A program made the position numbers and the translations under genes. Positions 1 through 60,392 of a stretch of 60,392 nt of DNA are shown piece by piece; positions within the stretch are counted from its first letter, which is position 1, and every line of letters starts with the position of its first letter. The notes beneath the pieces were generated by a model. It searched no databases. It saw nothing but the letters and a program-made list of their open reading frames with translations, and was not told where the DNA came from. This stretch comes from Bacteroidaceae bacterium (GTDB lineage Bacteria; Bacteroidota; Bacteroidia; Bacteroidales; Bacteroidaceae): contig JAKSLT010000003.1 in assembly GCA_024401055.1 (NCBI GenBank), positions 1 to 60,392 on the forward strand. Reading direction: 5' to 3'.

Positions 1-78
1 ACGAAATTCTTCTTTAACACAATTATCTGCCCCCAGCTTTTTTCCACTGAGCCATAAGTTCGCCGACAGCGTCGTCTT

Positions 79-162
79 GGCCACAGCTGTGGCCAAGTAT
101 GCGTCACAACTGTGACCGATATCCGTCACAGCTGTGGCCAAGTATGCGTCACAGCTGTGGCC
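79..162. repeat. Four palindromes at 22-23 bp spacing
   Basis: The ten-base palindrome CACAGCTGTG (second copy CACAACTGTG) begins at 82, 105, 127 and 150. Spacers contain AAGTATGCGT or a variant. It lies in the gene-free left end (1-283), where I see nothing else. It is too regular for chance, but its function is unknown. Confidence 0.85.
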
Positions 163-283
163 ATGATGACTAAATGCCGACTAAGAACAACTACTTACCT
201 CAGGCAGAGATAAACATCTCGTCTTTTTACGAATTAATACGCAAATAATTGGTTGATTCCCCACGACTTTCTCCACTTTTTTG

Positions 284-291
284 TATCTTTG
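284..291 (+). promoter_or_regulatory. Candidate -7 box TATCTTTG
   Basis: TATCTTTG fits the Bacteroidetes TAnnTTTG -7 consensus and sits about 25 bases before the ATG at 316. No clear TTTG -33 element is found at the usual 19-21 bp spacing, so it is only a partial match. Confidence 0.45.
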
Positions 292-315
292 CACCACAAT
301 TTATCAGCACGGGAT

Positions 316-1260
316 ATGAAAAACTTTTGTTTGGCCTTGCTTATGGCCTTGTTGCTTATGGTGCCTTCGGCTCAGGCGCAGGTGAAACTCCATTTCGCCA
401 CGCAGCAAGAGGCGCGCGAAATGATTGTTGAGAGCGATGCCTACACCGAAGGCTGGGGACAGTTCGACATTGACTGCCGCGCCCTGCATCCTCACGCTAC
501 GCGGGAGCAACTGCTCTCGTTCATGCAGAACCAATGCCTGGATTTTACCCCCGCAGAGGAGGATAGCGTGCGGAGTAGCCTCAACCGCATTCTGGCGCGT
601 GCCGAGAAGGAGGGCTATTACCTTCCCCTGCCCGATGAAATCGTGTTTGTCAAGGCCACAATGCACGCGGAGGGCGATGCGCGTGGCTATACCCGGCGCA
701 ACCGCATCTACCTTTGCCCGAATCTCTGCGAAGTGAAAAACCTCGACCGCCTCGTCTCCCACGAACTCTTCCACATCCTCACGCGAAGCAGCCTGGCCTT
801 CAAGAAGAGGATGTATAAGACTATCGACTTCAAACTCCTGAAGGAGTCCATTACTTTCCCTCAGGATATTATAGACAAACGTATCAGCAATCCCGACATC
901 AGCAAGTACGATGCCTACGCCCGCCTGACGTTGGCCGGGAAGGAACGCCCGTGCACGATGATGACATACACGGACAAGTGCTACATGGGAGGCTCATTCT
1001 TCGATTATATCAAGATAGGGTTCATACCTCTCGACAGGCACCACCGGCCCGTCGTCAAGGACGGCCACACCGTCATCTACCCCATGAAGGCCTGCCGCGA
1101 TTTCTATAAAAAGGTGGGGTTCAACACCGGCTACGTCATCAATCCCGAGGAATGCCTGGCCGACAATTTCAGTATCGTAATGACCCGGCAGGGCAACACC
1201 CCTTTGATGCCCACGCCCGCCCTCATAGAAGCCATCAAAAAGGCTCTGAGAAAGCATTAG
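316..1260 (+). CDS. Secreted zincin-like metallopeptidase (putative)
   Basis: The protein has 314 residues from the ATG at 316. That start was chosen because it gives a clean signal peptide (MKNFCLALLMALL...AQAQ), whereas the longer frame from 253 would place 21 odd residues before it and start upstream of the -7 box. The motif HELFH at about residues 149-153 is an HExxH zinc site, and a downstream NPEECLADNF segment could supply the third zinc ligand, as in several zincin families. No lipobox cysteine is present, so it is probably periplasmic or released. The substrate is unknown. It appears to be a single-gene unit, since the next gene on this strand starts 200 bp later. The fold is inferred from these motifs only. 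Confidence 0.6.
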   Translation: MKNFCLALLMALLLMVPSAQAQVKLHFATQQEAREMIVESDAYTEGWGQFDIDCRALHPHATREQLLSFMQNQCLDFTPAEEDSVRSSLNRILARAEKEGYYLPLPDEIVFVKATMHAEGDARGYTRRNRIYLCPNLCEVKNLDRLVSHELFHILTRSSLAFKKRMYKTIDFKLLKESITFPQDIIDKRISNPDISKYDAYARLTLAGKERPCTMMTYTDKCYMGGSFFDYIKIGFIPLDRHHRPVVKDGHTVIYPMKACRDFYKKVGFNTGYVINPEECLADNFSIVMTRQGNTPLMPTPALIEAIKKALRKH

Positions 1261-1330
1261 GCCGGGCGGCATCATAGCACAGCAAGGGGGCCCTTATTTG
1301 TAGTGCCCGTAGAGAGTATTAAGTCTTGCT

Positions 1331-1453
1331 TCAGAAGTACTCCCTCACTGCAAATTCAAACTGTTCTATAAAAATCTGCTTGAATGCATAGAGGTTGTTC
1401 TGCTCGTAGAAAACAAGCATGGCTTTTTTGTAATCAATAGAATCAACGGACCC
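1331..1453 (-). pseudogene. C-terminal remnant of a lost gene, Fic-like (tentative)
   Basis: Read leftwards, this stretch encodes about 40 residues that look like real protein, including YKKAMLVFYEQNN and FIEQFEFAVREYF, followed by a stop. The frame runs on upstream only as the antisense shadow of the MATE gene at 1460, so just the tail of the original gene remains. The pattern (small residue, FYE, D/N-rich turn, FIEQF) reminds me of the last helices of Fic-family proteins, but I cannot confirm this. Its base composition is more AT-rich than the flanking genes. Confidence 0.4.
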
Positions 1454-1459
1454 CTGACA

Positions 1460-2797
1460 ATGGATAAACGCGACGCCATAGACTTTGCCCACGAGCCCGT
1501 AGGAAGGCTCTTCCGCCAGATGTTCGTGCCGACTCTCATCGGCATGCTCTCCATCGTGATACTCAACATCACGGACGGCGCCTTCGTGGGCCACGGATGC
1601 GGCAGCGACGCACTGGCGGCCATCAATATCGCCGCGCCCATCTTCAACCTCATGGCCGGCCTCGCCCTTATGTTCGGCGTGGGATGCAGCGTGGTGGCCA
1701 GCATTCACCTCTCGCGCGGAAAACGCAAGGCGGCCAACATCAACGTGACGCAGGCCCTCGTGGGAAGCACTCTGATGGCCATCGTGTGGGCGGCGCTCAT
1801 CCTCTTTAATCTCCCGGCCACGTGCCGCCTCTTCGGAAGCAACGAGGCGCTCATTCCCCTCGCCAGCAGTTACCTGTGGTGGATATCCCTCTGCCAGCCC
1901 TTGATGATGCTCGACATGGTGGGCCGCTTCCTCGTCCGTCTGGACGGCAGTCCGCGCTTCGCCATGGCGTGCTCCATCGTGGCCTCCGCGCTCAACATCT
2001 TCCTGGACTGGCTCTTCATCTTCCCCTTCGGCTGGGGACTGGAAGGCGCCGCGATGGCCACGTCGCTGAGCTTCTCATTGACGGGCATAGCCCAGCTGGT
2101 GTATCTCGTAGGCTTCGCAAAGACGCTCCACCTCTACCGCCTGCGGCTCTCACTCAAGTCCCTCCTCCTCACCCTCCGCAACCTGGGCTACCAGATGCGC
2201 ATGGGCTGCTCCGCCATGCTCGGCGAGGTGGCGATATGCGGCGCCATGATAGTGGGCAACTTCGTCTTCATCCACTACTTGGGCGAAGCGGGCGTGGCGG
2301 CCTACAGCGTGGCGTGCTACTGCTTGCCGCTCGTCTTCATGATGGCGAATGCCATCGTGCAGTCCGGCCAGCCCATCGTGAGTTTCGCCTTCGGTGCCGA
2401 CAACAGTGCGCGCCTGGCAGCCTCGCGCCGCCTCATGGTGCGCTGGGGCATAGGCGCCGGACTCTTGTCGGCGAGTGTCTTCATCTTCGGCGCGCCCTTC
2501 ATCACGCGCATCTTCCTCAGCCCCGACGCCGAGGCCTTTGCCCTGAGCGTGGAGGGCCTGCCCTACTACGGCACCGGCGTGCTCTTCACCACGCTCAATA
2601 TTGTCCTCATCGGCTATCTGCAGAGCGTGGAACAGTCCCTGCGCGCCACGCTCTTCACCCTCCTGCGCGGCTTCGTGCTCGTCATCCCGTGCTTCCTCCT
2701 CCTCCCCCTCTGGCTCGGCACCCCCGGCATCTGGCTCGCCGTACCCCTGGCCGAGGGCCTGACGCTCGCCGTCATCCTCCTCTTCAGTTTGAGATAA
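1460..2797 (+). CDS. MATE family efflux transporter
   Basis: The 445-residue protein is almost entirely hydrophobic with about 12 membrane segments, the usual size and topology for MATE exporters (Na+ or H+ antiporters in the inner membrane that expel drugs or toxic metabolites). The N-terminal region contains PTLIGMLSIVILNITDGAFVG and, later, AAINIAAPIFNLMAG, both typical of MATE helices 1 and 2. The second half repeats the architecture (MGCSAMLGEVAICG...). The start at 1460 places RLFRQMFVPT just before helix 1, as in other members. It stands alone, with no adjacent regulator. The substrate cannot be read from the sequence. Confidence 0.9.
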   Translation: MDKRDAIDFAHEPVGRLFRQMFVPTLIGMLSIVILNITDGAFVGHGCGSDALAAINIAAPIFNLMAGLALMFGVGCSVVASIHLSRGKRKAANINVTQALVGSTLMAIVWAALILFNLPATCRLFGSNEALIPLASSYLWWISLCQPLMMLDMVGRFLVRLDGSPRFAMACSIVASALNIFLDWLFIFPFGWGLEGAAMATSLSFSLTGIAQLVYLVGFAKTLHLYRLRLSLKSLLLTLRNLGYQMRMGCSAMLGEVAICGAMIVGNFVFIHYLGEAGVAAYSVACYCLPLVFMMANAIVQSGQPIVSFAFGADNSARLAASRRLMVRWGIGAGLLSASVFIFGAPFITRIFLSPDAEAFALSVEGLPYYGTGVLFTTLNIVLIGYLQSVEQSLRATLFTLLRGFVLVIPCFLLLPLWLGTPGIWLAVPLAEGLTLAVILLFSLR

Positions 2798-3193
2798 AAG
2801 CCGCGCTTTTCAGGTGCATCCCAAACTGCAATTTGTACCTTCATCCACCCGTCCCCTTTTCACCCGTCGCGTTCCCCTACGGACAAGACCCCTGCCATCT
2901 GCGCCGAAGTGGCAGTCTCTGGTTGTTTTTGCCGATACAATTATCGCACAACCTAGGTCGCGTGATTAAACAACCTAGGTTGCGTAATGACAGAATGGGA
3001 TATGGAAACATAGGAGTGTGGGCGTAGGAACAATTTATACAGAGTTTGCAACGGTTGGGGGAGGACTTTTGAAAAATTTTTCGTGACGTTACACTATATT
3101 TAAGTGACCTATCCCGAACTGAGGTTTTTTCCGCGCGCGTAAATAATAAATAAGGAGAGAGGGGAGCAGAGCCCGTACCTTTCTCCATACAAT
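2798..3193. other. Intergenic stretch between convergent genes
   Basis: About 400 bp between the MATE gene and the leftward surface protein. It contains the paired CAACCTAGGT repeat (2949-2980) and then AT-rich sequence. I find no credible coding frame or RNA gene in it. Confidence 0.6.
2949..2980. repeat. Two CAACCTAGGT palindromes 22 bp apart
   Basis: CAACCTAGGT occurs at 2949-2958 and 2971-2980, each followed by (C/T)GCGT. AACCTAGGTT is a perfect palindrome. The 22-bp spacing matches the arrays at 79-162 and 52827-52903, although the sequence differs. Confidence 0.7.
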
Positions 3194-3229
3194 AAAAAAG
3201 CGAGAACCCGTCAGGACTCTCGCTTTTTT
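3194..3229 (-). terminator. Rho-independent terminator
   Basis: A perfect 12-bp stem (AAAAAAGCGAGA with TCTCGCTTTTTT) around a 12-base loop. Its A and T runs make it usable in both directions. It lies 25 bp past the stop of the leftward surface gene and also faces the MATE gene. Confidence 0.85.
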
Positions 3230-3253
3230 GCTCTATAAGGTGCAGTCGTGCAT

Positions 3254-5944
3254 TTATCGCGCTATGTATTTCTTGCCGCCTACGGTATATACCTGTCCGC
3301 TCTGCAGGTGGGTTACCTTGCGTCCTTGCAGGTCGTAGATGGCGGCGGCATCGGGCCTTGTGGCGGACACGGGGGTGAGCCCTTCGCACGTATCATCGCC
3401 TATGACCATGGCCCGCACTTTGTCCTGATGGCTGGCAGAGAAGGCGTAGGGTGCATCGGCGCGCGGGGTGATTGTCATATAGAGACGATAGGGGTTGAGG
3501 GTGGCGGTGCTGCTCATCTTCTGGAATTCGCCCTGTTTGTTGAGTGCGTACCAGGAGCCGGGGGACTGGCTGGGGGTATAGACTCCGCTGAAGGTGAAGG
3601 TGTCGAAGGCGGACTGTACGGCGAAGGTGTTCACGGCGGCGGTGCTGTGCAGGAGCGAACGCCGCAGGTGCATTATGAATTGGGTTCTGGTGGGTTTCAC
3701 CACATAGGGTGTGTTGGCCTTGACGGTGCCGCTGTTCATGGGCAGATAGGCTATGAAGGCGTTGCCGTCGGCATCGCAGAGCACTCCGGCGATGTAGGCC
3801 ACTTCGGCGATGCCTGCTGCGTACAAGTCGCTCACTTCCGCGTCGAACGGCGCGAACCACGGCTGCCATATCCCCGTAAAGGTGAAGGAGCGCTCATAGG
3901 CGATGCTGTCTGTCACAGAGAAATCGCGCGTGGCAATATACCGCTGGCCGTCGACGAGGCTGATGTCTTTCTCTTTGGCCTCGTACTCATCATCCCCCAC
4001 CTGGATGAGGGGGTGGACGTCGTCGCCAATGCAGTAGGCCGGCACGTCACTGCCGCAGAGGCCGCAGCACAGGGTTTCGTCCTGCAAGGCGGGGAGGTGC
4101 TGCGCCCTAGTGATGACGGGTTCGGCGGTGACGGTGTTGGTGAAATGACCGGCGCAGTAGGGGGTACAGTAGTAGAGGGTGCAGTCTTGGGCGTACACGA
4201 CGGGGCGGGTGTCGAAAGGCACGGGATAGGAGTCCTCGCCTATGGCCTGCCGCCAACGGGCATGGTCGGCGGTGAAGCCGCTGAGCATCCATGCCAATGA
4301 GCCGTCGGCGAGCTGGCCGGGAGCGATGGGGTAGCCTTGCTTGGGGCCGGTGGCTCCTACGCGGTCGGGGGTATTGACATAGTAGCTGTTTTTCACAGTG
4401 AAGGAGTCGTAACGGGTACGGCCGAAGGTTGCGCCCCCGGTGGGGTTGTCGGCATGGGCTGCGACACAGCAGTTGTAGGCACTGACCTGATCATCGCCCC
4501 AGCCCACGAGGCCGCTGCAATGGGTGGCCTTGCTGCCTTGCAGTGTGCCGACAAAGCCACAGTCGTTCATCATCAGCTGGAAACTCAGCACTCTGGCGAC
4601 CAGGCCGCCGTTGCCGCAATTGCCGTCGAAGGTAGAGACGATGTCGGCACTGCTGATGCAACGGTCCAGTTTGCAATTGCCATGGCCAAGTCCCACGATA
4701 GATGCTGCATACTTCTCACTGGTCTTCACGCAGCCCGACACACTGAGATTCTGGATGCGGCAGTCGTCGCCAGTATGGGCAAAGAGGGCGGCATAGCCGT
4801 TGTCGCTGTCGAGGTTCAACTTGATGTTGTGGAATTGGCCATCAAAAAGACCGCAGTAGGGGTGCTGGTCGGAGCCCACCATGGCGTCATTACCGAGGTC
4901 GGTGAGGTCGAGGTCGGCGGTGAGCCGTGCGCAAAGGTCCGTATTGCCGCTCCGCATCACGGCATTGCGAAATGCCTCAAACTGCTTTACCGTGCCGATG
5001 TGATAGCAGTAGTCGTCCTGCAGCAAGAGGGCTGCACAATAGACGCACACGCCGTCGGCATTAAAACAATGGGCATCGCTCTGCGCCGTAGCGGGGTTAA
5101 TGACGGGTGTCGTGGCGCGGTAGGCATCGGTAGTGGGGTCGGGGTCGGTGAATACCTTTTCACAAGTGGTGCAACGCCAGTGTGGCGTTACGTCGCCCAG
5201 GCAGGTGCTTATACCCGCAGGCACTTCGATGAGAGTATGGTCGTGGGCATAAGCCAAGCTGACGGAAAGGTCGCCATAGTTGCTGGCCAGCATATTGTTC
5301 GGCACGCTCACCGTAACGGTCACTTTGTCGCCTTGGGCTATACCGTCGATAGGGAAGCGACAAATACTGTCGGGCACAATTTCAAGGCGACGCGACGCAC
5401 CGCCATTGACACTGACCTCCACTGTATCTATATATAATATGTCGTGCTTCTTGGCATAATAGAGCATCAGGCAGGCAGCGGCAGGATGCGCTTCTTCTAC
5501 GGTGAAGGTGACGTCGTGGCGGCAGATGAGGTCAAGACCGCCCAAGAACATCTCTGCGCCCTGGCCAAAATCAGTATCAAGGCAGGTCTTCTGGTCGAAG
5601 AAGGTGAAATAGTCGCTCTCTGCGCTTATATGGGTGGCAGAAGGGGCATAGACGATGGTCGCGAGGTCGTCGTTACACGGCATGGTGGCCTTGTTGTCAA
5701 AGTAGGTGCGATGGCAGTTGAGACAGTAATAATACTCCTTATTGCCAGGCTGACGGCATGTCGGTGCTTTCGCCAAGTGACGCTCGAGGTCGTGCTCTTC
5801 CTCTCCCGGGGCAAGTTCTTCCGACGGAGCGGGATAAGCATGGGATGCGGGGGCGCCACCAATGGCTGAACTTGCCATGAGAGGCGGCATGGCAACGGCC
5901 GCGAGAGCCATTATGCAGAGTAGTCGTAACGCGTTTTTTATCAT
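3254..5944 (-). CDS. Secreted beta-helix/GLUG-like surface protein with C-terminal tail
   Basis: The 896-residue protein has a signal peptide (MIKNALRLLCIMALAAVA...). Near residues 55-90, and again near 245-275, it carries a Cys-containing module of the type APTC...YYYCLNCHRTYFD, which is common in bacterial surface proteins. Residues of about 300-520 hold repeats such as GLFDGQFHNIKLNL and SGLVGWG, which suggest a GLUG or right-handed beta-helix region. The last 35 residues (IYDLQGRKV...GGKKYIAR) match the short C-terminal tails of Prevotella-type exported proteins, perhaps a sorting signal. It is probably an adhesin or other surface protein. It reads towards the terminator at 3194-3229. No conserved promoter was found upstream. 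Confidence 0.7.
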   Translation of the reverse strand: MIKNALRLLCIMALAAVAMPPLMASSAIGGAPASHAYPAPSEELAPGEEEHDLERHLAKAPTCRQPGNKEYYYCLNCHRTYFDNKATMPCNDDLATIVYAPSATHISAESDYFTFFDQKTCLDTDFGQGAEMFLGGLDLICRHDVTFTVEEAHPAAACLMLYYAKKHDILYIDTVEVSVNGGASRRLEIVPDSICRFPIDGIAQGDKVTVTVSVPNNMLASNYGDLSVSLAYAHDHTLIEVPAGISTCLGDVTPHWRCTTCEKVFTDPDPTTDAYRATTPVINPATAQSDAHCFNADGVCVYCAALLLQDDYCYHIGTVKQFEAFRNAVMRSGNTDLCARLTADLDLTDLGNDAMVGSDQHPYCGLFDGQFHNIKLNLDSDNGYAALFAHTGDDCRIQNLSVSGCVKTSEKYAASIVGLGHGNCKLDRCISSADIVSTFDGNCGNGGLVARVLSFQLMMNDCGFVGTLQGSKATHCSGLVGWGDDQVSAYNCCVAAHADNPTGGATFGRTRYDSFTVKNSYYVNTPDRVGATGPKQGYPIAPGQLADGSLAWMLSGFTADHARWRQAIGEDSYPVPFDTRPVVYAQDCTLYYCTPYCAGHFTNTVTAEPVITRAQHLPALQDETLCCGLCGSDVPAYCIGDDVHPLIQVGDDEYEAKEKDISLVDGQRYIATRDFSVTDSIAYERSFTFTGIWQPWFAPFDAEVSDLYAAGIAEVAYIAGVLCDADGNAFIAYLPMNSGTVKANTPYVVKPTRTQFIMHLRRSLLHSTAAVNTFAVQSAFDTFTFSGVYTPSQSPGSWYALNKQGEFQKMSSTATLNPYRLYMTITPRADAPYAFSASHQDKVRAMVIGDDTCEGLTPVSATRPDAAAIYDLQGRKVTHLQSGQVYTVGGKKYIAR

Positions 5945-6158
5945 AATACAGGGTAGATGGTGACGGGATTATTCTTCCTTTGATTCCCATTCAAAGTCCT
6001 GCCTTCTTACGGCGAAGTCCTCTGAACCTCCCGGATTAGGATTGATAGGACTCTGGCTTTGGGAGTCCCAACCCGCTATGATTTGGGACGGCCCAAGTGC
6101 AAGGACTTCGATGGTAGGAGTGCAGTATTTATTCATATACTAAAGGCTGCCGACAACT

Positions 6159-9100
6159 TTATTTCACGTTGAACTTCGTGCTGACCTTCTCGCCCTCGGT
6201 GTCGGTGGCCGTGGCGACGTAGGTACCGGGAGTGAGGTTGGAGGTGCTCTGGGCGGCACGACCCTCGCTCATGTCGAGGTCGGCGGTGAGGACTTCCACA
6301 CCAGCGGTGTTATAGACGCGGAGGGTGGTGGGCAGGAAGTATTCGTTGGTAACGTTAATCTGGCCGCGGCTGTAATTGATGCCGAGTTCGTTGCTCTGGG
6401 AAATGAGGCGGATGCCTACGGGGTCAACGGGCGGATCAACGGGGTCGGGCTCGCTGCCGGGACCTACGATGCTCTGCTCATAGAGGTCGGCATACATGGT
6501 GAGGCGGTTGGGGAGTGAGATAGTGGGTATCTGCATGATGTAAGAGCCGGCGGTGCCGTCGGGATAGCGGCCACAGGTCTCGTCGCCGTTCATGGGCTGG
6601 TAGGTAAGGGTGTCGGCCCAGGTCTGGTCGGGGTTGGAGAGGATGACATAAGCACCCTCGTCGTTGGCGAGTTTGAAGTTGGCGTGGATTTCCTTGCCGG
6701 TGCGGCTCAACTTGCTGCACCATACAAGGCGGAAGCCGTGGGCGGGCAGGATGTTGCCGTCCTTCACGTCGGTCTCGTCGATACGGAACTTGGTGAGGTT
6801 CTCTACGTTGTCGGTAAGGTAGTAGCCGGTGAGGTCTATATCCTTGTCTGTGGTGTTGTAGAGTTCTACCCAGTCGTCCTTCTTGTAGTAGTCGTTGACG
6901 TAGATGCTGTTGGCGGCGCTGACCTCGTTGAGTTTCACGGGGTAGTTTTCGTTGTCGTCTTCGTTTTCGTTGTCAACATACACGGCCTCAAGTTGCATCT
7001 TGCTGCCTTCGGGCAGGGAGTATTCGGGGTCGGTGCTGACGAAGTGGGCCTCCTCGGGAGTGGTCTCCTCGCCGGCGGGGACATAGGAAAGGGCGGCGTC
7101 CCACACGATGTCGGAGGACGTGGCGCTGCTGTTGTGCACCTCAATGGCGATGACGTTGCTGCCCTTCACGAAGAGGGCGGGGTCGATGGTGAGCTCGCCG
7201 CTGAAGAAGTCGTTGGCATAGGTGTCGGCGTAGGTGTCATAGGTGGCGTCGGCCTTGAGGTCGTAGCGACCGGCCTCCTGACCATTGACATACACGGCAA
7301 AGCCGTCATCGGCCTTATAGGAGAGGGAGGCGGAGACGGGCGTCTCCTTGAGGTTGAAATACTTGCGGAAATAGGTGGTGATGACGTCGCGGCTGGTCGC
7401 GGTGGCCATCTCCACGTTCTTGCTGTAACCCAGGGGAGCGGTGCCTGTCTGCCATGTGGCGTCGGAGTAGGTCTTGGCAGTCCAGTTCTCGTTGTCGAGG
7501 GAGCCGAGGTCGTAGAAGTACCAGTCCTTGTCGTTCATGGGGAAGACGGTCTGTGCCTCGGGCTTTTCCTCTTCGTCGCCCAGTCCCTTCCAACCGGCGA
7601 ACACCTTACCGGCAGGGGCTTCGGCGCGGAGCACGGCAGGCGTGAACACGCGGCCGGTCAGGTAGCCGGTGGGGATGCTGATACCGTTGAGGTAGAGACG
7701 GCCGCGAGGGTCGCTCTGGGTGAGGGTGACGCTGGTCTTGTTGCCGCGTGTCTCCTCACGCACGGCGCCGAAGTTGGCGAGGCCGTTGATAGCGGTGTTG
7801 ATGCGGCCCTCGCTGAAGTAACTGTTCTTGAGGCTGGCGGCCACGCTCTCGGGATAGAGGCTCTGACCGGTGAGGAGACCCTCGACGGCGGCGGCGTCCT
7901 CCACATTGACGAGTAGGCTGTCGATGACGGCGGCGGCACGGGTGGGCTCAAAGACGGAGCCGCAGAGGATAGTGACCTGATCGACGAATTGCTTGCGGAA
8001 CTCGGCGGAATTGTTGAGCATATTGCCAAAGATGCTGAAGAACTCCACTTCGCCCTTCACGGATGTGCCGGTCTGGCCGTCGGTGCCTTCATACTGGCCG
8101 TTCCAGGAACGGTAATTGCCGACGGAAGAGAGGCCGGAGTAGTTGCAGGAAGAGCCGGAGGCGCTGTCGAGGTCGAAGAGCACCATGCGGAACTTGCCGT
8201 GATCCACGCGGGGACGGTAGCCCTTCACGTTGTTGTAGCCGTAGTCGCCGAGAGCGAGGTAGCAGTTCACGGCCATGTAATAGGCAAACTCCTCTACGTC
8301 GCATATCTGCTTGAGTTCCTCATACACGGCGGGGTCGGAGCAGCGCTCGGCCAGGTCGTACCAGCGCTCGAAGGCCTCGCGGTCGCCACAGGACTGCACA
8401 TAGGCGGAGTCGCAGTCCATCTCCCACTGGTCCACCTCGGTGTCGTCGTAGCCGAAGTTGGCATAGACGAAGTCGCGGTTGTTGGGCTCGCGGAGGTTGA
8501 TGAGACCGGCGTACTTGCCGTTGCGGTATATGTGTATGGGCTCGTAGCTCTGGGCGTCAAGGTTGAGGCCGGAGGAGATGATGACGGTCTGAATGGCAGG
8601 GTCCTTGAAGCGGCCGGTACCGCCGTTGCTGGGGTTGTCGTTGCCGCCGTTGCGCATGTGGAGCGTCTTGTTCTTGTTGTAAGGCTTCTTGGTGTAGAAG
8701 GCGTAGGGCAGGTAGTTCATGTGCTCATACTGCTTCTTGCCTTTCACCTTGAAGGAGTAGGGCTCGTGGGCACGGCTCCAGCCGCCGCAGATGGCTATGT
8801 TGCTTTCCTGGTTGAACACCATCTTGCCCTCCTTGTCGAAGTACTCGATGTTGGCGGGGCGGTCCCAGTCCATGTTCCAGTTGCAGCGACCGCCCTGGCC
8901 CAGGCCGGGACGACCGTTGCTGCCGCGCGTCATGATGCCGTACTGGCTGTCGTAGAGGTTGCCCTCTTCCGTCACGAGGCTCATCACGGGCAGCGTCTCG
9001 TCATATTCGGTGTAGATATAGGAGCGCGTCACCACGGGCGAACTCATCATGCCGTTCTGCACGGCGCAGAGGCGCAGGATGGTGGTGTTGCTCACGTTGA

Positions 9101-10913
9101 AGCGGCCGTCCTTGCTTGTCTCGCCGTGGTCAGCCGTCGGTGTGGAGCCGTCGGTGGTGTAGCGCAGCGTGGAGCCTTGCGGCCATGTGACGTTCACGGA
9201 GAAGTAGCCGCTCTTCATAATCTTGGAGTCGGTGTCCACCACGGGGGCCTCAAGCCTCTGCGTGGCCACGACGATGTTGTTGTTGCTCTCGCCGGGCGTA
9301 GGCGTGCCGGTCCAGCCCCAGGTGTCGCCACCGTCGCTGGTGCGGGCCCAGGAGGCGCGGGTGATGCTCTCGGGATAGGTACACTCGGCCAGCACGCTGC
9401 TGCCGTCGGTGATGTAGAGCGAGCCGCCGTCCTGGTCGAGCTTGAAGGGGCACATCATGGGGTAGCGCCAGTCATTATGGTCGAACCATATCTTGCAGAA
9501 GCCCTTGGCAGGCACGCTGCTGCTCGTCTCCTCGTAGGGAGGATACTTGGCGCTCACGTGGCTGTAGTCCTTGTAGGTAAGGTCGAGACTGCTCAAGCCC
9601 CACTGCTTGGGATTGCTCACGTCGTCGGTGAGGAAGAGGCCGCGCAGGCTGATGGCCTTGCTGCCGCCGTTGTAGAGTTCCACCCAACTGCCGTAGTTGT
9701 AGCTGGGATCCATATACTGGTCCACGTTGGATGCCTGCACCTCGTTGAAGCACAGCCCCTCTATGTTCACGTTGAGCGTCACCCTCACCGACACCTCGGC
9801 CGTCGGGCCGTCGTGCGACGTGGCGGTGATGATGGCATCGCCGGCACTCTTGGCGGTGATGAGGCCGTTGGCATCTACGCTGGCCACTGCGGGGTTGTTG
9901 CTCTCCCACGTCACTTTCTTATACGTGGCGTTCGCAGGCAGAATAGTGGCTATCACCTGCTGCGTATCGCCGGCGGCCAATTCCAGCGTGCTGTTGTCCA
10001 GCAAGAGGCTCGTGACCTCCACCACTTCACCCACGGGCACGCCGCCGTAGTCCAGCGGGTCAACCTCCTTGATTTCTATGGAGGCACCGTCGTCGCCGAT
10101 GTTGTTCTTCGAGTCCCAGATGCGCAGTTCGCCGTGGCCGCCATGGTCGTTGATGCTGGCATACTCCTGGCCCATCACGGTGAACATGATGCCGCCGTGG
10201 TTGTTGCGCGTCAGCGACCATGTGCAGTCCTTGTCGGCAGCCTCGCCGCTCTTGTAGAGGCGCACATATACGCCCTCGTAGGTCTTGTAGCTCTCGGGGG
10301 CATACTCGTCGTCGTAGGCTTCGGGTATAACGCCCCAGCACGCCGTGGCGCCCGTCGTGTAGTTATACACCTTGTAGCCGCTCTTTTCATCGCCCGTGAA
10401 GGTCCACAGGTATTCCGGCGTGTCGCCAGCCTGGAGGTTGCAGTTGATAGCCTCCTCGCCGGCGTAAATATTCTTGCCGGAGCGGATGCTCATCACATAC
10501 CAGTGCGTGTCGTCGGCCAGTTTGCCGTTCACAATCTTCGTGGGGATGAAGGGCAGTTCGCTGGCGGGTATATTGCCGCTGCCACCCTTCTTCACCGTCA
10601 CGGTAATGGAGCTTGAGATGTTCTGCCAACCGGAGGACGCGGAGGCCGTCACCGTAGTAACGCCTTCGCCCACGGCTTCCAGATAAGCATTGAGGCCGGA
10701 GCCGGTCACCTGAACCACTTTCGTGTTCTTACTGCTCCATGTCACGTCGTAGGACTTGCCACTGTAGGTACACGACACCGTTGTCTTCTCGTCAACGCTC
10801 ATCGTGAGGTCGTTGCTGTTAATCTTAATGGTACTGCCGCCTTGGGCGCTGCCCGTCATGCACAGCATCAGGCCGCACAGCATCAGGCAAAGAGTGTGAA
10901 GAAATTGCTTCAT
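6159..10913 (-). CDS. CotH-family surface protein with Ig-like, lamin-tail and sorting domains
   Basis: The 1584-residue exported protein has, in order: signal peptide (1-23); Big_2-like Ig domain (about 25-110); a second Big_2 domain (about 300-385); a lamin-tail domain (FNEVQASN near 388); a chitobiase C-terminal-like module (LRYTTDGSTPT near 580); a CotH domain (about 640-960, with RMVLFDLDSA near 909); a jelly-roll-like region (about 1150-1290); a second lamin-tail domain (from about 1325); and a C-terminal Ig-like sorting tail (from about 1500). CotH domains are atypical kinases. In spore-formers they phosphorylate coat proteins, and in Bacteroidetes they occur in large secreted proteins of unknown substrate. 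The start at 10913 gives a good signal peptide. Upstream lie the 86-bp repeats and a likely promoter. Confidence 0.85.
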   Translation of the reverse strand: MKQFLHTLCLMLCGLMLCMTGSAQGGSTIKINSNDLTMSVDEKTTVSCTYSGKSYDVTWSSKNTKVVQVTGSGLNAYLEAVGEGVTTVTASASSGWQNISSSITVTVKKGGSGNIPASELPFIPTKIVNGKLADDTHWYVMSIRSGKNIYAGEEAINCNLQAGDTPEYLWTFTGDEKSGYKVYNYTTGATACWGVIPEAYDDEYAPESYKTYEGVYVRLYKSGEAADKDCTWSLTRNNHGGIMFTVMGQEYASINDHGGHGELRIWDSKNNIGDDGASIEIKEVDPLDYGGVPVGEVVEVTSLLLDNSTLELAAGDTQQVIATILPANATYKKVTWESNNPAVASVDANGLITAKSAGDAIITATSHDGPTAEVSVRVTLNVNIEGLCFNEVQASNVDQYMDPSYNYGSWVELYNGGSKAISLRGLFLTDDVSNPKQWGLSSLDLTYKDYSHVSAKYPPYEETSSSVPAKGFCKIWFDHNDWRYPMMCPFKLDQDGGSLYITDGSSVLAECTYPESITRASWARTSDGGDTWGWTGTPTPGESNNNIVVATQRLEAPVVDTDSKIMKSGYFSVNVTWPQGSTLRYTTDGSTPTADHGETSKDGRFNVSNTTILRLCAVQNGMMSSPVVTRSYIYTEYDETLPVMSLVTEEGNLYDSQYGIMTRGSNGRPGLGQGGRCNWNMDWDRPANIEYFDKEGKMVFNQESNIAICGGWSRAHEPYSFKVKGKKQYEHMNYLPYAFYTKKPYNKNKTLHMRNGGNDNPSNGGTGRFKDPAIQTVIISSGLNLDAQSYEPIHIYRNGKYAGLINLREPNNRDFVYANFGYDDTEVDQWEMDCDSAYVQSCGDREAFERWYDLAERCSDPAVYEELKQICDVEEFAYYMAVNCYLALGDYGYNNVKGYRPRVDHGKFRMVLFDLDSASGSSCNYSGLSSVGNYRSWNGQYEGTDGQTGTSVKGEVEFFSIFGNMLNNSAEFRKQFVDQVTILCGSVFEPTRAAAVIDSLLVNVEDAAAVEGLLTGQSLYPESVAASLKNSYFSEGRINTAINGLANFGAVREETRGNKTSVTLTQSDPRGRLYLNGISIPTGYLTGRVFTPAVLRAEAPAGKVFAGWKGLGDEEEKPEAQTVFPMNDKDWYFYDLGSLDNENWTAKTYSDATWQTGTAPLGYSKNVEMATATSRDVITTYFRKYFNLKETPVSASLSYKADDGFAVYVNGQEAGRYDLKADATYDTYADTYANDFFSGELTIDPALFVKGSNVIAIEVHNSSATSSDIVWDAALSYVPAGEETTPEEAHFVSTDPEYSLPEGSKMQLEAVYVDNENEDDNENYPVKLNEVSAANSIYVNDYYKKDDWVELYNTTDKDIDLTGYYLTDNVENLTKFRIDETDVKDGNILPAHGFRLVWCSKLSRTGKEIHANFKLANDEGAYVILSNPDQTWADTLTYQPMNGDETCGRYPDGTAGSYIMQIPTISLPNRLTMYADLYEQSIVGPGSEPDPVDPPVDPVGIRLISQSNELGINYSRGQINVTNEYFLPTTLRVYNTAGVEVLTADLDMSEGRAAQSTSNLTPGTYVATATDTEGEKVSTKFNVK

Positions 10914-10978
10914 ATTTTTGTTTGTTTCGTTTTCGGGTGATTTCTATTACATTCTTGTGCACGCGGGTAAGCATGCGT

Positions 10979-11250
10979 GCATAAAATGCGCAGCTTTTTC
11001 GCGAGCATTATAGCGTCAGTCGGGCCGCAGCGCGCAGTGCTGCGTGCTCGGGGAGCGTTGCCGTGCAATAATGCGAGGCTTTTTCGCCGAACATTATAGT
11101 GCAAATCAAGCCGCTGCGCGAAGTGCAGCGTCGCTTGGAGCGCGGTGCTTGCAATAATGCGAGGCTTTTTCGCCGAACATTATAGCGCAAATCAAGCCGC
11201 TGCGCGAAGTGCAGCGTCGCTTGGAGCGCGGTGCTTGCAATAATGCGAGG
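10979..11250. repeat. 86-bp tandem repeat, three units plus a partial fourth
   Basis: Units begin at 10979 (diverged), 11065 and 11151 (almost identical to each other), with a partial unit from 11237. Each unit contains an internal hairpin (CGCTGCGCGAAGTGCAGCG). Because 86 is not a multiple of 3, small frames running through it change phase, so it is unlikely to be coding. It lies between the -7 box at 11251-11258 and the CotH gene, and is probably transcribed as leader. Confidence 0.9.
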
Positions 11251-11258
11251 CAAAGTTA
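11251..11258 (-). promoter_or_regulatory. Candidate -7 box TAACTTTG for the CotH gene
   Basis: The complement of CAAAGTTA reads TAACTTTG, a full match to TAnnTTTG. It abuts the last partial 86-bp repeat, so the transcript would carry a leader of about 330 bases containing the repeats. No clear -33 element is seen. Confidence 0.45.
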
Positions 11259-11470
11259 CCACAATTCGCCCGCATTCCCGTCTCCTATGCCGTTAAAACG
11301 TACAAAAACCACACTCTTTAACACATTTTGCCACTTCTGCGTGACAGAACGCCATTCCCACTTGTCATTTTCAATCCGCCCGAAGGGCGAACACTAAGAG
11401 AAAATCCATCTACAGACTGAAACGTCGAAAAGAAAGCCCGCACTCTCCTACCAAAATATCTATACAAACA
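11259..11470. other. Intergenic, no gene seen
   Basis: Between the CotH promoter and the end of the GYF operon. I see no coding frame or repeat worth naming. Confidence 0.5.
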
Positions 11471-11501
11471 GACACCGCCGAAGTCAATCCTCAGCGGTGT
11501 C
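11471..11501 (-). terminator. Hairpin, possible terminator of the GYF operon
   Basis: GACACCGC at 11471-11478 pairs with GCGGTGTC at 11494-11501. Read leftwards it is followed by TGTTTGT, a weak U-tract. Confidence 0.4.
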
Positions 11502-11598
11502 GTAAGTAGTGTTTACTGAATAATTGCTATTTAGCTTATTAAGATTATGTTTACGTTCTTTATAATGTTAAGATCAAAGGGCCATTTACTAACTTTCT

Positions 11599-11821
11599 TT
11601 ATATTTCCCTACACCCAAGTATCTCCTTCACAGTCCGTCCAAATACCGTCTTCACATAGCGGAAGGTGAGGAAGTGGTTGGGGAGGATGCTCTCCGCTAT
11701 TTCCTGCCGCTGGGAGAACATTCGGGCATAGTCCGCCTTTATGGCCTCGCCCAGTACGTGGTCGTGCGCCGTGTGGTGGCAGAGGGTACGGGAGAGGGGC
11801 TCTAGTCGTACGTACCGGCAA
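11599..11821 (-). pseudogene. Orphan C-terminal fragment, family not recognised
   Basis: A frame of about 70 residues downstream of the GYF operon reads like genuine protein, with segments ADYARMFSQRQEIAESILP and NHFLTFRYVKTVFGRT. It is GC-rich, like the core genome and unlike the AT-rich operon beside it. Its open frame only reaches a start by overlapping the end of the upstream gene. I take it as the truncated tail of an older gene cut by arrival of the operon. I do not recognise the family, and a short intact gene starting at the internal methionine (MFSQRQ) cannot be excluded. Confidence 0.35.
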
Positions 11822-11824
11822 ACA

Positions 11825-12589
11825 TCATTGGACTGGAGCAATAGGTGGTACTGGAGGGGTCGGTGGTAACGAAGAGGAGCCAAAGGCAAAAGCTAACTCT
11901 GGCAGATTACTTGCCGGTATCCACGAAGGCAAACCATCCTTCCAGACCATAGTAGTCGAAGAAAGCACTCCTTGTTGAACTAAAGCCTGAAGTTCATTCA
12001 TTGTATAAGGGCCTTGTTGTTGGCCACTTATTAACGCATATAGTTTTACATCTGTAACAGGAGGAGGTGTTGCATCCTTCATTGCTGTAGTTGCTTGTGA
12101 ATAAATAACGTTATTGGCAGCTTCTTGATGACGATTATATGCCTGAGCGGCACTCGCGGCAGCACTCGCGGCGGCGGCTTGGGCATTCAGAGCCTCTGTC
12201 GCAGCTTTTGCTGCTTTGTCTGCCTGAGACTGTAAATAATCTGCCTTGAGCCTTGAAATGGCAGATTCACATTCATATGAAGAATTGATTTCCTCTCCGT
12301 CAGGTCCTACCAACTCTATCAACTCAAGATAATTATCATTCATACCAAGAGCATATATTTTCTCTATTTCCTCGGCATCGGATTTGGAAAAGCCCTTAAT
12401 TGTCTCACCATTAAAATTTATTGTAGTGATGCCTATTAGGCTTGTTGAAGAAGAAATAGACTTCTGACAGGAATACTCCGTAAAATCATCTTTACTACCA
12501 AACACTCCAGGTTTAATAAGATGAATACCTTTGGAATCCAAGCGGATTTGCAATCCCATTCCTGTAATACCACTTTTAAATGTTTTCAT
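11825..12589 (-). CDS. PH-like N-terminus plus GYF_2 domain protein
   Basis: The 254-residue protein begins with a beta-rich domain ending in GETIKGFSKSDAEEIEKI, which resembles bacterial PH domains (residues about 1-85). An Ala-rich helical stretch (about 120-165, many AAxAA steps) follows, probably a coiled coil. A GYF_2 (DUF4339) domain spans about residues 182-236, with the family hallmarks GQQQGPYTMNELQALVQQG and TMVWKDGLPSWIPA. The last 18 residues are proline-rich (LPPTPPVPPIAP). GYF domains bind proline-rich peptides, so this protein carries both a possible receptor and a possible ligand. Last gene of a six-gene leftward operon. Function unknown, perhaps membrane-associated through the PH-like part. 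Confidence 0.75.
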   Translation of the reverse strand: MKTFKSGITGMGLQIRLDSKGIHLIKPGVFGSKDDFTEYSCQKSISSSTSLIGITTINFNGETIKGFSKSDAEEIEKIYALGMNDNYLELIELVGPDGEEINSSYECESAISRLKADYLQSQADKAAKAATEALNAQAAAASAAASAAQAYNRHQEAANNVIYSQATTAMKDATPPPVTDVKLYALISGQQQGPYTMNELQALVQQGVLSSTTMVWKDGLPSWIPASNLPELAFAFGSSSLPPTPPVPPIAPVQ

Positions 12590-12614
12590 ATTAATTAATT
12601 TAATTTAATTTTGC

Positions 12615-13030
12615 CTACAACCTTTCAAGCGTTTCGGCTATCTCTTTTTGCAAACTTTGGCAGATACTTCCTATGTTAAAATCTATTCCTTTATTAGATT
12701 TAACATATATATTATAGATAAAAACACTACTATAATAATCCCTGTAATTATCACGTAATAAGGCATTACAACACCCCATATGGAAAATCCCAAATGTACT
12801 AACAGGAAAATAAAGAAAAAGCAGGCTGAACACACTCGTATATTTATGCTCGTTCGTACAGAATCATACTTCAGTCCCATTAAAGGGAGTAATGTGCTAA
12901 ACAGACTTATGCCACAACAAATGCCACATAACACATCGTTGCAACCTCTTTCTGCAAATGTGTAGACAAGAAAACCTATCAGGGCTGCAAGACAAAGACT
13001 AAAAAACGAAAGAAATATGTTTACTTTCAT
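12615..13030 (-). CDS. Small four-helix membrane protein, probable frameshift near its end
   Basis: From the ATG at 13030 the frame encodes 115 residues (stop at 12683) with four hydrophobic segments (for example LSFFSLCLAALIGFLVYTF and YYVIITGIIIVVFLSIIYM). Immediately beyond, the neighbouring frame continues as GIDFNIGSICQSLQ...AETLERL to a stop at 12615. That reads as a natural cytoplasmic tail, so a +1 shift near 12690-12700 (within CTAATAAAGGAATAG) would join the two. Either the 115-residue form is complete, or the gene is frameshifted by mutation, sequencing error or programmed slippage. It lies 17 bp after the preceding gene in the operon. Function unknown; it resembles the small membrane partners found beside SPFH proteins. 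Confidence 0.6.
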
Positions 13031-13047
13031 CGTGAATTATTTTTAAA

Positions 13048-13392
13048 TCAAGGCAGAGGGGGAGGGGCCAAAGCCACGATACGCAAGGCTTCTGGCACTT
13101 GCTCTAGTGGTTTCCATCCAACCATGCCAGGCATCCATACTAATGACTGTGGAGTGACACGACGTTGTGCTACCAAGTGAGAAAATTCAGCATCTGTCAG
13201 CGGGCCAATAGCCTGACCTTCGACAGCCACATGCAATGGCCGAGGCCGTGCGGCCGGCATACTCTGAATGCTGCCAGGCACATACATTGACTGCATACTT
13301 TCATTCATCACGCGCACCATTTGCTGCGCCATAGCCATACCCATTCCGAACTCTACGAGACGGTCAATGGAAAAAAAACTATCGTTGTTCAT
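13048..13392 (-). CDS. Short GYF_2 domain protein
   Basis: The 114-residue protein starts at the ATG at 13392 (MNNDSFFSIDRLVEFG), 5 bp after the stop of the gene before it. The longer frame to 13470 would overlap that gene and was rejected. A helical N-terminus (about 10-35, methionine-rich) is followed by a GYF_2 domain (about 53-102: VEGQAIGPLTDAEFSHLV and SLVWMPGMVGWKPLEQVPEA). It ends in ALAPPPLP. It keeps the same domain-then-prolines order as its three operon neighbours, in a much shortened form. Probably an adaptor; no enzymatic motif is seen. Confidence 0.7.
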   Translation of the reverse strand: MNNDSFFSIDRLVEFGMGMAMAQQMVRVMNESMQSMYVPGSIQSMPAARPRPLHVAVEGQAIGPLTDAEFSHLVAQRRVTPQSLVWMPGMVGWKPLEQVPEALRIVALAPPPLP

Positions 13393-13397
13393 TTTTT

Positions 13398-14249
13398 TCA
13401 AAAGGCTGGGGGAGGAATTCTCCCCTGAAATAAATGTTGCAAAGACGGAATATTGTAAGCACATTCCCATTGTGGCATACCCGCAGTCCAGACAAGTGTA
13501 TTAGAATTAACCACATTACGATTTATTAGTGAAATAAACACCTCCGATTCTAATGGGCCCTCTTGTCTTCCATTTAGCATAGCATAAAAAGCTGGTAACC
13601 GAGAAGGAATTTGGGCTAGAGATGTCTCTGTTTGAGATAAGGACATTAGAGGCTCTTTTTTGTATATCCCTTTATAAATTAAAGGTATTTCCCCTAAACT
13701 CAATTCTATCTCTGCCATTTTAAATCTCATTACATACACATCTCTATGTTCTGGGGCCACATAGATGTAGTTACGTTCCAAATTTATAAAGCCATCCACA
13801 TCTATGGGACATGGGCAAAATAGTATTATCTTAGCGCCTTCCTCATAAAAAAATTCTTCTATGGTATTAACTGTTGGTGGAATAACTATACATTCAAGAG
13901 AGCTACAGCCATATAATGCATCTTCCTCTATTTTTTCAACTCCCAAAGGAAAAATAATCTGTCGTAACGACTCTGCATATTCAAAGCATTCTTTAGGGAT
14001 TACCTTTAAATGAGAGACTTTTGAGAAGTCCACCGTGGCTAGATTTTCCAGATTGGTATTACCTGAGACCTTCAGAGTCTGCAACGTACTTGGAAAAACA
14101 ATACTTACGACCTCTTCTGGAAAAGCGGACATATCTACCTCTGTCGTACCCTCTCCAATTATAAAGTTTGCACCATCTTTTGTAAACATCATATAGTCTA
14201 ACCGCTGATCAGAATTGTCTTGAGTTTTATAAGAAGAGAATAAGTTCAT
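13398..14249 (-). CDS. BspA-type leucine-rich repeat protein with GYF_2 domain
   Basis: The 283-residue protein has no signal peptide, so it is likely cytoplasmic. Residues of about 25-170 carry irregular leucine-rich repeats of the BspA (LRR_5) kind, with phrases such as VVSIVFPSTLQTLKVSG and IPKECFEYAESLRQIIFP. A GYF_2 domain spans about 222-272 (AMLNGRQEGPLESEVFISLI and TLVWTAGMPQWECAYNIPSL), and the protein ends in GRIPPPAF. BspA repeats normally occur on secreted adhesins, so a cytoplasmic version linked to GYF_2 is unusual. It lies 22 bp downstream of the SPFH gene. Likely a binding module in a multiprotein assembly. Confidence 0.75.
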   Translation of the reverse strand: MNLFSSYKTQDNSDQRLDYMMFTKDGANFIIGEGTTEVDMSAFPEEVVSIVFPSTLQTLKVSGNTNLENLATVDFSKVSHLKVIPKECFEYAESLRQIIFPLGVEKIEEDALYGCSSLECIVIPPTVNTIEEFFYEEGAKIILFCPCPIDVDGFINLERNYIYVAPEHRDVYVMRFKMAEIELSLGEIPLIYKGIYKKEPLMSLSQTETSLAQIPSRLPAFYAMLNGRQEGPLESEVFISLINRNVVNSNTLVWTAGMPQWECAYNIPSLQHLFQGRIPPPAF

Positions 14250-14271
14250 ACCATAACTTTTTTATTTAATA

Positions 14272-15636
14272 CTACAATGGAGGAGGCACGGTACCTGGCA
14301 CGGGAGGAACACCACCTGACACAGAAGGTGCAAAGAGGTTCCCTAATTCTGGCACAAAACCAGCAGCAGTCCATTGCGCCATTCCCTGCTTCCACACAAG
14401 CGTCTGCGCCGTTAACTGACCCATTTGAGCCATTTGCTGAAGTTGAACCATATTAAACGGCCCTGATTGTTGACCATTCAGTGCTACCATGAATGAAACG
14501 GATGGAACCGAGGGAGGCGTGTTCATTGCATTCTGCATCTGCTGACCCATATTGTTCATCATGCCGGCCATTTGAGACCCCATGGCACCACCCATCATCA
14601 TACCAGTCATCATTCCTGCAGGATTCATAGATCCTGTTCCCCCTCCTAAGTTCACTGTGCCCATTTTACCAAGATTTTGAACGCCGGACTTGAGCACTTC
14701 TGCCTGTAAATTTAAGGCATGGGCACCGATAAAGTTGCTTTCCGACTGCAGTTTTTGGGCTCTCTGAGCCTCTTCGCGCTGGATACGCATGGTTTCCTTG
14801 AGATTCTCGGAATTCATGGCTTGCATCTCCTGCATGTTCTTTATGCCGAGGTCTGCTTGAACACGCATTGTACGAGCTTTGATATCGCCTGTAAGACTCT
14901 TCACCTGAGCATAGGCTTCGGAGTCCTTATCTATCTCAAGAGAACTAATGTCTATATGCTTCATCTTCACGCCAAACTCGTCAAGTCGGGGCTTCAACTG
15001 TCCTTCAAGATAGTCACTCACCTCATCTATCCGACGTTCCATTTGGACTACTGGCATACCAAGATCTGAAGGCAGATTAGTCACTACCCCTTTTATCTTT
15101 CTTACCATCGCGTCCTTTATCTGGTTTTTGAAAGCATCCAAATCAAAGTTCACAAGACGATTGAGTTTGATGAAATTCCTATAATCCTCAAGCGCAAAGG
15201 TGAGCGTACCTCTAACAGCCACGGGTACAGGATAGTCCTCCAGACGGGGATCCACTACATCAAAGTAGGGCACGGTAAACTTCACTTGATTACTGCCCTG
15301 AAGATTTATAAAATAAATCTCTGCCTGAAAAGGACTTTCCCCACCAAAGGCCAACCCTACGATACTTGAAAGCACAGGGAAGTTGGCAGTTTTTATCGTA
15401 TCGTCATAAGGCCCCTCAATAAAGTCTTGATTCGGCCCGTTCTTCTGCTTATAAACAAAGACGGCCACTTCGCCATCCTTAACTCTAAGGCTGCTACCAT
15501 AACGTATGCTGTTTTCACGAGTAGTACTGTTTACGTCCTGTCCAAGAGGTCGCCATTTCCATACGAGGTACTCTGTCTCATCGCAACGGATGACATTCAT
15601 CAACCCGCCGCCTTTTCCTTTTCCAAAAAGTCCCAT
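14272..15636 (-). CDS. SPFH domain protein with GYF_2 domain
   Basis: The 454-residue protein starts MGLFGKGKGGGLMNVI and has an SPFH-type core (about 30-270) like those often labelled virion core protein or YdjI-like, including a DGEVAVFVYKQK strand and a long helical part (VKMKHIDISSLEIDKDSEAY...). A coiled coil (about 270-320), a methionine/glycine-rich segment (about 333-368) and a GYF_2 domain (about 376-430, with NGQQSGPFNMVQLQQMAQMG and TLVWKQGMAQWTAAGFVPEL) follow. It ends in GVPPVPGTVPPPL. SPFH proteins form ring-like scaffolds on membranes. In Bacillus subtilis an SPFH protein (YdjI) works with a zinc-ribbon membrane protein (YdjG) and YdjH; the pairing with the gene just upstream here is similar. 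Confidence 0.85.
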   Translation of the reverse strand: MGLFGKGKGGGLMNVIRCDETEYLVWKWRPLGQDVNSTTRENSIRYGSSLRVKDGEVAVFVYKQKNGPNQDFIEGPYDDTIKTANFPVLSSIVGLAFGGESPFQAEIYFINLQGSNQVKFTVPYFDVVDPRLEDYPVPVAVRGTLTFALEDYRNFIKLNRLVNFDLDAFKNQIKDAMVRKIKGVVTNLPSDLGMPVVQMERRIDEVSDYLEGQLKPRLDEFGVKMKHIDISSLEIDKDSEAYAQVKSLTGDIKARTMRVQADLGIKNMQEMQAMNSENLKETMRIQREEAQRAQKLQSESNFIGAHALNLQAEVLKSGVQNLGKMGTVNLGGGTGSMNPAGMMTGMMMGGAMGSQMAGMMNNMGQQMQNAMNTPPSVPSVSFMVALNGQQSGPFNMVQLQQMAQMGQLTAQTLVWKQGMAQWTAAGFVPELGNLFAPSVSGGVPPVPGTVPPPL

Positions 15637-15664
15637 AATAATGTTGTACGGTTTTCTATTTCAA

Positions 15665-16810
15665 TTAATTCTCAATATAGTTGTCAGGATATTTTATTTC
15701 GTCCGGTGCATCATACATGTAGGGGCGATATTCACCATCATCGTCCATAATCTTGACGGAACTTATCTGGCCTGCCAAAGCACGCTTCTTCTTTAAATAA
15801 TTTTCCTTGTAATCACTTTTATCACCATCAATATCTGTCCATGTAATTTTGAGGAGTTGAGATTCCACCTCTTTATAATTATATTCATCTGGTGTCTCAA
15901 GTTCATCAAGTTTCAACATTAAATTCTCATACTGTGCCTTAGCTTGTGGTTCAACAGCTTTCGAATTATTATGAGAAACAATCATATATCCAATAAGCGC
16001 TATTACTACAACTCCGGCAACAGCACCCAACCCTATCCAAAGTTTTTTGTTTGAATTCTTCTTCATGTAAGCCTTAATCTGCTCATATTCTGGTTCCCCA
16101 CTAAGTGAGAAATGAGCTTTGGCTACAACCTGTGCCATCTTTGCTTTCCAGACTTGTCCCATTCGCTTTTCGTAACTTTGCTTGTAGAATTTGTTATAAA
16201 GTATATATCCTGCTATACCCAATGGAACAACACCGGCACCACCAAATAGACATAATGGCAAACCAACAACAATAAGGACTATACTGAATACAAACCAAGC
16301 AATGAGTGAACCTGACATTCTATTTCCGTCCTTTATATAAGTGGATGCTGTAGTAAGAAATTCTATAATATCAGCCTTAGCTGTAGGAATTGGATAAGCC
16401 TTTATTAAACTTGATGCTTGATTAAAGATTTCTTCTTCATTGTATTCTTTCCTCTCTGACTCAATTTTTGTTAACTGATTAAAAAGATCCGTAATAGAAG
16501 AAACCGCTTTTACATTAGTAAAAACATATCCACACTCACTACATTTAACAGAACCTGGCACTACCGGAGATCCGCAATTGGGGCACTTTGTAACATTGCC
16601 ATATTTCTCATTTGCAGGTGGCACAGGCTTGAGCCAATCTGTTTCTCGCTTCATTTTAGCGAGACGACCCTCAATAACTACATCCAGTTCATCGGGATCC
16701 ACACCTTCTTGAGCTGCTCTTTTGTGAAGAACTGCACGTTCTTTGTCTGTCAATACACCATCGGCAAGAGCTGCCTCGATGAATTCTTCTAATGATTTTG
16801 AAAATGCCAT
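15665..16810 (-). CDS. Zinc-ribbon membrane protein with TerB-like N-terminus
   Basis: The 381-residue protein begins with a helical TerB-like segment (ALADGVLTDKERAVLHKRA, residues about 14-32). A zinc ribbon uses C76, C79, C90 and C93 (CPNCG and CSECG). Two or three membrane segments lie at about 160-205, and one more at about 255-278 (LWIGLGAVAGVVVIALIGYM). The C-terminal soluble part is about 100 residues. It resembles B. subtilis YdjG in combining a zinc ribbon with membrane helices next to an SPFH gene. First gene of the operon, 28 bp before the SPFH gene, and the only soluble-domain member without GYF_2, although it has a PVPP stretch. Probably the membrane anchor. Confidence 0.7.
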   Translation of the reverse strand: MAFSKSLEEFIEAALADGVLTDKERAVLHKRAAQEGVDPDELDVVIEGRLAKMKRETDWLKPVPPANEKYGNVTKCPNCGSPVVPGSVKCSECGYVFTNVKAVSSITDLFNQLTKIESERKEYNEEEIFNQASSLIKAYPIPTAKADIIEFLTTASTYIKDGNRMSGSLIAWFVFSIVLIVVGLPLCLFGGAGVVPLGIAGYILYNKFYKQSYEKRMGQVWKAKMAQVVAKAHFSLSGEPEYEQIKAYMKKNSNKKLWIGLGAVAGVVVIALIGYMIVSHNNSKAVEPQAKAQYENLMLKLDELETPDEYNYKEVESQLLKITWTDIDGDKSDYKENYLKKKRALAGQISSVKIMDDDGEYRPYMYDAPDEIKYPDNYIEN

Positions 16811-16894
16811 AATTTTAAATATTTAATGAGTTATTTCTAATTTCATTTTTTTACGAGATTACGAACTCCATTTCCTGATTTATATTTCCGACGG

Positions 16895-16902
16895 CAAAAT
16901 TA
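16895..16902 (-). promoter_or_regulatory. Candidate -7 box TAATTTTG for the SPFH/GYF operon
   Basis: The complement of CAAAATTA fits TAnnTTTG and lies about 85 bases before the first gene of the operon. No convincing -33 element was found. The GGTTCATTTT repeats start 24 bases further upstream. Confidence 0.45.
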
Positions 16903-16925
16903 CTGCTTTCTTTTCACTTCGTTAT

Positions 16926-16963
16926 GGTTCATTTTGGTTCATTTCCAGTTCATTTTGGTTCAA
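16926..16963. repeat. GGTTCATTTTGGTTCA direct repeat, possible operator
   Basis: The motif GTTCATTTTGGTTCA occurs at 16927-16941 and 16948-16962, 21 bp apart. An inverted copy (TTGAACCAAAATGAACC) lies at 17311-17327, so the same motif faces the SPFH operon on one side and the small gene at 17374 on the other. A shared regulator could bind here (inference). Confidence 0.6.
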
Positions 16964-17041
16964 ACGGAGAATAATGGTGCAAAAAAGGCGAGGAATGTGC
17001 ACTTTTCGGAACGTGACGCTCTCCATGTTCCAATTATTTCG

Positions 17042-17049
17042 TAACTTTG
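17042..17049 (+). promoter_or_regulatory. Candidate -7 box TAACTTTG for the structured RNA
   Basis: A full match to TAnnTTTG, placed so that transcription would start near 17055, just before the first paired segment of the predicted RNA. Confidence 0.5.
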
Positions 17050-17054
17050 CAGCG

Positions 17055-17294
17055 TTTCCTTGAGAGTGAAAACTTGAGGTAAGGACTCTGCGGTTGTTCC
17101 AGACAACGAAATCGGCAAAATTTCACCCAGCGACCTGCAATCAGAGCCTGATATGTGTGACTCTTCCCTCCCCCTCGGTACGATGGCGGAGGACATCATA
17201 CATTTCCAGGCGTGAAGAGGCTGCATGCCGGTTGCTTAGGTGTTTGCCGATACCTGTTGTCTGGGCGTGACAGTCAAGTCTTCACGCCTTTTTT
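17055..17294 (+). ncRNA. Rod-shaped structured RNA, possibly 6S RNA
   Basis: A long imperfect hairpin can be traced by eye. 17066-17077 pairs with 17274-17285 (11 of 12), 17099-17107 with 17256-17264 (9 of 9), 17111-17119 with 17243-17251 (9 of 9), 17153-17160 with 17196-17203 (8, one G-U), and 17167-17171 with 17188-17192. A stem GGCGTGAAGA/TCTTCACGCC (17209-17218 and 17279-17288) followed by TTTTTT acts as terminator and competes with the outermost pairing. A single long rod with interior loops, its own promoter and a terminator fits 6S RNA, the decoy that binds RNA polymerase. The alternative is a leader that regulates the gene at 17374 by attenuation, since the two pairings exclude each other. 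Confidence 0.55.
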
Positions 17295-17373
17295 GGCCTA
17301 CAATATAAACTTGAACCAAAATGAACCGAAGAGACTTGAAGTTATTTTCGTAACTTCGCGCAGGATTTTAAGG

Positions 17374-17781
17374 ATGAAAAAATCGGCAGACATCTCAAAG
17401 TTCAATCTGAGGCTCCGCAAGGAGGTGGAAGAGAGAATGGGCGCACATGTCAATACGCCCAAGGATTTTGTGCGTCTGCACGACATGGTCTTCAGCGAAC
17501 TCCACGTCGGCATCAGTATCAGCACGCTCAAACGTTACTGGGGATACGTGTCAGCGCCGGCGCACTATCAGCCCAATCTTTTTACGCTCAACACTCTGAC
17601 GCACTTCGTGGGCTATCGCGATTGGGAGGCCTTCATCGCCGGCGACAAAAAGAAAGCGACACCCGGCAAAACCGAGCGTCGCAAGAAGATGGAGGCTGCT
17701 CTCTCTCGCATAGAGAGCCAGATGACCCGCCTCGGGGAGGAGGTGGCCATGCTGCACAGGCTACTGCATGAGGATGAATAG
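17374..17781 (+). CDS. Small protein with STLKR-GYV domain and C-terminal coiled coil
   Basis: The 135-residue protein starts at the ATG at 17374 (MKKSADISKFNLRLRKEVEE). The longer frame to 17212 would begin inside the structured RNA and was rejected. Residues of about 10-85 form a domain with TPKDFVRLHDMVF, ISISTLKRYWGYVSA and FVGYRDWEAF. The segment around STLKR looks like a recognition helix, so DNA binding is possible. The C-terminus (about 95-135) is a coiled coil. The same domain occurs in the convergent gene at 17761-18330, making them paralogues. I know this family only as a Bacteroidetes protein of unknown function. An inverted GGTTCATTTT motif lies 47 bp upstream. Confidence 0.65.
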   Translation: MKKSADISKFNLRLRKEVEERMGAHVNTPKDFVRLHDMVFSELHVGISISTLKRYWGYVSAPAHYQPNLFTLNTLTHFVGYRDWEAFIAGDKKKATPGKTERRKKMEAALSRIESQMTRLGEEVAMLHRLLHEDE

Positions 17782-18330
17782 TATGCCGTGCTTGTTTCCA
17801 CATACGTAATTGACGGGCGCCGCACCCTGCATCACGACGTCTTCGAGATACAGCGCTTCGCCCTTTATGAAGAGGTGGCAACGGAAGGTGTCGCCTACGC
17901 TCAGTTTGCTCCCCACACTGCTCTCCACCGCGAAACGGTGGTGTCCGATGCAGCGAAACACGCACTCGTGATCGGGCTGCCACATCACCCGCAACCTGTC
18001 ATCCACGCATATCTCGTCGGCACTCAGGCTCTCGGACAGCAGCGGCGTACTCTCCAGACCTCCCGCCGACGCCGTGCGGTGGCAGAAGGCGGCCCACGAC
18101 TGATAGCCCACATACTGGCTCAGGATGTCCAACGTGGCACGCCGCTGCCCGCCGTCGCTGCTCACATAGCCATACAGACGCTTCAGCGTGCTCACGCTCA
18201 CGCTCTGACGTGTTTTCTCAAAGATGCTCTCCGCAAGAATGTCGAAGTCCCGGGCCGTCTGCATCGTGCGTCCGGCCACGGCCTCTATCTGCTTGCGCAG
18301 CGCACGTTCATTATTATTCTCTTCTGTCAT
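17761..18330 (-). CDS. STLKR-GYV domain protein with extra C-terminal domain
   Basis: The 189-residue protein shares its first 85 residues with the convergent neighbour (ARDFDILAESIFEKT, VSVSTLKRLYGYVSS, YVGYQSWAAF), then adds a domain of about 90 residues that may be a small beta-barrel (DRLRVMWQPDHECVFRCIG..., KGEALYLEDVV). Its start overlaps the end of the upstream kinase gene by 17 bases, so the two are surely co-transcribed and perhaps functionally linked. Its stop overlaps the end of the rightward paralogue by 21 bases. Function unknown; a DNA-binding or signalling partner of the kinase is a reasonable guess. Confidence 0.65.
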   Translation of the reverse strand: MTEENNNERALRKQIEAVAGRTMQTARDFDILAESIFEKTRQSVSVSTLKRLYGYVSSDGGQRRATLDILSQYVGYQSWAAFCHRTASAGGLESTPLLSESLSADEICVDDRLRVMWQPDHECVFRCIGHHRFAVESSVGSKLSVGDTFRCHLFIKGEALYLEDVVMQGAAPVNYVCGNKHGILFILMQ

Positions 18331-19582
18331 TGCCGCTAAGTGTTTCGGTGAGGACGTTTGTATATTGGTTGTTGATATAGTCGCCCAGTGCTATATAGAG
18401 GGCCATGCTTTCCTGCTCTGTGAGCTTGCCGTCCCATTCTTTCTGCATGGCTTGCACCTCCTTCATTCCCCGGAGATAGAAGTGGGTCGATTGCTGGGTC
18501 AAATCCCTCTTTCTCCGCGGCGATAAAGGCTGCGCTGTCTCTCCCCGTAGCGTATCAAGGAAGGCCGCGTAGCCCATTTCTGCCATCAGTTTGTCGATAC
18601 GGCGGCAACCCCGCTCTTTCTCTTCCGCGTAGAAGTTGGCGGCGGGCACGGCCTTCGTGACGGTAGGATCCTCCCCTCCTTGGGGGAGGTTGGAGGGGGC
18701 CTTTACCGCGGCAGGGCGGGACTTCACGGTGTCGTTCTGGTCGCCGTCTGTTGTCTGTTGTCCGTTGTCAACATGCACGGCCACCACGGCTATTATGCCC
18801 AGCATTATGCCGCCTGCCAGCGTCAGCCATCGCCGGCGCCGGTCCACGCGGGCAAGGGCCTCCCGCAACTCTTGGGCTCCGTTGTAGCGCCGCGTAAGTT
18901 TCGCCGTGCAGCGTCGCACCACGGGAGCGTACATCGCTCCCAGACGCAGCTCCCGAAGTATCACGCCGAGGCTGTATATATCGTTACGCACGTCGGGACT
19001 GCCGCCTTTCTGCTGCTCGGGCGACACATACGCCGGCGTGCCCGCTGCCTGCTTCAGCACAGCGTAGTTGTCGGCATCGGCCAGCCCGAAATCGATGATT
19101 TTGAGGTTATGGCCGTTGTCCGTGACGAGGATATTCTGGGGCTTCAGGTCACGGTGCACCACCTGATGGGCATGCACCCACGCCACAGTCTCCACCATCT
19201 GTTCGGCCAAGCGGCGGCGCTCCGCGCGGCTGCCTACGAAGGCATCGAGCGTGAGGCCCTGCACATATTCCATCACGAGGCACTCACCAAGGCCCTCCAC
19301 CGGCTCCAGACCCACGGCCTTCACCACACAGGGGTGACTCAGCCGCGTCAGTACGTCATATTCTTTCTGCAACAGACCCTCGTAAAACGCCTGCCCCACG
19401 TATTCCTTCTTCAGGCACTTCAACACCCACCACTGGCCTTGTCGCCGCGCTTTCAAGAGACGGCAATAGGCTCCCTCGGCCATCTCTTCGATTTCGAAAA
19501 AGTCGCGCTCATCCACCGCACGGCTGTTTGCTACGGGAGGCGAAAGTATGCCGGAAGGCAGGATTGTTGGGTTGGGGGACAT
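18314..19582 (-). CDS. Membrane-anchored Ser/Thr protein kinase
   Basis: The protein has 422 residues from the ATG at 19582. An in-frame ATG at 19615 lies only about 8 bases from the predicted transcription start, so the shorter form is preferred. Kinase motifs are intact: the Lys in WVLKCLK, HRDLKPQN at about 143-150, DFG at about 164-166, and an activation segment TPAYVSPEQ. A basic stretch RVDRRRR precedes one membrane helix (about 253-270: LTLAGGIMLGIIAVVAV). The C-terminal 150 residues lie outside the membrane and resemble no domain I know. It is a Hanks-type receptor-like kinase with an outer domain for sensing. A GC-rich repeat element encodes KAPSNLPQGGEDPT in the linker after the helix. 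Followed by an overlapping gene. Confidence 0.85.
   Translation of the reverse strand: MSPNPTILPSGILSPPVANSRAVDERDFFEIEEMAEGAYCRLLKARRQGQWWVLKCLKKEYVGQAFYEGLLQKEYDVLTRLSHPCVVKAVGLEPVEGLGECLVMEYVQGLTLDAFVGSRAERRRLAEQMVETVAWVHAHQVVHRDLKPQNILVTDNGHNLKIIDFGLADADNYAVLKQAAGTPAYVSPEQQKGGSPDVRNDIYSLGVILRELRLGAMYAPVVRRCTAKLTRRYNGAQELREALARVDRRRRWLTLAGGIMLGIIAVVAVHVDNGQQTTDGDQNDTVKSRPAAVKAPSNLPQGGEDPTVTKAVPAANFYAEEKERGCRRIDKLMAEMGYAAFLDTLRGETAQPLSPRRKRDLTQQSTHFYLRGMKEVQAMQKEWDGKLTEQESMALYIALGDYINNQYTNVLTETLSGNDRRE
18670..18704. repeat. REP-like element inside the kinase gene
   Basis: The sequence CTCCTTGGGGGAGGTTGGAG and its G-rich continuation lie in frame in the linker after the membrane helix. It is the same kind of element as at 56851-56880. 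Confidence 0.65.
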
Positions 19583-19628
19583 GAGATGGGGAAAATGCTG
19601 CGCGAAGGGCTGCATAGCTTATTGCATG

Positions 19629-19660
19629 CAAAAATACAACAAAGCGGGGATATAACCAAA
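19629..19660 (-). promoter_or_regulatory. Promoter TTTG-N20-TATTTTTG for the kinase gene
   Basis: Complement of CAAAAATA (19629-19636) and CAAA (19657-19660), spaced 20 bp. A full match to the Bacteroidetes -33/-7 consensus. Expected start near 19622. Confidence 0.7.
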
Positions 19661-19763
19661 CGTCCCCCCTAAAAAACCTTTATTACACCCGCGCCACATT
19701 ACAAAAAATGTGAGTGTATATCAAAAATCTTTCTTTTTTTATTATCAACTGCTGATTTTTATG

Positions 19764-19771
19764 TATTTTTG
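19764..19771 (+). promoter_or_regulatory. Candidate -7 box TATTTTTG for the Omp28-like gene
   Basis: Fits TAnnTTTG and lies about 65 bases before the chosen ATG at 19838. It argues against starting translation at 19769, which would overlap the promoter. The -33 region is only T-rich. Confidence 0.55.
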
Positions 19772-19837
19772 CGAGCAGAAACTTTACTGACCGACACGCG
19801 GACTTCTCTTGTCCCAACTATTCCCCCCTCTTCAACT

Positions 19838-21697
19838 ATGACTATGCGTAAACGTCTCTCCATCCTCTTTGGTTTGCTGGCCTTCTGCTTCGGTGCGGTG
19901 CAGGCCCAGACTCAGTACCAGAACTTCACGCTCGGCGAGAACCAGCACCTCCTGGGCAACAGCACGAGCGACACGGGCTACACCTCGGGCTCCTCCGCCA
20001 ACAAGGGCGACGTCACCGTGGCCTCCTACATCAAAGGCAGCCTCTACAAAAAGCTGACAAACTGCAAGGCCGTAGGCATACGCTTCTGCATGCCCTCCAA
20101 CGCGCAGGTGAAAAAGGTGACGCTCCACAAAAACTCGAAGGCTGAAATCTACAGCCAGGTGCCCGCAAAGATTACGATGGGCTGGAACTACGTGCCCTTC
20201 GACACGCCGCAGAAGTTGGACGCCACGGGCGTGTACATCTCCTACACTTACGTGCAGGACATGATGAGCCTCGGCATCGCCCACTGGCCCGACATGGCGG
20301 AAGGCGGCTACTGGACTTGCTTCGAAGGCCAGTGGTTCGACTGGAGCCAGTACTACGGCGCCGTGTGCATACAGCTCGTGGTGGAGGCTGACCCTCTGCC
20401 GGACTACGGACTGGGCTTCAACAGCGTGGTAAACAACCCCGTCATTCAGGATGAGGAGGGACAGCTCAAGGTGAACCTCGTGAGCAACAGCAAGAAGAGC
20501 ATCAACAGCTTTGACTACAGCCTGACGGTGGGCGAAACCGTGAGCACGGGCTCCGTCACGCTGGACCAGCCCCTGGAAGCCGGCCTCGACAAGCAGACTT
20601 CCGCCTTCGTTACCGTTCCTGCCCAGAGCGCCTACGGCAACTACGCCTCCTCGTTGAGCATCACCGGCGTAAACGGTGAGGCTCTCGAAGCCGTGACGGC
20701 CACAAAGACCTTCACGCTGCCCGTCTATACGCGCAGGGCCGGCCACCGCTCCGTAATGGAAGAATACACCGGCACGGCCTGCGGCAACTGCCCCCGCGGA
20801 TGGTACGCCATGGACTATCTCGACGCCACCTACCCCGACCGCTTCATCGGCATCGCCCTGCATCAGTACAACTCCGCCGACCCTATGTACTGCACCCGCT
20901 ACGCCAGCCTCGGCTTCAGCGCCGCACCTATGTGTAAGATAGACCGCAAAATCACCACCGACCCTTACTACGGCACCACCAACCTTGGCATTGACCTCGA
21001 CGTGGAGGAACAAAGCCAGATTGCCCCGCCCGTGGACGTGAGCGTCAGCGGCATGATTTCCGACAACCACGCGAAAGTGGACTGCACCGCCGACATCGAA
21101 TTCCTCTGCGACGTGCCGAAATACACCGTCGCCTTCGTCCTCACGGCCGACAGTCTGTCCGGCGAGGGAAGCCTCTGGCAGCAGACCAACTCCTATCAGA
21201 TTGCCAAGGCCGGCCCCCTCTACGTCCTGCCCCAGATGCCGGGCTTCGCCGAATTCTTCTCCGGCGGGAAATATGGCCAGGAAAATGTCAGCCTCGTCTT
21301 CAACGACGTGATGATAGGCTCCTCCTACAGCACCTCCGGCACTAACGCCACCAAGAGCATCGGTACGTCCCACAAGGCCGGCGACAAGGTCACAAGCACC
21401 TACACCTGCAACATCGCCGCCAGTGCCAAGGCTAAGGCAGCCCTGAACTACGACAAAATCTACGTCATTGCCCTCGTGCTCGACAACAAGGGCAACATCG
21501 TCAATGCCGCCCGCGCCAAGGTGACACCTATTCCCGAGGGCATCAGTGAGAAGAACCTTAACCTTGACCTTAACCTTAACCATGCGACCTACGACCTCTG
21601 TGGCCGTCCCGTAACCTCCGCCGCCGCATCCTCCGCCCCCAATCTCCTGATAGAGCGCCGCGCCGACGGCACCGTGCGCAAAGTCCTTACGAGATAG
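19838..21697 (+). CDS. Omp28-like secreted protein with thioredoxin-like CxxC
   Basis: The protein has 619 residues from the ATG at 19838, chosen because a signal peptide follows directly (MRKRLSILFGLLAFCFGAVQ) and the -7 box precedes it. The N-terminal 280 residues are beta-rich and could form a jelly-roll and Ig-like pair. From about residue 300 comes an Omp28-type domain, with EEYTGTACGNCPRGWYAMD, where C315 and C318 sit as in thioredoxin folds, although redox activity is unproven. Near the C-terminus the linker NLNLDLNLNHATYD is encoded by six-base repeats and is shared with the GH84 protein at 44846. Followed by a strong terminator. Probably on the outer membrane or cell surface. Confidence 0.75.
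   Translation: MTMRKRLSILFGLLAFCFGAVQAQTQYQNFTLGENQHLLGNSTSDTGYTSGSSANKGDVTVASYIKGSLYKKLTNCKAVGIRFCMPSNAQVKKVTLHKNSKAEIYSQVPAKITMGWNYVPFDTPQKLDATGVYISYTYVQDMMSLGIAHWPDMAEGGYWTCFEGQWFDWSQYYGAVCIQLVVEADPLPDYGLGFNSVVNNPVIQDEEGQLKVNLVSNSKKSINSFDYSLTVGETVSTGSVTLDQPLEAGLDKQTSAFVTVPAQSAYGNYASSLSITGVNGEALEAVTATKTFTLPVYTRRAGHRSVMEEYTGTACGNCPRGWYAMDYLDATYPDRFIGIALHQYNSADPMYCTRYASLGFSAAPMCKIDRKITTDPYYGTTNLGIDLDVEEQSQIAPPVDVSVSGMISDNHAKVDCTADIEFLCDVPKYTVAFVLTADSLSGEGSLWQQTNSYQIAKAGPLYVLPQMPGFAEFFSGGKYGQENVSLVFNDVMIGSSYSTSGTNATKSIGTSHKAGDKVTSTYTCNIAASAKAKAALNYDKIYVIALVLDNKGNIVNAARAKVTPIPEGISEKNLNLDLNLNHATYDLCGRPVTSAAASSAPNLLIERRADGTVRKVLTR
21554..21581. repeat. AACCTT/GACCTT hexamer array in coding sequence
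   Basis: Four six-base units plus a partial one, coding for alternating Leu and Asn/Asp. The same array and flanks occur at 47864-47891 in the GH84 gene. Confidence 0.8.
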
Positions 21698-21743
21698 CCA
21701 AGGGGGAATAAGCCTTGGAACGACATAACCTTCTGATAATGTC

Positions 21744-21776
21744 GTGGCCGCCGCTCAACGATTGAGCGGCGGCCAC
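21744..21776 (+). terminator. Strong hairpin terminator
   Basis: A perfect 15-bp stem (GTGGCCGCCGCTCAA) with a three-base loop, followed by TTTCTT. It lies 47 bp after the Omp28-like stop. Confidence 0.85.
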
Positions 21777-21835
21777 TTTCTTACCTATGCAGCCGCCTCA
21801 TCATAGGCCCGATAGCCCCTTCTAATTTCAACTTC

Positions 21836-21992
21836 TTCCCATTTAATTTGCACTAATCCTCTTTTAATTTGAAATAGTCCTCTTTTAATTTGAAATAGTC
21901 CTCTTTTAATTTGAAATAGTTCCCATTTAATTTTCTCCTACCTCTCTTTTAGTGAAAATTAAATGGGAAGAAGTGAAAATTAAATGGGAACT
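21836..21992. repeat. 21-bp repeat array, five direct and two inverted units
   Basis: Direct units start at 21836, 21857, 21878, 21899 and 21920. The middle three are identical (TCCTCTTTTAATTTGAAATAG) and the outer two begin TTCCCATTTAATTT. Two inverted units (AGTGAAAATTAAATGGGAA..) start at 21951 and 21972. It occupies most of the gap between two convergent genes. No spacers, so it is not CRISPR. Related to 43005-43140. Confidence 0.9.
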
Positions 21993-22049
21993 ATTTCCGG
22001 CGGGAAAGGGAGGAAGTGCGGGGGCTTCTGCCGGCCTTTCCCCTCAAAA

Positions 22050-22084
22050 GAAAAAATGCCCCGCGGCATCGCGCCGCAGGGCAT
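22050..22084 (-). terminator. Terminator of the ribosomal/alpha operon
   Basis: Read leftwards, ATGCCCTGCGGC pairs with GCCGCGGGGCAT and is followed by a run of T. It lies 24 bp after rplQ. Confidence 0.85.
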
Positions 22085-22107
22085 TACAAAAGTATTGTGG
22101 TGTAGAG

Positions 22108-22611
22108 TTATTCGGCTGTTTCCTCAGCTACTGCCTCTTCGGCGGGAGCTTCGGGTGCCGTGGCCTCGGCGGGAGCAGCAGGAGCCTCGGTGGCAGCGGC
22201 GGCCTTGCGGCTGCGGCGCGTGCGGGTCTTCTTCTGTACCTTTTCCATGTTCTCATCATAGTCCACGAGCTCAATGAAGCACATGGGAGCGGCGTCGTCC
22301 TTGCGGTAGCCGGTCTTGATGATGCGGGTGTAGCCGCCGGGACGGTCGGCCACCTTCTGGCTGATCTCCTTGAAGAGCTCGGTGACGGCCTGCTTGTCCT
22401 GCAGGTAGCTGAACACTACGCGACGATGGTTGGTGGTGTCTTCCTTAGACTTGGTGATAAGGGGCTCTACGTACTTCTTCAGAGCCTTGGCCTTGGCGAC
22501 AGTCGTAGTGATTCTTTTGTGCTTGATCAGGGCTACGGCCATGTTGGACAGCATGGCTGCGCGGTGACTGGCAGTACGACTGAGATGGTTGAATTTCTTA
22601 TTGTGTCTCAT
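22108..22611 (-). CDS. rplQ: Ribosomal protein L17
   Basis: The 167-residue protein begins [20 protein letters not shown], the family signature, and binds 23S rRNA near the exit tunnel. The conserved part ends near residue 125. The remaining 40 residues are an Ala/Glu/Pro-rich tail after a basic RTRRSRK stretch, a common extension in Bacteroidetes. Last gene of the ribosomal cluster, 39 bp after rpoA, with a terminator behind it. Confidence 0.97.
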
Positions 22612-22650
22612 TTTTTTGTTTTAAGTTGAAGTGTGGGGACTGAGCGTGTC

Positions 22651-23640
22651 TCAGTCTAACTTGTACTTTGTAATGTCGGTTCCAAACGACAGATTCTGAC
22701 TCGCGAGCAAATCATCAAGCTCGGTGAGCGATTTCTTGCCGAAGTTGCGGAACTTCAAGAGGTCGGCCTTGTTGAGCTGAACGAGGTCGCCGAGGGTCTC
22801 TACGTTGGCTGCCTTGAGGCAGTTGAGAGCGCGCACGGAGAGGTTCAGGTCGGTGAGCTTTGTCTTGAGCTGCTGACGCATGCGGAGCACTTCTTCGTCG
22901 AACTCCTGAGGACGTGAGTCCAGGACGTTGTCGAGGGTGATGCGCTCGTCGGAGAAGAGGGCAAAATGCTGGATGAGTATTCTTGCGGCCTCTCTCAGGG
23001 CGTCCTTCGGGTGGATGGAGCCGTCCGTGGTGATTTCCAGCACGAGGCAGTCGTAGTCGGTCTTCTGCTCGACACGGCAGGGCTCAACGCTGTACTTCAC
23101 GTTGCGGATGGGGGTGTAAATAGAATCGATTGGGAGCTGATTGATGGCTGTGCAGAAGATGCGGTTTTCCTCAGCGGGAACCCATCCACGGCCTTTGTTG
23201 ATGGTCAGCTCTATCTGCATCGTGGCTTTAGAGTCTAAATGACAAATCACCAGTTCGGGATTCAACACTTCAAACCCTGTGAGATACTTGCCGAGGTCAC
23301 CTGCGCGGAACTCTGTTGTGTTGCTGAGGGTGACGGCAATTTTCTCTTCCGCGAATTCTTCTACTATTTGCCTGAAGCGCACTTGCTTCAGATTGAGTAT
23401 CATGTTCGTCACGTCTTCCCTTACTCCAGGCACGGAGGCAAACTCGTGGTCAACGCCGTCTATCTTGATGGTGTTGATAGCGAAACCTTCGATGGAAGTG
23501 GAGAGCAGGATGCGGCGGAGGGCGTTGCCAATGGTATGACCAAAGCCGGGCTCCAAGGGACGGAATTCAAACTTTCCGTACTTGGGGTCGTCTTCCACCA
23601 TGATTACTCTGTCAGGCTTTTGAAATGCTAGTATCGCCAT
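22651..23640 (-). CDS. rpoA: RNA polymerase alpha subunit
   Basis: The 329-residue protein is of normal length. The N-terminal assembly domain has [17 protein letters not shown]-type sequence (residues about 33-50) and the C-terminal domain has [20 protein letters not shown], the DNA- and activator-contacting helix-hairpin-helix. Alpha dimerises to start assembly of RNA polymerase. It lies between rpsD and rplQ, the standard alpha-operon position. Confidence 0.98.
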
Positions 23641-23663
23641 GAATGTAAATTCTATTTTTTTAA

Positions 23664-24272
23664 TTAGTTCTTAGAGTAGAGCTCGACGATGAGCTGCTCC
23701 TTGATGTTCTCGGGGATGTCCTCGCGCTCGGGCTTGTGGAGGAACTTGCCGCTCTTGGAGGCTTCGTCCCACTCAATCCATGCATACTTGCTGTGATTGA
23801 ACCCAGCGAGGGCGTCGGCGATGACTTCAAGGCTCTTGCTGCGCTCGCGGACTCCGACAATCTGGCCGGGCTTCACGCTGTAGGAAGCGATGTTTACCAC
23901 CTTGCCGTCTACGACGATGTGCTTGTGGTTCACGAGCTGGCGGGCTGCAGCACGGGTGGGAGCGATGCCGAGACGATAAACGACGTTGTCGAGGCGGCAC
24001 TCGAGACCCTGAAGAAGGAGCTCACCGGTAATGCCGGTGGCAGCGGCTGCCTTGTCGAAGAGGTTGCGGAACTGCTTTTCGAGCACGCCATAGGTGTACT
24101 TGGCCTTCTGCTTTTCTGCGAGCATGACGCCGTATTCAGAGGTCTTGCGACGGCGGCTGTTGCCGTGCTGGCCGGGAGGATAGTTGCGCTTAGCAAGTAC
24201 CTTGTCGGGGCCGAAGATGGCCTCGCCGAACTTACGAGCAATACGAGATTTAGGACCTGTATATCTTGCCAT
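23664..24272 (-). CDS. rpsD: Ribosomal protein S4
   Basis: The 202-residue primary 16S-binding protein starts [17 protein letters not shown]. The S4 RNA-binding domain covers about residues 95-160 ([25 protein letters not shown]). The N-terminal region lacks the four zinc cysteines of some S4 proteins, so this is the zinc-free form. In Enterobacteria S4 represses the alpha operon; here no matching leader was recognised. Confidence 0.98.
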
Positions 24273-24312
24273 AATCTTTTGTTTAATGTTTAATGTTTAA
24301 CGTTGAAGTGGA

Positions 24313-24702
24313 TTATACGCGGCGACGCTTGGGAGGACGGCAGCCGTTGTGAGGCAGGGGAGTAACGTCGATGATTTCGATGACTTCGATACCTGCGCCG
24401 TGGATGGCGCGGATGGCGCTTTCACGACCGTTGCCGGGACCCTTGACGTATGCCTTCACTTTGCGCAGGCCGAGGTCATAAGCGACCTTGGCGCAATCCT
24501 GTGCGGCCATCTGTGCAGCGTAGGGAGTGTTCTTCTTGCTGCCACGGAAACCCATCTTACCAGCGCTGGACCAGCTGATGACCTGGCCTTCGCTGTTGGC
24601 AAGAGATACGATGATATTGTTGAAAGAGCTGTGCACGTGAAGCTGACCCTGTGCGTCAACTTTTACTACGCGCTTCTTTGCAGAGACGGTTTTCTTTGCC
24701 AT
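24313..24702 (-). CDS. rpsK: Ribosomal protein S11
   Basis: The 129-residue small-subunit platform protein has [19 protein letters not shown] and the C-terminal signature [18 protein letters not shown]. Lies between rpsM and rpsD, 19 bp after rpsM. Confidence 0.98.
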
Positions 24703-24721
24703 ATCTTATAAATGTGTTTTA

Positions 24722-25102
24722 TTACTTCGTTGCCTTCTTCTTGTTTGCAACGGTCTTCTTCTTACCCTTGCGGGTGCGAGCGTTGTTCTTTGTACTCTGT
24801 CCGCGGAGGGGAAGACCGATACGATGGCGGATGCCGCGATAGCAACCGATGTCCATCAGGCGCTTGATGTTGAGCTGAATCTCGCTGCGGAGATCACCTT
24901 CAACCTTGTAGTCGGCACCGATGATTTCACGGATCTTGGCAGCCTGGTCGTCTGTCCAGTCGCAAACCTTAATGTCTCTGTTCACGCCGGCTTTGTCCAA
25001 AATTTGACCGGCACTACTGCGACCTATTCCGAAAATATAGGTCAGGGCGATTTCACCTCGCTTGTTCTGAGGTAAATCTACACCAACAATTCTTATTGCC
25101 AT
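24722..25102 (-). CDS. rpsM: Ribosomal protein S13
   Basis: The 126-residue protein of the 30S head contacts the 50S subunit and tRNA. It starts [20 protein letters not shown] and carries [20 protein letters not shown], the family signature, with a Lys-rich tail. 28 bp after rpmJ. Confidence 0.98.
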
Positions 25103-25130
25103 ATAGTTGAATTTGGTTTTTTACGAAGAT

Positions 25131-25247
25131 TTAACCCTGACGCATCTTGAACTTAGGGTTCTTCTTGTTAATCACAAACAGGCGGCCCTTGCGACGTACA
25201 ATCTTGCAGTCGGGGGTGCGCTTTTTGAGGGATGCTCTTGTTTTCAT
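25131..25247 (-). CDS. rpmJ: Ribosomal protein L36, zinc-ligand-poor form
   Basis: A 38-residue frame between infA and rpsM translates as [14 protein letters not shown]..., ending [10 protein letters not shown]. Length, position and the ..K.KxRQG end identify L36. The zinc-binding form has three Cys and one His, but here only C14 remains (positions 11, 27 and 33 are Thr, Asn and Lys), so it cannot bind zinc in the usual way. This suits S4 and S14 in the same cluster, which also lack zinc ligands. Confidence 0.93.
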
Positions 25248-25259
25248 TTTATTTTTTGT

Positions 25260-25478
25260 TTATTTGTAGCGATAGGAGATTCTGCCGTTGGTGAGGTCGT
25301 AGGGGCTCATTTCCACCTTGACCTTGTCGCCTGGCAGGATCTTGATGTAGTGCATACGCATCTTTCCGGAAATACCGGCACGGATGGTGTGGCCGTTCTC
25401 CAACTCTACACGGAACATGGCGTTGCTCAGGGCTTCTACCACGGTGCCGTCTTGCTCAATGGCGTTTTGCTTTGACAT
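25260..25478 (-). CDS. infA: Translation initiation factor IF-1
   Basis: A 72-residue OB-fold protein, the standard length, with [20 protein letters not shown] and [18 protein letters not shown]. It occupies the A site during initiation. Between map and rpmJ. Confidence 0.97.
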
Positions 25479-25487
25479 ATTCTTTTT

Positions 25488-26282
25488 TTAATATTGTTTT
25501 CCTTCAATGCGTTCTATCTCTTCGAAAGAGGAGAGGATGTCTGCCTTGCCGTTGTGGATGGCTATGCTGTGCTCGAAATGGGCGGCGGGCTTGCCGTCGC
25601 GGGTGGTGATGCTCCATTTGTCGGAGAGCATGGCTACCTCGCGGCTGCCCATGGTTATCATGGGCTCGATGGCGATGCAGAGTCCGTTCTTGATTTGCTT
25701 TCCTGCTCCGCGCTTGCCGTAGTTGGGCACTGCGGGGTCTTCGTGCATCTCGCGGCCCACACCGTGGCCTACGAACTCTCTGACTACGCCGTAGCCTTGT
25801 GCTTCGCAATGCTGCTGCACGGCAAAACCTATGTCGCCGATACGGCGACCGGGGAGTGCCGTCTCGATGCCCTTATAGAGGGCTTCTTTCGTGGTTTTCA
25901 GCAGCTGGCGCACTTCTGCTTTGACTTCGCCCACGCAGAACGTGTAGCAAGAATCGCCGCAGAAGCCTTCCAGACAGGCTCCGCAATCTACTGACAGAAT
26001 GTCGCCGTCGCGAAGTTCGCGGGCATCGGGCACGCCGTGCACCACGATGTTGTTGACGGAGGCACAGATGCTGGCGGGAAACTCGGGGCCGTAAGGATTG
26101 GGGAATCCCTTGAACACGGGCGTGCCGCCATTGTCCCGGATAACCTGCTCAGCCAAGGTGTCCAGCGCGAGCGTCGTGACACCTGGCTTGAGCTGGCGGG
26201 CTATCTCGGTGAGCGTCTGGCTTACCAACAGGTTGGCGCGGCGCAGAAGCTCTATCTCATCTTCTGTCTTGAGATATATCAT
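25488..26282 (-). CDS. map: Methionine aminopeptidase, type I
   Basis: The 264-residue enzyme removes the initiator methionine from new proteins. The two-metal site is visible: Asp in VDCGA, Asp in CGDSC, His in GHGVGREMHEDP, Glu in AIEPMITMG and Glu in HFEHSIAI. Nine bp before infA and 24 bp after secY, the common Bacteroidetes order secY-map-infA. Confidence 0.97.
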   Translation of the reverse strand: MIYLKTEDEIELLRRANLLVSQTLTEIARQLKPGVTTLALDTLAEQVIRDNGGTPVFKGFPNPYGPEFPASICASVNNIVVHGVPDARELRDGDILSVDCGACLEGFCGDSCYTFCVGEVKAEVRQLLKTTKEALYKGIETALPGRRIGDIGFAVQQHCEAQGYGVVREFVGHGVGREMHEDPAVPNYGKRGAGKQIKNGLCIAIEPMITMGSREVAMLSDKWSITTRDGKPAAHFEHSIAIHNGKADILSSFEEIERIEGKQY

Positions 26283-26306
26283 TGTGTGAAAAGACCTCGG
26301 CTTCGC

Positions 26307-27635
26307 TTAGCCGCGGTTATTACGAACATGACCGGCGTTGAGCAGACCATCGTAGTGGCGCACGAGCAGGTGGCTCTCAATCTGCTGCAGGGTGTCGAGG
26401 ACTACGCCCACAAGAATGAGGAGGCTGGTGCCGCCGAAGAACTGTGCAAAGCCCTGCTTGATGCCGAAGATGCCGGCGAAGGCAGGCAGGATGGCGATGA
26501 GAGCGATGAACAGGGAGCCAGGGAACGTGATGTGAGACATAACGTTATCCAGGAAATCGGCGGTTTCCTTACCGGGCTTGACGCCGGGGATGAAACCGTT
26601 GTTGCGCTTCATGTCTTCGGCCATCTGAACGGGGTTCATGGTGATGGCGGTGTAGAAGTACGTGAACGCGATGATGAGGACAACGAAAATGGCGTTGTAG
26701 AGTACACTCGTGTGATCCATAAGCTGTGTCATTACCCAACTGTGGCTGCCGCTCATGTTGGCGAGAGTCAGGGGTATGAACATGATGGCCTGGGCGAAGA
26801 TGATAGGCATTACGTTGGCAGCGAAGAGCTTCAGGGGGATGTACTGACGTGCACCGCCGATCTGACGACCGCCTTCGATGCGCTTGGCGTACTGCACGGG
26901 CACCTTGCGGACGGCCTTGACCAGAATGATGGCGAGGGCCATCACGAAGAGAAGGGCGATAACCTCAAAGAGGAACTTCACAAGGCCGCCGCCTTCTGCG
27001 CTATAGAGGGCAGAGGTCAGTTCCTCACCCAGAGCGGAAGGCATGCGTGCGATGATACCAATCATAATGATCATGGAGACGCCGTTGCCTATGCCCTTGT
27101 CGGTGATGCGCTCACCGAGCCAAAGGATAAACATACTGCCGGCTGCCAGAATGACGGTGCTGGAGAGCATGAACAGGAATCCGTCGCCTACCATGAAGGC
27201 TCCCGTGCCCTGTGTCTGGGCATGGAGGTTAATCATGTAGGTGGGAGCCTGGAAGAGGAGGATGAACACTGTCAGCCAGCGTGTGTACTGGTTGATCTTG
27301 CGTCGTCCGCTCTCGCCCTCGCGCTGCATTTTCTGGAAATACGGCACGGCGACTGCCAGGAGCTGAATCACAATCGAGGCTGAAATGTAAGGCATGATTC
27401 CCAGTGCGAAAACAGAGGCATTGGAGAATGCACCACCAGAGAACATGTTCAGCAAGGACATCAGGCCTTCGCTAGTCTGCGACTGCAGACGCTCTAGGCC
27501 TGCGGGGTCAATACCGGGAAGCACCACAAAGGAGCCGAAACGGTAGATGGCTATAAAGCCAATCGTAATAAGGATGCGCATACGCAAATCCTCAATACGC
27601 CAAATGTTCTTGATAGTCTCGATTATCTTCTTCAT
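26307..27635 (-). CDS. secY: Protein translocase subunit SecY
   Basis: The 442-residue inner-membrane protein has ten predicted helices and forms the channel of the Sec translocase with SecE and SecG. Recognisable segments include FGSFVVLPGIDPAGL near the first helix and FIPGVKPGKETADFL in the cytoplasmic part. 21 bp after rplO. Confidence 0.97.
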   Translation of the reverse strand: MKKIIETIKNIWRIEDLRMRILITIGFIAIYRFGSFVVLPGIDPAGLERLQSQTSEGLMSLLNMFSGGAFSNASVFALGIMPYISASIVIQLLAVAVPYFQKMQREGESGRRKINQYTRWLTVFILLFQAPTYMINLHAQTQGTGAFMVGDGFLFMLSSTVILAAGSMFILWLGERITDKGIGNGVSMIIMIGIIARMPSALGEELTSALYSAEGGGLVKFLFEVIALLFVMALAIILVKAVRKVPVQYAKRIEGGRQIGGARQYIPLKLFAANVMPIIFAQAIMFIPLTLANMSGSHSWVMTQLMDHTSVLYNAIFVVLIIAFTYFYTAITMNPVQMAEDMKRNNGFIPGVKPGKETADFLDNVMSHITFPGSLFIALIAILPAFAGIFGIKQGFAQFFGGTSLLILVGVVLDTLQQIESHLLVRHYDGLLNAGHVRNNRG

Positions 27636-27656
27636 TGTAGTAAGGTGTAAAGAAGG

Positions 27657-28103
27657 TTAGAGTTTTGTTGCGGTGCCACCGGCGGCGGTAATGGCTTCCT
27701 CGGCCTTCTTGGAGAAGGCGTGGGCTTCCACTTCGAGCTTGGCGGTGAGCTTGCCGTTGCCAAGAATCTTCACGAGAGCACTCTTCTTAATGAAGCCAGC
27801 AGCAACGAGTTCGGCGATGCCGATCTTCTCCAGGCTCTTGGCCTGGGCGAGTGCTTCAAGGACGCTAAGGTTGATACCCTTATATTCAACACGGTTGATA
27901 TTCTTGAAACCATGCTTAGGCAGACGGCGCTGAAGGGGCATCTGACCACCTTCGAAACCAATCTTCTTGCTATAGCCGGAGCGCTGCTTGGCACCCTTGT
28001 GACCGCGGGTAGAGGTACCGCCCATGCCGGAGCCGGGGCCGCGACCAATACGCTTGCGGGAGGATACGGAGCCTGCAGCAGGCTGTAAGGTATTTAATTT
28101 CAT
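27657..28103 (-). CDS. rplO: Ribosomal protein L15
   Basis: A 148-residue late-assembling 50S protein. The Gly/Arg-rich N-terminus (RKRIGRGPGSGMGGTSTRGH, GAKQRSGYSKK) reaches into 23S rRNA. 22 bp after rpmD. Confidence 0.98.
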   Translation of the reverse strand: MKLNTLQPAAGSVSSRKRIGRGPGSGMGGTSTRGHKGAKQRSGYSKKIGFEGGQMPLQRRLPKHGFKNINRVEYKGINLSVLEALAQAKSLEKIGIAELVAAGFIKKSALVKILGNGKLTAKLEVEAHAFSKKAEEAITAAGGTATKL

Positions 28104-28125
28104 AATGCAGATTTCTGTTTAAGGA

Positions 28126-28302
28126 TTATTCTGTTACGGTTACCAAGTGAGCTACCTTGCGGATCATACCGCGGAGTACAGGGCTGTCCTCCTTTTCAAC
28201 AGTATGATACAACTTGGTCAGGCCAAGTGCGTCAAGAGTACGCTTCTGGTCTTTGGGAGCGTGGATGCGGCTCCTTGTTTGCTGAATTTTGATAGTTGCC
28301 AT
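28126..28302 (-). CDS. rpmD: Ribosomal protein L30
   Basis: A 58-residue frame between rpsE and rplO begins MATIKIQQTRSRIHAPKDQK and ends KVAHLVTVTE. Size, position and the TL..LGL..L pattern (RTLDALGLTKL) identify L30, a small ferredoxin-like 50S protein. Confidence 0.95.
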   Translation of the reverse strand: MATIKIQQTRSRIHAPKDQKRTLDALGLTKLYHTVEKEDSPVLRGMIRKVAHLVTVTE

Positions 28303-28320
28303 AATTGTTGAAATTTATTA

Positions 28321-28827
28321 TTAGCCACGGAATACTTTCTCTATGCTGATGCCACGCTGCTCAGCCACCTGGCGAGCGTCGCGCATTTCGCTGAGGGCCT
28401 TGATGGTGGCCTTCACGAGGTTGTGGGCGTTGGAACTGCCCTTACTCTTGGCAAGGACGTCCTTGATGCCTACGCTCTCGAGGACGGCACGCATGGCGCC
28501 GCCGGCTACCACGCCGGTACCTTCAGAGGCAGGGAGGAGGAGCACCTCAGCACCGCCATACTTGGCAATCTGCTTGTGAGGCACTGTACCGTTGATAACG
28601 GGGACTTTTACTAAATTCTTCTTTGCGGACTCTACGCCTTTGGCGATGGCGGCGGTAACTTCGCCAGCCTTACCCAGGCCTGTACCGATGACACCCTTAC
28701 CGTCACCTACTACTACAATAGCAGCAAAAGTGAAAGTACGGCCACCCTTGGTAACTTTGGTCACGCGATTGATAGCAACCAGTCTATCTTTTAATTCTTC
28801 GCTGTTTACGTTTACTCTGTTTGCCAT
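28321..28827 (-). CDS. rpsE: Ribosomal protein S5
   Basis: A 168-residue 30S protein near the decoding centre and mRNA entry. The signature [21 protein letters not shown] and the second domain ([20 protein letters not shown]) are intact. 18 bp before rpmD, 6 bp after rplR. Confidence 0.98.
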
Positions 28828-28833
28828 AATCTT

Positions 28834-29178
28834 TTAGAATTTAAGACCCCCTTTGCGGGCTCCGTCAGCAACTTCTTTAACACGGCCGTGATAGAGGTAA
28901 CCGTTACGATCGAATACTACGGTCGTGATGCCGGCCTCTATGGCCTTCTGAGCAATAGCTTCACCCACCTTGGCGGCCTGCTCCTTCTTGGGCATAGTCT
29001 CCATACCCAGACTGGAAGCGGCGACAAGCGTGGTGGCAGTCTCGTCATTGATAATCTGAACGTAAATCTGCTTATTGCTTCTGAACACGCTCATGCGGGG
29101 ACGCTCAGCGGTGCCAGAAATCTTATTGCGAACGCGAAATTTAATCTTTGCGCGACGCTGTTCTTTTTGCTTTGTCAT
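28834..29178 (-). CDS. rplR: Ribosomal protein L18
   Basis: A 114-residue 5S rRNA-binding protein with [20 protein letters not shown] and [20 protein letters not shown]. With L5 it places 5S rRNA in the central protuberance. 18 bp after rplF. Confidence 0.98.
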
Positions 29179-29196
29179 AATCTTACGGTATTAAAC

Positions 29197-29763
29197 TTAT
29201 TTAGCACCTGCGGACTTACCGCTCTTACGACGAATCTGCTCGCCGATATAGAGGATACCCTTGCCCTTATAAGGTTCAGGCTTGCGGAAAGAACGGATCT
29301 TGCTGCAAACCATGCCGAGGAGCTGCTTATCGGCGCTCTCAAGGCAGATGTAAGGGTTCTGGTTACGCTCCATTTTGGTGGTAACGGTGATTTCTTTAGG
29401 AAGCTGGACTACGATGGGGTGAGTGTAACCGAGCGTGAAGGTTATCAGGTTGCCCTGATTCTCTACGCGGTAACCTACGCCTACGAGTTCCATTTCCTTC
29501 TTGTAACCTTCGCTCACGCCGACAACCATGTTGTTGACAAGGGCACGATACAGACCGTGGAAGGCCTGCTTCTGCTTCTGGGCAACTTCACTGTTCTCGT
29601 CGATGGCGAATTTTACCTGACCGTCTTCGATTGTGACAACGATGGAAGGATCAACAGCTTGGCTAAGCTCACCCTTCGGACCTTTGACGGTCACTACATT
29701 ATCCTGGACGTTAACCGTAACGCCGGCAGGAATGTTAATCGGCAATTTACCAATTCTTGACAT
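29197..29763 (-). CDS. rplF: Ribosomal protein L6
   Basis: A 188-residue two-domain protein near the GTPase-associated centre. It starts MSRIGKLPINIPAGVTV and has the C-terminal signature PEPYKGKGILYIGE. 15 bp after rpsH. Confidence 0.98.
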   Translation of the reverse strand: MSRIGKLPINIPAGVTVNVQDNVVTVKGPKGELSQAVDPSIVVTIEDGQVKFAIDENSEVAQKQKQAFHGLYRALVNNMVVGVSEGYKKEMELVGVGYRVENQGNLITFTLGYTHPIVVQLPKEITVTTKMERNQNPYICLESADKQLLGMVCSKIRSFRKPEPYKGKGILYIGEQIRRKSGKSAGAK

Positions 29764-29778
29764 TCTGTGTTCCTCCTA

Positions 29779-30174
29779 TTAATAAACGTAGCAAAGAACT
29801 TCACCGCCGATCTTGAGCTCGGCAGCCTCTTTGTCAGTCATTACACCTTTGGACGTGGAGATAATGGCTATACCCAGTCCGTTAATTACGCGGGGCATAT
29901 CACGATAGCCGGTGTACTTGCGGAGACCGGGGGTAGAGACGCGGGTCAGGTTCTTGATAGCATTAACCTTGGTCTGAGGATTGTACTTCAGAGCAATCTT
30001 AATGGTACCCTGAGGGCCGTCTTCCTCGAACTTGTAGTTGAGGATGTAGCCCTTTTCAAAAAGGATTTTGGTGATGTCCTTCTTCAAATTTGACGCGGGC
30101 ACTTCCACTACACGGTGCTTGGCCATGATAGCGTTGCGCAGACGGGTCAAATAATCTGCTATAGGATCTGTCAT
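29779..30174 (-). CDS. rpsH: Ribosomal protein S8
   Basis: A 131-residue 16S-binding protein, starting MTDPIADYLTRLRNAIMAKH. In E. coli it represses the spc operon by binding the L5 message. The C-terminal signature GIAIISTSKGVMTDKEA is present. The 77-bp gap to rpsN is the longest in this part of the cluster, with nothing recognised in it. Confidence 0.98.
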   Translation of the reverse strand: MTDPIADYLTRLRNAIMAKHRVVEVPASNLKKDITKILFEKGYILNYKFEEDGPQGTIKIALKYNPQTKVNAIKNLTRVSTPGLRKYTGYRDMPRVINGLGIAIISTSKGVMTDKEAAELKIGGEVLCYVY

Positions 30175-30251
30175 TTGTTAATAAAGTTTTTAATTAATCG
30201 GGACTGTCCCGACAATATTAAATAAAGTGAACTGTGTGTGTTACTCTTAGT

Positions 30252-30554
30252 TTACCAGCTGGCCTTGCGTACGCCGGGGATGAGGCCCTGAGAGGCCATC
30301 TCGCGGAACTGGATACGGCTCAGACCGAACTGACGGATGTAACCCTTGGGACGACCCGTGAGCTTGCAGCGGTTGTGCAGGCGGATGGGGTTAGCATTGC
30401 GGGGTATCTTCTGGAGCTTACGAGCAGCCTCGTAGGCTTCAACGGGATCCTCGCTCTTGTTAACGATTTCCTTCAGGGCAGCACGCTTAGCGGCATACTT
30501 GGCTACCAGGCGGGCACGCTTTACTTCGCGTGCCTTCATTGACTCTTTTGCCAT
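30252..30554 (-). CDS. rpsN: Ribosomal protein S14, zinc-free form
   Basis: A 100-residue long-type S14 without the CxxC pairs of the short zinc form; one Cys remains in [17 protein letters not shown]. It ends [10 protein letters not shown]. Works in the 30S head. 6 bp after rplE. Confidence 0.98.
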
Positions 30555-30560
30555 GTCGTA

Positions 30561-31118
30561 TTAGTTGTTTTTAGCGTTCTTAAAAGGTAATCCGAATTCC
30601 TTGAGCAGAGCGTAGCCTTCCTCATCCGTCTTGGCGGTGGTGACGAAGGTGATGTTCATACCCAGCAGACGATCGATAGCGTCGATGTTGATTTCAGGGA
30701 AGATTATCTGTTCCTGAATACCGAGGGTGTAGTTACCGCGGCCGTCAAACTTGCTCTCGATACCCTTGAAGTCACGGATACGGGGCAGGGCGACGCGCAC
30801 GAGTTTCTCGAGGAACTCATACATGCGCTCACGACGCAGGGTTACCATGACGCCGATAGGCATCTTCTTACGGAGTTTGAACTGGGCAACGTCCTTCTTG
30901 GACATCGTTGCAACGGCCTTCTGGCCGGTGATAGCAGTAAGTTCGTTGATGGCCACCTCGATAATCTTCTTGTCGGCGGTAGCCATGCCGAGACCCTGAT
31001 TGATGACAATCTTCTTCAGGGCGGGAATCTGCATGGCAGACGAGTAGTTAAACTGCTTCTGAAGAGCCGGAGCGATGCGCTCGGCATATTCTTGCTTGAG
31101 TTGTGCTGTATTTGCCAT
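30561..31118 (-). CDS. rplE: Ribosomal protein L5
   Basis: A 185-residue 5S rRNA-binding protein with [16 protein letters not shown] and the P-site loop region ([18 protein letters not shown]). Its ATG overlaps the stop of rplX by one base (TAATG), suggesting translational coupling. Confidence 0.98.
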
Positions 31119-31438
31119 TACTTAATCTCCTCTCCTGATTTTTTAGCATAACGAACTAACTTACCCTCCTCATTGCGCTTGCGGCCAATGCGGGTGGGCT
31201 TGCCGGTCTTGGGATCTACCACATTCAGGTTGCTGATATGGATAGGAGCCTCGATTTCCACGAAACCGCCTTGAGGATTCTTGGCGCTGGGCTTCTGGCT
31301 CTTCTTGACCATGTTGACACCTTCCACTACGGCGCGCTGCTTCTCCACGAGCACGCGGGTCACTTTGCCCGTCTTGCCCTTGTTCTCGCCAGCGTTCACG
31401 TAAACGGTGTCGCCTTTCTTAATATGTAATTTTGCCAT
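31118..31438 (-). CDS. rplX: Ribosomal protein L24
   Basis: A 106-residue assembly initiator of 50S with a KOW motif ([20 protein letters not shown]). Coupled to rplE by a one-base overlap. Confidence 0.98.
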
Positions 31439-31459
31439 TACTTTGTCTCTTTTTTTAGA

Positions 31460-31825
31460 TTAAAGTACTTCGGGTGCGAGTGAAACGACCTTCATATTGA
31501 CGGCGCGGAGTTCGCGAGCCACGGGGCCGAAGATACGGCTGCCGCGGAGTTCACCTGCATTGTTGAGCAGTACACAGGCATTGTCGTCGAAACGGATGTA
31601 GGAACCGTCGGCGCGACGGATTTCCTTCTTCGTGCGAACGATCAGAGCCTTAGATACGGCACCCTTCTTGATTTCACTGGACGGAATGACGTTCTTTACA
31701 GAAACTACAATCACGTCGCCCACAGAGGCGTAACGACGCCTTGTGCCACCGAGCACGCGGATGCAGAGGCACTCGCGGGCACCGCTGTTATCAGCTACGG
31801 TTAATCTGGATTCTGTCTGTATCAT
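31460..31825 (-). CDS. rplN: Ribosomal protein L14
   Basis: A 121-residue protein at the subunit interface. It starts [20 protein letters not shown] and has [20 protein letters not shown] at the end. Confidence 0.98.
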
Positions 31826-31827
31826 TT

Positions 31828-32085
31828 TTACTTAGCTCTTTCTACGATTTCTACTACTCTCCAGCGCTTGGTCTTGCTCAGAGGGCGAGTCTCCATGATG
31901 GCAACGGTGTCGCCTACATTGCACTCGTTCTTCTCATCGTGAGCATGATACTTCTTCGTCTTGGAGACAAACTTACCATAAATAGGGTGCTTTTCCTTGA
32001 ACTTAGCAGCGACGACAATGGTCTTGTCCATCTTGTTGCTAACTACAACACCCTGGCGGGTCTTTCTAAGATTTCTTTCTTCCAT
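31828..32085 (-). CDS. rpsQ: Ribosomal protein S17
   Basis: An 85-residue OB-fold protein, primary 16S binder. It starts [20 protein letters not shown] and has [20 protein letters not shown]. 2 bp before rplN. Confidence 0.98.
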
Positions 32086-32093
32086 GTCGTAAA

Positions 32094-32288
32094 TTATTTG
32101 TTAAGTTCATATTCGCGGAGCACAGTCTTCAGCTGGGCAATCGTACGACGCGCGGCCTTAATCTGTGCAGGGTTCTCCAGGGGAGATACGCTGTGGTTGA
32201 GGAGGAGCTGCTGATACTTGGCTACCTCGGTCTCAACGCGCTCTGCCAGTTCGTTGGCAGGGATTTGACGGATTTCTGCAATTTTCAT
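32094..32288 (-). CDS. rpmC: Ribosomal protein L29
   Basis: A 64-residue two-helix protein at the tunnel exit. Family pattern [20 protein letters not shown]. 2 bp after rplP. Confidence 0.97.
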
Positions 32289-32290
32289 AA

Positions 32291-32716
32291 TTAAGCGTTT
32301 TTGTCGTAGTCGTGTCTAACAATAAACTTGGTGGTCACAGGGAGTTTCTGTGCGGCCAGGCGGAGGGCTTCCTTAGCCACTTCGAAGGGCACGCCGTCAA
32401 TCTCGAAGATGATACGACCGGGAGTGATGGGGAATACATAACCCACGGGGTCACCCTTACCTTTACCCATACGTACGTCGGCAGGCTTCTTGGTAATGGG
32501 TTTGTCGGGGAAGATGCGAATCCAGCTCTGACCTTCACGCTGCATGTAACGGGTCATGGCTACACGGGCGGCCTCAATCTGGCGACCGGTAATCCAGTGC
32601 GTGTCAAGGCTCTTTATGCCGAAGCTACCGAAAGCCAGCTGGTTGCCGCGCTGGGCGTTACCCTTGCAGCGGCCTTTTTGCGGTCTGCGATATTTTGTTC
32701 TTTTAGGCTGTAACAT
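32291..32716 (-). CDS. rplP: Ribosomal protein L16
   Basis: A 141-residue protein near the A-site tRNA. It starts [20 protein letters not shown], with [20 protein letters not shown] and [14 protein letters not shown]. 13 bp after rpsC. Confidence 0.98.
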
Positions 32717-32729
32717 AACTAGAATTCAA

Positions 32730-33458
32730 TTAACGGTTGTTGTTTCTCTTGTTACGGAAACCACGTCCTCCGCGGCCATTTTCGGGGCGGCGTGTCTCCT
32801 TCTCAGGAGTGAAGTTAGGAGCAAGGTCCTTCTTGCCATACACCTCACCGCGGCAGATCCACACCTTGATGCCAAGGATACCTACCTTAGTGAGAGCCTC
32901 AGTCTGACAATAGTCGATGTCTGCGCGGAAAGTGTGCAGGGGAGTACGACCCTCCTTGAACATTTCGCTGCGGGCGATTTCAGCACCGTTCAGACGTCCG
33001 GAAATCTGGACCTTAATACCTTCTGCACCCATGCGCATCGTATTGGCAATAGCCATCTTGATAGCGCGGCGGTATGCAATCTTACCCTCCACCTGACGGG
33101 CGATGCTGCGACCAACGATCACAGCGTCAAGGTCGGGTTTCTTTATCTCGAAGATGTTGATCTGAACCTCCTTGTCGGTGATCTTCTTCAACTCTTCCTT
33201 GAGCTTGTCAACTTCCTGTCCACCCTTACCAATGATCAGACCGGGGCGAGAGGTGCACACGGTGATGGTAATGAGTTTGGGAGTGCGCTCGATAACAATA
33301 CGAGATACACTGGCTTTGGCAAGACGGGCGTCAAGGTACTTGCGGATTTTGGTATCCTCAAGAATGTTGTCGCCGAAGTTGCGGCCACCGTACCAATTCG
33401 AGTCCCAACCGCGGACGATGCCGAGGCGGTTACTTATCGGATTAACTTTTTGTCCCAT
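32730..33458 (-). CDS. rpsC: Ribosomal protein S3
   Basis: A 242-residue protein at the mRNA entry tunnel with a KH domain ([20 protein letters not shown]). The last 30 residues are an Arg/Gly/Asn-rich tail ([16 protein letters not shown]). 12 bp after rplV. Confidence 0.98.
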
Positions 33459-33470
33459 TCTTTTTACTTT

Positions 33471-33869
33471 TTAATCATTAGTCTTGGTGTCAACGAACAC
33501 GGTCACGTGGTTCGAGCGCTTGCGGATTCTGTAGCCGCGGCCCTGAGGTGCAGGGCGCATACGCTTCAGCGTAGCACCTTCGTCCACGAAGATCTTAGTT
33601 ACGAACAGTTCGCCTTCATCAGCCTTGCGGTCGTTTTTCACTTCCCAGTTGGCGATGGCAGAGCGAAGCAGTTTCTCGAGGTCAATAGAAGCGGCCTTCT
33701 TGCTGAAATGCAAGGTAGCCAGTGCGCGGTTCACTTCCATGCCGCGGACCAGGTCAGCGACGTAGCGCATCTTGCGGGGGGAAGTGGGCACGTTGCGCAG
33801 AACGGCGATGTTCTGCGTCTTGCGGGCTTCTTTTCTAGCTTGAGCAGCTATTCTTTTTCTTGCTCCCAT
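33471..33869 (-). CDS. rplV: Ribosomal protein L22
   Basis: A 132-residue protein whose long loop lines the exit tunnel, where macrolide-resistance changes arise in other bacteria. Family segments [17 protein letters not shown] and [20 protein letters not shown]. 50 bp after rpsS. Confidence 0.98.
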
Positions 33870-33919
33870 TATTAATTACTTTTTTTTAATTCTGGATTGA
33901 TTGAGCCTGTGAGCGAAGA

Positions 33920-34189
33920 TTACTTCTTCTTCTGACCGGCGTGGCCGCCGAACTTGCGGGTGGGTGCGAACTCGCCCAGCTTGTGGCCGACCATATTCTC
34001 GGTTACATACACAGGAATGAACTTGTTACCGTTGTGCACTGCAATGGTGTGACCCACGAAGTCGGGGCTGATCATTGAAGCGCGGGCCCATGTCTTTACA
34101 ACGTTCTTCTTGCCGCTTTCGTTCATGGCAAGCACCTTCTTTTCAAGGCTGACAGCGATGTAGGGACCTTTTTTAAGTGAACGACTCAT
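33920..34189 (-). CDS. rpsS: Ribosomal protein S19
   Basis: An 89-residue 30S head protein. It starts [20 protein letters not shown] and ends with [20 protein letters not shown], the family signature. Confidence 0.98.
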
Positions 34190-34215
34190 AGTCTTGTGAT
34201 TCTTTTAGTACTTAA

Positions 34216-35040
34216 TTACTTTTTGCGTCTCTCGATGATGTACTTGTTGCTCTGCTTCTTCGGGGCGCGAGTCTTCAGGCCCTTAGCGTAGAGGCCCTTG
34301 CGGCTACGGGGATGGCCACCGCTCTGACGGCCTTCACCACCACCCATGGGGTGATCTACAGGGTTCATGACAACACCACGGTTGTGGGGACGGCGGCCCA
34401 TCCAGCGGCTGCGTCCGGCCTTGCCGGAGCTTTCGAGGGCGTGGTCGCTGTTGCCTACACTGCCTACCGTGGCTTTGCAAGCACTAAGAATCTGGCGGGT
34501 CTCACCGGAAGGAAGCTTGATGATGCAATACTTGCCTTCGCGGCTCGTCAGCTGGGCGAAGTTACCGGCACTGCGCACGAGCAGGGCACCCTGACCGGGG
34601 CGAAGCTCAATGTTGTGAATCACGGTACCTACGGGGATGTTCTGCAGGGGCAGGGCATTACCGATTTCGGGAGCTGCCTCGGCGCCGGACATCAGCTGGT
34701 CGCCAACTTTCAATCCATTAGGAGCGATAATGTAACGCTTTTCACCGTCAGCGTAGTAAAGAAGGGCGATGCGGGCGGAACGGTTAGGATCATACTCGAT
34801 CGTCTTTACGACTGCGGGAACACCATCTTTCTCTCGCTTGAAGTCGATGAAGCGGAACTTGCGCTTGTGACCACCGCCGAGATAACGCATAGTCATCTTG
34901 CCGACGTTGTTACGGCCGCCAGTGCTCATCTTACCAGTTACGAGAGATTTTTCAGGTACGGATGCAGTAATCTCTTCGAACGTACCTATAATCTTGTGTC
35001 TCTGGCCCGGTGTTGTGGGCTTAAATTTACGTACTGCCAT
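34216..35040 (-). CDS. rplB: Ribosomal protein L2
   Basis: A 274-residue protein next to the peptidyl transferase centre. Motifs: [33 protein letters not shown] (including the conserved His). 6 bp after rplW. Confidence 0.98.
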
Positions 35041-35046
35041 TTTTAA

Positions 35047-35340
35047 TTATTGAATGTTACTGTAAAAGTCGATAGTTTCGCCGTCCTTGACGGTTACGAT
35101 TGCCTTCTTGAAAGCGTTGGTGCGACCCTTCAGGAGACCGGCACGGGTGTAGCGGCTCTTGTTCTTGCCGGCGTAAACCATAGTGTTCACGTCAACCACG
35201 GTCACATTGTATGTAGCTTCCACTTCTGCCTTAATCTGGAGCTTGTTAGCCTCAGGGCGCACGATGAAGCCGAACTTGTTCTGCTTCTCCGTGATGCTGG
35301 TCATCTTCTCGGTGATCAGGGGTTTTACTATGAATGCCAT
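35047..35340 (-). CDS. rplW: Ribosomal protein L23
   Basis: A 97-residue protein at the tunnel exit that docks trigger factor and SRP. It starts MAFIVKPLITEKMTSITEKQ. 12 bp after rplD. Confidence 0.97.
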   Translation of the reverse strand: MAFIVKPLITEKMTSITEKQNKFGFIVRPEANKLQIKAEVEATYNVTVVDVNTMVYAGKNKSRYTRAGLLKGRTNAFKKAIVTVKDGETIDFYSNIQ

Positions 35341-35352
35341 AATCTGATGTGC

Positions 35353-35982
35353 TTATTTGGTTAAGACAGTTTCAATATTCTGCAAGGCACTCTCTGTCAT
35401 TACCACTACGCCGGCGTTCAGCACGCTGTAGGTGTTCACGTTGCAAGCAGCGCTCACCTTGGCCTCGGGCAGGTTACGGGCAGACAGATAGATATTCTTG
35501 TTGGCACCGGGAGTTACCATCAGCACCTTCTTACCCTCCAGCTTCAGAGCGGCGAGGATTTCCTTGAAGGACTTGGTGCGGGGAGTTTCCAGTTCGAAGT
35601 CTTCAACGACTACGAGGGCGCCTTCATTCACTTTATACGTCAGAGCGCTGCGGCGGGCAAGGGCCTTCACCTTCTTGTTCAGCTTGAAGCTGTAATCGCG
35701 GGGCTTGGGACCGAACACGCGGGCACCACCTACGAGCACGGGTGAGTTGATGTCACCGCGGCGAGCGCCGCCGCCGCCCTTCTGGCGACCGAGCTTGCGG
35801 GTAGAACCGCTCATTTCGCTTCTCTCCTTAGACTTTGCCGTGCCCTGGCGCTGGTCAGCAAGATACTGCTTCACGTCGAGGTAGATGGCGTGGTCATTGG
35901 GTTCGATGCCGAACACAGCATCGTTCAGGACAACCTTCTTGCCGGTCTCCTGACCTTTTATATTTAATACGCTGAGTTCCAT
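35353..35982 (-). CDS. rplD: Ribosomal protein L4
   Basis: A 209-residue protein with an extended loop ([20 protein letters not shown]) that reaches the exit tunnel. In E. coli L4 also represses the S10 operon. 3 bp after rplC. Confidence 0.98.
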
Positions 35983-35985
35983 GTC

Positions 35986-36603
35986 TTACTTCTGTACAAT
36001 TACGATTGAACCATTGCATCCGGCCACGCTGCCCTTGATGAGGAGCAGGTTATGCTCGGGGATGACCTTTAATACTTTGAGGTTTTGCGTGGTCACGCGA
36101 TCGCCGCCCATCTGGCCGCCCATGCGGAGACCCTTGAAAACCTTTGCGGGGTAAGAGCAGGCACCGATAGCACCCGGCTTGCGGGCACGGTCGTCCTGGC
36201 CGTGAGTGGTCTGGCCCACGCCGCCGAATCCATGACGCTTCATTACGCCCTGGAAGCCCTTACCCTTGCTCGTGCCGATGACGTCTACAAAGTTGGCGTC
36301 ATTGAACAGCTCAACGGTGAGGGTGTCGCCCAGGTTGTACTCCTGGTCAAAACCTGTGAACTCGGCCAAGTGGCGCTTCGGGGTCACACCGGCTTTCTTG
36401 AAGTGTCCGAGAAGGGCGTTGGAGGTATTCTTCTCCTTAGCCTCTTGGAAGCCAAGCTGCACGGCAGCATAGCCATCCTTCTCGACACTCTTCACCTGGG
36501 TAACCACGCAAGGACCTACTTCGATAACAGTGCACGGCACGTTCTTGCCGTCGGCACTGAAAACGGATGTCATTCCGATTTTCTTTCCAATTAATCCTGG
36601 CAT
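35986..36603 (-). CDS. rplC: Ribosomal protein L3
   Basis: A 205-residue 50S assembly initiator. It starts [20 protein letters not shown] and carries [20 protein letters not shown]. First gene of this cluster: the usual rpsJ before it is missing, and about 200 bases of untranslated leader precede it. Confidence 0.98.
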
Positions 36604-36800
36604 TTCAGTTGATTTGAGTTGTTAATAAAGTTGTTAATAATATGGTTTGTTTGGTTAATTGCTTGGTATGGTTTACATTCCGCCGAATTTTCTTTGGCGC
36701 ATTATCCCCCTTTACGCTTAGGGGCGCACACGCCGAAAGCCGCCATAAGGCAGCCAAAATCAGAGGATTACGCACTTTAATGTACGCATTCCACACTTTT
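36604..36800 (-). other. Leader of the ribosomal operon, structured
   Basis: About 200 transcribed bases before rplC. Read leftwards they can form at least one stem (GCGCCCC...GGGGGATAATGCGC) and are then AT-rich up to the start codon. In E. coli the S10 leader binds L4. A similar autoregulatory role here is inference only. No rpsJ frame is present. Confidence 0.4.
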
Positions 36801-36807
36801 TCGGTTG

Positions 36808-36839
36808 CAAAGATACGCATTATTTTCCAAACTACCAAC
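36808..36839 (-). promoter_or_regulatory. Promoter of the ribosomal operon
   Basis: TATCTTTG (complement of 36808-36815) fits the -7 box. GTTG, complement of 36836-36839, lies 20 bp upstream in the -33 position. Confidence 0.6.
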
Positions 36840-36909
36840 ACTTTACACAATTTTTTTTAATTTTTTTTCACAGGCGCCCCCGCTTCGGAGCTCAAAAAAG
36901 CTGATTCTC

Positions 36910-36997
36910 CGAAGCCTTGAAGCCCCGAAATCTCGAAGTTTCGAAGCCTCGATACCCCGAAGCGCCGATACCCCGATACCTCGAAGCCTCGGCACCT
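36910..36997. repeat. 8-bp repeat array, 11 units
   Basis: Units beginning CGAAG, CGAAA, CGATA or CGGCA (one begins TGAAG) start every 8 bases from 36910 to 36990 without an insertion or deletion. Noncoding, between the ribosomal operon and hsdR. Confidence 0.85.
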
Positions 36998-37023
36998 CTC
37001 TCACGCGCTGTATATATAATAAT

Positions 37024-37068
37024 GAACGCGCGCGAGCGCGCATAGCAAGCGCTCGCGCGCGCGTTTTT
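37024..37068. terminator. GC-alternating hairpin with T6 on the plus strand
   Basis: ACGCGCGCGAGCGC pairs with GCGCTCGCGCGCGCGT, followed by TTTTTT. It looks like a rightward terminator, but no gene or promoter precedes it on that strand, so it may protect hsdR from read-through or have another role. Confidence 0.5.
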
Positions 37069-37070
37069 TG

Positions 37071-37106
37071 CGTCACCTGCGTCATTAGCATCACCTACGT
37101 CACCCT
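37071..37106. repeat. 9-bp repeat array, four units
   Basis: CGTCACCTG, CGTCATTAG, CATCACCTA and CGTCACCCT follow each other directly after the hairpin. Confidence 0.7.
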
Positions 37107-37222
37107 ACCCTCCGCCTCCGGTCGCCCACCTCCGGTCACCCGCGTTCTTACGCCTCACACGTGCCGTGTTGCCTGTCTCTGACCCTCTAAATTCACAAAA
37201 CACAACGTTTTCCCGCGCAACT

Positions 37223-37255
37223 TCTTGCAAGAATGAGAATAAAGTCGTAATTTTG
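37223..37255 (+). promoter_or_regulatory. Promoter for the restriction operon
   Basis: TAATTTTG at 37248-37255 fits the -7 box, and TTG at 37225-37227 lies 20 bp upstream. Leader of about 45 bases before hsdR. Confidence 0.6.
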
Positions 37256-37308
37256 CAAGGCAAAATCTTTATCGCGCCTTACGCACACCATAAAACTCTC
37301 TACAAAAC

Positions 37309-39642
37309 ATGGAAAACGTATTTGTGCCCAACCCCACTGCGGACTACAACGAACCAGAGACACGCGACTTCATCACCGATGCCCTCAAGGCTAAGGGATG
37401 GCAGATCCACAAGAACATGCGTTACGAGTATCCTATCACCGACGGACAGATACACATCGGCGAGGACGGTGAGCCCAGACGCGAGACTCCGCGCTTTGCC
37501 GACTATCTCCTCTTCGCCCCCAACGGCAAGCCTCTCGCCGTGGTGGAAGCCAAGCGCGCCGGCAAACTCGGCAGCACGGGTATCCAGCAGGCCATAGAGT
37601 ACGCACGCCTCATCGACGCTCCCTTTGCTTTCTCCAGCAACGGCAAGGAGTTCGAGTATTACTGCATGGCCAATGCCGGGCAGGCCACGCTCTCTATGGA
37701 TTCCTTCCCCACACAGGACGAACTCTGGCAGCGCTACTGCTACAACCAGGCCTACACGCCCGAGCAGATTGAGATTGTCAGCAAGCCCTACTACAACGAC
37801 GCCGAGGGCCGCGAGCCGCGTTACTATCAGCGCATCGTCATCGACCGCGTGGTAGAGGCCTTCGCACGCGGACAGAAGCGCATGATGTTCGTCATGGCCA
37901 CGGGTACGGGCAAGACCTACACGGCCTTCCAGATTCTCTACCGCCTCCTCCAGTCAAGCGTAGCCTCAAACATGCGCATCCTCTATCTGGCCGACCGCAA
38001 CATCCTCATCGACCAGACGATGGCGCAGGACTTCAAGCCCTTCGGCAAGAAGATGGTGAAGATTGAGCAGCGCACGGCTTCGCAGAGTCACGAGATTTTC
38101 ATGAGCCTCTACCACCAGCTCGTGCAGTACAACCTGCCGGAGGGCGCGCCCCAGCCCTACGAGCAGTTCAACCGCGACTTCTTCGACGTTATCATGATTG
38201 ACGAGTGCCACCGCGGTTCGGCGCGCTACAACTCCGAGTGGCGCAAGATTCTCGACTATTTCTCCTCCGCCACCCATATCGGCATGACGGCCACGCCGAA
38301 GGACGACACCGACGCCAACAACAGCAACATCGGCTACTTCGGCGAACCCCTCTACACCTATTCCCTCCGTCAGGGCATCGAGGACGGTTTCCTCGCTCCC
38401 TACCGCATCACGCAGGCGCATATCAACGTGGATTCCGAGGGCTACGTCCTGCGCGAGCCCGAGGCCGAGTATTTTGAAAACAAAAGCACCGGCGACCGCC
38501 TCTATCAGGACGACCTCCCGCGCCACGCCGGCATCGAGGAGCACTACGACGTGGCAGCACGCCGCATCACGCAGATGCTCGAGGAGATAGGCCCCATGAC
38601 GAAGACCATCGTCTTCTGCGACGAGGAGATTGACGCCGCCGAGATGCGCAAGGCGCTCATCCGCCACAACCAGCAGCGGCAGGTGGAGAACCAGAACAAG
38701 TACATCATGCGCATCACCGCCTCCGATGCCGAGGGCAAGAAGGAGATTACCAACTTCATCTCCAAGAACTCCCCCACGCCCACCGTCGTCACTACCTCGC
38801 AGCTCCTCTCCACGGGTGTCGATACGAAGACCGTGGGCCTCATCGTGCTCTATCGCAACATCACCTCCATGACGGAGTTCAAGCAGATTATCGGACGCGG
38901 CACGCGCATCGTGGAGCAGCGCAAGTACTATTTCGACATCCTCGACTTCCGCGGCGCCACGGAACTCTTCTTCGACCCCGCCTTCGACGGCGAACCCCTG
39001 CCCCCTACCCACGAAGGCACCGGCGCCGGCAACAAGAAGAAGCGCCCCACGACGGCGAAGGTCTATAAGCCCATCCTCGGCGGTTCGGGCCAGGAGATTC
39101 TCATCGACCACGAGAAGAAGATGGTGCTCGACAAGGACGGCCGCCCCATCACCACCTCCTACATCGACTATTCCGCCACGCATTTCCACAACATTTTCTC
39201 CTCGCTCGACGATTTCCTCCAGCGTTGGAACGCCGCCGAGCGCAAGCAGGCCATCGTGGATATCATCGAGCAGGAGGGCGTAGATTTCTCTGCCCTGCGC
39301 GCCCTCTATCCCGAGCAGTATGCCGACCGCGACATCTTCGACATCATTCTGGGCATCGCCTTCCAGCAGCAGATGCTCTCACGCCGCGAACGTGCCCGTC
39401 GCGTCAAGGAGAAAAAGCTTTTGGAACGCTATAGCGGCGACGCCCGCCGCGTGCTGGAAATCCTCCTCGACACCTACGCCATCCACGGCATCCTCGCCTT
39501 CGAGAATCAGGAGGCCCTCAAGGTCAGCGAGATTGCCAGCATCGGCACACCCCTCTATATCAAGAAGGCCCTCTTCGGCGGAACCGAGGAATACAAAGCG
39601 CTCATCCGCGAGATAGAAGAGATTCTCTACGCCACGGCGTAG
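37309..39642 (+). CDS. hsdR: Type I restriction enzyme, R subunit (EcoEI-like)
   Basis: The 777-residue motor and nuclease subunit of a type I restriction-modification system cuts unmodified DNA after translocation. The N-terminal nuclease domain has the pattern RFADYLLFAPNGKPLAVVEAK (about residues 63-84, with the D...E.K catalytic core). Helicase motor: Walker A ATGTGKT at about 197-203, Walker B DECH at about 298-301, motif III MTATP, and motif VI QIIGRGTRI. The C-terminal 150 residues would contact the methylase complex. The start at 37309 follows a good promoter. First of three genes, whose gaps are filled by decamer arrays. Confidence 0.93.
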   Translation: MENVFVPNPTADYNEPETRDFITDALKAKGWQIHKNMRYEYPITDGQIHIGEDGEPRRETPRFADYLLFAPNGKPLAVVEAKRAGKLGSTGIQQAIEYARLIDAPFAFSSNGKEFEYYCMANAGQATLSMDSFPTQDELWQRYCYNQAYTPEQIEIVSKPYYNDAEGREPRYYQRIVIDRVVEAFARGQKRMMFVMATGTGKTYTAFQILYRLLQSSVASNMRILYLADRNILIDQTMAQDFKPFGKKMVKIEQRTASQSHEIFMSLYHQLVQYNLPEGAPQPYEQFNRDFFDVIMIDECHRGSARYNSEWRKILDYFSSATHIGMTATPKDDTDANNSNIGYFGEPLYTYSLRQGIEDGFLAPYRITQAHINVDSEGYVLREPEAEYFENKSTGDRLYQDDLPRHAGIEEHYDVAARRITQMLEEIGPMTKTIVFCDEEIDAAEMRKALIRHNQQRQVENQNKYIMRITASDAEGKKEITNFISKNSPTPTVVTTSQLLSTGVDTKTVGLIVLYRNITSMTEFKQIIGRGTRIVEQRKYYFDILDFRGATELFFDPAFDGEPLPPTHEGTGAGNKKKRPTTAKVYKPILGGSGQEILIDHEKKMVLDKDGRPITTSYIDYSATHFHNIFSSLDDFLQRWNAAERKQAIVDIIEQEGVDFSALRALYPEQYADRDIFDIILGIAFQQQMLSRRERARRVKEKKLLERYSGDARRVLEILLDTYAIHGILAFENQEALKVSEIASIGTPLYIKKALFGGTEEYKALIREIEEILYATA

Positions 39643-39650
39643 CCCCCCCG

Positions 39651-39742
39651 ATTGATTCTTCTCGATTGCAATCGACTGCAATCGATTCCAATCGACGCCC
39701 CGCTCGATTCTTCCCGATTCCAATCGATTCCAATCGACAACC
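39651..39742. repeat. 10-bp CAATCGA array, first copy
   Basis: CAATCGA recurs at exactly 10-bp steps (39669, 39679, 39689; then 39721, 39731). Variants of TCGATTNNAATCGA make each unit near-palindromic. It fills the gap after hsdR, and a C-rich tract follows up to the next ATG. Confidence 0.9.
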
Positions 39743-39769
39743 CTCAACCCCCTCCCCCCCCCCACCACC

Positions 39770-40516
39770 ATGATAAAAATCACCTCAACCTCCGGCTACA
39801 TGAAGATGGACTTCTGGATCCTCTCCTACATCCTCCAACTCGGCACGATGGAGTTCTGCCAGCGTTTTCTCGACATGCGCGTTGACCCCAAGGGGCGCTG
39901 GCTCGACCAGATGACGCAGGCGGCGCGCTCCATCACCGAGAACATTGCCGAGGGAGCCTCGCGCCATCAAACCTCGCGCGAGACGGAGATGAAACTCCTC
40001 GACGTGGCGCGTGCCTCCGCCAACGAACTGGCGGGCGACTTCATGTTCTGGCTGTCGCTGAAGGGCGAGTTGTGCTGGAGCCGCCACGACCCGGCATACA
40101 ACGCCGTCCGCCAACTGCGTCTCGACCCCGCCTACTATGACGACGACGAACTCATCGTCCGCGAGGCGATGCGCCACGCCCTACAGCAGAAGTCGCGCTT
40201 CGACCATTGGCTGAAGGCCGACGACGTCACCGCCGCCAATGCCCTCCTGGTGCTGACGGGGCGCGTCATCAAGATGATAGAGGCACAGCTGCAAGGACTT
40301 CTCGAGCAGTTCCGCGAGGAAGGCGGCTTCACCGAGAACATGACGCAGGAACGCCTCGCCGCCCTCAAGCAGAAAGCCACCGCCGAGGGAGCCCCCACCT
40401 GCCCCAAATGCGGCGCCCCCATGCGCAAGCGTATGATAAAGAAAGGCACCCACCAGGGCGAGGAGTTCTGGGGCTGCACCGAATACCCCCGCTGCGACGG
40501 AACGAGGCGCCTCTGA
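39770..40516 (+). CDS. Four-helix-bundle protein with topoisomerase-type zinc finger
   Basis: The 248-residue protein begins with a four-helix-bundle region (about residues 15-190) of the S23-like type, including QAARSITENIAEGASRHQTS. A C-terminal C4 zinc finger (CPKCGAPMRKRM...GEEFWGCTEYPRC, about 208-243) resembles the DNA-binding fingers at the end of topoisomerase I. Four-helix-bundle suffix proteins of this kind are often found next to type I restriction genes; the role is unknown. DNA binding by the finger is a fair inference. It sits between hsdR and hsdM, with a decamer array on each side. Confidence 0.8.
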   Translation: MIKITSTSGYMKMDFWILSYILQLGTMEFCQRFLDMRVDPKGRWLDQMTQAARSITENIAEGASRHQTSRETEMKLLDVARASANELAGDFMFWLSLKGELCWSRHDPAYNAVRQLRLDPAYYDDDELIVREAMRHALQQKSRFDHWLKADDVTAANALLVLTGRVIKMIEAQLQGLLEQFREEGGFTENMTQERLAALKQKATAEGAPTCPKCGAPMRKRMIKKGTHQGEEFWGCTEYPRCDGTRRL

Positions 40517-40535
40517 GCGCGGCCCACCGCCCCCC

Positions 40536-40707
40536 GATAGATTCTTCCCGATTGCAATCGACCCCAATCGATTCCAATCGACGCCCCGATTGATTCCCCT
40601 CGATTCTTCCCGATTCCAATCGATTCCAATCGATTCCAATCGACAACCCTCAACCCCCCTCGATTCCAATCGACCCCAATCGACTGCAATCGACCCCAAT
40701 CGACAAC
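40536..40707. repeat. 10-bp CAATCGA array, second and longer copy
   Basis: CAATCGA at 40555, 40565, 40575; 40617, 40627, 40637; 40667, 40677, 40687 and 40697, always in 10-bp register. It shares longer blocks with the first copy (for example AATCGACAACCCTCAACCCC), so one was probably copied from the other. Confidence 0.9.
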
Positions 40708-40713
40708 AAAAAA

Positions 40714-42999
40714 ATGACATTCTCCTGGAAAACCGCCCGCGACATCATGCGCGCAGACAGCAACGTAAGCACCGAATACCAGCGACTCGAGCAGTTCGTC
40801 TCGCTCGTCTTCCTCCGTATCTACAACGCCCTTGAAGAAGAGTGGGCCGACGAGGCCGACTCCGAAGGCCGCGACTACACCCCCGCCCTCCCCGACGAGT
40901 ACCAGTGGGACGCATGGGCCCTCCCCGACGCCGCCGGAAAGGCGCTCACCGGAGAAGAGCTCGTCCTCCACCTCAATGCCCTCTACCGCCACTGCGCCAC
41001 CATGTCAGTCGTAGGCCTCGAACCCCGGCAGAAAATCGTGCGACGCGTCTTCGAGGGCCTCACCCAGCACATGCGCGACGGCTACCAGCTCCGCCAGCTC
41101 ATCGACCTCGTCAACTCCCTCAACTACCACGACGCCCGCCAGCGACACCTCTTCGGACAGATGTACGAGGAAATGCTCCGCATCATGCAGTCGAGCAAGG
41201 AGACGGGCGAATACTACACGCCACGCGCCGTCACGCAGTTCATCGTGGAGCAACTCAACCCCCGCCTCGGCGAGCGCTTCGGCGACTTCGCCTGCGGCAC
41301 CGGAGGATTCCTCACCGCCGCCATCGACCACCTCCACCGCGCCGGCGTCAGCACCAAGAAAGAGGTGGAGCAACTCCAGCAAGCCATCGTGGGGTGCGAA
41401 CTCAAGAGCATCCCCTACCTCCTCTGCGCCACCAACCTCCTCGTCCACGGCATCGACAACCCCACCCTCACCGCCGGCACCGCCTTCTCCAAAAACATCA
41501 ACGACTACGACGACTGCGAGCGCGTGGACGTCATCGGCATGAACCCGCCCTACGGCGGCATGACCACCGCCACCGAGCTCACCAACTTCCCCGAGAACGT
41601 GCGCACCTCCGAGACCGCCGTCCTCTTCCTCGCCTACATCTGCAAGCGACTGCGGGAAGGCGGACGCGCCGGCGTCATCATCCCCGACGGCTTCCTCTTC
41701 GGCTCCGACGGCGCCTCCGTAGAAGTGAAGAAACTCCTCCTCCAGCACATGAACCTCCACACCATCGTGCGCCTCCCCTCCAGCGTCTTCGCCCCCTACA
41801 CCAGCATCACCACCAACATCCTCTTCTTCGACAACCGCACCGCCCCCGGCGCCCCCGCCGGCTTCCGCACCAAGGACGTGTGGGTATATCGCCTGGACAT
41901 GCCCGAAGGCTACAAGCACTTCTCCAAGACAAAGCCCATCCTCCCCGAGCACATGCAGCCCCTCAAAGAGTGGTGGCTCGACCGCCGCGAACTCACCGAC
42001 CCCACCGACGACCCCGCCCGCCTCACCTACAAGGCCCGACGCTTCACCGCTGCCGAAATCGCCGAGAGCGGCTACAACCTCGACCTCTGCAAATACCCCA
42101 AGGAAGAAGAAATCATCCTCACCCCCGACGAACTCCTCGCCGACTACCACGAGCGCCGCACCGCGCTGGACGCAGAGATAAGCCGCAGGCTCTCCTCCGT
42201 CGGGAGATTGATAAGCGGCGACGACATAGAGAGCTGCCCCCCTGAAATCCTTAACCCTTGGAAAGATTTGGGAGCCTTGACCGAGAACTTGCCCGACAAA
42301 CTGCGCAAATCCGTTCTGCAAGAAGCCATCCACGGTCGCCTCGTACCCAACACCCTACAACCCGGAGAACTCACCGCCCGCGAACTCCTCAACGACATCC
42401 TCTCCGCACGACAAAAAACCGAAAACGAAACCAAAGGCAAAAAAGCCAAAAAACTCACACTCAACAAGGTTGATGAAGAGCCGTGGGAGTTGCCGGAGGG
42501 GTGGTGCTGGTGCAGGTTGGGGGATATTGCAAATATAAATGGCGGTTTTGCTTTTAAGAGCACAGATTATAAGAAAGAAGGATATAGGGTTATTCGTATT
42601 TCCGATTTTAACGAACAGGGCTTTGTTAACAAGTCAATTGTAAGATACGATTATGAAGAGAAATTAGCACCATACCTTCTTCAACAAAATGACATACTGA
42701 TGTGTATGACAGGCGGGACTGTGGGTAAAACATACTATGTGACCAATATCAATGAACCAATGCTTGTCAATCAGCGTGTAGCAACTATACGAGCAATTGG
42801 ATTGAGTTCTGATTATGTAAACTTTTTCATTAAGTCCCCATATATTGCGCAAATAATTGAAGATTGCAAGAACTCTACAAACGACAATATCTCAATGGGA
42901 GATATTTTGGGATTTCATTTCCCCCTTCCCCCACTCTCCATTCAGCACGAAATTGTCTCAAAAATCGAGGAAATTTTTGCTGTTTTAGACTCGTTTTGA
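40714..42999 (+). CDS. hsdM: Type I methylase fused to a half specificity subunit (HsdM-HsdS)
   Basis: The 761-residue protein combines both functions. Residues 1 to about 500 are an N6-adenine methyltransferase HsdM: helical N-terminus, SKETGEYYTPRAVTQFIV, motif I FACGTGGF near 191-198, and NPPY near 277-280. A linker (about 520-595, PDKLRKSVLQEAIHGRLVPN) resembles the conserved helices of HsdS. One target-recognition domain (about 600-745, GWCWCRLGDIANINGGFAFK...) follows, with a final coiled-coil helix. There is no separate hsdS. A lone half-S could dimerise to read a symmetric site. From about 42520 the DNA becomes clearly AT-rich, unlike the GC-rich methylase part, so the recognition domain was probably exchanged. 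Confidence 0.9.
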   Translation: MTFSWKTARDIMRADSNVSTEYQRLEQFVSLVFLRIYNALEEEWADEADSEGRDYTPALPDEYQWDAWALPDAAGKALTGEELVLHLNALYRHCATMSVVGLEPRQKIVRRVFEGLTQHMRDGYQLRQLIDLVNSLNYHDARQRHLFGQMYEEMLRIMQSSKETGEYYTPRAVTQFIVEQLNPRLGERFGDFACGTGGFLTAAIDHLHRAGVSTKKEVEQLQQAIVGCELKSIPYLLCATNLLVHGIDNPTLTAGTAFSKNINDYDDCERVDVIGMNPPYGGMTTATELTNFPENVRTSETAVLFLAYICKRLREGGRAGVIIPDGFLFGSDGASVEVKKLLLQHMNLHTIVRLPSSVFAPYTSITTNILFFDNRTAPGAPAGFRTKDVWVYRLDMPEGYKHFSKTKPILPEHMQPLKEWWLDRRELTDPTDDPARLTYKARRFTAAEIAESGYNLDLCKYPKEEEIILTPDELLADYHERRTALDAEISRRLSSVGRLISGDDIESCPPEILNPWKDLGALTENLPDKLRKSVLQEAIHGRLVPNTLQPGELTARELLNDILSARQKTENETKGKKAKKLTLNKVDEEPWELPEGWCWCRLGDIANINGGFAFKSTDYKKEGYRVIRISDFNEQGFVNKSIVRYDYEEKLAPYLLQQNDILMCMTGGTVGKTYYVTNINEPMLVNQRVATIRAIGLSSDYVNFFIKSPYIAQIIEDCKNSTNDNISMGDILGFHFPLPPLSIQHEIVSKIEEIFAVLDSF

Positions 43000-43004
43000 A
43001 CTTC

Positions 43005-43140
43005 TTCCCTTTTAATTTGCACTAGTTCCCTTTTAATTTTCACTGAAAGGGAAGTAGGAAAAATTAAATGGGAACTAATTCAAATTAAAAGAGGACTAGT
43101 GCGAATTAAAAGAGGACTAGTTTCAAGCGAAAGGGAATTA
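43005..43140. repeat. 21-bp repeat array, two direct and four inverted units
   Basis: Direct units at 43005 and 43026 (TTCCCTTTTAATTT...). Inverted units end in ACTA or ATTA and start at 43057, 43078, 43099 and 43120. Same family and layout as 21836-21992, and again in a convergent gap. Confidence 0.9.
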
Positions 43141-43176
43141 GTTTCCGCCTTTCCCCGCAACGTGCGGGACGAAACG

Positions 43177-43214
43177 GAGCGAGCCCCCGCGGCATGTGCT
43201 GCGGGGGCTCGCTC
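43177..43214. terminator. Strong GC hairpin between convergent genes
   Basis: GAGCGAGCCCCCGC at 43177-43190 pairs with GCGGGGGCTCGCTC at 43201-43214. It probably ends the leftward S24 gene, though the U-tract is weak. Confidence 0.55.
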
Positions 43215-43267
43215 GTCTGATTGTATGTTGGGCCGGCCGGCTATCGGGGGGCTCCGTTTTTCTCCCG

Positions 43268-44143
43268 TCAGCCCACGCGGCTGAGGGGTTCTCCGCGCAG
43301 GCCTACGGTGGTGCGGCGGGCCACTTCGAGGTAGTCGAAGAAGCGGCGTATGGTGACGGGGGCGTCGGAGGCGTTCCACAGGCTGACGGGCCGCGAGAAG
43401 GACTGCACGTCGAGGTTGGCGCGCATGTCGCGGACGTTGAGCACGGGGGCCTCGTCGCCCATGACGTCCTGGAGGAGCGACTGGAAACCCACGTAGTCGT
43501 CCTTCATGATGATGGCGCGGTCCACGAAGACGCGATACACGGGGAACCATGCGCGGCTCTCGCCCATTTTCTTGCTGTCCATGTAGCTGCGCGCGGCGGC
43601 AATGGCGCGCTCTATGTCCTTGCGGCCGTAGGCGGCGGCACTGTCGCCCTGCTGCTGGCGGATGAGGCGCGCGCACTCGCTGAGCTTGGCGCGCGGAGCC
43701 TCGTGGATGATTTGCATGACGCGGCCGATGATGCGGCAGTCGGCCGCGTCGCCGAGGCTGATGGGGAGGAAGGCGGTGTTGCCGGGCACGAGCCAGCGGC
43801 CCTCGCGCTCGTCCTCGTAGTAAGCCTTGACGGTCATGGCGCCGTCGATGCTGGCGATGACCATGTCGCCGCTCTCCGCGACGTCCTGTATGCGTACGAG
43901 GAGACGGTCGCCCTCGCGGAGGTCGTAGTCGCGCATCGACTCGCCGCGCACGAGGAGCGAATACATGCAGTTCTCGGCGAAGGCGCGCGGCACGGACATC
44001 ATCTCGCCCTCGTAGTCGCCGGGTTCGTGCGGCAGGCCGGCCTGCACGCCGCAGTTGAAATAAGGCACATCTGCGCAGGGACCCTCGAGGACGAGACCGG
44101 CGCGGCGCAGACTCTCAGCGATGGAAAGGAAATCTTTGGTCAT
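43268..44143 (-). CDS. UmuD/LexA-like S24 peptidase with novel C-terminal domain
   Basis: The protein has 291 residues from the ATG at 44143, chosen because upstream codons run through an AT-rich noncoding stretch. Residues 25-140 match UmuD-type S24 proteins: a possible self-cleavage site C31-G32 (FNCGVQAG), then the catalytic Ser69 in RGESM and Lys106 in MTVKAY, 37 residues apart as in UmuD and LexA. No helix-turn-helix is visible in the short N-terminus, so it is closer to UmuD than to LexA. Residues of about 150-291 form an extra domain (AAARSYMDSKKMGESRAWF, IMKDDYVGFQSLLQDVMGD) that I do not recognise. No DNA polymerase gene is adjacent. A role in DNA-damage response is inferred. Confidence 0.75.
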   Translation of the reverse strand: MTKDFLSIAESLRRAGLVLEGPCADVPYFNCGVQAGLPHEPGDYEGEMMSVPRAFAENCMYSLLVRGESMRDYDLREGDRLLVRIQDVAESGDMVIASIDGAMTVKAYYEDEREGRWLVPGNTAFLPISLGDAADCRIIGRVMQIIHEAPRAKLSECARLIRQQQGDSAAAYGRKDIERAIAAARSYMDSKKMGESRAWFPVYRVFVDRAIIMKDDYVGFQSLLQDVMGDEAPVLNVRDMRANLDVQSFSRPVSLWNASDAPVTIRRFFDYLEVARRTTVGLRGEPLSRVG

Positions 44144-44341
44144 GGTGTATGGGAGTTTTTTTCGGGAGAAATTTCCCGGGAAACCGTTTCGGAGTGCAAA
44201 ATAAGGGTCAGGGTGTGCCGAAATCGGGCACTGGTTGGAAAAATTTTCAAAAAAATTCAGCCCCGTGGCGGCGGCTTTATGGAAAATCGCCATGTCGGAA
44301 TTTCGGAATTTCGAAAAATCGAGACGTCGGGGCAAAGAAAC

Positions 44342-44372
44342 AAAAAAAAGAAGCAAGACATCTTGCTTCTTT
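44342..44372 (-). terminator. Terminator of the tRNA gene
   Basis: Read leftwards, AAGAAGCAAGA pairs with TCTTGCTTCTT and a run of T follows. It begins 3 bases after the tRNA. Confidence 0.88.
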
Positions 44373-44374
44373 AG

Positions 44375-44447
44375 TACACTCTCAGGGGTTCGAACCCTGG
44401 ACCCACTGATTAAGAGTCAGTTGCTCTACCAACTGAGCTAAGAGTGC
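44375..44447 (-). tRNA. tRNA-Lys (anticodon CUU)
   Basis: A 73-base cloverleaf: acceptor GCACTCT/AGAGTGT (one G-U), D-arm AGCTCAGTTGGTAGAGC, anticodon loop CTCTTAA with anticodon CTT reading AAG, T-arm GGGTTCGAACCC, and discriminator A. The CCA end is not encoded. Confidence 0.96.
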
Positions 44448-44566
44448 ATGCTCGTGGCGGTTGTTCCCGTCGTTTGCGGGTGCTTCTTCGCGAAGCAATC
44501 TTGCGGAAGGTCAGCCGAGGAGGGCTGAAAGTCCGACCGGCTGGGCCGCTTTTTAGATTGCGGATG
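44448..44566. other. tRNA leader, no gene seen
   Basis: About 120 bases between the predicted tRNA promoter and the tRNA. It contains short GC-rich stems but no second tRNA or coding frame. The rest of the gap to 44745 holds only promoter elements. Confidence 0.5.
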
Positions 44567-44598
44567 CAAAAGTACGGAGAAATCGGGAAATGACCAAG
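44567..44598 (-). promoter_or_regulatory. Candidate promoter for tRNA-Lys
   Basis: TACTTTTG (complement of 44567-44574) fits the -7 box. CTTG, complement of 44595-44598, lies 20 bp upstream. Confidence 0.55.
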
Positions 44599-44745
44599 AC
44601 TTTTGGGAACTTTTTTTGAGAAAATGTTGAATTTTGCCTGCTACACGGGCCGAAATGTTAAGCCCTGTGGGCAAAACAGGCACAGAATTTCAGAAAACGG
44701 AGCGAAGAGGGCGGGATGGTAACTTGTGTTAAAATGTGTGGAGGA

Positions 44746-44777
44746 TTTGGCTGGCCGGGAATTTCTTCGTAACTTTG
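44746..44777 (+). promoter_or_regulatory. Promoter TTTG-N20-TAACTTTG for the GH84 operon
   Basis: TTTG at 44746-44749 and TAACTTTG at 44770-44777, spaced 20 bp: a complete match to the Bacteroidetes consensus. Start expected near 44783. Confidence 0.8.
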
Positions 44778-44845
44778 CACCCGCGAATTTATACACACAC
44801 CCGTGCGCATACATGTACGTGACATTATTATACAAGACAACGAAT

Positions 44846-47800
44846 ATGAAAAAAATTAGACTTTACCTCGCACTGGCCGGTTGCCTGCTGACAGGCAGCA
44901 CGGCTTCGGCACAGTACACCATCTATCCCGTGCCGCAACAGATGACGAACAAGGGCGGCAAGGCCACGCTGACGAAGGACGTGACCGTCGTGGCGGACGT
45001 CGCCATTGACGAAGCCACGAAAGCCCGTGCCCTGCAGGTGCTCTCCGACCACGGCCTGACGGGCCACTTCGCCAACGCCCCCGAGAGCGGCAAGAGCGTG
45101 ATGTACCTCAGAGTGGACAGCCGCGTGGCCGTGCCCAACAAATACGACGCCCACGACCTCACCCTCGAAGCCGGCAACGGCGGCGTGGCCGAGATTACCA
45201 TTCTGGGCCAGAGCACCGACGCCACCTTCTACGGCCTCGCCTCGCTGGAACAGATGCTGGAACAGGCCCCCGCCGAGGCAATGCCCACGACGCTCATCCA
45301 CGACTATGCCGACCAACGGCAGCGCGGCATCGTGGAGGGCTACTACGGCTACCCCTACAGCGTGGCCGTGAAGAAAGACCTGATGCGCTTCATGATGAGG
45401 ATGAAGATGAACACCTACCTCTACGGCGCCAAGAGCGACCCCTACCACTCCAGCAACTGGAAGGCCGCCTACCCCGCCTCCATCACCGCCGAACAGGAGA
45501 AGGGCGGCTGGCTGAGCCAGAACATGGTGAAGGAACTGGCCGAGGAGAGCCAGAAGACGAAGGTAAACTTCATCTGGGCCATTCACCCGGGCAACAACTT
45601 CGTGGGAAGCAGTACGGTGGTATCGGACATTATGTCCAAGTTTAAGATGATGCACAAGCTGGGCGTGAGACAGTTCGGCGTGTTCGTGGACGACGTGAGC
45701 ATCCCCTCGTCGGACGAAGACATGAAAACCAACGCCGACCGCCTGACACAGCTCCAGAAGACCATAGAGACGACCTTCAACAAGGCCGGCACCGCCGCTG
45801 CCGATACGGTACGCCCGCTGCACTTCGTGCCGCAAATCTACTGCCGCTCGTTTGCCGGCAGCCAGGACCAGTTTGAAAGATTCTTCAAGGCCCTGAGCGC
45901 CACGCCCGACTACATCACGGTATATACCACGGGCTACGGCGTGTGGAGCGTGCCCAACGTGAGCGACTACAACAACACGGCGCAGTACCTGGGCCGCGAG
46001 GTGGCCTGGTGGTGGAACTACCCCTGCAACGACAACGCCGACTCGCAGGTTTACCCCATGGACATGTACCAGAACTTTGCCGACATGCCCGCCGTGAGCG
46101 GCAGTGCCACGCTGCCCTCGTCAATGCAGAACCGAGGCTTCGGCATCGTGAGCAACCCGATGCAACAGGGCGAGGTGGCCAAGATACCCCTCTTCTCCGT
46201 AGCCGACTACGCCTGGCACTGCAGCGGCTTCAAGAATAAGGACTCGTGGGCAGCCGCCTTCCCCTTCATCATGAAGGACAGCGAGAAGGCCGAAGCGCTG
46301 AAGACACTGGCCCCCTACCTCACCAAAAACGACCCCGCGGGCGGCATTACCGGCGCACTGACGAAGGCCAGCGCCCTGAAGAAAATCACCCCGCTGCTGG
46401 AGGCTTGCGACAAGATTATGGCTCTGAAGGACAGCGAAGTGGAGAGCGACCGCCTGCTCTACAACGACCTGCGCCCGTGGCTGCTGAAACTGCACGCCAT
46501 GCTGGAGGCCGCACAGGGCCTATACACCGCCAAGGACATGGACAACACCGACGAGGCCGGTGCCCTCAATGAAGAGAAATGGCTGGCCTACACCGCCGAG
46601 ATAGAGCGCATAGAGAGCCTTGACGAGAGCGAGGACTACGAAGTGGCCACGCTGGAAGGCATGAACTACACCAACGTAGGACACCACCGCGTCAAGCCCG
46701 CCAACAAGGTGCTGGGCGCTGCCCTGGAGACGCTGAAGACAAGCGCCATGAAGGGCTTCCTGCCCACAAAGAACACGAAGGCCACCTTCCTGACCAACAC
46801 CGACTACACCGCCACGACCTCCGTCACCTCCGGTGCCTACAGCATCGCCCTGACGACGAAGAAATATGAGCCCCAGCAGTATGCCGGCCTGTCGCTGCCC
46901 GAGGCCCGCCTGGCCACCGTCAGCGTGCAGGACACCTTGCTGCAAGGCCGCGAACTGCGCTGCTCCGTCAACGGCAAGGACTGGCAGACGCTGGCCATCG
47001 GTGAGCAACCTGCGGAGCCTATGCGCCACTTCATCATCGTCAACACCTCCGCCGAGCCCACCTACTTCAAGCTTACGAAGAGCGTGCTGACCGTCACCAC
47101 CGTCGCCGACCCCACCATCTCCGACGTCAGCGTGCCCAGCGGCGACGACTACGGCGGCCATGAGGTGAAATACCTCACCGACGGCGACTACACCACATGG
47201 TTCACGAAGAACAAGAACCAGGTGACGGGCGATGCCTTCATGCTGACGCTCTCCAAGGAAGTGCCCATCAGCAAGGTGCGCGTGGCCATCGGCACCACCA
47301 ACGGCGACTACATGAACACCGGCCGCGTGGAAATCAGCACCGACGGCACGAAATGGACGAAGCTCATGATACTGGGCAAGAGCAAGACGTCTTTCACCAT
47401 CAACGACATGCAGACCCTCAGCGAGGAAAGCAAGGTGCTGGACTTCGACGGCAAGGGCCTCCCTGCCAAGTACATCCGTCTCTACAACCAGACGGCCAAC
47501 ACCAGCAAGTGGCTGCGCATCTACGAGATAGAGCCCTTCTTCGCCCTCACCGCTCCCGAAGCCGTGGATAACGCCGGACAGGCCCTCGTCAACGTCACCG
47601 ACGGCCTGGCCTACACCTACGACGAACTGGCCAAGGGCAAACAGGGCACCTTCCGCCTGCAACAGGTGGGCGAAGCCGAGAGCTTCACCATGCTCACTGC
47701 CGACGGCATAGAGGTGCACGCCATGAACGAGGCCGAAGGCTACTACCAGCCCATGAGCAAGGAAGTAGTGTTCGCCGCCCCGACGGACAAGGCCCTGCGC

Positions 47801-47989
47801 GTCTATGAAGCCTTCGTGAAGATGGCCGACAAGCCCCACGACATCACGGGCATCAGCGAGAAGAACCTTGACCTTAACCTTGACCTTAACCATGCAACAT
47901 ACGACATTCAGGGCCGCTGCATACAGCCCGGTGAAAACCTAAACAAGGGACTCTATATAGTAAACGGAAAGAAAATACTGAAAAAATGA
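44846..47989 (+). CDS. Secreted GH84 beta-N-acetylglucosaminidase
   Basis: The protein has 1047 residues from the ATG at 44846, chosen since a signal peptide follows (MKKIRLYLALAGCLLTGSTA) and the promoter lies 70 bases before it. Domain order: GH20b-like N-terminal domain (about 25-130); GH84 barrel (about 140-430) with RGIVEGYYGYPYS, KMNTYLYGAKSDPYH and the catalytic acid pair D282-D283 in GVFVDDVS; a helical region; an F5/8 type C (CBM32-like) domain (about 760-890, YLTDGDYTTWFT); and a C-terminal tail (HATYDIQGR...IVNGKKILKK). GH84 enzymes remove N-acetylglucosamine from glycans such as mucins. The linker before the tail is a six-base repeat shared with the Omp28-like gene. Overlaps the next gene by four bases (ATGA). 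Confidence 0.92.
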   Translation: MKKIRLYLALAGCLLTGSTASAQYTIYPVPQQMTNKGGKATLTKDVTVVADVAIDEATKARALQVLSDHGLTGHFANAPESGKSVMYLRVDSRVAVPNKYDAHDLTLEAGNGGVAEITILGQSTDATFYGLASLEQMLEQAPAEAMPTTLIHDYADQRQRGIVEGYYGYPYSVAVKKDLMRFMMRMKMNTYLYGAKSDPYHSSNWKAAYPASITAEQEKGGWLSQNMVKELAEESQKTKVNFIWAIHPGNNFVGSSTVVSDIMSKFKMMHKLGVRQFGVFVDDVSIPSSDEDMKTNADRLTQLQKTIETTFNKAGTAAADTVRPLHFVPQIYCRSFAGSQDQFERFFKALSATPDYITVYTTGYGVWSVPNVSDYNNTAQYLGREVAWWWNYPCNDNADSQVYPMDMYQNFADMPAVSGSATLPSSMQNRGFGIVSNPMQQGEVAKIPLFSVADYAWHCSGFKNKDSWAAAFPFIMKDSEKAEALKTLAPYLTKNDPAGGITGALTKASALKKITPLLEACDKIMALKDSEVESDRLLYNDLRPWLLKLHAMLEAAQGLYTAKDMDNTDEAGALNEEKWLAYTAEIERIESLDESEDYEVATLEGMNYTNVGHHRVKPANKVLGAALETLKTSAMKGFLPTKNTKATFLTNTDYTATTSVTSGAYSIALTTKKYEPQQYAGLSLPEARLATVSVQDTLLQGRELRCSVNGKDWQTLAIGEQPAEPMRHFIIVNTSAEPTYFKLTKSVLTVTTVADPTISDVSVPSGDDYGGHEVKYLTDGDYTTWFTKNKNQVTGDAFMLTLSKEVPISKVRVAIGTTNGDYMNTGRVEISTDGTKWTKLMILGKSKTSFTINDMQTLSEESKVLDFDGKGLPAKYIRLYNQTANTSKWLRIYEIEPFFALTAPEAVDNAGQALVNVTDGLAYTYDELAKGKQGTFRLQQVGEAESFTMLTADGIEVHAMNEAEGYYQPMSKEVVFAAPTDKALRVYEAFVKMADKPHDITGISEKNLDLNLDLNHATYDIQGRCIQPGENLNKGLYIVNGKKILKK
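47864..47891. repeat. AACCTT/GACCTT hexamer array in the GH84 gene
   Basis: Encodes Asn-Leu-Asp-Leu repeats before the C-terminal tail. Array and flanking codons match those at 21554-21581. Confidence 0.8.
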
Positions 47990-50900
47990 AAAAGATATTT
48001 CTTTTAGCCGCGCTCATCGTGACGAGCGCAGCTACGGCACTGGCCAATACGCCTGTCGATACCGTAAAGGTGGGAACGGCGAAGGAATTGATAGACGCCA
48101 TCAACGACGCCACCAAGCCCAACCCCTACATCAAGCTTACCGCCAACATTGATATGACGGCCCAGGCCACCATCACCAAGACCTTCACCGGCACCATCGA
48201 CGGCGAGACCTTTGGAGAGGAAGGAAAGGGATACTTCCGTATCTTCAAGGACAGAAAGAAGATTTCTCACTACGACCCGCTCTTCCAGAACTTGCAGGAC
48301 GCCACTCTTAAAAACCTCGTCATTACCGGTATGCGTGTGCAGAGCGAGAGCGAAGACAACCGCGCCGCACTCTGCTCCACGATGAGCGGTTGCACGCTGG
48401 AGAACATCAATGTGGCCGATGTCTCCGTCTTCGCCGACGACAACTGCGCCGGCACCCTCGCCGGCACCGCCACCAAATGTTCCTTCACCAATGTAGTGTG
48501 CCTCAACAGCGACGTGACGGTGGACGGCATGTATGCCGGCGGCCTCGTGGGCGTGTCCTCCAACTGCACATATATAAAATGTATGACAAACGAACAGGTA
48601 TCGGTGTTTGCCGACGGCAACCTCTTTGACAGCAACGCTTACAGCGGCGGCCTCGTAGGGAGCTCCACCAGCGACGACTTCGAGACCTGCTACAACTTCG
48701 CCCTCGTAGGCTCCAACGACGACCGCACAGGCGGCATCGCCGCTTTTAGCGTGAACAGCACTTTCGACCACTGCCTCAACGCCGGCATGGTGGTACACTG
48801 CACAGAAGAAGTGTTCCGCAGCAATGAGCAAGCCATCATGGACAATGTGGCCCAAATGATTCGCGAGTGCCGCATCACATGGGTAACGGGCTTCTTCCTG
48901 GCTATGGTGGTTGATTTTACCGAAATCGCCATACCTTTCTGGGCCACCATGACCTTCCCTCCCATAGCAGTGGCAGTGGCAGTGGCCACATTAGTTCTCG
49001 GTGCCACCCTTACCGCCGTGGGCTTGCTGCAAGGCTACGACGAACTCGGCGGCATCTGCGGCTCGGCTCAAGGCGGCAGTTTCTCTTGCTGCTCCAACTA
49101 CGGCACTTGTATGGCCCGCGACCAGAGTGTGGGCGGCATCTTGGGTCTGGCGAAGCCGAACAGCAAGGCTGAGGGCGTGCAGATAAACAACTGCCTCAAC
49201 CGCGGCCATGTGCAGGGTTCCATCCGCGTGGGCGGCATAGTGGGCGAATTATACAGTAGCAACCTTAAAAACTGCCTCAACGTGGGCACGGTGAAGGCCG
49301 ACTATCCCGACGAGAACGGTCCCATCTTCGGCTATCAGGAGAATGCCTCCTGGAACAACAACTACCTGAAGTCCGACCGCTACGACCCCATCAGCGGTGG
49401 CCGTATCAAGGTGACGGAAGAGCAGTTGAAAAGCGGCGAGGTGGCCTGGTGGCTCAACCAGGGCCAGAGCGGCGGCCCGTGGCGCCAGAACCTCACTGTC
49501 ACCGAGACCGACAGCATTGACGACTGCCCCGTGCTACTGGAAGACCACCACCTCGTAACATCGGAAGACCTGCAAGGCCGCTATGCCATCGGCACGGCCG
49601 AGGAACTCATCAGCTTCGCAAAGACCGTGAACGAGCGTTCCAACGCCAACCAGACCTTCACCGCCTATCTCTACAACGACATAAACCTCGACCCAGAGCA
49701 GAACTGGCAACCCATCGGCACGGAGAGCAAGCCCTTCTACGGCCTCTTCTTCGGCGGCGGCCATATGATTGACTATTTGAAGTGCAATGTGACACACCGC
49801 GACGCCGGCCTCTTCGGCACCCTCGGCTTACGCACGGAAATTCACGACGTAATACTTGGCTCGCACTCCTCCATTACCAGCACGCAGAACGCCGTGGGCG
49901 GCATTGCCGGCTGTGTACGTGTGCCCAACAAGAACATAGGACCCGTGCGCATCATCGGCTGCGGCAACCAGGCCGCAGTAACGGGCTCTTTCAACGTGGC
50001 CGGTATCCTTGGCGCCGTGTATTTCGACGAAGATATGGAGCTCGTGTTGAGCGACTGCTACAACGCCGGCGTGATTACCGCCACGAGCAAGGGTGAAAAG
50101 AATACGGGCACCGGCGAGAGCGCTGCCATCTGCGCCACCACCAAGAGCAATGCCCTCGTGACGCGCTGCTGGAACATCAATACTGTAACAAGCAGTACCA
50201 ATGGTCTGCAACCCTACCGTGACGGCCATTTCTTCGTGTACGGCACCGACAACCTCACCCTCTGTTACAACTGGGACGTCTTCGGCACCGACGAACGCGC
50301 ACAGGAAGGCGTGAACACCTTCACGTTAGACGAAATGGTCAACGGCACGCTCTGTTACAAGCTCAACGCCGAAGACAACGACGTCACGCACAGTCTGCCC
50401 TGGCAGCAAGACCTCGCAGCCGGCAAGGTCATGAACTTCTCCGGCGAAGGCCACGACGGCAAGGGCGTCTATTACACCCGTACCCTCTCCTCTACCACCG
50501 GCACCCTCGTGCTCCCCTACGACGTGGCCAGCAACGACAGCGTGCAGTACTACGTGATGACCGGCATCGACGACGGCGAGGAGAAAGTAACCTTCTCACC
50601 CGTTGACATATTGCCCGCCGGCACGCCTGCCCTCTTCGTCAACACGCAGAGCGGCACCCATGAGTTCCTCGGCTGCAGCGATACGTTCTCCATCGGCGCC
50701 ATGAACCCCACCACCATCGGCGACTGGACTATGCTGGGCACTTACGAAGAGAAGGTGTGGACCGACCCCGCCGAACTCGCCACGCTCTACTACGTCAGCA
50801 ACGGCCAGGTGAAGAACGCCACCAAGAAACTCACCGTGGGCGCCTATCGCGCTTACTTCACCGGCCCCGACGCCACCGCCGGCACGGGCACCAACGTCCT

Positions 50901-51069
50901 CAACATTATTTTCGGCCCCCGCACGGAAGGCATCACCCCGCTCTCCTCCACCGACGGCGAGAGCATCAGTATCTTCAACACCCAGGGCCAGCGCCTCACG
51001 GCTCCCCAGCGCGGCCTCAACGTCTTCCGCTCCGCCAGCGGCAAATCCATTAAAGTTCTTTTGAAATGA
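47986..51069 (+). CDS. GLUG-type beta-helix surface protein with internal hydrophobic segment
   Basis: The 1027-residue exported protein has a signal peptide (MKKIFLLAALIVTSAATALA). Repeats of the GLUG kind (YAGGLVGVSSNC, YSGGLVGSSTSDDFETCYN, VGGILGLA, VGGIVGELYSSN, VGGIAGCV) occupy about residues 90-300 and 350-760 and suggest a right-handed beta-helix. Between them, at about 298-345, lies a strongly hydrophobic stretch with two helix-like runs (FFLAMVVDFTEIAIPFW and IAVAVAVATLVLGATLTAVG), unexpected in such a fold. The end (ISIFNTQGQRL...SGKSIKVLLK) is a sorting-tail-like sequence. Start and stop overlap both neighbours by ATGA, so translation is coupled. Probably an adhesin accompanying the glycosidase. 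Confidence 0.78.
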   Translation: MKKIFLLAALIVTSAATALANTPVDTVKVGTAKELIDAINDATKPNPYIKLTANIDMTAQATITKTFTGTIDGETFGEEGKGYFRIFKDRKKISHYDPLFQNLQDATLKNLVITGMRVQSESEDNRAALCSTMSGCTLENINVADVSVFADDNCAGTLAGTATKCSFTNVVCLNSDVTVDGMYAGGLVGVSSNCTYIKCMTNEQVSVFADGNLFDSNAYSGGLVGSSTSDDFETCYNFALVGSNDDRTGGIAAFSVNSTFDHCLNAGMVVHCTEEVFRSNEQAIMDNVAQMIRECRITWVTGFFLAMVVDFTEIAIPFWATMTFPPIAVAVAVATLVLGATLTAVGLLQGYDELGGICGSAQGGSFSCCSNYGTCMARDQSVGGILGLAKPNSKAEGVQINNCLNRGHVQGSIRVGGIVGELYSSNLKNCLNVGTVKADYPDENGPIFGYQENASWNNNYLKSDRYDPISGGRIKVTEEQLKSGEVAWWLNQGQSGGPWRQNLTVTETDSIDDCPVLLEDHHLVTSEDLQGRYAIGTAEELISFAKTVNERSNANQTFTAYLYNDINLDPEQNWQPIGTESKPFYGLFFGGGHMIDYLKCNVTHRDAGLFGTLGLRTEIHDVILGSHSSITSTQNAVGGIAGCVRVPNKNIGPVRIIGCGNQAAVTGSFNVAGILGAVYFDEDMELVLSDCYNAGVITATSKGEKNTGTGESAAICATTKSNALVTRCWNINTVTSSTNGLQPYRDGHFFVYGTDNLTLCYNWDVFGTDERAQEGVNTFTLDEMVNGTLCYKLNAEDNDVTHSLPWQQDLAAGKVMNFSGEGHDGKGVYYTRTLSSTTGTLVLPYDVASNDSVQYYVMTGIDDGEEKVTFSPVDILPAGTPALFVNTQSGTHEFLGCSDTFSIGAMNPTTIGDWTMLGTYEEKVWTDPAELATLYYVSNGQVKNATKKLTVGAYRAYFTGPDATAGTGTNVLNIIFGPRTEGITPLSSTDGESISIFNTQGQRLTAPQRGLNVFRSASGKSIKVLLK

Positions 51070-51242
51070 AGCGCACCGACTACATATCCCCCGACACCGA
51101 CCTCCTGTGTCTGGCCCAGCGCGCCGCTCTTCTCTTGAACAGCGTATCCATTGACATCGACTACGGCGGCAGCGAGGAGGAAGGCGTGGCCGACACGCGC
51201 TCCCAAAACTTGTGGGCCGACGACTTTGATACGGACAACTAA
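51066..51242 (+). CDS. Small 58-residue protein
   Basis: The frame begins with an ATG overlapping the stop of the surface-protein gene (ATGA) and translates as MKRTDYISPDTDLLCLAQRA...DDFDTDN. The start KRTDYISP and the acidic end are typical of short Bacteroidetes proteins found behind large surface-protein genes, whose function is unknown. The coupling and codon use support real translation. No signal peptide or membrane helix is present. Confidence 0.65.
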   Translation: MKRTDYISPDTDLLCLAQRAALLLNSVSIDIDYGGSEEEGVADTRSQNLWADDFDTDN

Positions 51243-51245
51243 CTA

Positions 51246-51293
51246 TTAACTGTCAATTGTCAACTGTTAACTCTTAACTGTTAACTGTTAACT
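51246..51293. repeat. 7-bp TTAACTG array
   Basis: The pentamer ACTGT or a one-base variant recurs every 7 bases at 51249, 51256, 51263, 51270, 51277 and 51284. It fills the gap before the GH3-family gene. Confidence 0.8.
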
Positions 51294-51301
51294 TATAACC
51301 C

Positions 51302-52804
51302 ATGCTCACCCAACTCTCCCGTCCTTTCTTCCTCCACCGGCAGCGGCAGATAGCGCGCTACGCCGCTGAGGCGGAACAGATACAGCGCGAAGTGCTGGCC
51401 CGCCTCGTCCGTCAGGCCGCCGGCACCGTCTTCGGCCGCGACCACGGCTTCGCCGGCATACAGTCCTACGAGGATTTCGCTGCCCGCGTCCCCGTGGGTG
51501 ACTACGAGACACACAAGGAGCTAATCGACCGCATGCGCCACGGTGCCCCCGACATCCTCTGGCCTGGCCGCTGCCAGTGGTTTGCCAAGTCCTCCGGCAC
51601 CACCAACGACCGCTCGAAATATATCCCCGTGACACAGCAGGGCCTCCAGCGCCTCCACTACAAAGGCGGCACCGACGCCGTGGCCCTCTATCTCCAGAAC
51701 CGCCGCGACGCCCGTATCTTCGACGGGCGCTCCCTCATCCTCGGCGGATCCTTCGACGCCGTGCAGGACGCTCCCGAGTCCCACAGCGGCGACCTCAGCG
51801 CCGTGCTCATCCAAAATATCAACCCCGTGGTGAACATTATGCGCACGCCGTCGAAGGACATCGCCCTGCTCTCCGACTTTGAGGAGAAGCGCGAGCGCAT
51901 CGCCCGGGCCGCGCTCCGTCAGGACGTCCGCACGCTGAGCGGCGTGCCCTCGTGGATGATGGCCGTGGTGAAGCGCGTGATGGAACTCGGCGGCACCGAC
52001 AACCTCGCCGACATCTGGCCCAACCTGGAAGTGTTCTGGCACGGCGGCGTGGCCTTCACCCCCTACCGCGAACAGTACAAGGCTCTCGTCCGGTCGCCGC
52101 GCATGCAGTACATGGAGACCTACAACGCCTCCGAAGGCTTCTTCGGCCTGCAGTCCGACCCCGACGACCTTGCCCTCCTCCTCATGCTCGACTACGACTG
52201 CTTCTACGAGTTCATAGACATGGACGGCGGCGTGGAGCCCATCCCTCTCTGGCAGGTGGAGCCCGGCCGCAACTACGCCATGCTCATCACCACCTCCTGC
52301 GGCCTGTGGCGCTACCAGATAGGCGACACCGTGCGCTTCACACAGACGAAGCCCTACAAATTCTTCATCAGCGGCCGCACAAAATGCTTCATCAACGCTT
52401 TCGGTGAGGAGCTCATGGTGGACAATGCCGAGCAGGGCCTCCTCGAAGCCTGCCAGGCCACGGGCCTGCAGGTGAAGGACTACACGGCAGCTCCCGTCTT
52501 CATGAACGCCGAAGGCAAGTGCCGCCACCAGTGGCTCGTAGAATTTACGGACGGAGAAGTATCCGCCGAACAGACCGCCGACTTCGCCGTGCGGCTCGAC
52601 GATGCCCTCCGCCGTATCAACTCCGACTACGACGCCAAGCGCTATCACGACATCACGCTCCAGCATCTTGAGGTCATCGCCGCACCCTCCGGCACCTTCG
52701 ACGCCTGGCTCAAGGCCCACGGCAAGCTGGGCGGACAGCACAAAGTGCCGCGCCTGAGCAACGAACGGAAGATTATCGAAGACATTCTGGCCTCTATTTC
52801 TTAA
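51302..52804 (+). CDS. GH3 family (auxin-responsive-promoter type) acyl-adenylating protein
   Basis: The 500-residue protein is of the normal length for bacterial GH3 members of the adenylate-forming superfamily. It contains the ATP-binding phrase FAKSSGTTNDRSKYIPVT (about residues 97-114) and the later YNASEGFFGLQ and LWRYQIGDTVRFT segments. Plant GH3 enzymes join amino acids to acyl acids; the bacterial substrates are unknown. It heads a rightward group with a lipoprotein, a DUF3108 protein and an epimerase, which suggests envelope-related metabolism, but nothing specific can be claimed. Confidence 0.88.
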   Translation: MLTQLSRPFFLHRQRQIARYAAEAEQIQREVLARLVRQAAGTVFGRDHGFAGIQSYEDFAARVPVGDYETHKELIDRMRHGAPDILWPGRCQWFAKSSGTTNDRSKYIPVTQQGLQRLHYKGGTDAVALYLQNRRDARIFDGRSLILGGSFDAVQDAPESHSGDLSAVLIQNINPVVNIMRTPSKDIALLSDFEEKRERIARAALRQDVRTLSGVPSWMMAVVKRVMELGGTDNLADIWPNLEVFWHGGVAFTPYREQYKALVRSPRMQYMETYNASEGFFGLQSDPDDLALLLMLDYDCFYEFIDMDGGVEPIPLWQVEPGRNYAMLITTSCGLWRYQIGDTVRFTQTKPYKFFISGRTKCFINAFGEELMVDNAEQGLLEACQATGLQVKDYTAAPVFMNAEGKCRHQWLVEFTDGEVSAEQTADFAVRLDDALRRINSDYDAKRYHDITLQHLEVIAAPSGTFDAWLKAHGKLGGQHKVPRLSNERKIIEDILASIS

Positions 52805-52826
52805 AAGTCCCCTTTCAGTTTCATTT

Positions 52827-52903
52827 CGACAATTGTCAAAAGTATTTTCGACAGTTGTCAAAAGTATTTTCGACAATTGTCAAAACTAATTTCGACAACT
52901 GTC
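52827..52903. repeat. Four GACAATTGTC palindromes at exact 22-bp period
   Basis: CGACAATTGTC or a one-base variant starts at 52827, 52849, 52871 and 52893, separated by AAAAGTATTTT-like spacers. It lies between the GH3 gene and the lipoprotein gene. Confidence 0.9.
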
Positions 52904-52944
52904 AAAAACAAACGGAACCTTCTCCTCTTCACCTGACTGCATAC

Positions 52945-54918
52945 ATGAGTAACAGAAACTCCCTTCTCAATACATTCAAGACGCTCGGCGGCGCAGCGCT
53001 GTGCCTATGGGGTCTCTTCGCCTTGGGGTGTGCCAATCCCGGCAGCGGGCCCGACGGCGGCCCCTACGACGAGACACCGCCGCGGGTGGTGAGCATGACG
53101 CTGCCGCAGCAGGCCGGAAAGGCCGGAAAGCGCGGCACGAAGGTCAGCATACGCTTCTCCGAGGCCGTGAAACTGGACAACGCCCAGGAGAAGGTGGTGG
53201 TGAGTCCCCCGCAGCTGGAACAGCCGGAAATAAACGTGGTGGGCAAGACCGTGACGGTGCAGTTGCTCGACACGCTGCAGCCCGCCACGACCTACACCAT
53301 CGACTTCTCCGACGCCATTACCGACGCGACGGAAGGCAACCCGATGGGCCACTACACCTATCTCTTCTCCACGGGCGAAGTGACGGACACCATGGAGGTA
53401 AGCGGCCACGTGCTGAGCGCCGAAGACCTGGAGCCGCTGAAGGGCGTGCTCGTGGGGCTCTACCCTGCCGACAGCCCCGACTCTCTCTTCCGCACGCAGC
53501 CCATGAAGCGCGTGGGCCGCACCGACGCGGGCGGACACTTCAGCATCAAGGGCGTGGCGCCCGGCGAGTATCGCGTGGTGGCCCTCGAGGATAAGGACCA
53601 GGACTTTAAGTTCAGCATGAAAAACGAGCGCATAGGGTGGTTGAAGGAGGCGGTGAAGCCTTCGTCGTTCCCCGACGTGAGATACGACACTTGCTGGCGC
53701 GACACGGTGCGCTGGGACAGCATCCGCACGGTGCACTATACCCACTACCTGCCCGACGACCTCGTCCTGCTGGCCTTCACCGAGAGCGGCCAGCCGCGCC
53801 ATAAGCTGAAGGAGAACCGCGAAAACCCCGACCGCCTCAACTTCTTCTTCACCGCGCCCTCCGACAGCGCTCCCCGCCTCACGGGCCTCAACTTCGACAC
53901 CTCGTCGCTGCGTCTGGAGCACAACGAGGGGTACGACACGCTCACATACTGGATTGGCGACACGGCGGTGGTGAACACCGACACGCTGCGCCTGCTCTTC
54001 ACCTACGACGAGAGCGACGACTCCACGGGCCTCCGCACCCTGACGACCGACACGCTGGAGCTCTTGCCCCGCGTATCGCTGGAGCGCAGGATGAAGCAGC
54101 AGGCCCAGGAGCACGAGAAGTGGCTGAAAGGACTGGAGAAGCGTCACAAGCGCGGAGACTACTCCGAGGAGACGCCGCCGCTCACTTTCCTCAGGCTGGA
54201 GAGCAAGGCGCCGGCATACATCACGCCAATGAACAACATTCGCCTGACTTTCTCCGAACCGCTGGACGGACTGGAACGCGCCAATCTCCACCTCCTCCTC
54301 GGCCCCGACACCCTGCAGACGGAGGCTCCCTACGAGCTCACGCCCGTGGCGGGAAAGCTCAGGACGTATGAGCTGCGCGCCGAATGGCGGCCCGAACAGC
54401 AATACACGCTGCGCCTCGACTCCGCGGCCGCACGGGGTATGCTGGGACACCATAACCGCGCGGAGGAATTTACCTTCAAGGTGAGCCCCACGGAACAGTT
54501 CGGCACCGTATTTATCACCATTCCCGACGCCGAACCCTGCACCATAGTGGAACTCCTCGACAACGGCGGAAAAACCATGCGCCGCGAGAGCCTCGTGAGC
54601 GGCAACAGGGCCGAATTCTACTACGTGGAGCCCGGCACGTATCACTATCGCTGCTTCTTCGACCGCAACGGCGACGGCCGCTGGAGCTCCGGCGTGTACG
54701 ACGAACAGAGAATGGCCGAAGAGGTGTTCTACTCGCCCGTGAAACTCGACGTGAAGGCCAACTTCGACTTCGACCAGACATGGACGCTGCACGCCCTGCC
54801 GCTCACGCAGCAGAAGCCGTCGTCCATGATTAAGCAGAAGGATGAAAAGAAGGGCGGCTCCCTCACGGGCCACGAGAAGAACATCCGGCGCATGGAGGAA
54901 AAGAAAAAGGGAAAATAA
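52945..54918 (+). CDS. Ig-like (Big_5) domain lipoprotein
   Basis: The protein has 657 residues from the ATG at 52945; an earlier start at 52855 would lie inside the palindrome array and lack a signal peptide. A lipobox ending in LGC places the lipid-bearing Cys near residue 29. Residues of about 45-150 form a Big_5 (SbsA-like) Ig domain (TPPRVVSMTLPQ, VSIRFSEAVKLDNAQE, TYTIDFSDAITD). A carboxypeptidase-regulatory-like beta-sandwich (VSGHVLSAEDLEPLKGVLVG) and further beta-rich parts follow. A Lys-rich end closes it. An outer-membrane surface or periplasmic role is likely. 15 bp before the DUF3108 gene. Confidence 0.82.
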   Translation: MSNRNSLLNTFKTLGGAALCLWGLFALGCANPGSGPDGGPYDETPPRVVSMTLPQQAGKAGKRGTKVSIRFSEAVKLDNAQEKVVVSPPQLEQPEINVVGKTVTVQLLDTLQPATTYTIDFSDAITDATEGNPMGHYTYLFSTGEVTDTMEVSGHVLSAEDLEPLKGVLVGLYPADSPDSLFRTQPMKRVGRTDAGGHFSIKGVAPGEYRVVALEDKDQDFKFSMKNERIGWLKEAVKPSSFPDVRYDTCWRDTVRWDSIRTVHYTHYLPDDLVLLAFTESGQPRHKLKENRENPDRLNFFFTAPSDSAPRLTGLNFDTSSLRLEHNEGYDTLTYWIGDTAVVNTDTLRLLFTYDESDDSTGLRTLTTDTLELLPRVSLERRMKQQAQEHEKWLKGLEKRHKRGDYSEETPPLTFLRLESKAPAYITPMNNIRLTFSEPLDGLERANLHLLLGPDTLQTEAPYELTPVAGKLRTYELRAEWRPEQQYTLRLDSAAARGMLGHHNRAEEFTFKVSPTEQFGTVFITIPDAEPCTIVELLDNGGKTMRRESLVSGNRAEFYYVEPGTYHYRCFFDRNGDGRWSSGVYDEQRMAEEVFYSPVKLDVKANFDFDQTWTLHALPLTQQKPSSMIKQKDEKKGGSLTGHEKNIRRMEEKKKGK

Positions 54919-54933
54919 CAATAGCCGCAAACC

Positions 54934-55758
54934 ATGCTCAAAGACAAGATAAAAGTCCTATTCCTGACAGCAAGCCTTCTGCTCTGCTGCAATATCGCGC
55001 GGGGACAGTGCTCCGCCGTGAACACTGCCTTCCAAAGCGGCGAGCTGCTCTCATACAATCTTTACTTCAACTGGAAATTCGTGTGGGTGAAGGTCGGCAC
55101 GGCGTCGATGAACATCACCGAGACCGTGTATAAAGGCAAACCGGCCTACCGCTCCTATCTCATCACCCGCGGCAACAGCCGCGCCGACCACCTCTTCATG
55201 CTGCGCGACACGCTGACGGCCTACGTGGGCAAGGACCTCGTGCCCTGGCGCTACACGAAGCACGCCCACGAAGGCAAGAACTACTACCGCGAGACGGTGG
55301 ACTATTCCTACAGCGGCGGCAAGTGCCACCTCAAGCAAGCCTACTCGCGCAACTTCCTGCCCTGGGAACACTACACCTACGACAACGCCCAGTGTGCCTT
55401 CGACATGGTGAGCATGCTCCTGCGTGCCCGCTCCTTCAATCCCGAGGGATGGAAACCCGGCCACAGCATTCCCTTCATGATGGCCGAGGGCAGGAAATGC
55501 AAACAGCAGACCATCGTCTTTCGCAAGAAAGAGACGTTCCACGTGGAGGGCTCCAACGTGAAATACCGCTGCCTCGTCTTCTCCTTCATGGAGAAACAGA
55601 AAAACGGCAAGGAGAAGGAAATCATCAAGTTCTTTATCACCGACGACAAAAACCACATCCCCGTGCGCCTCGACATGAACCTCAACTTCGGCACCGCCAA
55701 GGCCTATCTCTCCAGTGCCCGCGGCCTGAGAAACCCCGAGGGTGCGAAGATAAAATAA
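54934..55758 (+). CDS. DUF3108 domain protein, exported
   Basis: The 274-residue protein has an N-terminal hydrophobic signal (LFLTASLLLCCNIARGQ). The remainder matches DUF3108 in length and in phrases such as GELLSYNLYFNWKFVWVKVG and FFITDDKNHIPVRLDMNL. DUF3108 proteins are periplasmic beta-rich proteins of unknown function in Gram-negative bacteria. Its position between an Ig-like lipoprotein and an epimerase recurs in Bacteroidetes as far as I recall. 22 bp before the epimerase. Confidence 0.82.
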   Translation: MLKDKIKVLFLTASLLLCCNIARGQCSAVNTAFQSGELLSYNLYFNWKFVWVKVGTASMNITETVYKGKPAYRSYLITRGNSRADHLFMLRDTLTAYVGKDLVPWRYTKHAHEGKNYYRETVDYSYSGGKCHLKQAYSRNFLPWEHYTYDNAQCAFDMVSMLLRARSFNPEGWKPGHSIPFMMAEGRKCKQQTIVFRKKETFHVEGSNVKYRCLVFSFMEKQKNGKEKEIIKFFITDDKNHIPVRLDMNLNFGTAKAYLSSARGLRNPEGAKIK

Positions 55759-55780
55759 CCCGCGTTCTAACGCAAAAGAC

Positions 55781-56749
55781 ATGAAGATACTCATCACCGG
55801 AGCCTCGGGCTTCATCGGCAGTCACATGGTGGAGGAAGGCCTCCGCCAGGGTCACGAAGTGTGGGCCGCCATGCGCGCCACCAGCAGCAAGCGCTGGCTC
55901 ACCGACCCCCGCATCCATTTCATAGAACTCAACCTCGGCTCCGACGACGCCCTGCAGCAGCAGATTGCCCGGCATGTGAAAGAACACGGTGCCTGGGACC
56001 ACGTCATCCACGCCGCCGGCGCCACGAAGGTGAAGAACCCCGACGACTTCTTCCGCATCAACCGCGACGGTACGCTCCGGCTGGCCCGCACCCTCCTCGC
56101 GGAGCACGCCCTCGGCGGCCGCTTCGTCTTCGTCAGCAGCCTCAGCATCATGGGCGCCCTCCACGAGGACGACTACGCCCCCATTCGCGACGACGAGGCT
56201 CCCCAGCCCAACACGGCCTACGGCAAGTCGAAACTGGAGGCCGAGCAGGGCCTGGCCGAGATGGCCGACATCGACTACGTAGTGCTGCGCCCCACCGGTG
56301 TGTATGGCCCCCGCGAGATGGACTACAAGATTATGGCGGACAGCATCCGCAAGCACGTGGACTTCGCCGCCGGCTACAAGAAGCAAATCATCACTTTCAT
56401 CTACGTGGCCGACGTCGTGCAGGCCGCCTTCAAGGCTCTCACCCGCGGTGAGCGCGGCCACGCCTACATCCTTTCCGACGGCTGCGACTACAGTTCGCGC
56501 GCCTTCTCCGACCTCATCCAGCAGACGCTCGGCACCCGCTGCGTGCTCCACATCAAGGCGCCGCTCTGGCTCCTTCGCCTCGTGTGCCGCCTCGGCGTCA
56601 GCCCCACGCTCAATATGGATAAGTACAACATCCTCTCCCAGCGCTCCTGGCGCTGCGATATCACCCCCGCCCGGCGCGACCTCGGCTTCCAGCCCGAATG
56701 GCCGCTGAAGCGCGGCGTGGAGGCGTGCAAGGAGTGGTACTCGGAGTAG
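55781..56749 (+). CDS. NAD-dependent epimerase/dehydratase
   Basis: A 322-residue extended-SDR enzyme. The Rossmann signature TGASGFIGSHMVEEG lies at about residues 6-20, and the catalytic Tyr147 and Lys151 are in TAYGKSKLE. These enzymes alter nucleotide sugars or related alcohols. The substrate is unknown. Last gene of the GH3-lipoprotein-DUF3108 group. Confidence 0.88.
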   Translation: MKILITGASGFIGSHMVEEGLRQGHEVWAAMRATSSKRWLTDPRIHFIELNLGSDDALQQQIARHVKEHGAWDHVIHAAGATKVKNPDDFFRINRDGTLRLARTLLAEHALGGRFVFVSSLSIMGALHEDDYAPIRDDEAPQPNTAYGKSKLEAEQGLAEMADIDYVVLRPTGVYGPREMDYKIMADSIRKHVDFAAGYKKQIITFIYVADVVQAAFKALTRGERGHAYILSDGCDYSSRAFSDLIQQTLGTRCVLHIKAPLWLLRLVCRLGVSPTLNMDKYNILSQRSWRCDITPARRDLGFQPEWPLKRGVEACKEWYSE

Positions 56750-56821
56750 TAACAGTTAACAGCGAACAGGCCTCAGTTGACAGTTTATTGCTTGCATACA
56801 CATTATTAATATATATACACA

Positions 56822-58234
56822 ATGAAAAAGTTCCTTTCCATCTTCAAAACTTCCCCCCTTGGGGGGATAAGAGGGGGTCTTCTCCTCGCCCTCCTCCTCG
56901 CCCCCACTTTCATGCAGGCCCAGGGCATTTCCCCCGAGCTTCTCTCCCGCCTCCGCGCCCAGCAGGCTGCCGACAAGAGCGCTCCTGCCCTGCGCAACGC
57001 CCTTGCCGCCAACGGTATCAACGCGCTGGCCACCAACCCCAACAATCCCGAGCGCCTCGACACCTGGTTCTCCGACGAGGTGCCCTCAAAGGGTATCACC
57101 GACCAGAAGTCCTCCGGCCGCTGCTGGCTCTTCACCGGCCTCAATGTCATGCGCTCCCAGATGATTCGCGAGCAGAAACTCGGCGAATTCCAGTTCTCGC
57201 AGTCCTATTGCTGGTTCTACGACCAGCTGGAGAAGGCCAACCTCTTCCTTCAGAGCATCATCGACAAGGCCGACCTGCCTATGGACGACAAGACCGTTGA
57301 CTGGCTCTTCCAGCACCCCATCTCCGACGGCGGCACCTTCTGCGGCGTGCAGGACATCGTCACGAAGTACGGCCTCGTACCTGCCGAGGTGATGCCCGAG
57401 AGCTACAATGCCAACAACACCTCCAAGCTCTCCTCCATCCTCGCCCTCAAGCTCCGCGAGTACGGCCTCGCCCTGCGCCGCGCCAAGGCCAAGGACCGTC
57501 AGGCCCTCAAGGAGAAGCAGCTCGCCACCGTCTATCGCATTCTCTCCATCTCCCTCGGTGAGCCTCCCACGGAGTTCCAGTGGACGCGCCGCAACGACAA
57601 GGGCCGCCCCGTCGAGACGAAGACCTACACGCCCCAGTCCTTCTACAAGGAGTTCATCGGCATCGACCTCGTCAGCACCTACGTCATGCTCATGAACGAC
57701 CCCTCGCGCCCCTACAACAAGACCTACACCATTGACCTCGACCGCCACTCCTACGACGGCCAGCAGTGGACATACCTCAACGTTCCCATCGAAGTTATCA
57801 AGGACGCCGCCATCAAATCCATCAAGGACACCACGATGATGTATATGAGCTGCGACGTAGGCAAGCATCTCGACCGCAACACCGGCATCCTCTCCCTCAA
57901 GAACTTCGACTACGAGAGCCTTTTCCAGACCGACTTCCCCATGAACAAGGCCGACCGCATCCGCACCTACGCCTCCGCCTCCTCCCACGCCATGACCCTC
58001 AAGGCCGTTGACCTCACCGCCGACGGCGTCCCCACCAAATGGATGGTAGAGAACTCCTGGGGCGCATCTTCCGGCCACAAGGGCAACCTCATCATGACCG
58101 ACGAGTGGTTCAACGAGTACCTCTTCCGCCTTGTCGTGGACCGCAAGTACCTCTCCCCCGAAATCCTCAAACTCTGCGAGCAGAAGCCCACCGTCCTCCC
58201 CGCATGGGACCCCCTCTTCTCCTCCGACGAGTAA
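56822..58234 (+). CDS. Exported C1-family cysteine peptidase (bleomycin hydrolase/PepC type)
   Basis: The 470-residue aminopeptidase-like enzyme has its catalytic triad visible: Cys101 in SSGRCWLFTGL, His389 in SSHAMTLKAVD and Asn411 in VENSWGASSG. Family length fits bleomycin hydrolases, which are usually cytoplasmic hexamers, but this one has a signal peptide, as many Bacteroidetes members do. The signal is interrupted by TSPLGGIRGG, encoded by a REP-like element (56851-56880), before the hydrophobic core LLLALLLAPTFMQAQ. It probably trims peptides in the periplasm. Followed by a weak hairpin and a second REP-like element. Confidence 0.88.
   Translation: MKKFLSIFKTSPLGGIRGGLLLALLLAPTFMQAQGISPELLSRLRAQQAADKSAPALRNALAANGINALATNPNNPERLDTWFSDEVPSKGITDQKSSGRCWLFTGLNVMRSQMIREQKLGEFQFSQSYCWFYDQLEKANLFLQSIIDKADLPMDDKTVDWLFQHPISDGGTFCGVQDIVTKYGLVPAEVMPESYNANNTSKLSSILALKLREYGLALRRAKAKDRQALKEKQLATVYRILSISLGEPPTEFQWTRRNDKGRPVETKTYTPQSFYKEFIGIDLVSTYVMLMNDPSRPYNKTYTIDLDRHSYDGQQWTYLNVPIEVIKDAAIKSIKDTTMMYMSCDVGKHLDRNTGILSLKNFDYESLFQTDFPMNKADRIRTYASASSHAMTLKAVDLTADGVPTKWMVENSWGASSGHKGNLIMTDEWFNEYLFRLVVDRKYLSPEILKLCEQKPTVLPAWDPLFSSDE
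56851..56880. repeat. REP-like element in the signal peptide of the C1 peptidase
   Basis: CCCCCTTGGGGGGATAAGAG followed by G-rich sequence, read in frame. Same family as 18670-18704. Confidence 0.65.
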
Positions 58235-58345
58235 TACCAACGGCCCCTATCCGTCGCGGCTGCAAGCACCGCGCCACCTTCCCCCCATAGGGGAAGGAAA
58301 ATAGCCCTAAAGGTCGTTTTCGTTTATCATTAATCCTTAATCACA

Positions 58346-58427
58346 CATCTCCCCCTATCCTCCCCCTCCCTATTCGGGGAGGGGTGGCAGAGCACCGAAG
58401 GTGGCTCTGACGGGGTGAGGCTTTTTC
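58346..58427. repeat. Intergenic GC-rich element related to the REP-like family
   Basis: CTCCCCCTATCCTCCCCC, then CTCCCTATTCGGGGAGGGG (hairpin), then a second stem AGAGCACCGAAGGTGGCTCT. Ends 4 bp before adenine deaminase. Confidence 0.6.
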
Positions 58428-58430
58428 CCT

Positions 58431-60068
58431 ATGATTTACAAAGAATATTCCTCCTCCCAGAAAGAAACAGGGAGCGGCTGCCTCATCCTTCGCGGCCATA
58501 TCCTCGACCCCGTCCGCCGCACCGTCAGCGACGGCGAAATCCATATCGCCGACGGCCGCATCGCCGCCATCACCCCCCTGCCCGACGTTCCCGCCGACGC
58601 CCCCTACTGGCTCCCCGGCTTCATCGACGCCCACGTCCACGTGGAGAGCAGCATGATGCTCCCCGCCGAGTTCGCCCGCGTTGCCGTGCGCCACGGCTCC
58701 GTCGGTGCCGTGTGCGACCCCCACGAGATTGCCAACGTCCTCGGCATCCCCGGCATAGAAATTATGCTCCAGAGCGCTGCCGACGCTCCCTTCCATTTCC
58801 TCTTCGGTGCCCCCTCATGCGTGCCGTCATGCAGTGCCGACATCGAGACAAGCGGTGCCACACTCACCTCCACCGACATCGCCGCCCTTATGAAGCGCCC
58901 TGACATCGGTTTCCTCGGTGAGATGATGAACTTCCCCGGCGTACTCTTCTCCGACCCCGAAGTGCTCGCCAAAATCCAGGCTACCCTCGACGCCGGCAAG
59001 CCTGTTGACGGCCACGCCCCCGGTCTCCTCGGCGACGACCGCCGCCGCTATGCCGCCGCCGGCATCACCACCGACCACGAATGCACTTCCCTCGAAGAGG
59101 GCCGCGCCGCCATCGCCGCCGGACAGTACGTCCTTATCCGCGAAGGCTCCGCCGCCAAGGACTATGCCGCACTCGCCGCCCTCATCACCGAGGATCCCGC
59201 CCACGTGATGTTCTGCACCGACGACTCCCACCCCACCGACTTCCTCCGCGGCCACATCGACCGCATCGTGCGCCGCGCCCTCGCCGACGGCCACGACATC
59301 ATGGATATACTCCAGGCCGCCTGCGTCAATCCCGTGCACCACTACAACATGCCTGTCGGCCTCCTTCAGGTAGGCGACCCCGCCGACCTCATCGCTATCT
59401 CCGACCTCACCCCCGACTTCCGCATTCTCGACACGCTTATCCAGGGCACACCCCCCTCCGCCCCCTTCCAGGGGCACCTCCCCCTTTATGGGGAGGCCGT
59501 GCGGATGGAAGCCGCGCCTGTCACCCCCGAAGACATTGCCGCTCCCACCGAGGGCGAGCAGCATATCATCGTCGCATCTGACGGCAGCCTGCTCACCGGT
59601 CGCGAAGACGGCCCTCTCGACGCCGACGTCCAGAAACTCGTCGTCTATAACCGCTACACCCCCGGCGCCCGTCCCACCGTGGGCTGGATTCGCGGCTTCC
59701 AACTCCAGCAGGGCGCCATCGCCCAGACCGTGGCCCACGACTGCCACAACATCGTAGCCATCGGCACCTCCGACGCCCTCATCGCCGAGGTCATCAACGC
59801 CGTCATCGCCATGCAGGGCGGCGTAGCCGTCACCGACGGCACCTCGCTCTCCACGCTGCCCCTCCCCGTGGGCGGCATAATCTCGCCCCTCAGCGCCGAA
59901 GTCATCGCCGAGCGCAGCACAGCCCTCGAGGCCACCGTCCGCCGTGCCGGATGTCCCCTGCGTTCCCCCTTCATCACCCTCGGCTTCATGGCCCTCCCCG
60001 TCATCCCCCAGCTCAAACTCACCGACAAGGGCCTCTTCGACGCCACCACCTTCTCTTTCGTGGAATAA
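58431..60068 (+). CDS. ade: Adenine deaminase
   Basis: The 545-residue amidohydrolase converts adenine to hypoxanthine and ammonia for purine salvage. Metal-binding motif DAHVHVESSMM at about residues 66-76, then HGSVGAVCDPHEIANVLG, GFLGEMMNFPGV, DGHAPGL and CTDDSHPTD, all typical of Ade. The C-terminal domain contains LPLPVGGIISPLSAE. A short Pro/Gly-rich insert (TPPSAPFQGHLPLYGEA, near residue 345) is encoded by a REP-like sequence at 59450-59497. The ATG at 58431 directly follows a repeat element. A terminator comes behind. Confidence 0.95.
   Translation: MIYKEYSSSQKETGSGCLILRGHILDPVRRTVSDGEIHIADGRIAAITPLPDVPADAPYWLPGFIDAHVHVESSMMLPAEFARVAVRHGSVGAVCDPHEIANVLGIPGIEIMLQSAADAPFHFLFGAPSCVPSCSADIETSGATLTSTDIAALMKRPDIGFLGEMMNFPGVLFSDPEVLAKIQATLDAGKPVDGHAPGLLGDDRRRYAAAGITTDHECTSLEEGRAAIAAGQYVLIREGSAAKDYAALAALITEDPAHVMFCTDDSHPTDFLRGHIDRIVRRALADGHDIMDILQAACVNPVHHYNMPVGLLQVGDPADLIAISDLTPDFRILDTLIQGTPPSAPFQGHLPLYGEAVRMEAAPVTPEDIAAPTEGEQHIIVASDGSLLTGREDGPLDADVQKLVVYNRYTPGARPTVGWIRGFQLQQGAIAQTVAHDCHNIVAIGTSDALIAEVINAVIAMQGGVAVTDGTSLSTLPLPVGGIISPLSAEVIAERSTALEATVRRAGCPLRSPFITLGFMALPVIPQLKLTDKGLFDATTFSFVE
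59450..59497. repeat. REP-like insert in the adenine deaminase gene
   Basis: CACCTCCCCCTTTATGGGGA within a C-rich stretch, in frame with ade. Less similar to the other copies. Confidence 0.45.
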
Positions 60069-60094
60069 ACCTTCCATTAACAGCGACATACACC

Positions 60095-60121
60095 GGGTAG
60101 GGCCCACGCCCTACCCTTTTT
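60095..60121 (+). terminator. Rho-independent terminator after adenine deaminase
   Basis: GGGTAGGGC pairs with GCCCTACCC around a 4-base loop, followed by five T. 26 bp after the stop. Confidence 0.92.
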
Positions 60122-60392
60122 GTTATCCACCCGCCTTCCATTATTCCGCCCTTCCATGGCTCTCGCGCCATAATTTATGATAAATTTTTTCCTAATTCAT
60201 GTAGCGCCGCAGGCATTTATCCCTTCCCCGAAACTGTAAAATATTTTGACAAAATTTTGTACTAAATTTTGGGGATTTTTCGCCGTTCGCGACAGGAATT
60301 TTGTTATTCCGGGATGACATTTTCAAGACTTGCGCCCACTTTTTCCACCCCGCGCCGCAAAACACCCGCATCCTCTGGCCACTAGTCCTCCT
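60122..60392. other. Gene-free right end
   Basis: AT-rich from about 60175 to 60290, with no gene seen. The last bases (CACTAGTCCTC) resemble the unit of the 21-bp repeat family, so an array may start here and be cut off by the window edge. Confidence 0.45.

Follow-up and report, generated by a model that had tools for sequence, protein, structure and literature searches.

On balance, the operon at positions 11825-16810 of the window (the whole 60,392-nucleotide stretch of Bacteroidaceae DNA analyzed here) appears slightly likelier than even to encode a horizontally acquired envelope scaffold of the inner membrane, similar to YdjGHI of Bacillus subtilis, without PspA and with docking between GYF domains and proline-rich tails. 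Homology supports the membrane-scaffold reading that had originally been proposed, and the mechanism is a proposal. Comparison of homologous loci indicates that the conserved core is a set of four genes, encoding a TerB-like/zinc-ribbon protein, an SPFH-GYF protein, a short GYF adaptor and a four-transmembrane (four-TM) membrane protein, and this core recurs in many related bacteria. SPFH proteins are reported to be very widespread, with the role of most bacterial ones unclear (PMC12005517), and the portions of the literature searched yielded no description of an SPFH and GYF operon system. The features that are new here are the proline tails behind the GYF domains, the fusion of SPFH and adaptor in one protein, and a divergent regulator-like gene that shares a 16-bp repeat with the operon. 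The conserved unit identifies the partners and pairs a docking domain with a likely ligand; the repeat is defined, and a candidate regulator goes with it. The assembly thereby becomes testable using a handful of purified proteins plus a reporter, and it may represent a modular means of attaching proteins to a bacterial membrane dome.

Gene content and the conserved core

The open reading frames (ORFs) bear out the original prediction of six leftward genes, all on the minus strand and arranged as in an operon (Table 1). The spacing of about 5-30 bp that had been expected holds for four gaps, but the last is longer (28, 22, 5, 17, and 93 bp from gene 1 to gene 6). The count of terminator-type hairpins in the region stays within the range of shuffled sequences. 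Pfam likewise placed GYF_2 in the four proteins that had been expected to share it as a C-terminal domain, with scores of 42.6-70.6 bits in each of the four proteins against a curated cut-off of 25.8 (E values of 9e-20, 5e-11, 3e-14, and 5e-17 for genes 2, 3, 4, and 6, respectively). In the 2.3-Mb assembly, which is 83% complete, four GYF_2 domains were found, all inside these 5 kb, and one Band_7_1 protein, the product of gene 2, a concentration that exceeds chance.

Table 1. Positions and strands of the operon genes and of features around them.
Feature	Position	Strand	Description
Gene 1	15665..16810	-	Probable TerB-like helical domain, zinc ribbon (Cys 76, 79, 90, 93), two predicted TM segments, variable C-terminus
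Gene 2	14272..15636	-	SPFH (Band_7_1), Gly/Met-rich segment, GYF_2, proline-rich tail; no TM segment predicted
Gene 3	13398..14249	-	LRR_5, GYF_2, tail with terminal IPPPAF
Gene 4 (short adaptor)	13048..13392	-	Met-rich helix, GYF_2, APPPLP tail
Gene 5	12683..13030	-	115 aa, four predicted membrane segments
Gene 6	11825..12589	-	PH-like domain (candidate), helical linker, GYF_2, proline-rich tail
Terminator-like hairpin	11471..11501	-	13 pairs, behind gene 6
16-mer, two copies of GGTTCATTTTGGTTCA	16926..16962	+	Located upstream of gene 1, with four phased half-sites; one mismatch in the second copy
16-mer, third copy	17312..17327	-	Opposite orientation; upstream of divergent gene hth2
hth2	17374..17781	+	Divergent regulator-like gene, 135 aa from likely ATG; TLKRYWGY motif family
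hth1	17761..18330	-	Second member of hth2 family, 189 aa, GC3 host-like
Ser/Thr kinase	18314..19615	-	Pkinase 3e-33, one predicted TM segment

The individual assignments largely agreed with those made from the sequence at the outset. Gene 1 is the expected zinc-ribbon membrane protein, its ribbon scoring just below the Pfam cut-off (5.5e-6). The N-terminus of this protein is probably a TerB-like domain: the window copy matches DUF533 alone and below the cut-off (1.7e-3), while among 25 family members TerB was found in 11 and DUF533 in 11 at an E value of 0.01, with 3e-6 as the best TerB match. The SPFH protein (gene 2, Band_7_1 at 1e-24) and the leucine-rich-repeat (LRR) protein (gene 3, LRR_5 at 9e-14) were confirmed as well, and since gene 3 encodes no hydrophobic segment, a signal peptide is not evident. 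The start of gene 4 is most likely at 13392 rather than at the first ATG, at 13470, because homologues start there. A Pfam search with gene 5 returned nothing significant, and its 22 relatives share 16-41% identity with the window copy. For the protein of gene 6, described at first as PH-like, GYF_2 is present, but no PH domain was matched at its N-terminus in Pfam; the PH assignment draws on weak, transitive evidence, one relative (L154) matching bPH_3 only at 0.015, below the cut-off, and another (L155) not at all. The proline tails, the resemblance of the adaptor to the SPFH tail, the TerB-like domain, the upstream regulator-like family and the shared repeat had no place in the original prediction.

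The core was compared over 80 loci, with counts taken over those that could be tested (68 or 70). The short GYF adaptor and the four-TM protein are each kept in 65 of 68 loci, and the zinc-ribbon protein is encoded close by on the same strand in 63 of 70. These counts supersede a single-sequence search that ignored contig ends and placed all four core genes in 41/80 loci. For the core, therefore, homologues are not scattered singly. The four-TM family adjoins a GYF or SPFH-GYF match in all 12 genomes with a full-length match (8 from the family and 4 further from the class); around a partial match in one other genome (G229), neither SPFH nor GYF was found inside 4 kb. SPFH and adaptor are fused in one protein at one locus (L110), the zinc-ribbon protein is fused to GYF at two (L060 and L064), and its C-termini vary among loci.

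Conservation of the operon as a set of four GYF_2 fusions, which had also been predicted, was not observed: two GYF proteins are encoded in 63 of the 80 loci, one in 15, three in 2, and four in none, some loci being cut by contig ends. No full-length LRR-GYF protein occurred among the matches listed in 150 other genomes of the family (at most 16 candidates scored), and no full-length PH-like-GYF protein among those listed in 294 other genomes of the class (9 candidates scored). Three long partial matches that had been taken as PH-like-GYF candidates (G379, G398, and G404) turned out to be SPFH-GYF proteins. Because the two fusions were not found elsewhere, these searches indicate that the core was elaborated locally into the four-GYF set. 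Their occurrence here only would also fit unrelated acquired genes that came together by chance around a core that works alone. Such an accident seems unlikely, however, given the single direction of the genes, their spacing of 5-93 bp, the low GC3 throughout, the proline-rich tail on every GYF protein and the lack of any other GYF_2 found in the assembly.

Composition, upstream region and neighboring genes

The AT-rich composition noted originally is real, as the six operon genes have GC3 values of 0.29-0.49, compared with a mean of 0.76 (sd 0.11, minimum 0.55) for 22 further long ORFs in the window, including a few possibly spurious ones. Composition and the presence of the core gene in just 2 of 9 genomes of the genus support the proposal of a transferred cassette, and the operon was apparently acquired by horizontal transfer. 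AT-richness as a trait of the whole system was rejected. Over 63 loci the GC3 of the core is on average just 0.06 below that of its flanks, and the difference exceeds 0.15 in 6 of them; the contrast in the window is peculiar to this genome. Phage carriage of the SPFH gene was also rejected, the sole phage record (MT835670.1) being probably a bacterial contig; by eye, this record contains ABC-transporter-like and two-component-like genes. A plasmid search with this gene returned 13 records, each below 60% identity and none above 80% of the query (best 29%).

Allowing one mismatch, the 16-mer occurs three times in the assembly, always between gene 1 and hth2. The copies on the gene 1 side lie 23 nt from a TAATTTTG element directed into the operon, and the third copy is likewise 23 nt from a TAACTTCG element, so that the repeats are equidistant from -7-like elements on both sides. 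Phasing in this upstream region has a P of 0.015 by simple shuffles. By the same kind of shuffle, P is at most 0.025 in 3 of 7 upstream regions of other loci and not in the other 4, so phased repeats at other loci are at most suggestive. The 16-mer itself is not conserved between loci, since a version without its first base is absent from all 178 loci searched. The arrangement points to an operator-like repeat common to the operon and hth2, with a partial link to the regulator. Pfam gave no match for hth2, and no structural match was found for the hth2/hth1 family; we infer that hth2 may bind DNA. A related family is present upstream of 15/44 homologous operons and downstream of 0/44, leaving 29 loci with no upstream member within reach, and one core-bearing assembly (G117) contains no member of the family. 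Membership of the Ser/Thr kinase in the system is uncertain. By gene clusters, related kinases were counted 9 times upstream and 4 times downstream of homologous operons, over 11 loci, and at fully flanked loci 10 times upstream and once downstream; these loci come from related species and are thus not independent for a sign test.

A role in defense, which the original prediction had raised, found little support. The six operon proteins gave no convincing match to PADLOC models, the weak ones ranging from 3e-4 to 6e-3; the best were part-length, from the SPFH protein to LeoBC (2.9e-4) and from gene 1 (1.6e-3). For the neighborhood, 120 ORFs were drawn at random from 473, and removal of 10 rows of the known regulator family and kinases left 110. 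For a possible association with defense islands, raw counts taken with no baseline gave scattered PADLOC matches and no obvious enrichment. Among the best 25 of 51 PADLOC families, PDC-S01 is the commonest with 3 neighbors and the others have 1 each, single neighbors matching models that include PDC-S72, GajB, RTasHel, and mad2. The best 25 of 106 Pfam families are mainly metabolic, housekeeping and regulatory. It is unlikely that the operon is an anti-phage or other conflict system, in which the LRR and PH-like proteins would sense, the SPFH protein would oligomerize and the four-TM protein would be the membrane effector. Its patchy, apparently transferred distribution would suit such a system, as would an LRR protein without an evident signal peptide, nearby kinases that match PADLOC kinase models, and the single neighbors above. 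Parts of the system also evolve fast, since the identity of the four-TM proteins is low and the zinc-ribbon C-termini are variable, and some planctomycete conflict systems are described as including GYF-domain proteins (PMC7159879). In contrast, the SPFH protein is well conserved (53-77%), which argues against this explanation together with the PADLOC results and the kinds of neighbors listed.

GYF domains, proline-rich tails and the proposed assembly

All four GYF proteins of the operon have proline-rich tails, and the same is common at other loci. PPP follows GYF in 102/110 SPFH-GYF ORFs and 55/81 short-GYF ORFs, and 3/555 background ORFs have PPP in their last 25 residues. The corresponding counts for PP are 110/110, 65/81, and 15/555, so 16/81 short-GYF ORFs have no PP behind GYF. 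Other GYF proteins contain proline runs too (PP after GYF in 19/24, PPP in 10/24), and the tail is therefore not peculiar to this system. Reported ligands of GYF domains are PPG-phi motifs (PMC12171015); most tails here have PPP in place of an exact PPG-phi motif. These tails are candidate ligands of GYF_2. The adaptor and the C-terminal cassette encoded by gene 2 are co-linear, and the adaptor aligns to the SPFH tail with a probability of 99.5%. The homology rests mainly on GYF, because a comparison of the Met-rich helix by itself with the SPFH segment gave no match (probability 1.6%). The idea of a tail-tagged cargo was dropped, as the variable inserted genes examined, in part, had no proline C-termini.

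In the proposed scaffold, the SPFH subunits would, like other SPFH proteins, assemble into a dome that sits on the inner membrane from the cytoplasmic side. GYF_2 domains and the proline tails that follow them would bind each other, both within a protein and between proteins, and the short adaptor, which looks duplicated from the C-terminal cassette of the SPFH protein, would join the dome cap through such contacts. The four-TM and zinc-ribbon proteins may anchor the dome as YdjG and YdjH anchor YdjI, and the LRR-GYF and PH-like-GYF proteins may plug in at this locus as additional client-binding or lipid-binding modules. By analogy, the function is most likely envelope maintenance or a stress response without PspA. 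A more speculative extension, which seems rather doubtful, is that GYF_2 plus a proline tail constitutes a plug-in code by which any protein with such a cassette docks on an SPFH dome displaying numerous GYF domains and tails, with LRR and PH-like clients added in the window under a dedicated regulator with a private operator.

Two other functions were weighed against the scaffold. A gene family of CASTOR/POLLUX-like channel type, where annotated, lies on the operon strand in six loci (Castor_Poll_mid 2e-31 in L073), and this type also occurs in two of the 110 neighbors. The presence of this family is in line with a membrane role. It would also fit a regulator of ion channels, in which a stomatin-like SPFH assembly tunes K+ channels or the four-TM protein is itself a channel, but just 6/80 loci have such a gene and the window operon has none, making this unlikely. 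Protein quality control is an improbable function as well. In this case, the dome would hold membrane-protein clients, with the zinc-ribbon, TerB-like and LRR parts as receptors, similar to HflK/C or flotillin. SPFH assemblies have been implicated in quality control (PMC12624060, PMC11222466), and an upstream TerB protein at one locus (L065) has a weak DnaJ-type zinc match, but no protease or chaperone family was found among the gene clusters common to at least 4 loci.

Comparison with known systems

The GYF domain of Adventurous gliding motility protein X (PDB 7z3c; NCBIfam GltJ) is a bacterial domain of the GYF_2 type with a solved structure, and the adaptor profile matches it at 1.5e-10. 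Against the complete GltJ model, however, scores fall far short of the cut-off. GltJ belongs to a different machine from the SPFH-GYF operon.

SPFH proteins are described as building oligomeric domes that abut the membrane and have variable C-terminal caps (PMC12624060; dome formation also in PMC11260169). The operon shares the SPFH domain with the HflK/C, flotillin, prohibitin, erlin and stomatin domes, but its protein is of the Band_7_1 family with a C-terminal GYF_2, and its oligomerization is a prediction. Band_7 (PF13421) also occurs with SHOCT, a small exchangeable C-terminal domain (PMC3581485). The arrangement is the same here, except that GYF_2 replaces SHOCT and is shared by other proteins of the operon.

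The resemblance suggested originally was to ydjGHI, and it is supported by the pairing of an SPFH protein, here of the Band_7_1 family, with a zinc-ribbon membrane protein in one operon. In B. subtilis, YdjI is reported to be soluble and to require YdjG/YdjH for its membrane location (PMC8581546), and both YdjI and PspA are recruited there by YdjG/YdjH (PMC8581546, PMC9239133). Each of the two operons encodes a cytosolic SPFH protein without transmembrane segments and two membrane proteins, one of them bearing a zinc ribbon. The Band_7_1 model has a match in B. subtilis too. Despite this similarity, PspA scored above the cut-off in 0/12 core-bearing genomes, with one weak sub-threshold match, several of these assemblies (including that of the window) being 79-89% complete. 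In YdjI, going by its description rather than by alignment, a zinc finger lies close to the C-terminus, where the SPFH protein here has GYF_2 and a proline tail. Moreover, the GYF adaptor, the TerB-like domain, the LRR and PH-like modules and the regulator-like gene are additions of the operon described here.

The operon and its conserved core

The operon comprises, in order, genes for a zinc-ribbon membrane protein, an SPFH protein (Band_7_1), an LRR_5 protein, a short protein, a small membrane protein and a last protein, and GYF_2 is the closing domain of genes 2, 3, 4 and 6. The intergenic gaps of about 5-30 bp noted originally hold for the first four (28, 22, 5 and 17 bp) but not for the last (93 bp). 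When the whole assembly (2.3 Mb, 103 contigs, 83% complete) was searched, four GYF_2 domains and one Band_7_1 domain were found, every one inside the operon. Behind gene 6 is a short reading frame that may be a gene remnant. In the stretch between the operon and a CotH-type surface protein gene, a unit of 86 bp is repeated in tandem: two copies agree at 99%, and an incomplete third at about 75%. About 20 kb away lie type I restriction-modification genes (restriction subunit match 7e-228; a 761-aa ORF matches methyltransferase and specificity models).

Features of the window and of one compared locus
Feature	Position	Strand	Basis or remark
Six-gene operon	11825-16810	minus	ORFs and Pfam domains
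Short reading frame	11599-11889
86-bp tandem repeats	10995-11235
hth2	17374-17781	plus	divergent from operon
hth1	17761-18330	minus	same family as hth2
Ser/Thr kinase	18314-19615	minus
RpoA (presumed)	22654-23640		reference gene
Type I restriction-modification genes	37309-42999	plus
CASTOR/POLLUX-type ion channel gene	L073:9045-11003	operon strand	annotated in L073; five further loci by clustering

With the SPFH-GYF protein as query against genome contigs, 272 stretches with relatives were obtained, and the best 80 of the 272 were compared. By title, most of them are Bacteroidota; Spirochaetaceae, Kapaibacterium, Erysipelothrix, Pedosphaera and proteobacterium each label one contig, and the many metagenome bins among them may be mislabelled. 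MT835670.1, named Bacteriophage sp., looks like a bacterial contig and carries a zinc-ribbon and SPFH-GYF pair. Profile searches in which truncation at contig ends was taken into account placed the short GYF adaptor downstream of SPFH-GYF in 65 of 68 loci (66 counting a fusion) and the four-TM protein downstream in 65/68; in 63 of 70 loci a TerB-like/zinc-ribbon protein was encoded close by on that strand, 58 times upstream. Rather than being scattered singly, the homologues of the core thus keep a conserved neighbourhood, and the core is a genuine conserved gene unit, of which no description was found in the literature searched. Identity to the window proteins was 53-77% for SPFH (31 sampled relatives), 36-66% for the adaptor (27) and 16-41% for the four-TM protein (22).

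Genome-wide, the four-TM protein occurred in 8 of 151 family genomes, adjoined by a GYF match in all eight. Among 295 class genomes, 11 matches passed E 0.001 (five full-length, one partial, five weak); all five full-length matches, the window's among them, adjoin an adaptor or SPFH-GYF match, and the partial one had no SPFH or GYF within the surrounding 4 kb. One genome has the order zinc-ribbon, SPFH-GYF, four-TM, with a separate adaptor absent.

Variable modules and proline tails

The zinc-ribbon family (79 ORFs of 140 to 498 residues) has a conserved N-terminal half and a variable remainder, with predicted TM segments in 39/79 and a YARHG domain in one of 25 proteins scanned. Some homologous operons hold inserted genes, such as a bPH_1 protein (1e-46) in L084. 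The four GYF_2 fusions, whose co-occurrence was the check suggested originally, are not supported as a conserved set: among the 80 loci, some of them cut by contig ends, GYF proteins number two in 63, one in 15 and at most three, in 2. Neither LRR-GYF nor PH-like-GYF is among the genes inserted in these loci. Among the matches listed, no full-length relatives of LRR-GYF came from 150 other family genomes, or of PH-like-GYF from 294 other class genomes. The PH identity of the gene 6 N-terminus is a lead, short of a result, because its two relatives (G396 and G260) are reading frames without GYF and one of them matches bPH_3 weakly.

Each of the window's four GYF proteins ends in a proline tail. 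Elsewhere, PPP follows GYF in 102/110 SPFH-GYF, 55/81 short-GYF and 10/24 other GYF ORFs, and PP in 110/110, 65/81 and 19/24, respectively, against 3 (PPP) and 15 (PP) of 555 background ORFs over the last 25 residues; the window copies are excluded, the sets may contain near-duplicates and the background includes spurious ORFs. SPFH and adaptor are fused in L110 (a single ORF of 574 residues), and in L060 and L064 the zinc-ribbon protein carries a fused GYF. An alignment of the adaptor profile with the SPFH tail spanned the Met-rich helix, the GYF domain and the prolines at a probability of 99.5%; the helix by itself was not significant (1.6%). The ligand of GYF domains elsewhere is described as PPG-phi (PMC12171015). 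Because of the tails behind GYF, the fusions, this alignment and such binding elsewhere, we infer that GYF domains and proline tails may dock on each other. A second SPFH-GYF-proline subfamily (364-391 aa) occurs at 19 loci of the class (L115-L133). In L161, which coincides with L115, a weak match of zinc-ribbon type falls in the following gene, and similar-length ORFs adjoin several other SPFH-GYF genes of this subfamily.

Candidate regulator and probable acquisition

The divergent gene hth2 and the next gene, hth1, are members of a single family that shares a TLKR-W-GY motif, has varied C-termini and lacks a Pfam match; we infer that this family binds DNA. Family members adjoin Ser/Thr kinases in several loci. 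Of the 44 loci flanked by 5 kb at either end, 15 had a member upstream and none had one downstream (6e-5 by sign test, the loci not being independent); for a related kinase the corresponding numbers were 10 and 1, and gene clustering gives a less clean picture of the kinase. Copies per genome in 11 genomes were 4, 3, 2, 1 and seven zeros; G117 has the core and zero copies. The repeat GGTTCATTTTGGTTCA has three window matches at up to three mismatches (0.38 expected), and exactly those three sites lie within one mismatch in the whole assembly (reversed control, 0). Two copies precede gene 1 and one, inverted, precedes hth2. At both promoters a 23-nt spacing separates the repeat from TAATTTTG or TAACTTCG, which we take to resemble the Bacteroidetes -7 consensus.

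The AT-rich composition noted originally was borne out, with GC3 of 0.29-0.49 across the six genes vs 0.76 (sd 0.11, n=22) in the window's other long ORFs; across loci, an AT contrast of core and flanks is not general. The four-TM gene is patchy in the genus (2/9 genomes), and SPFH and RpoA relationships conflict: identities to the window are 75% (RpoA) and 76% (SPFH) in G117 and 78% and 52% in G093, and G099, the closest by RpoA (82%), had no core match. The simplest reading of these patterns is that the operon was probably acquired recently in this genome, in line with the transferred cassette first proposed.

Relation to known SPFH systems

A gene family that clustering placed beside the SPFH-GYF genes of 6 loci, in the orientation of the operon, is annotated in L073 as a CASTOR/POLLUX-type channel; this family and a DUF6175 protein in L068, exported by appearance, point to an envelope role. 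The possible defence role suggested originally finds little support from the operon proteins and the 110 neighbours sampled; the fast evolution of some parts, namely the four-TM protein and the zinc-ribbon C-termini, speaks for it. Other SPFH proteins are described as membrane domes with variable caps (PMC12624060), and dome formation is also reported in PMC11260169. In B. subtilis, YdjI is described as soluble, with membrane localisation dependent on YdjG and YdjH (PMC8581546), and as connecting PspA to the membrane (PMC8581546, PMC9239133). The analogy with YdjG/YdjH would cast the four-TM and zinc-ribbon proteins as membrane anchors of a putative SPFH-GYF dome. No PspA scored above the cut-off in any of 12 core-bearing genomes (the model matches in 9/14 control genomes); therefore, the job of the core must differ from that of YdjGHI at the PspA step. 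Because two defining features of PspA-YdjGHI (PspA itself and a zinc finger near the SPFH C-terminus) were tested and neither was found, the system is kept outside it and classed as a variant of the SPFH membrane scaffolds.
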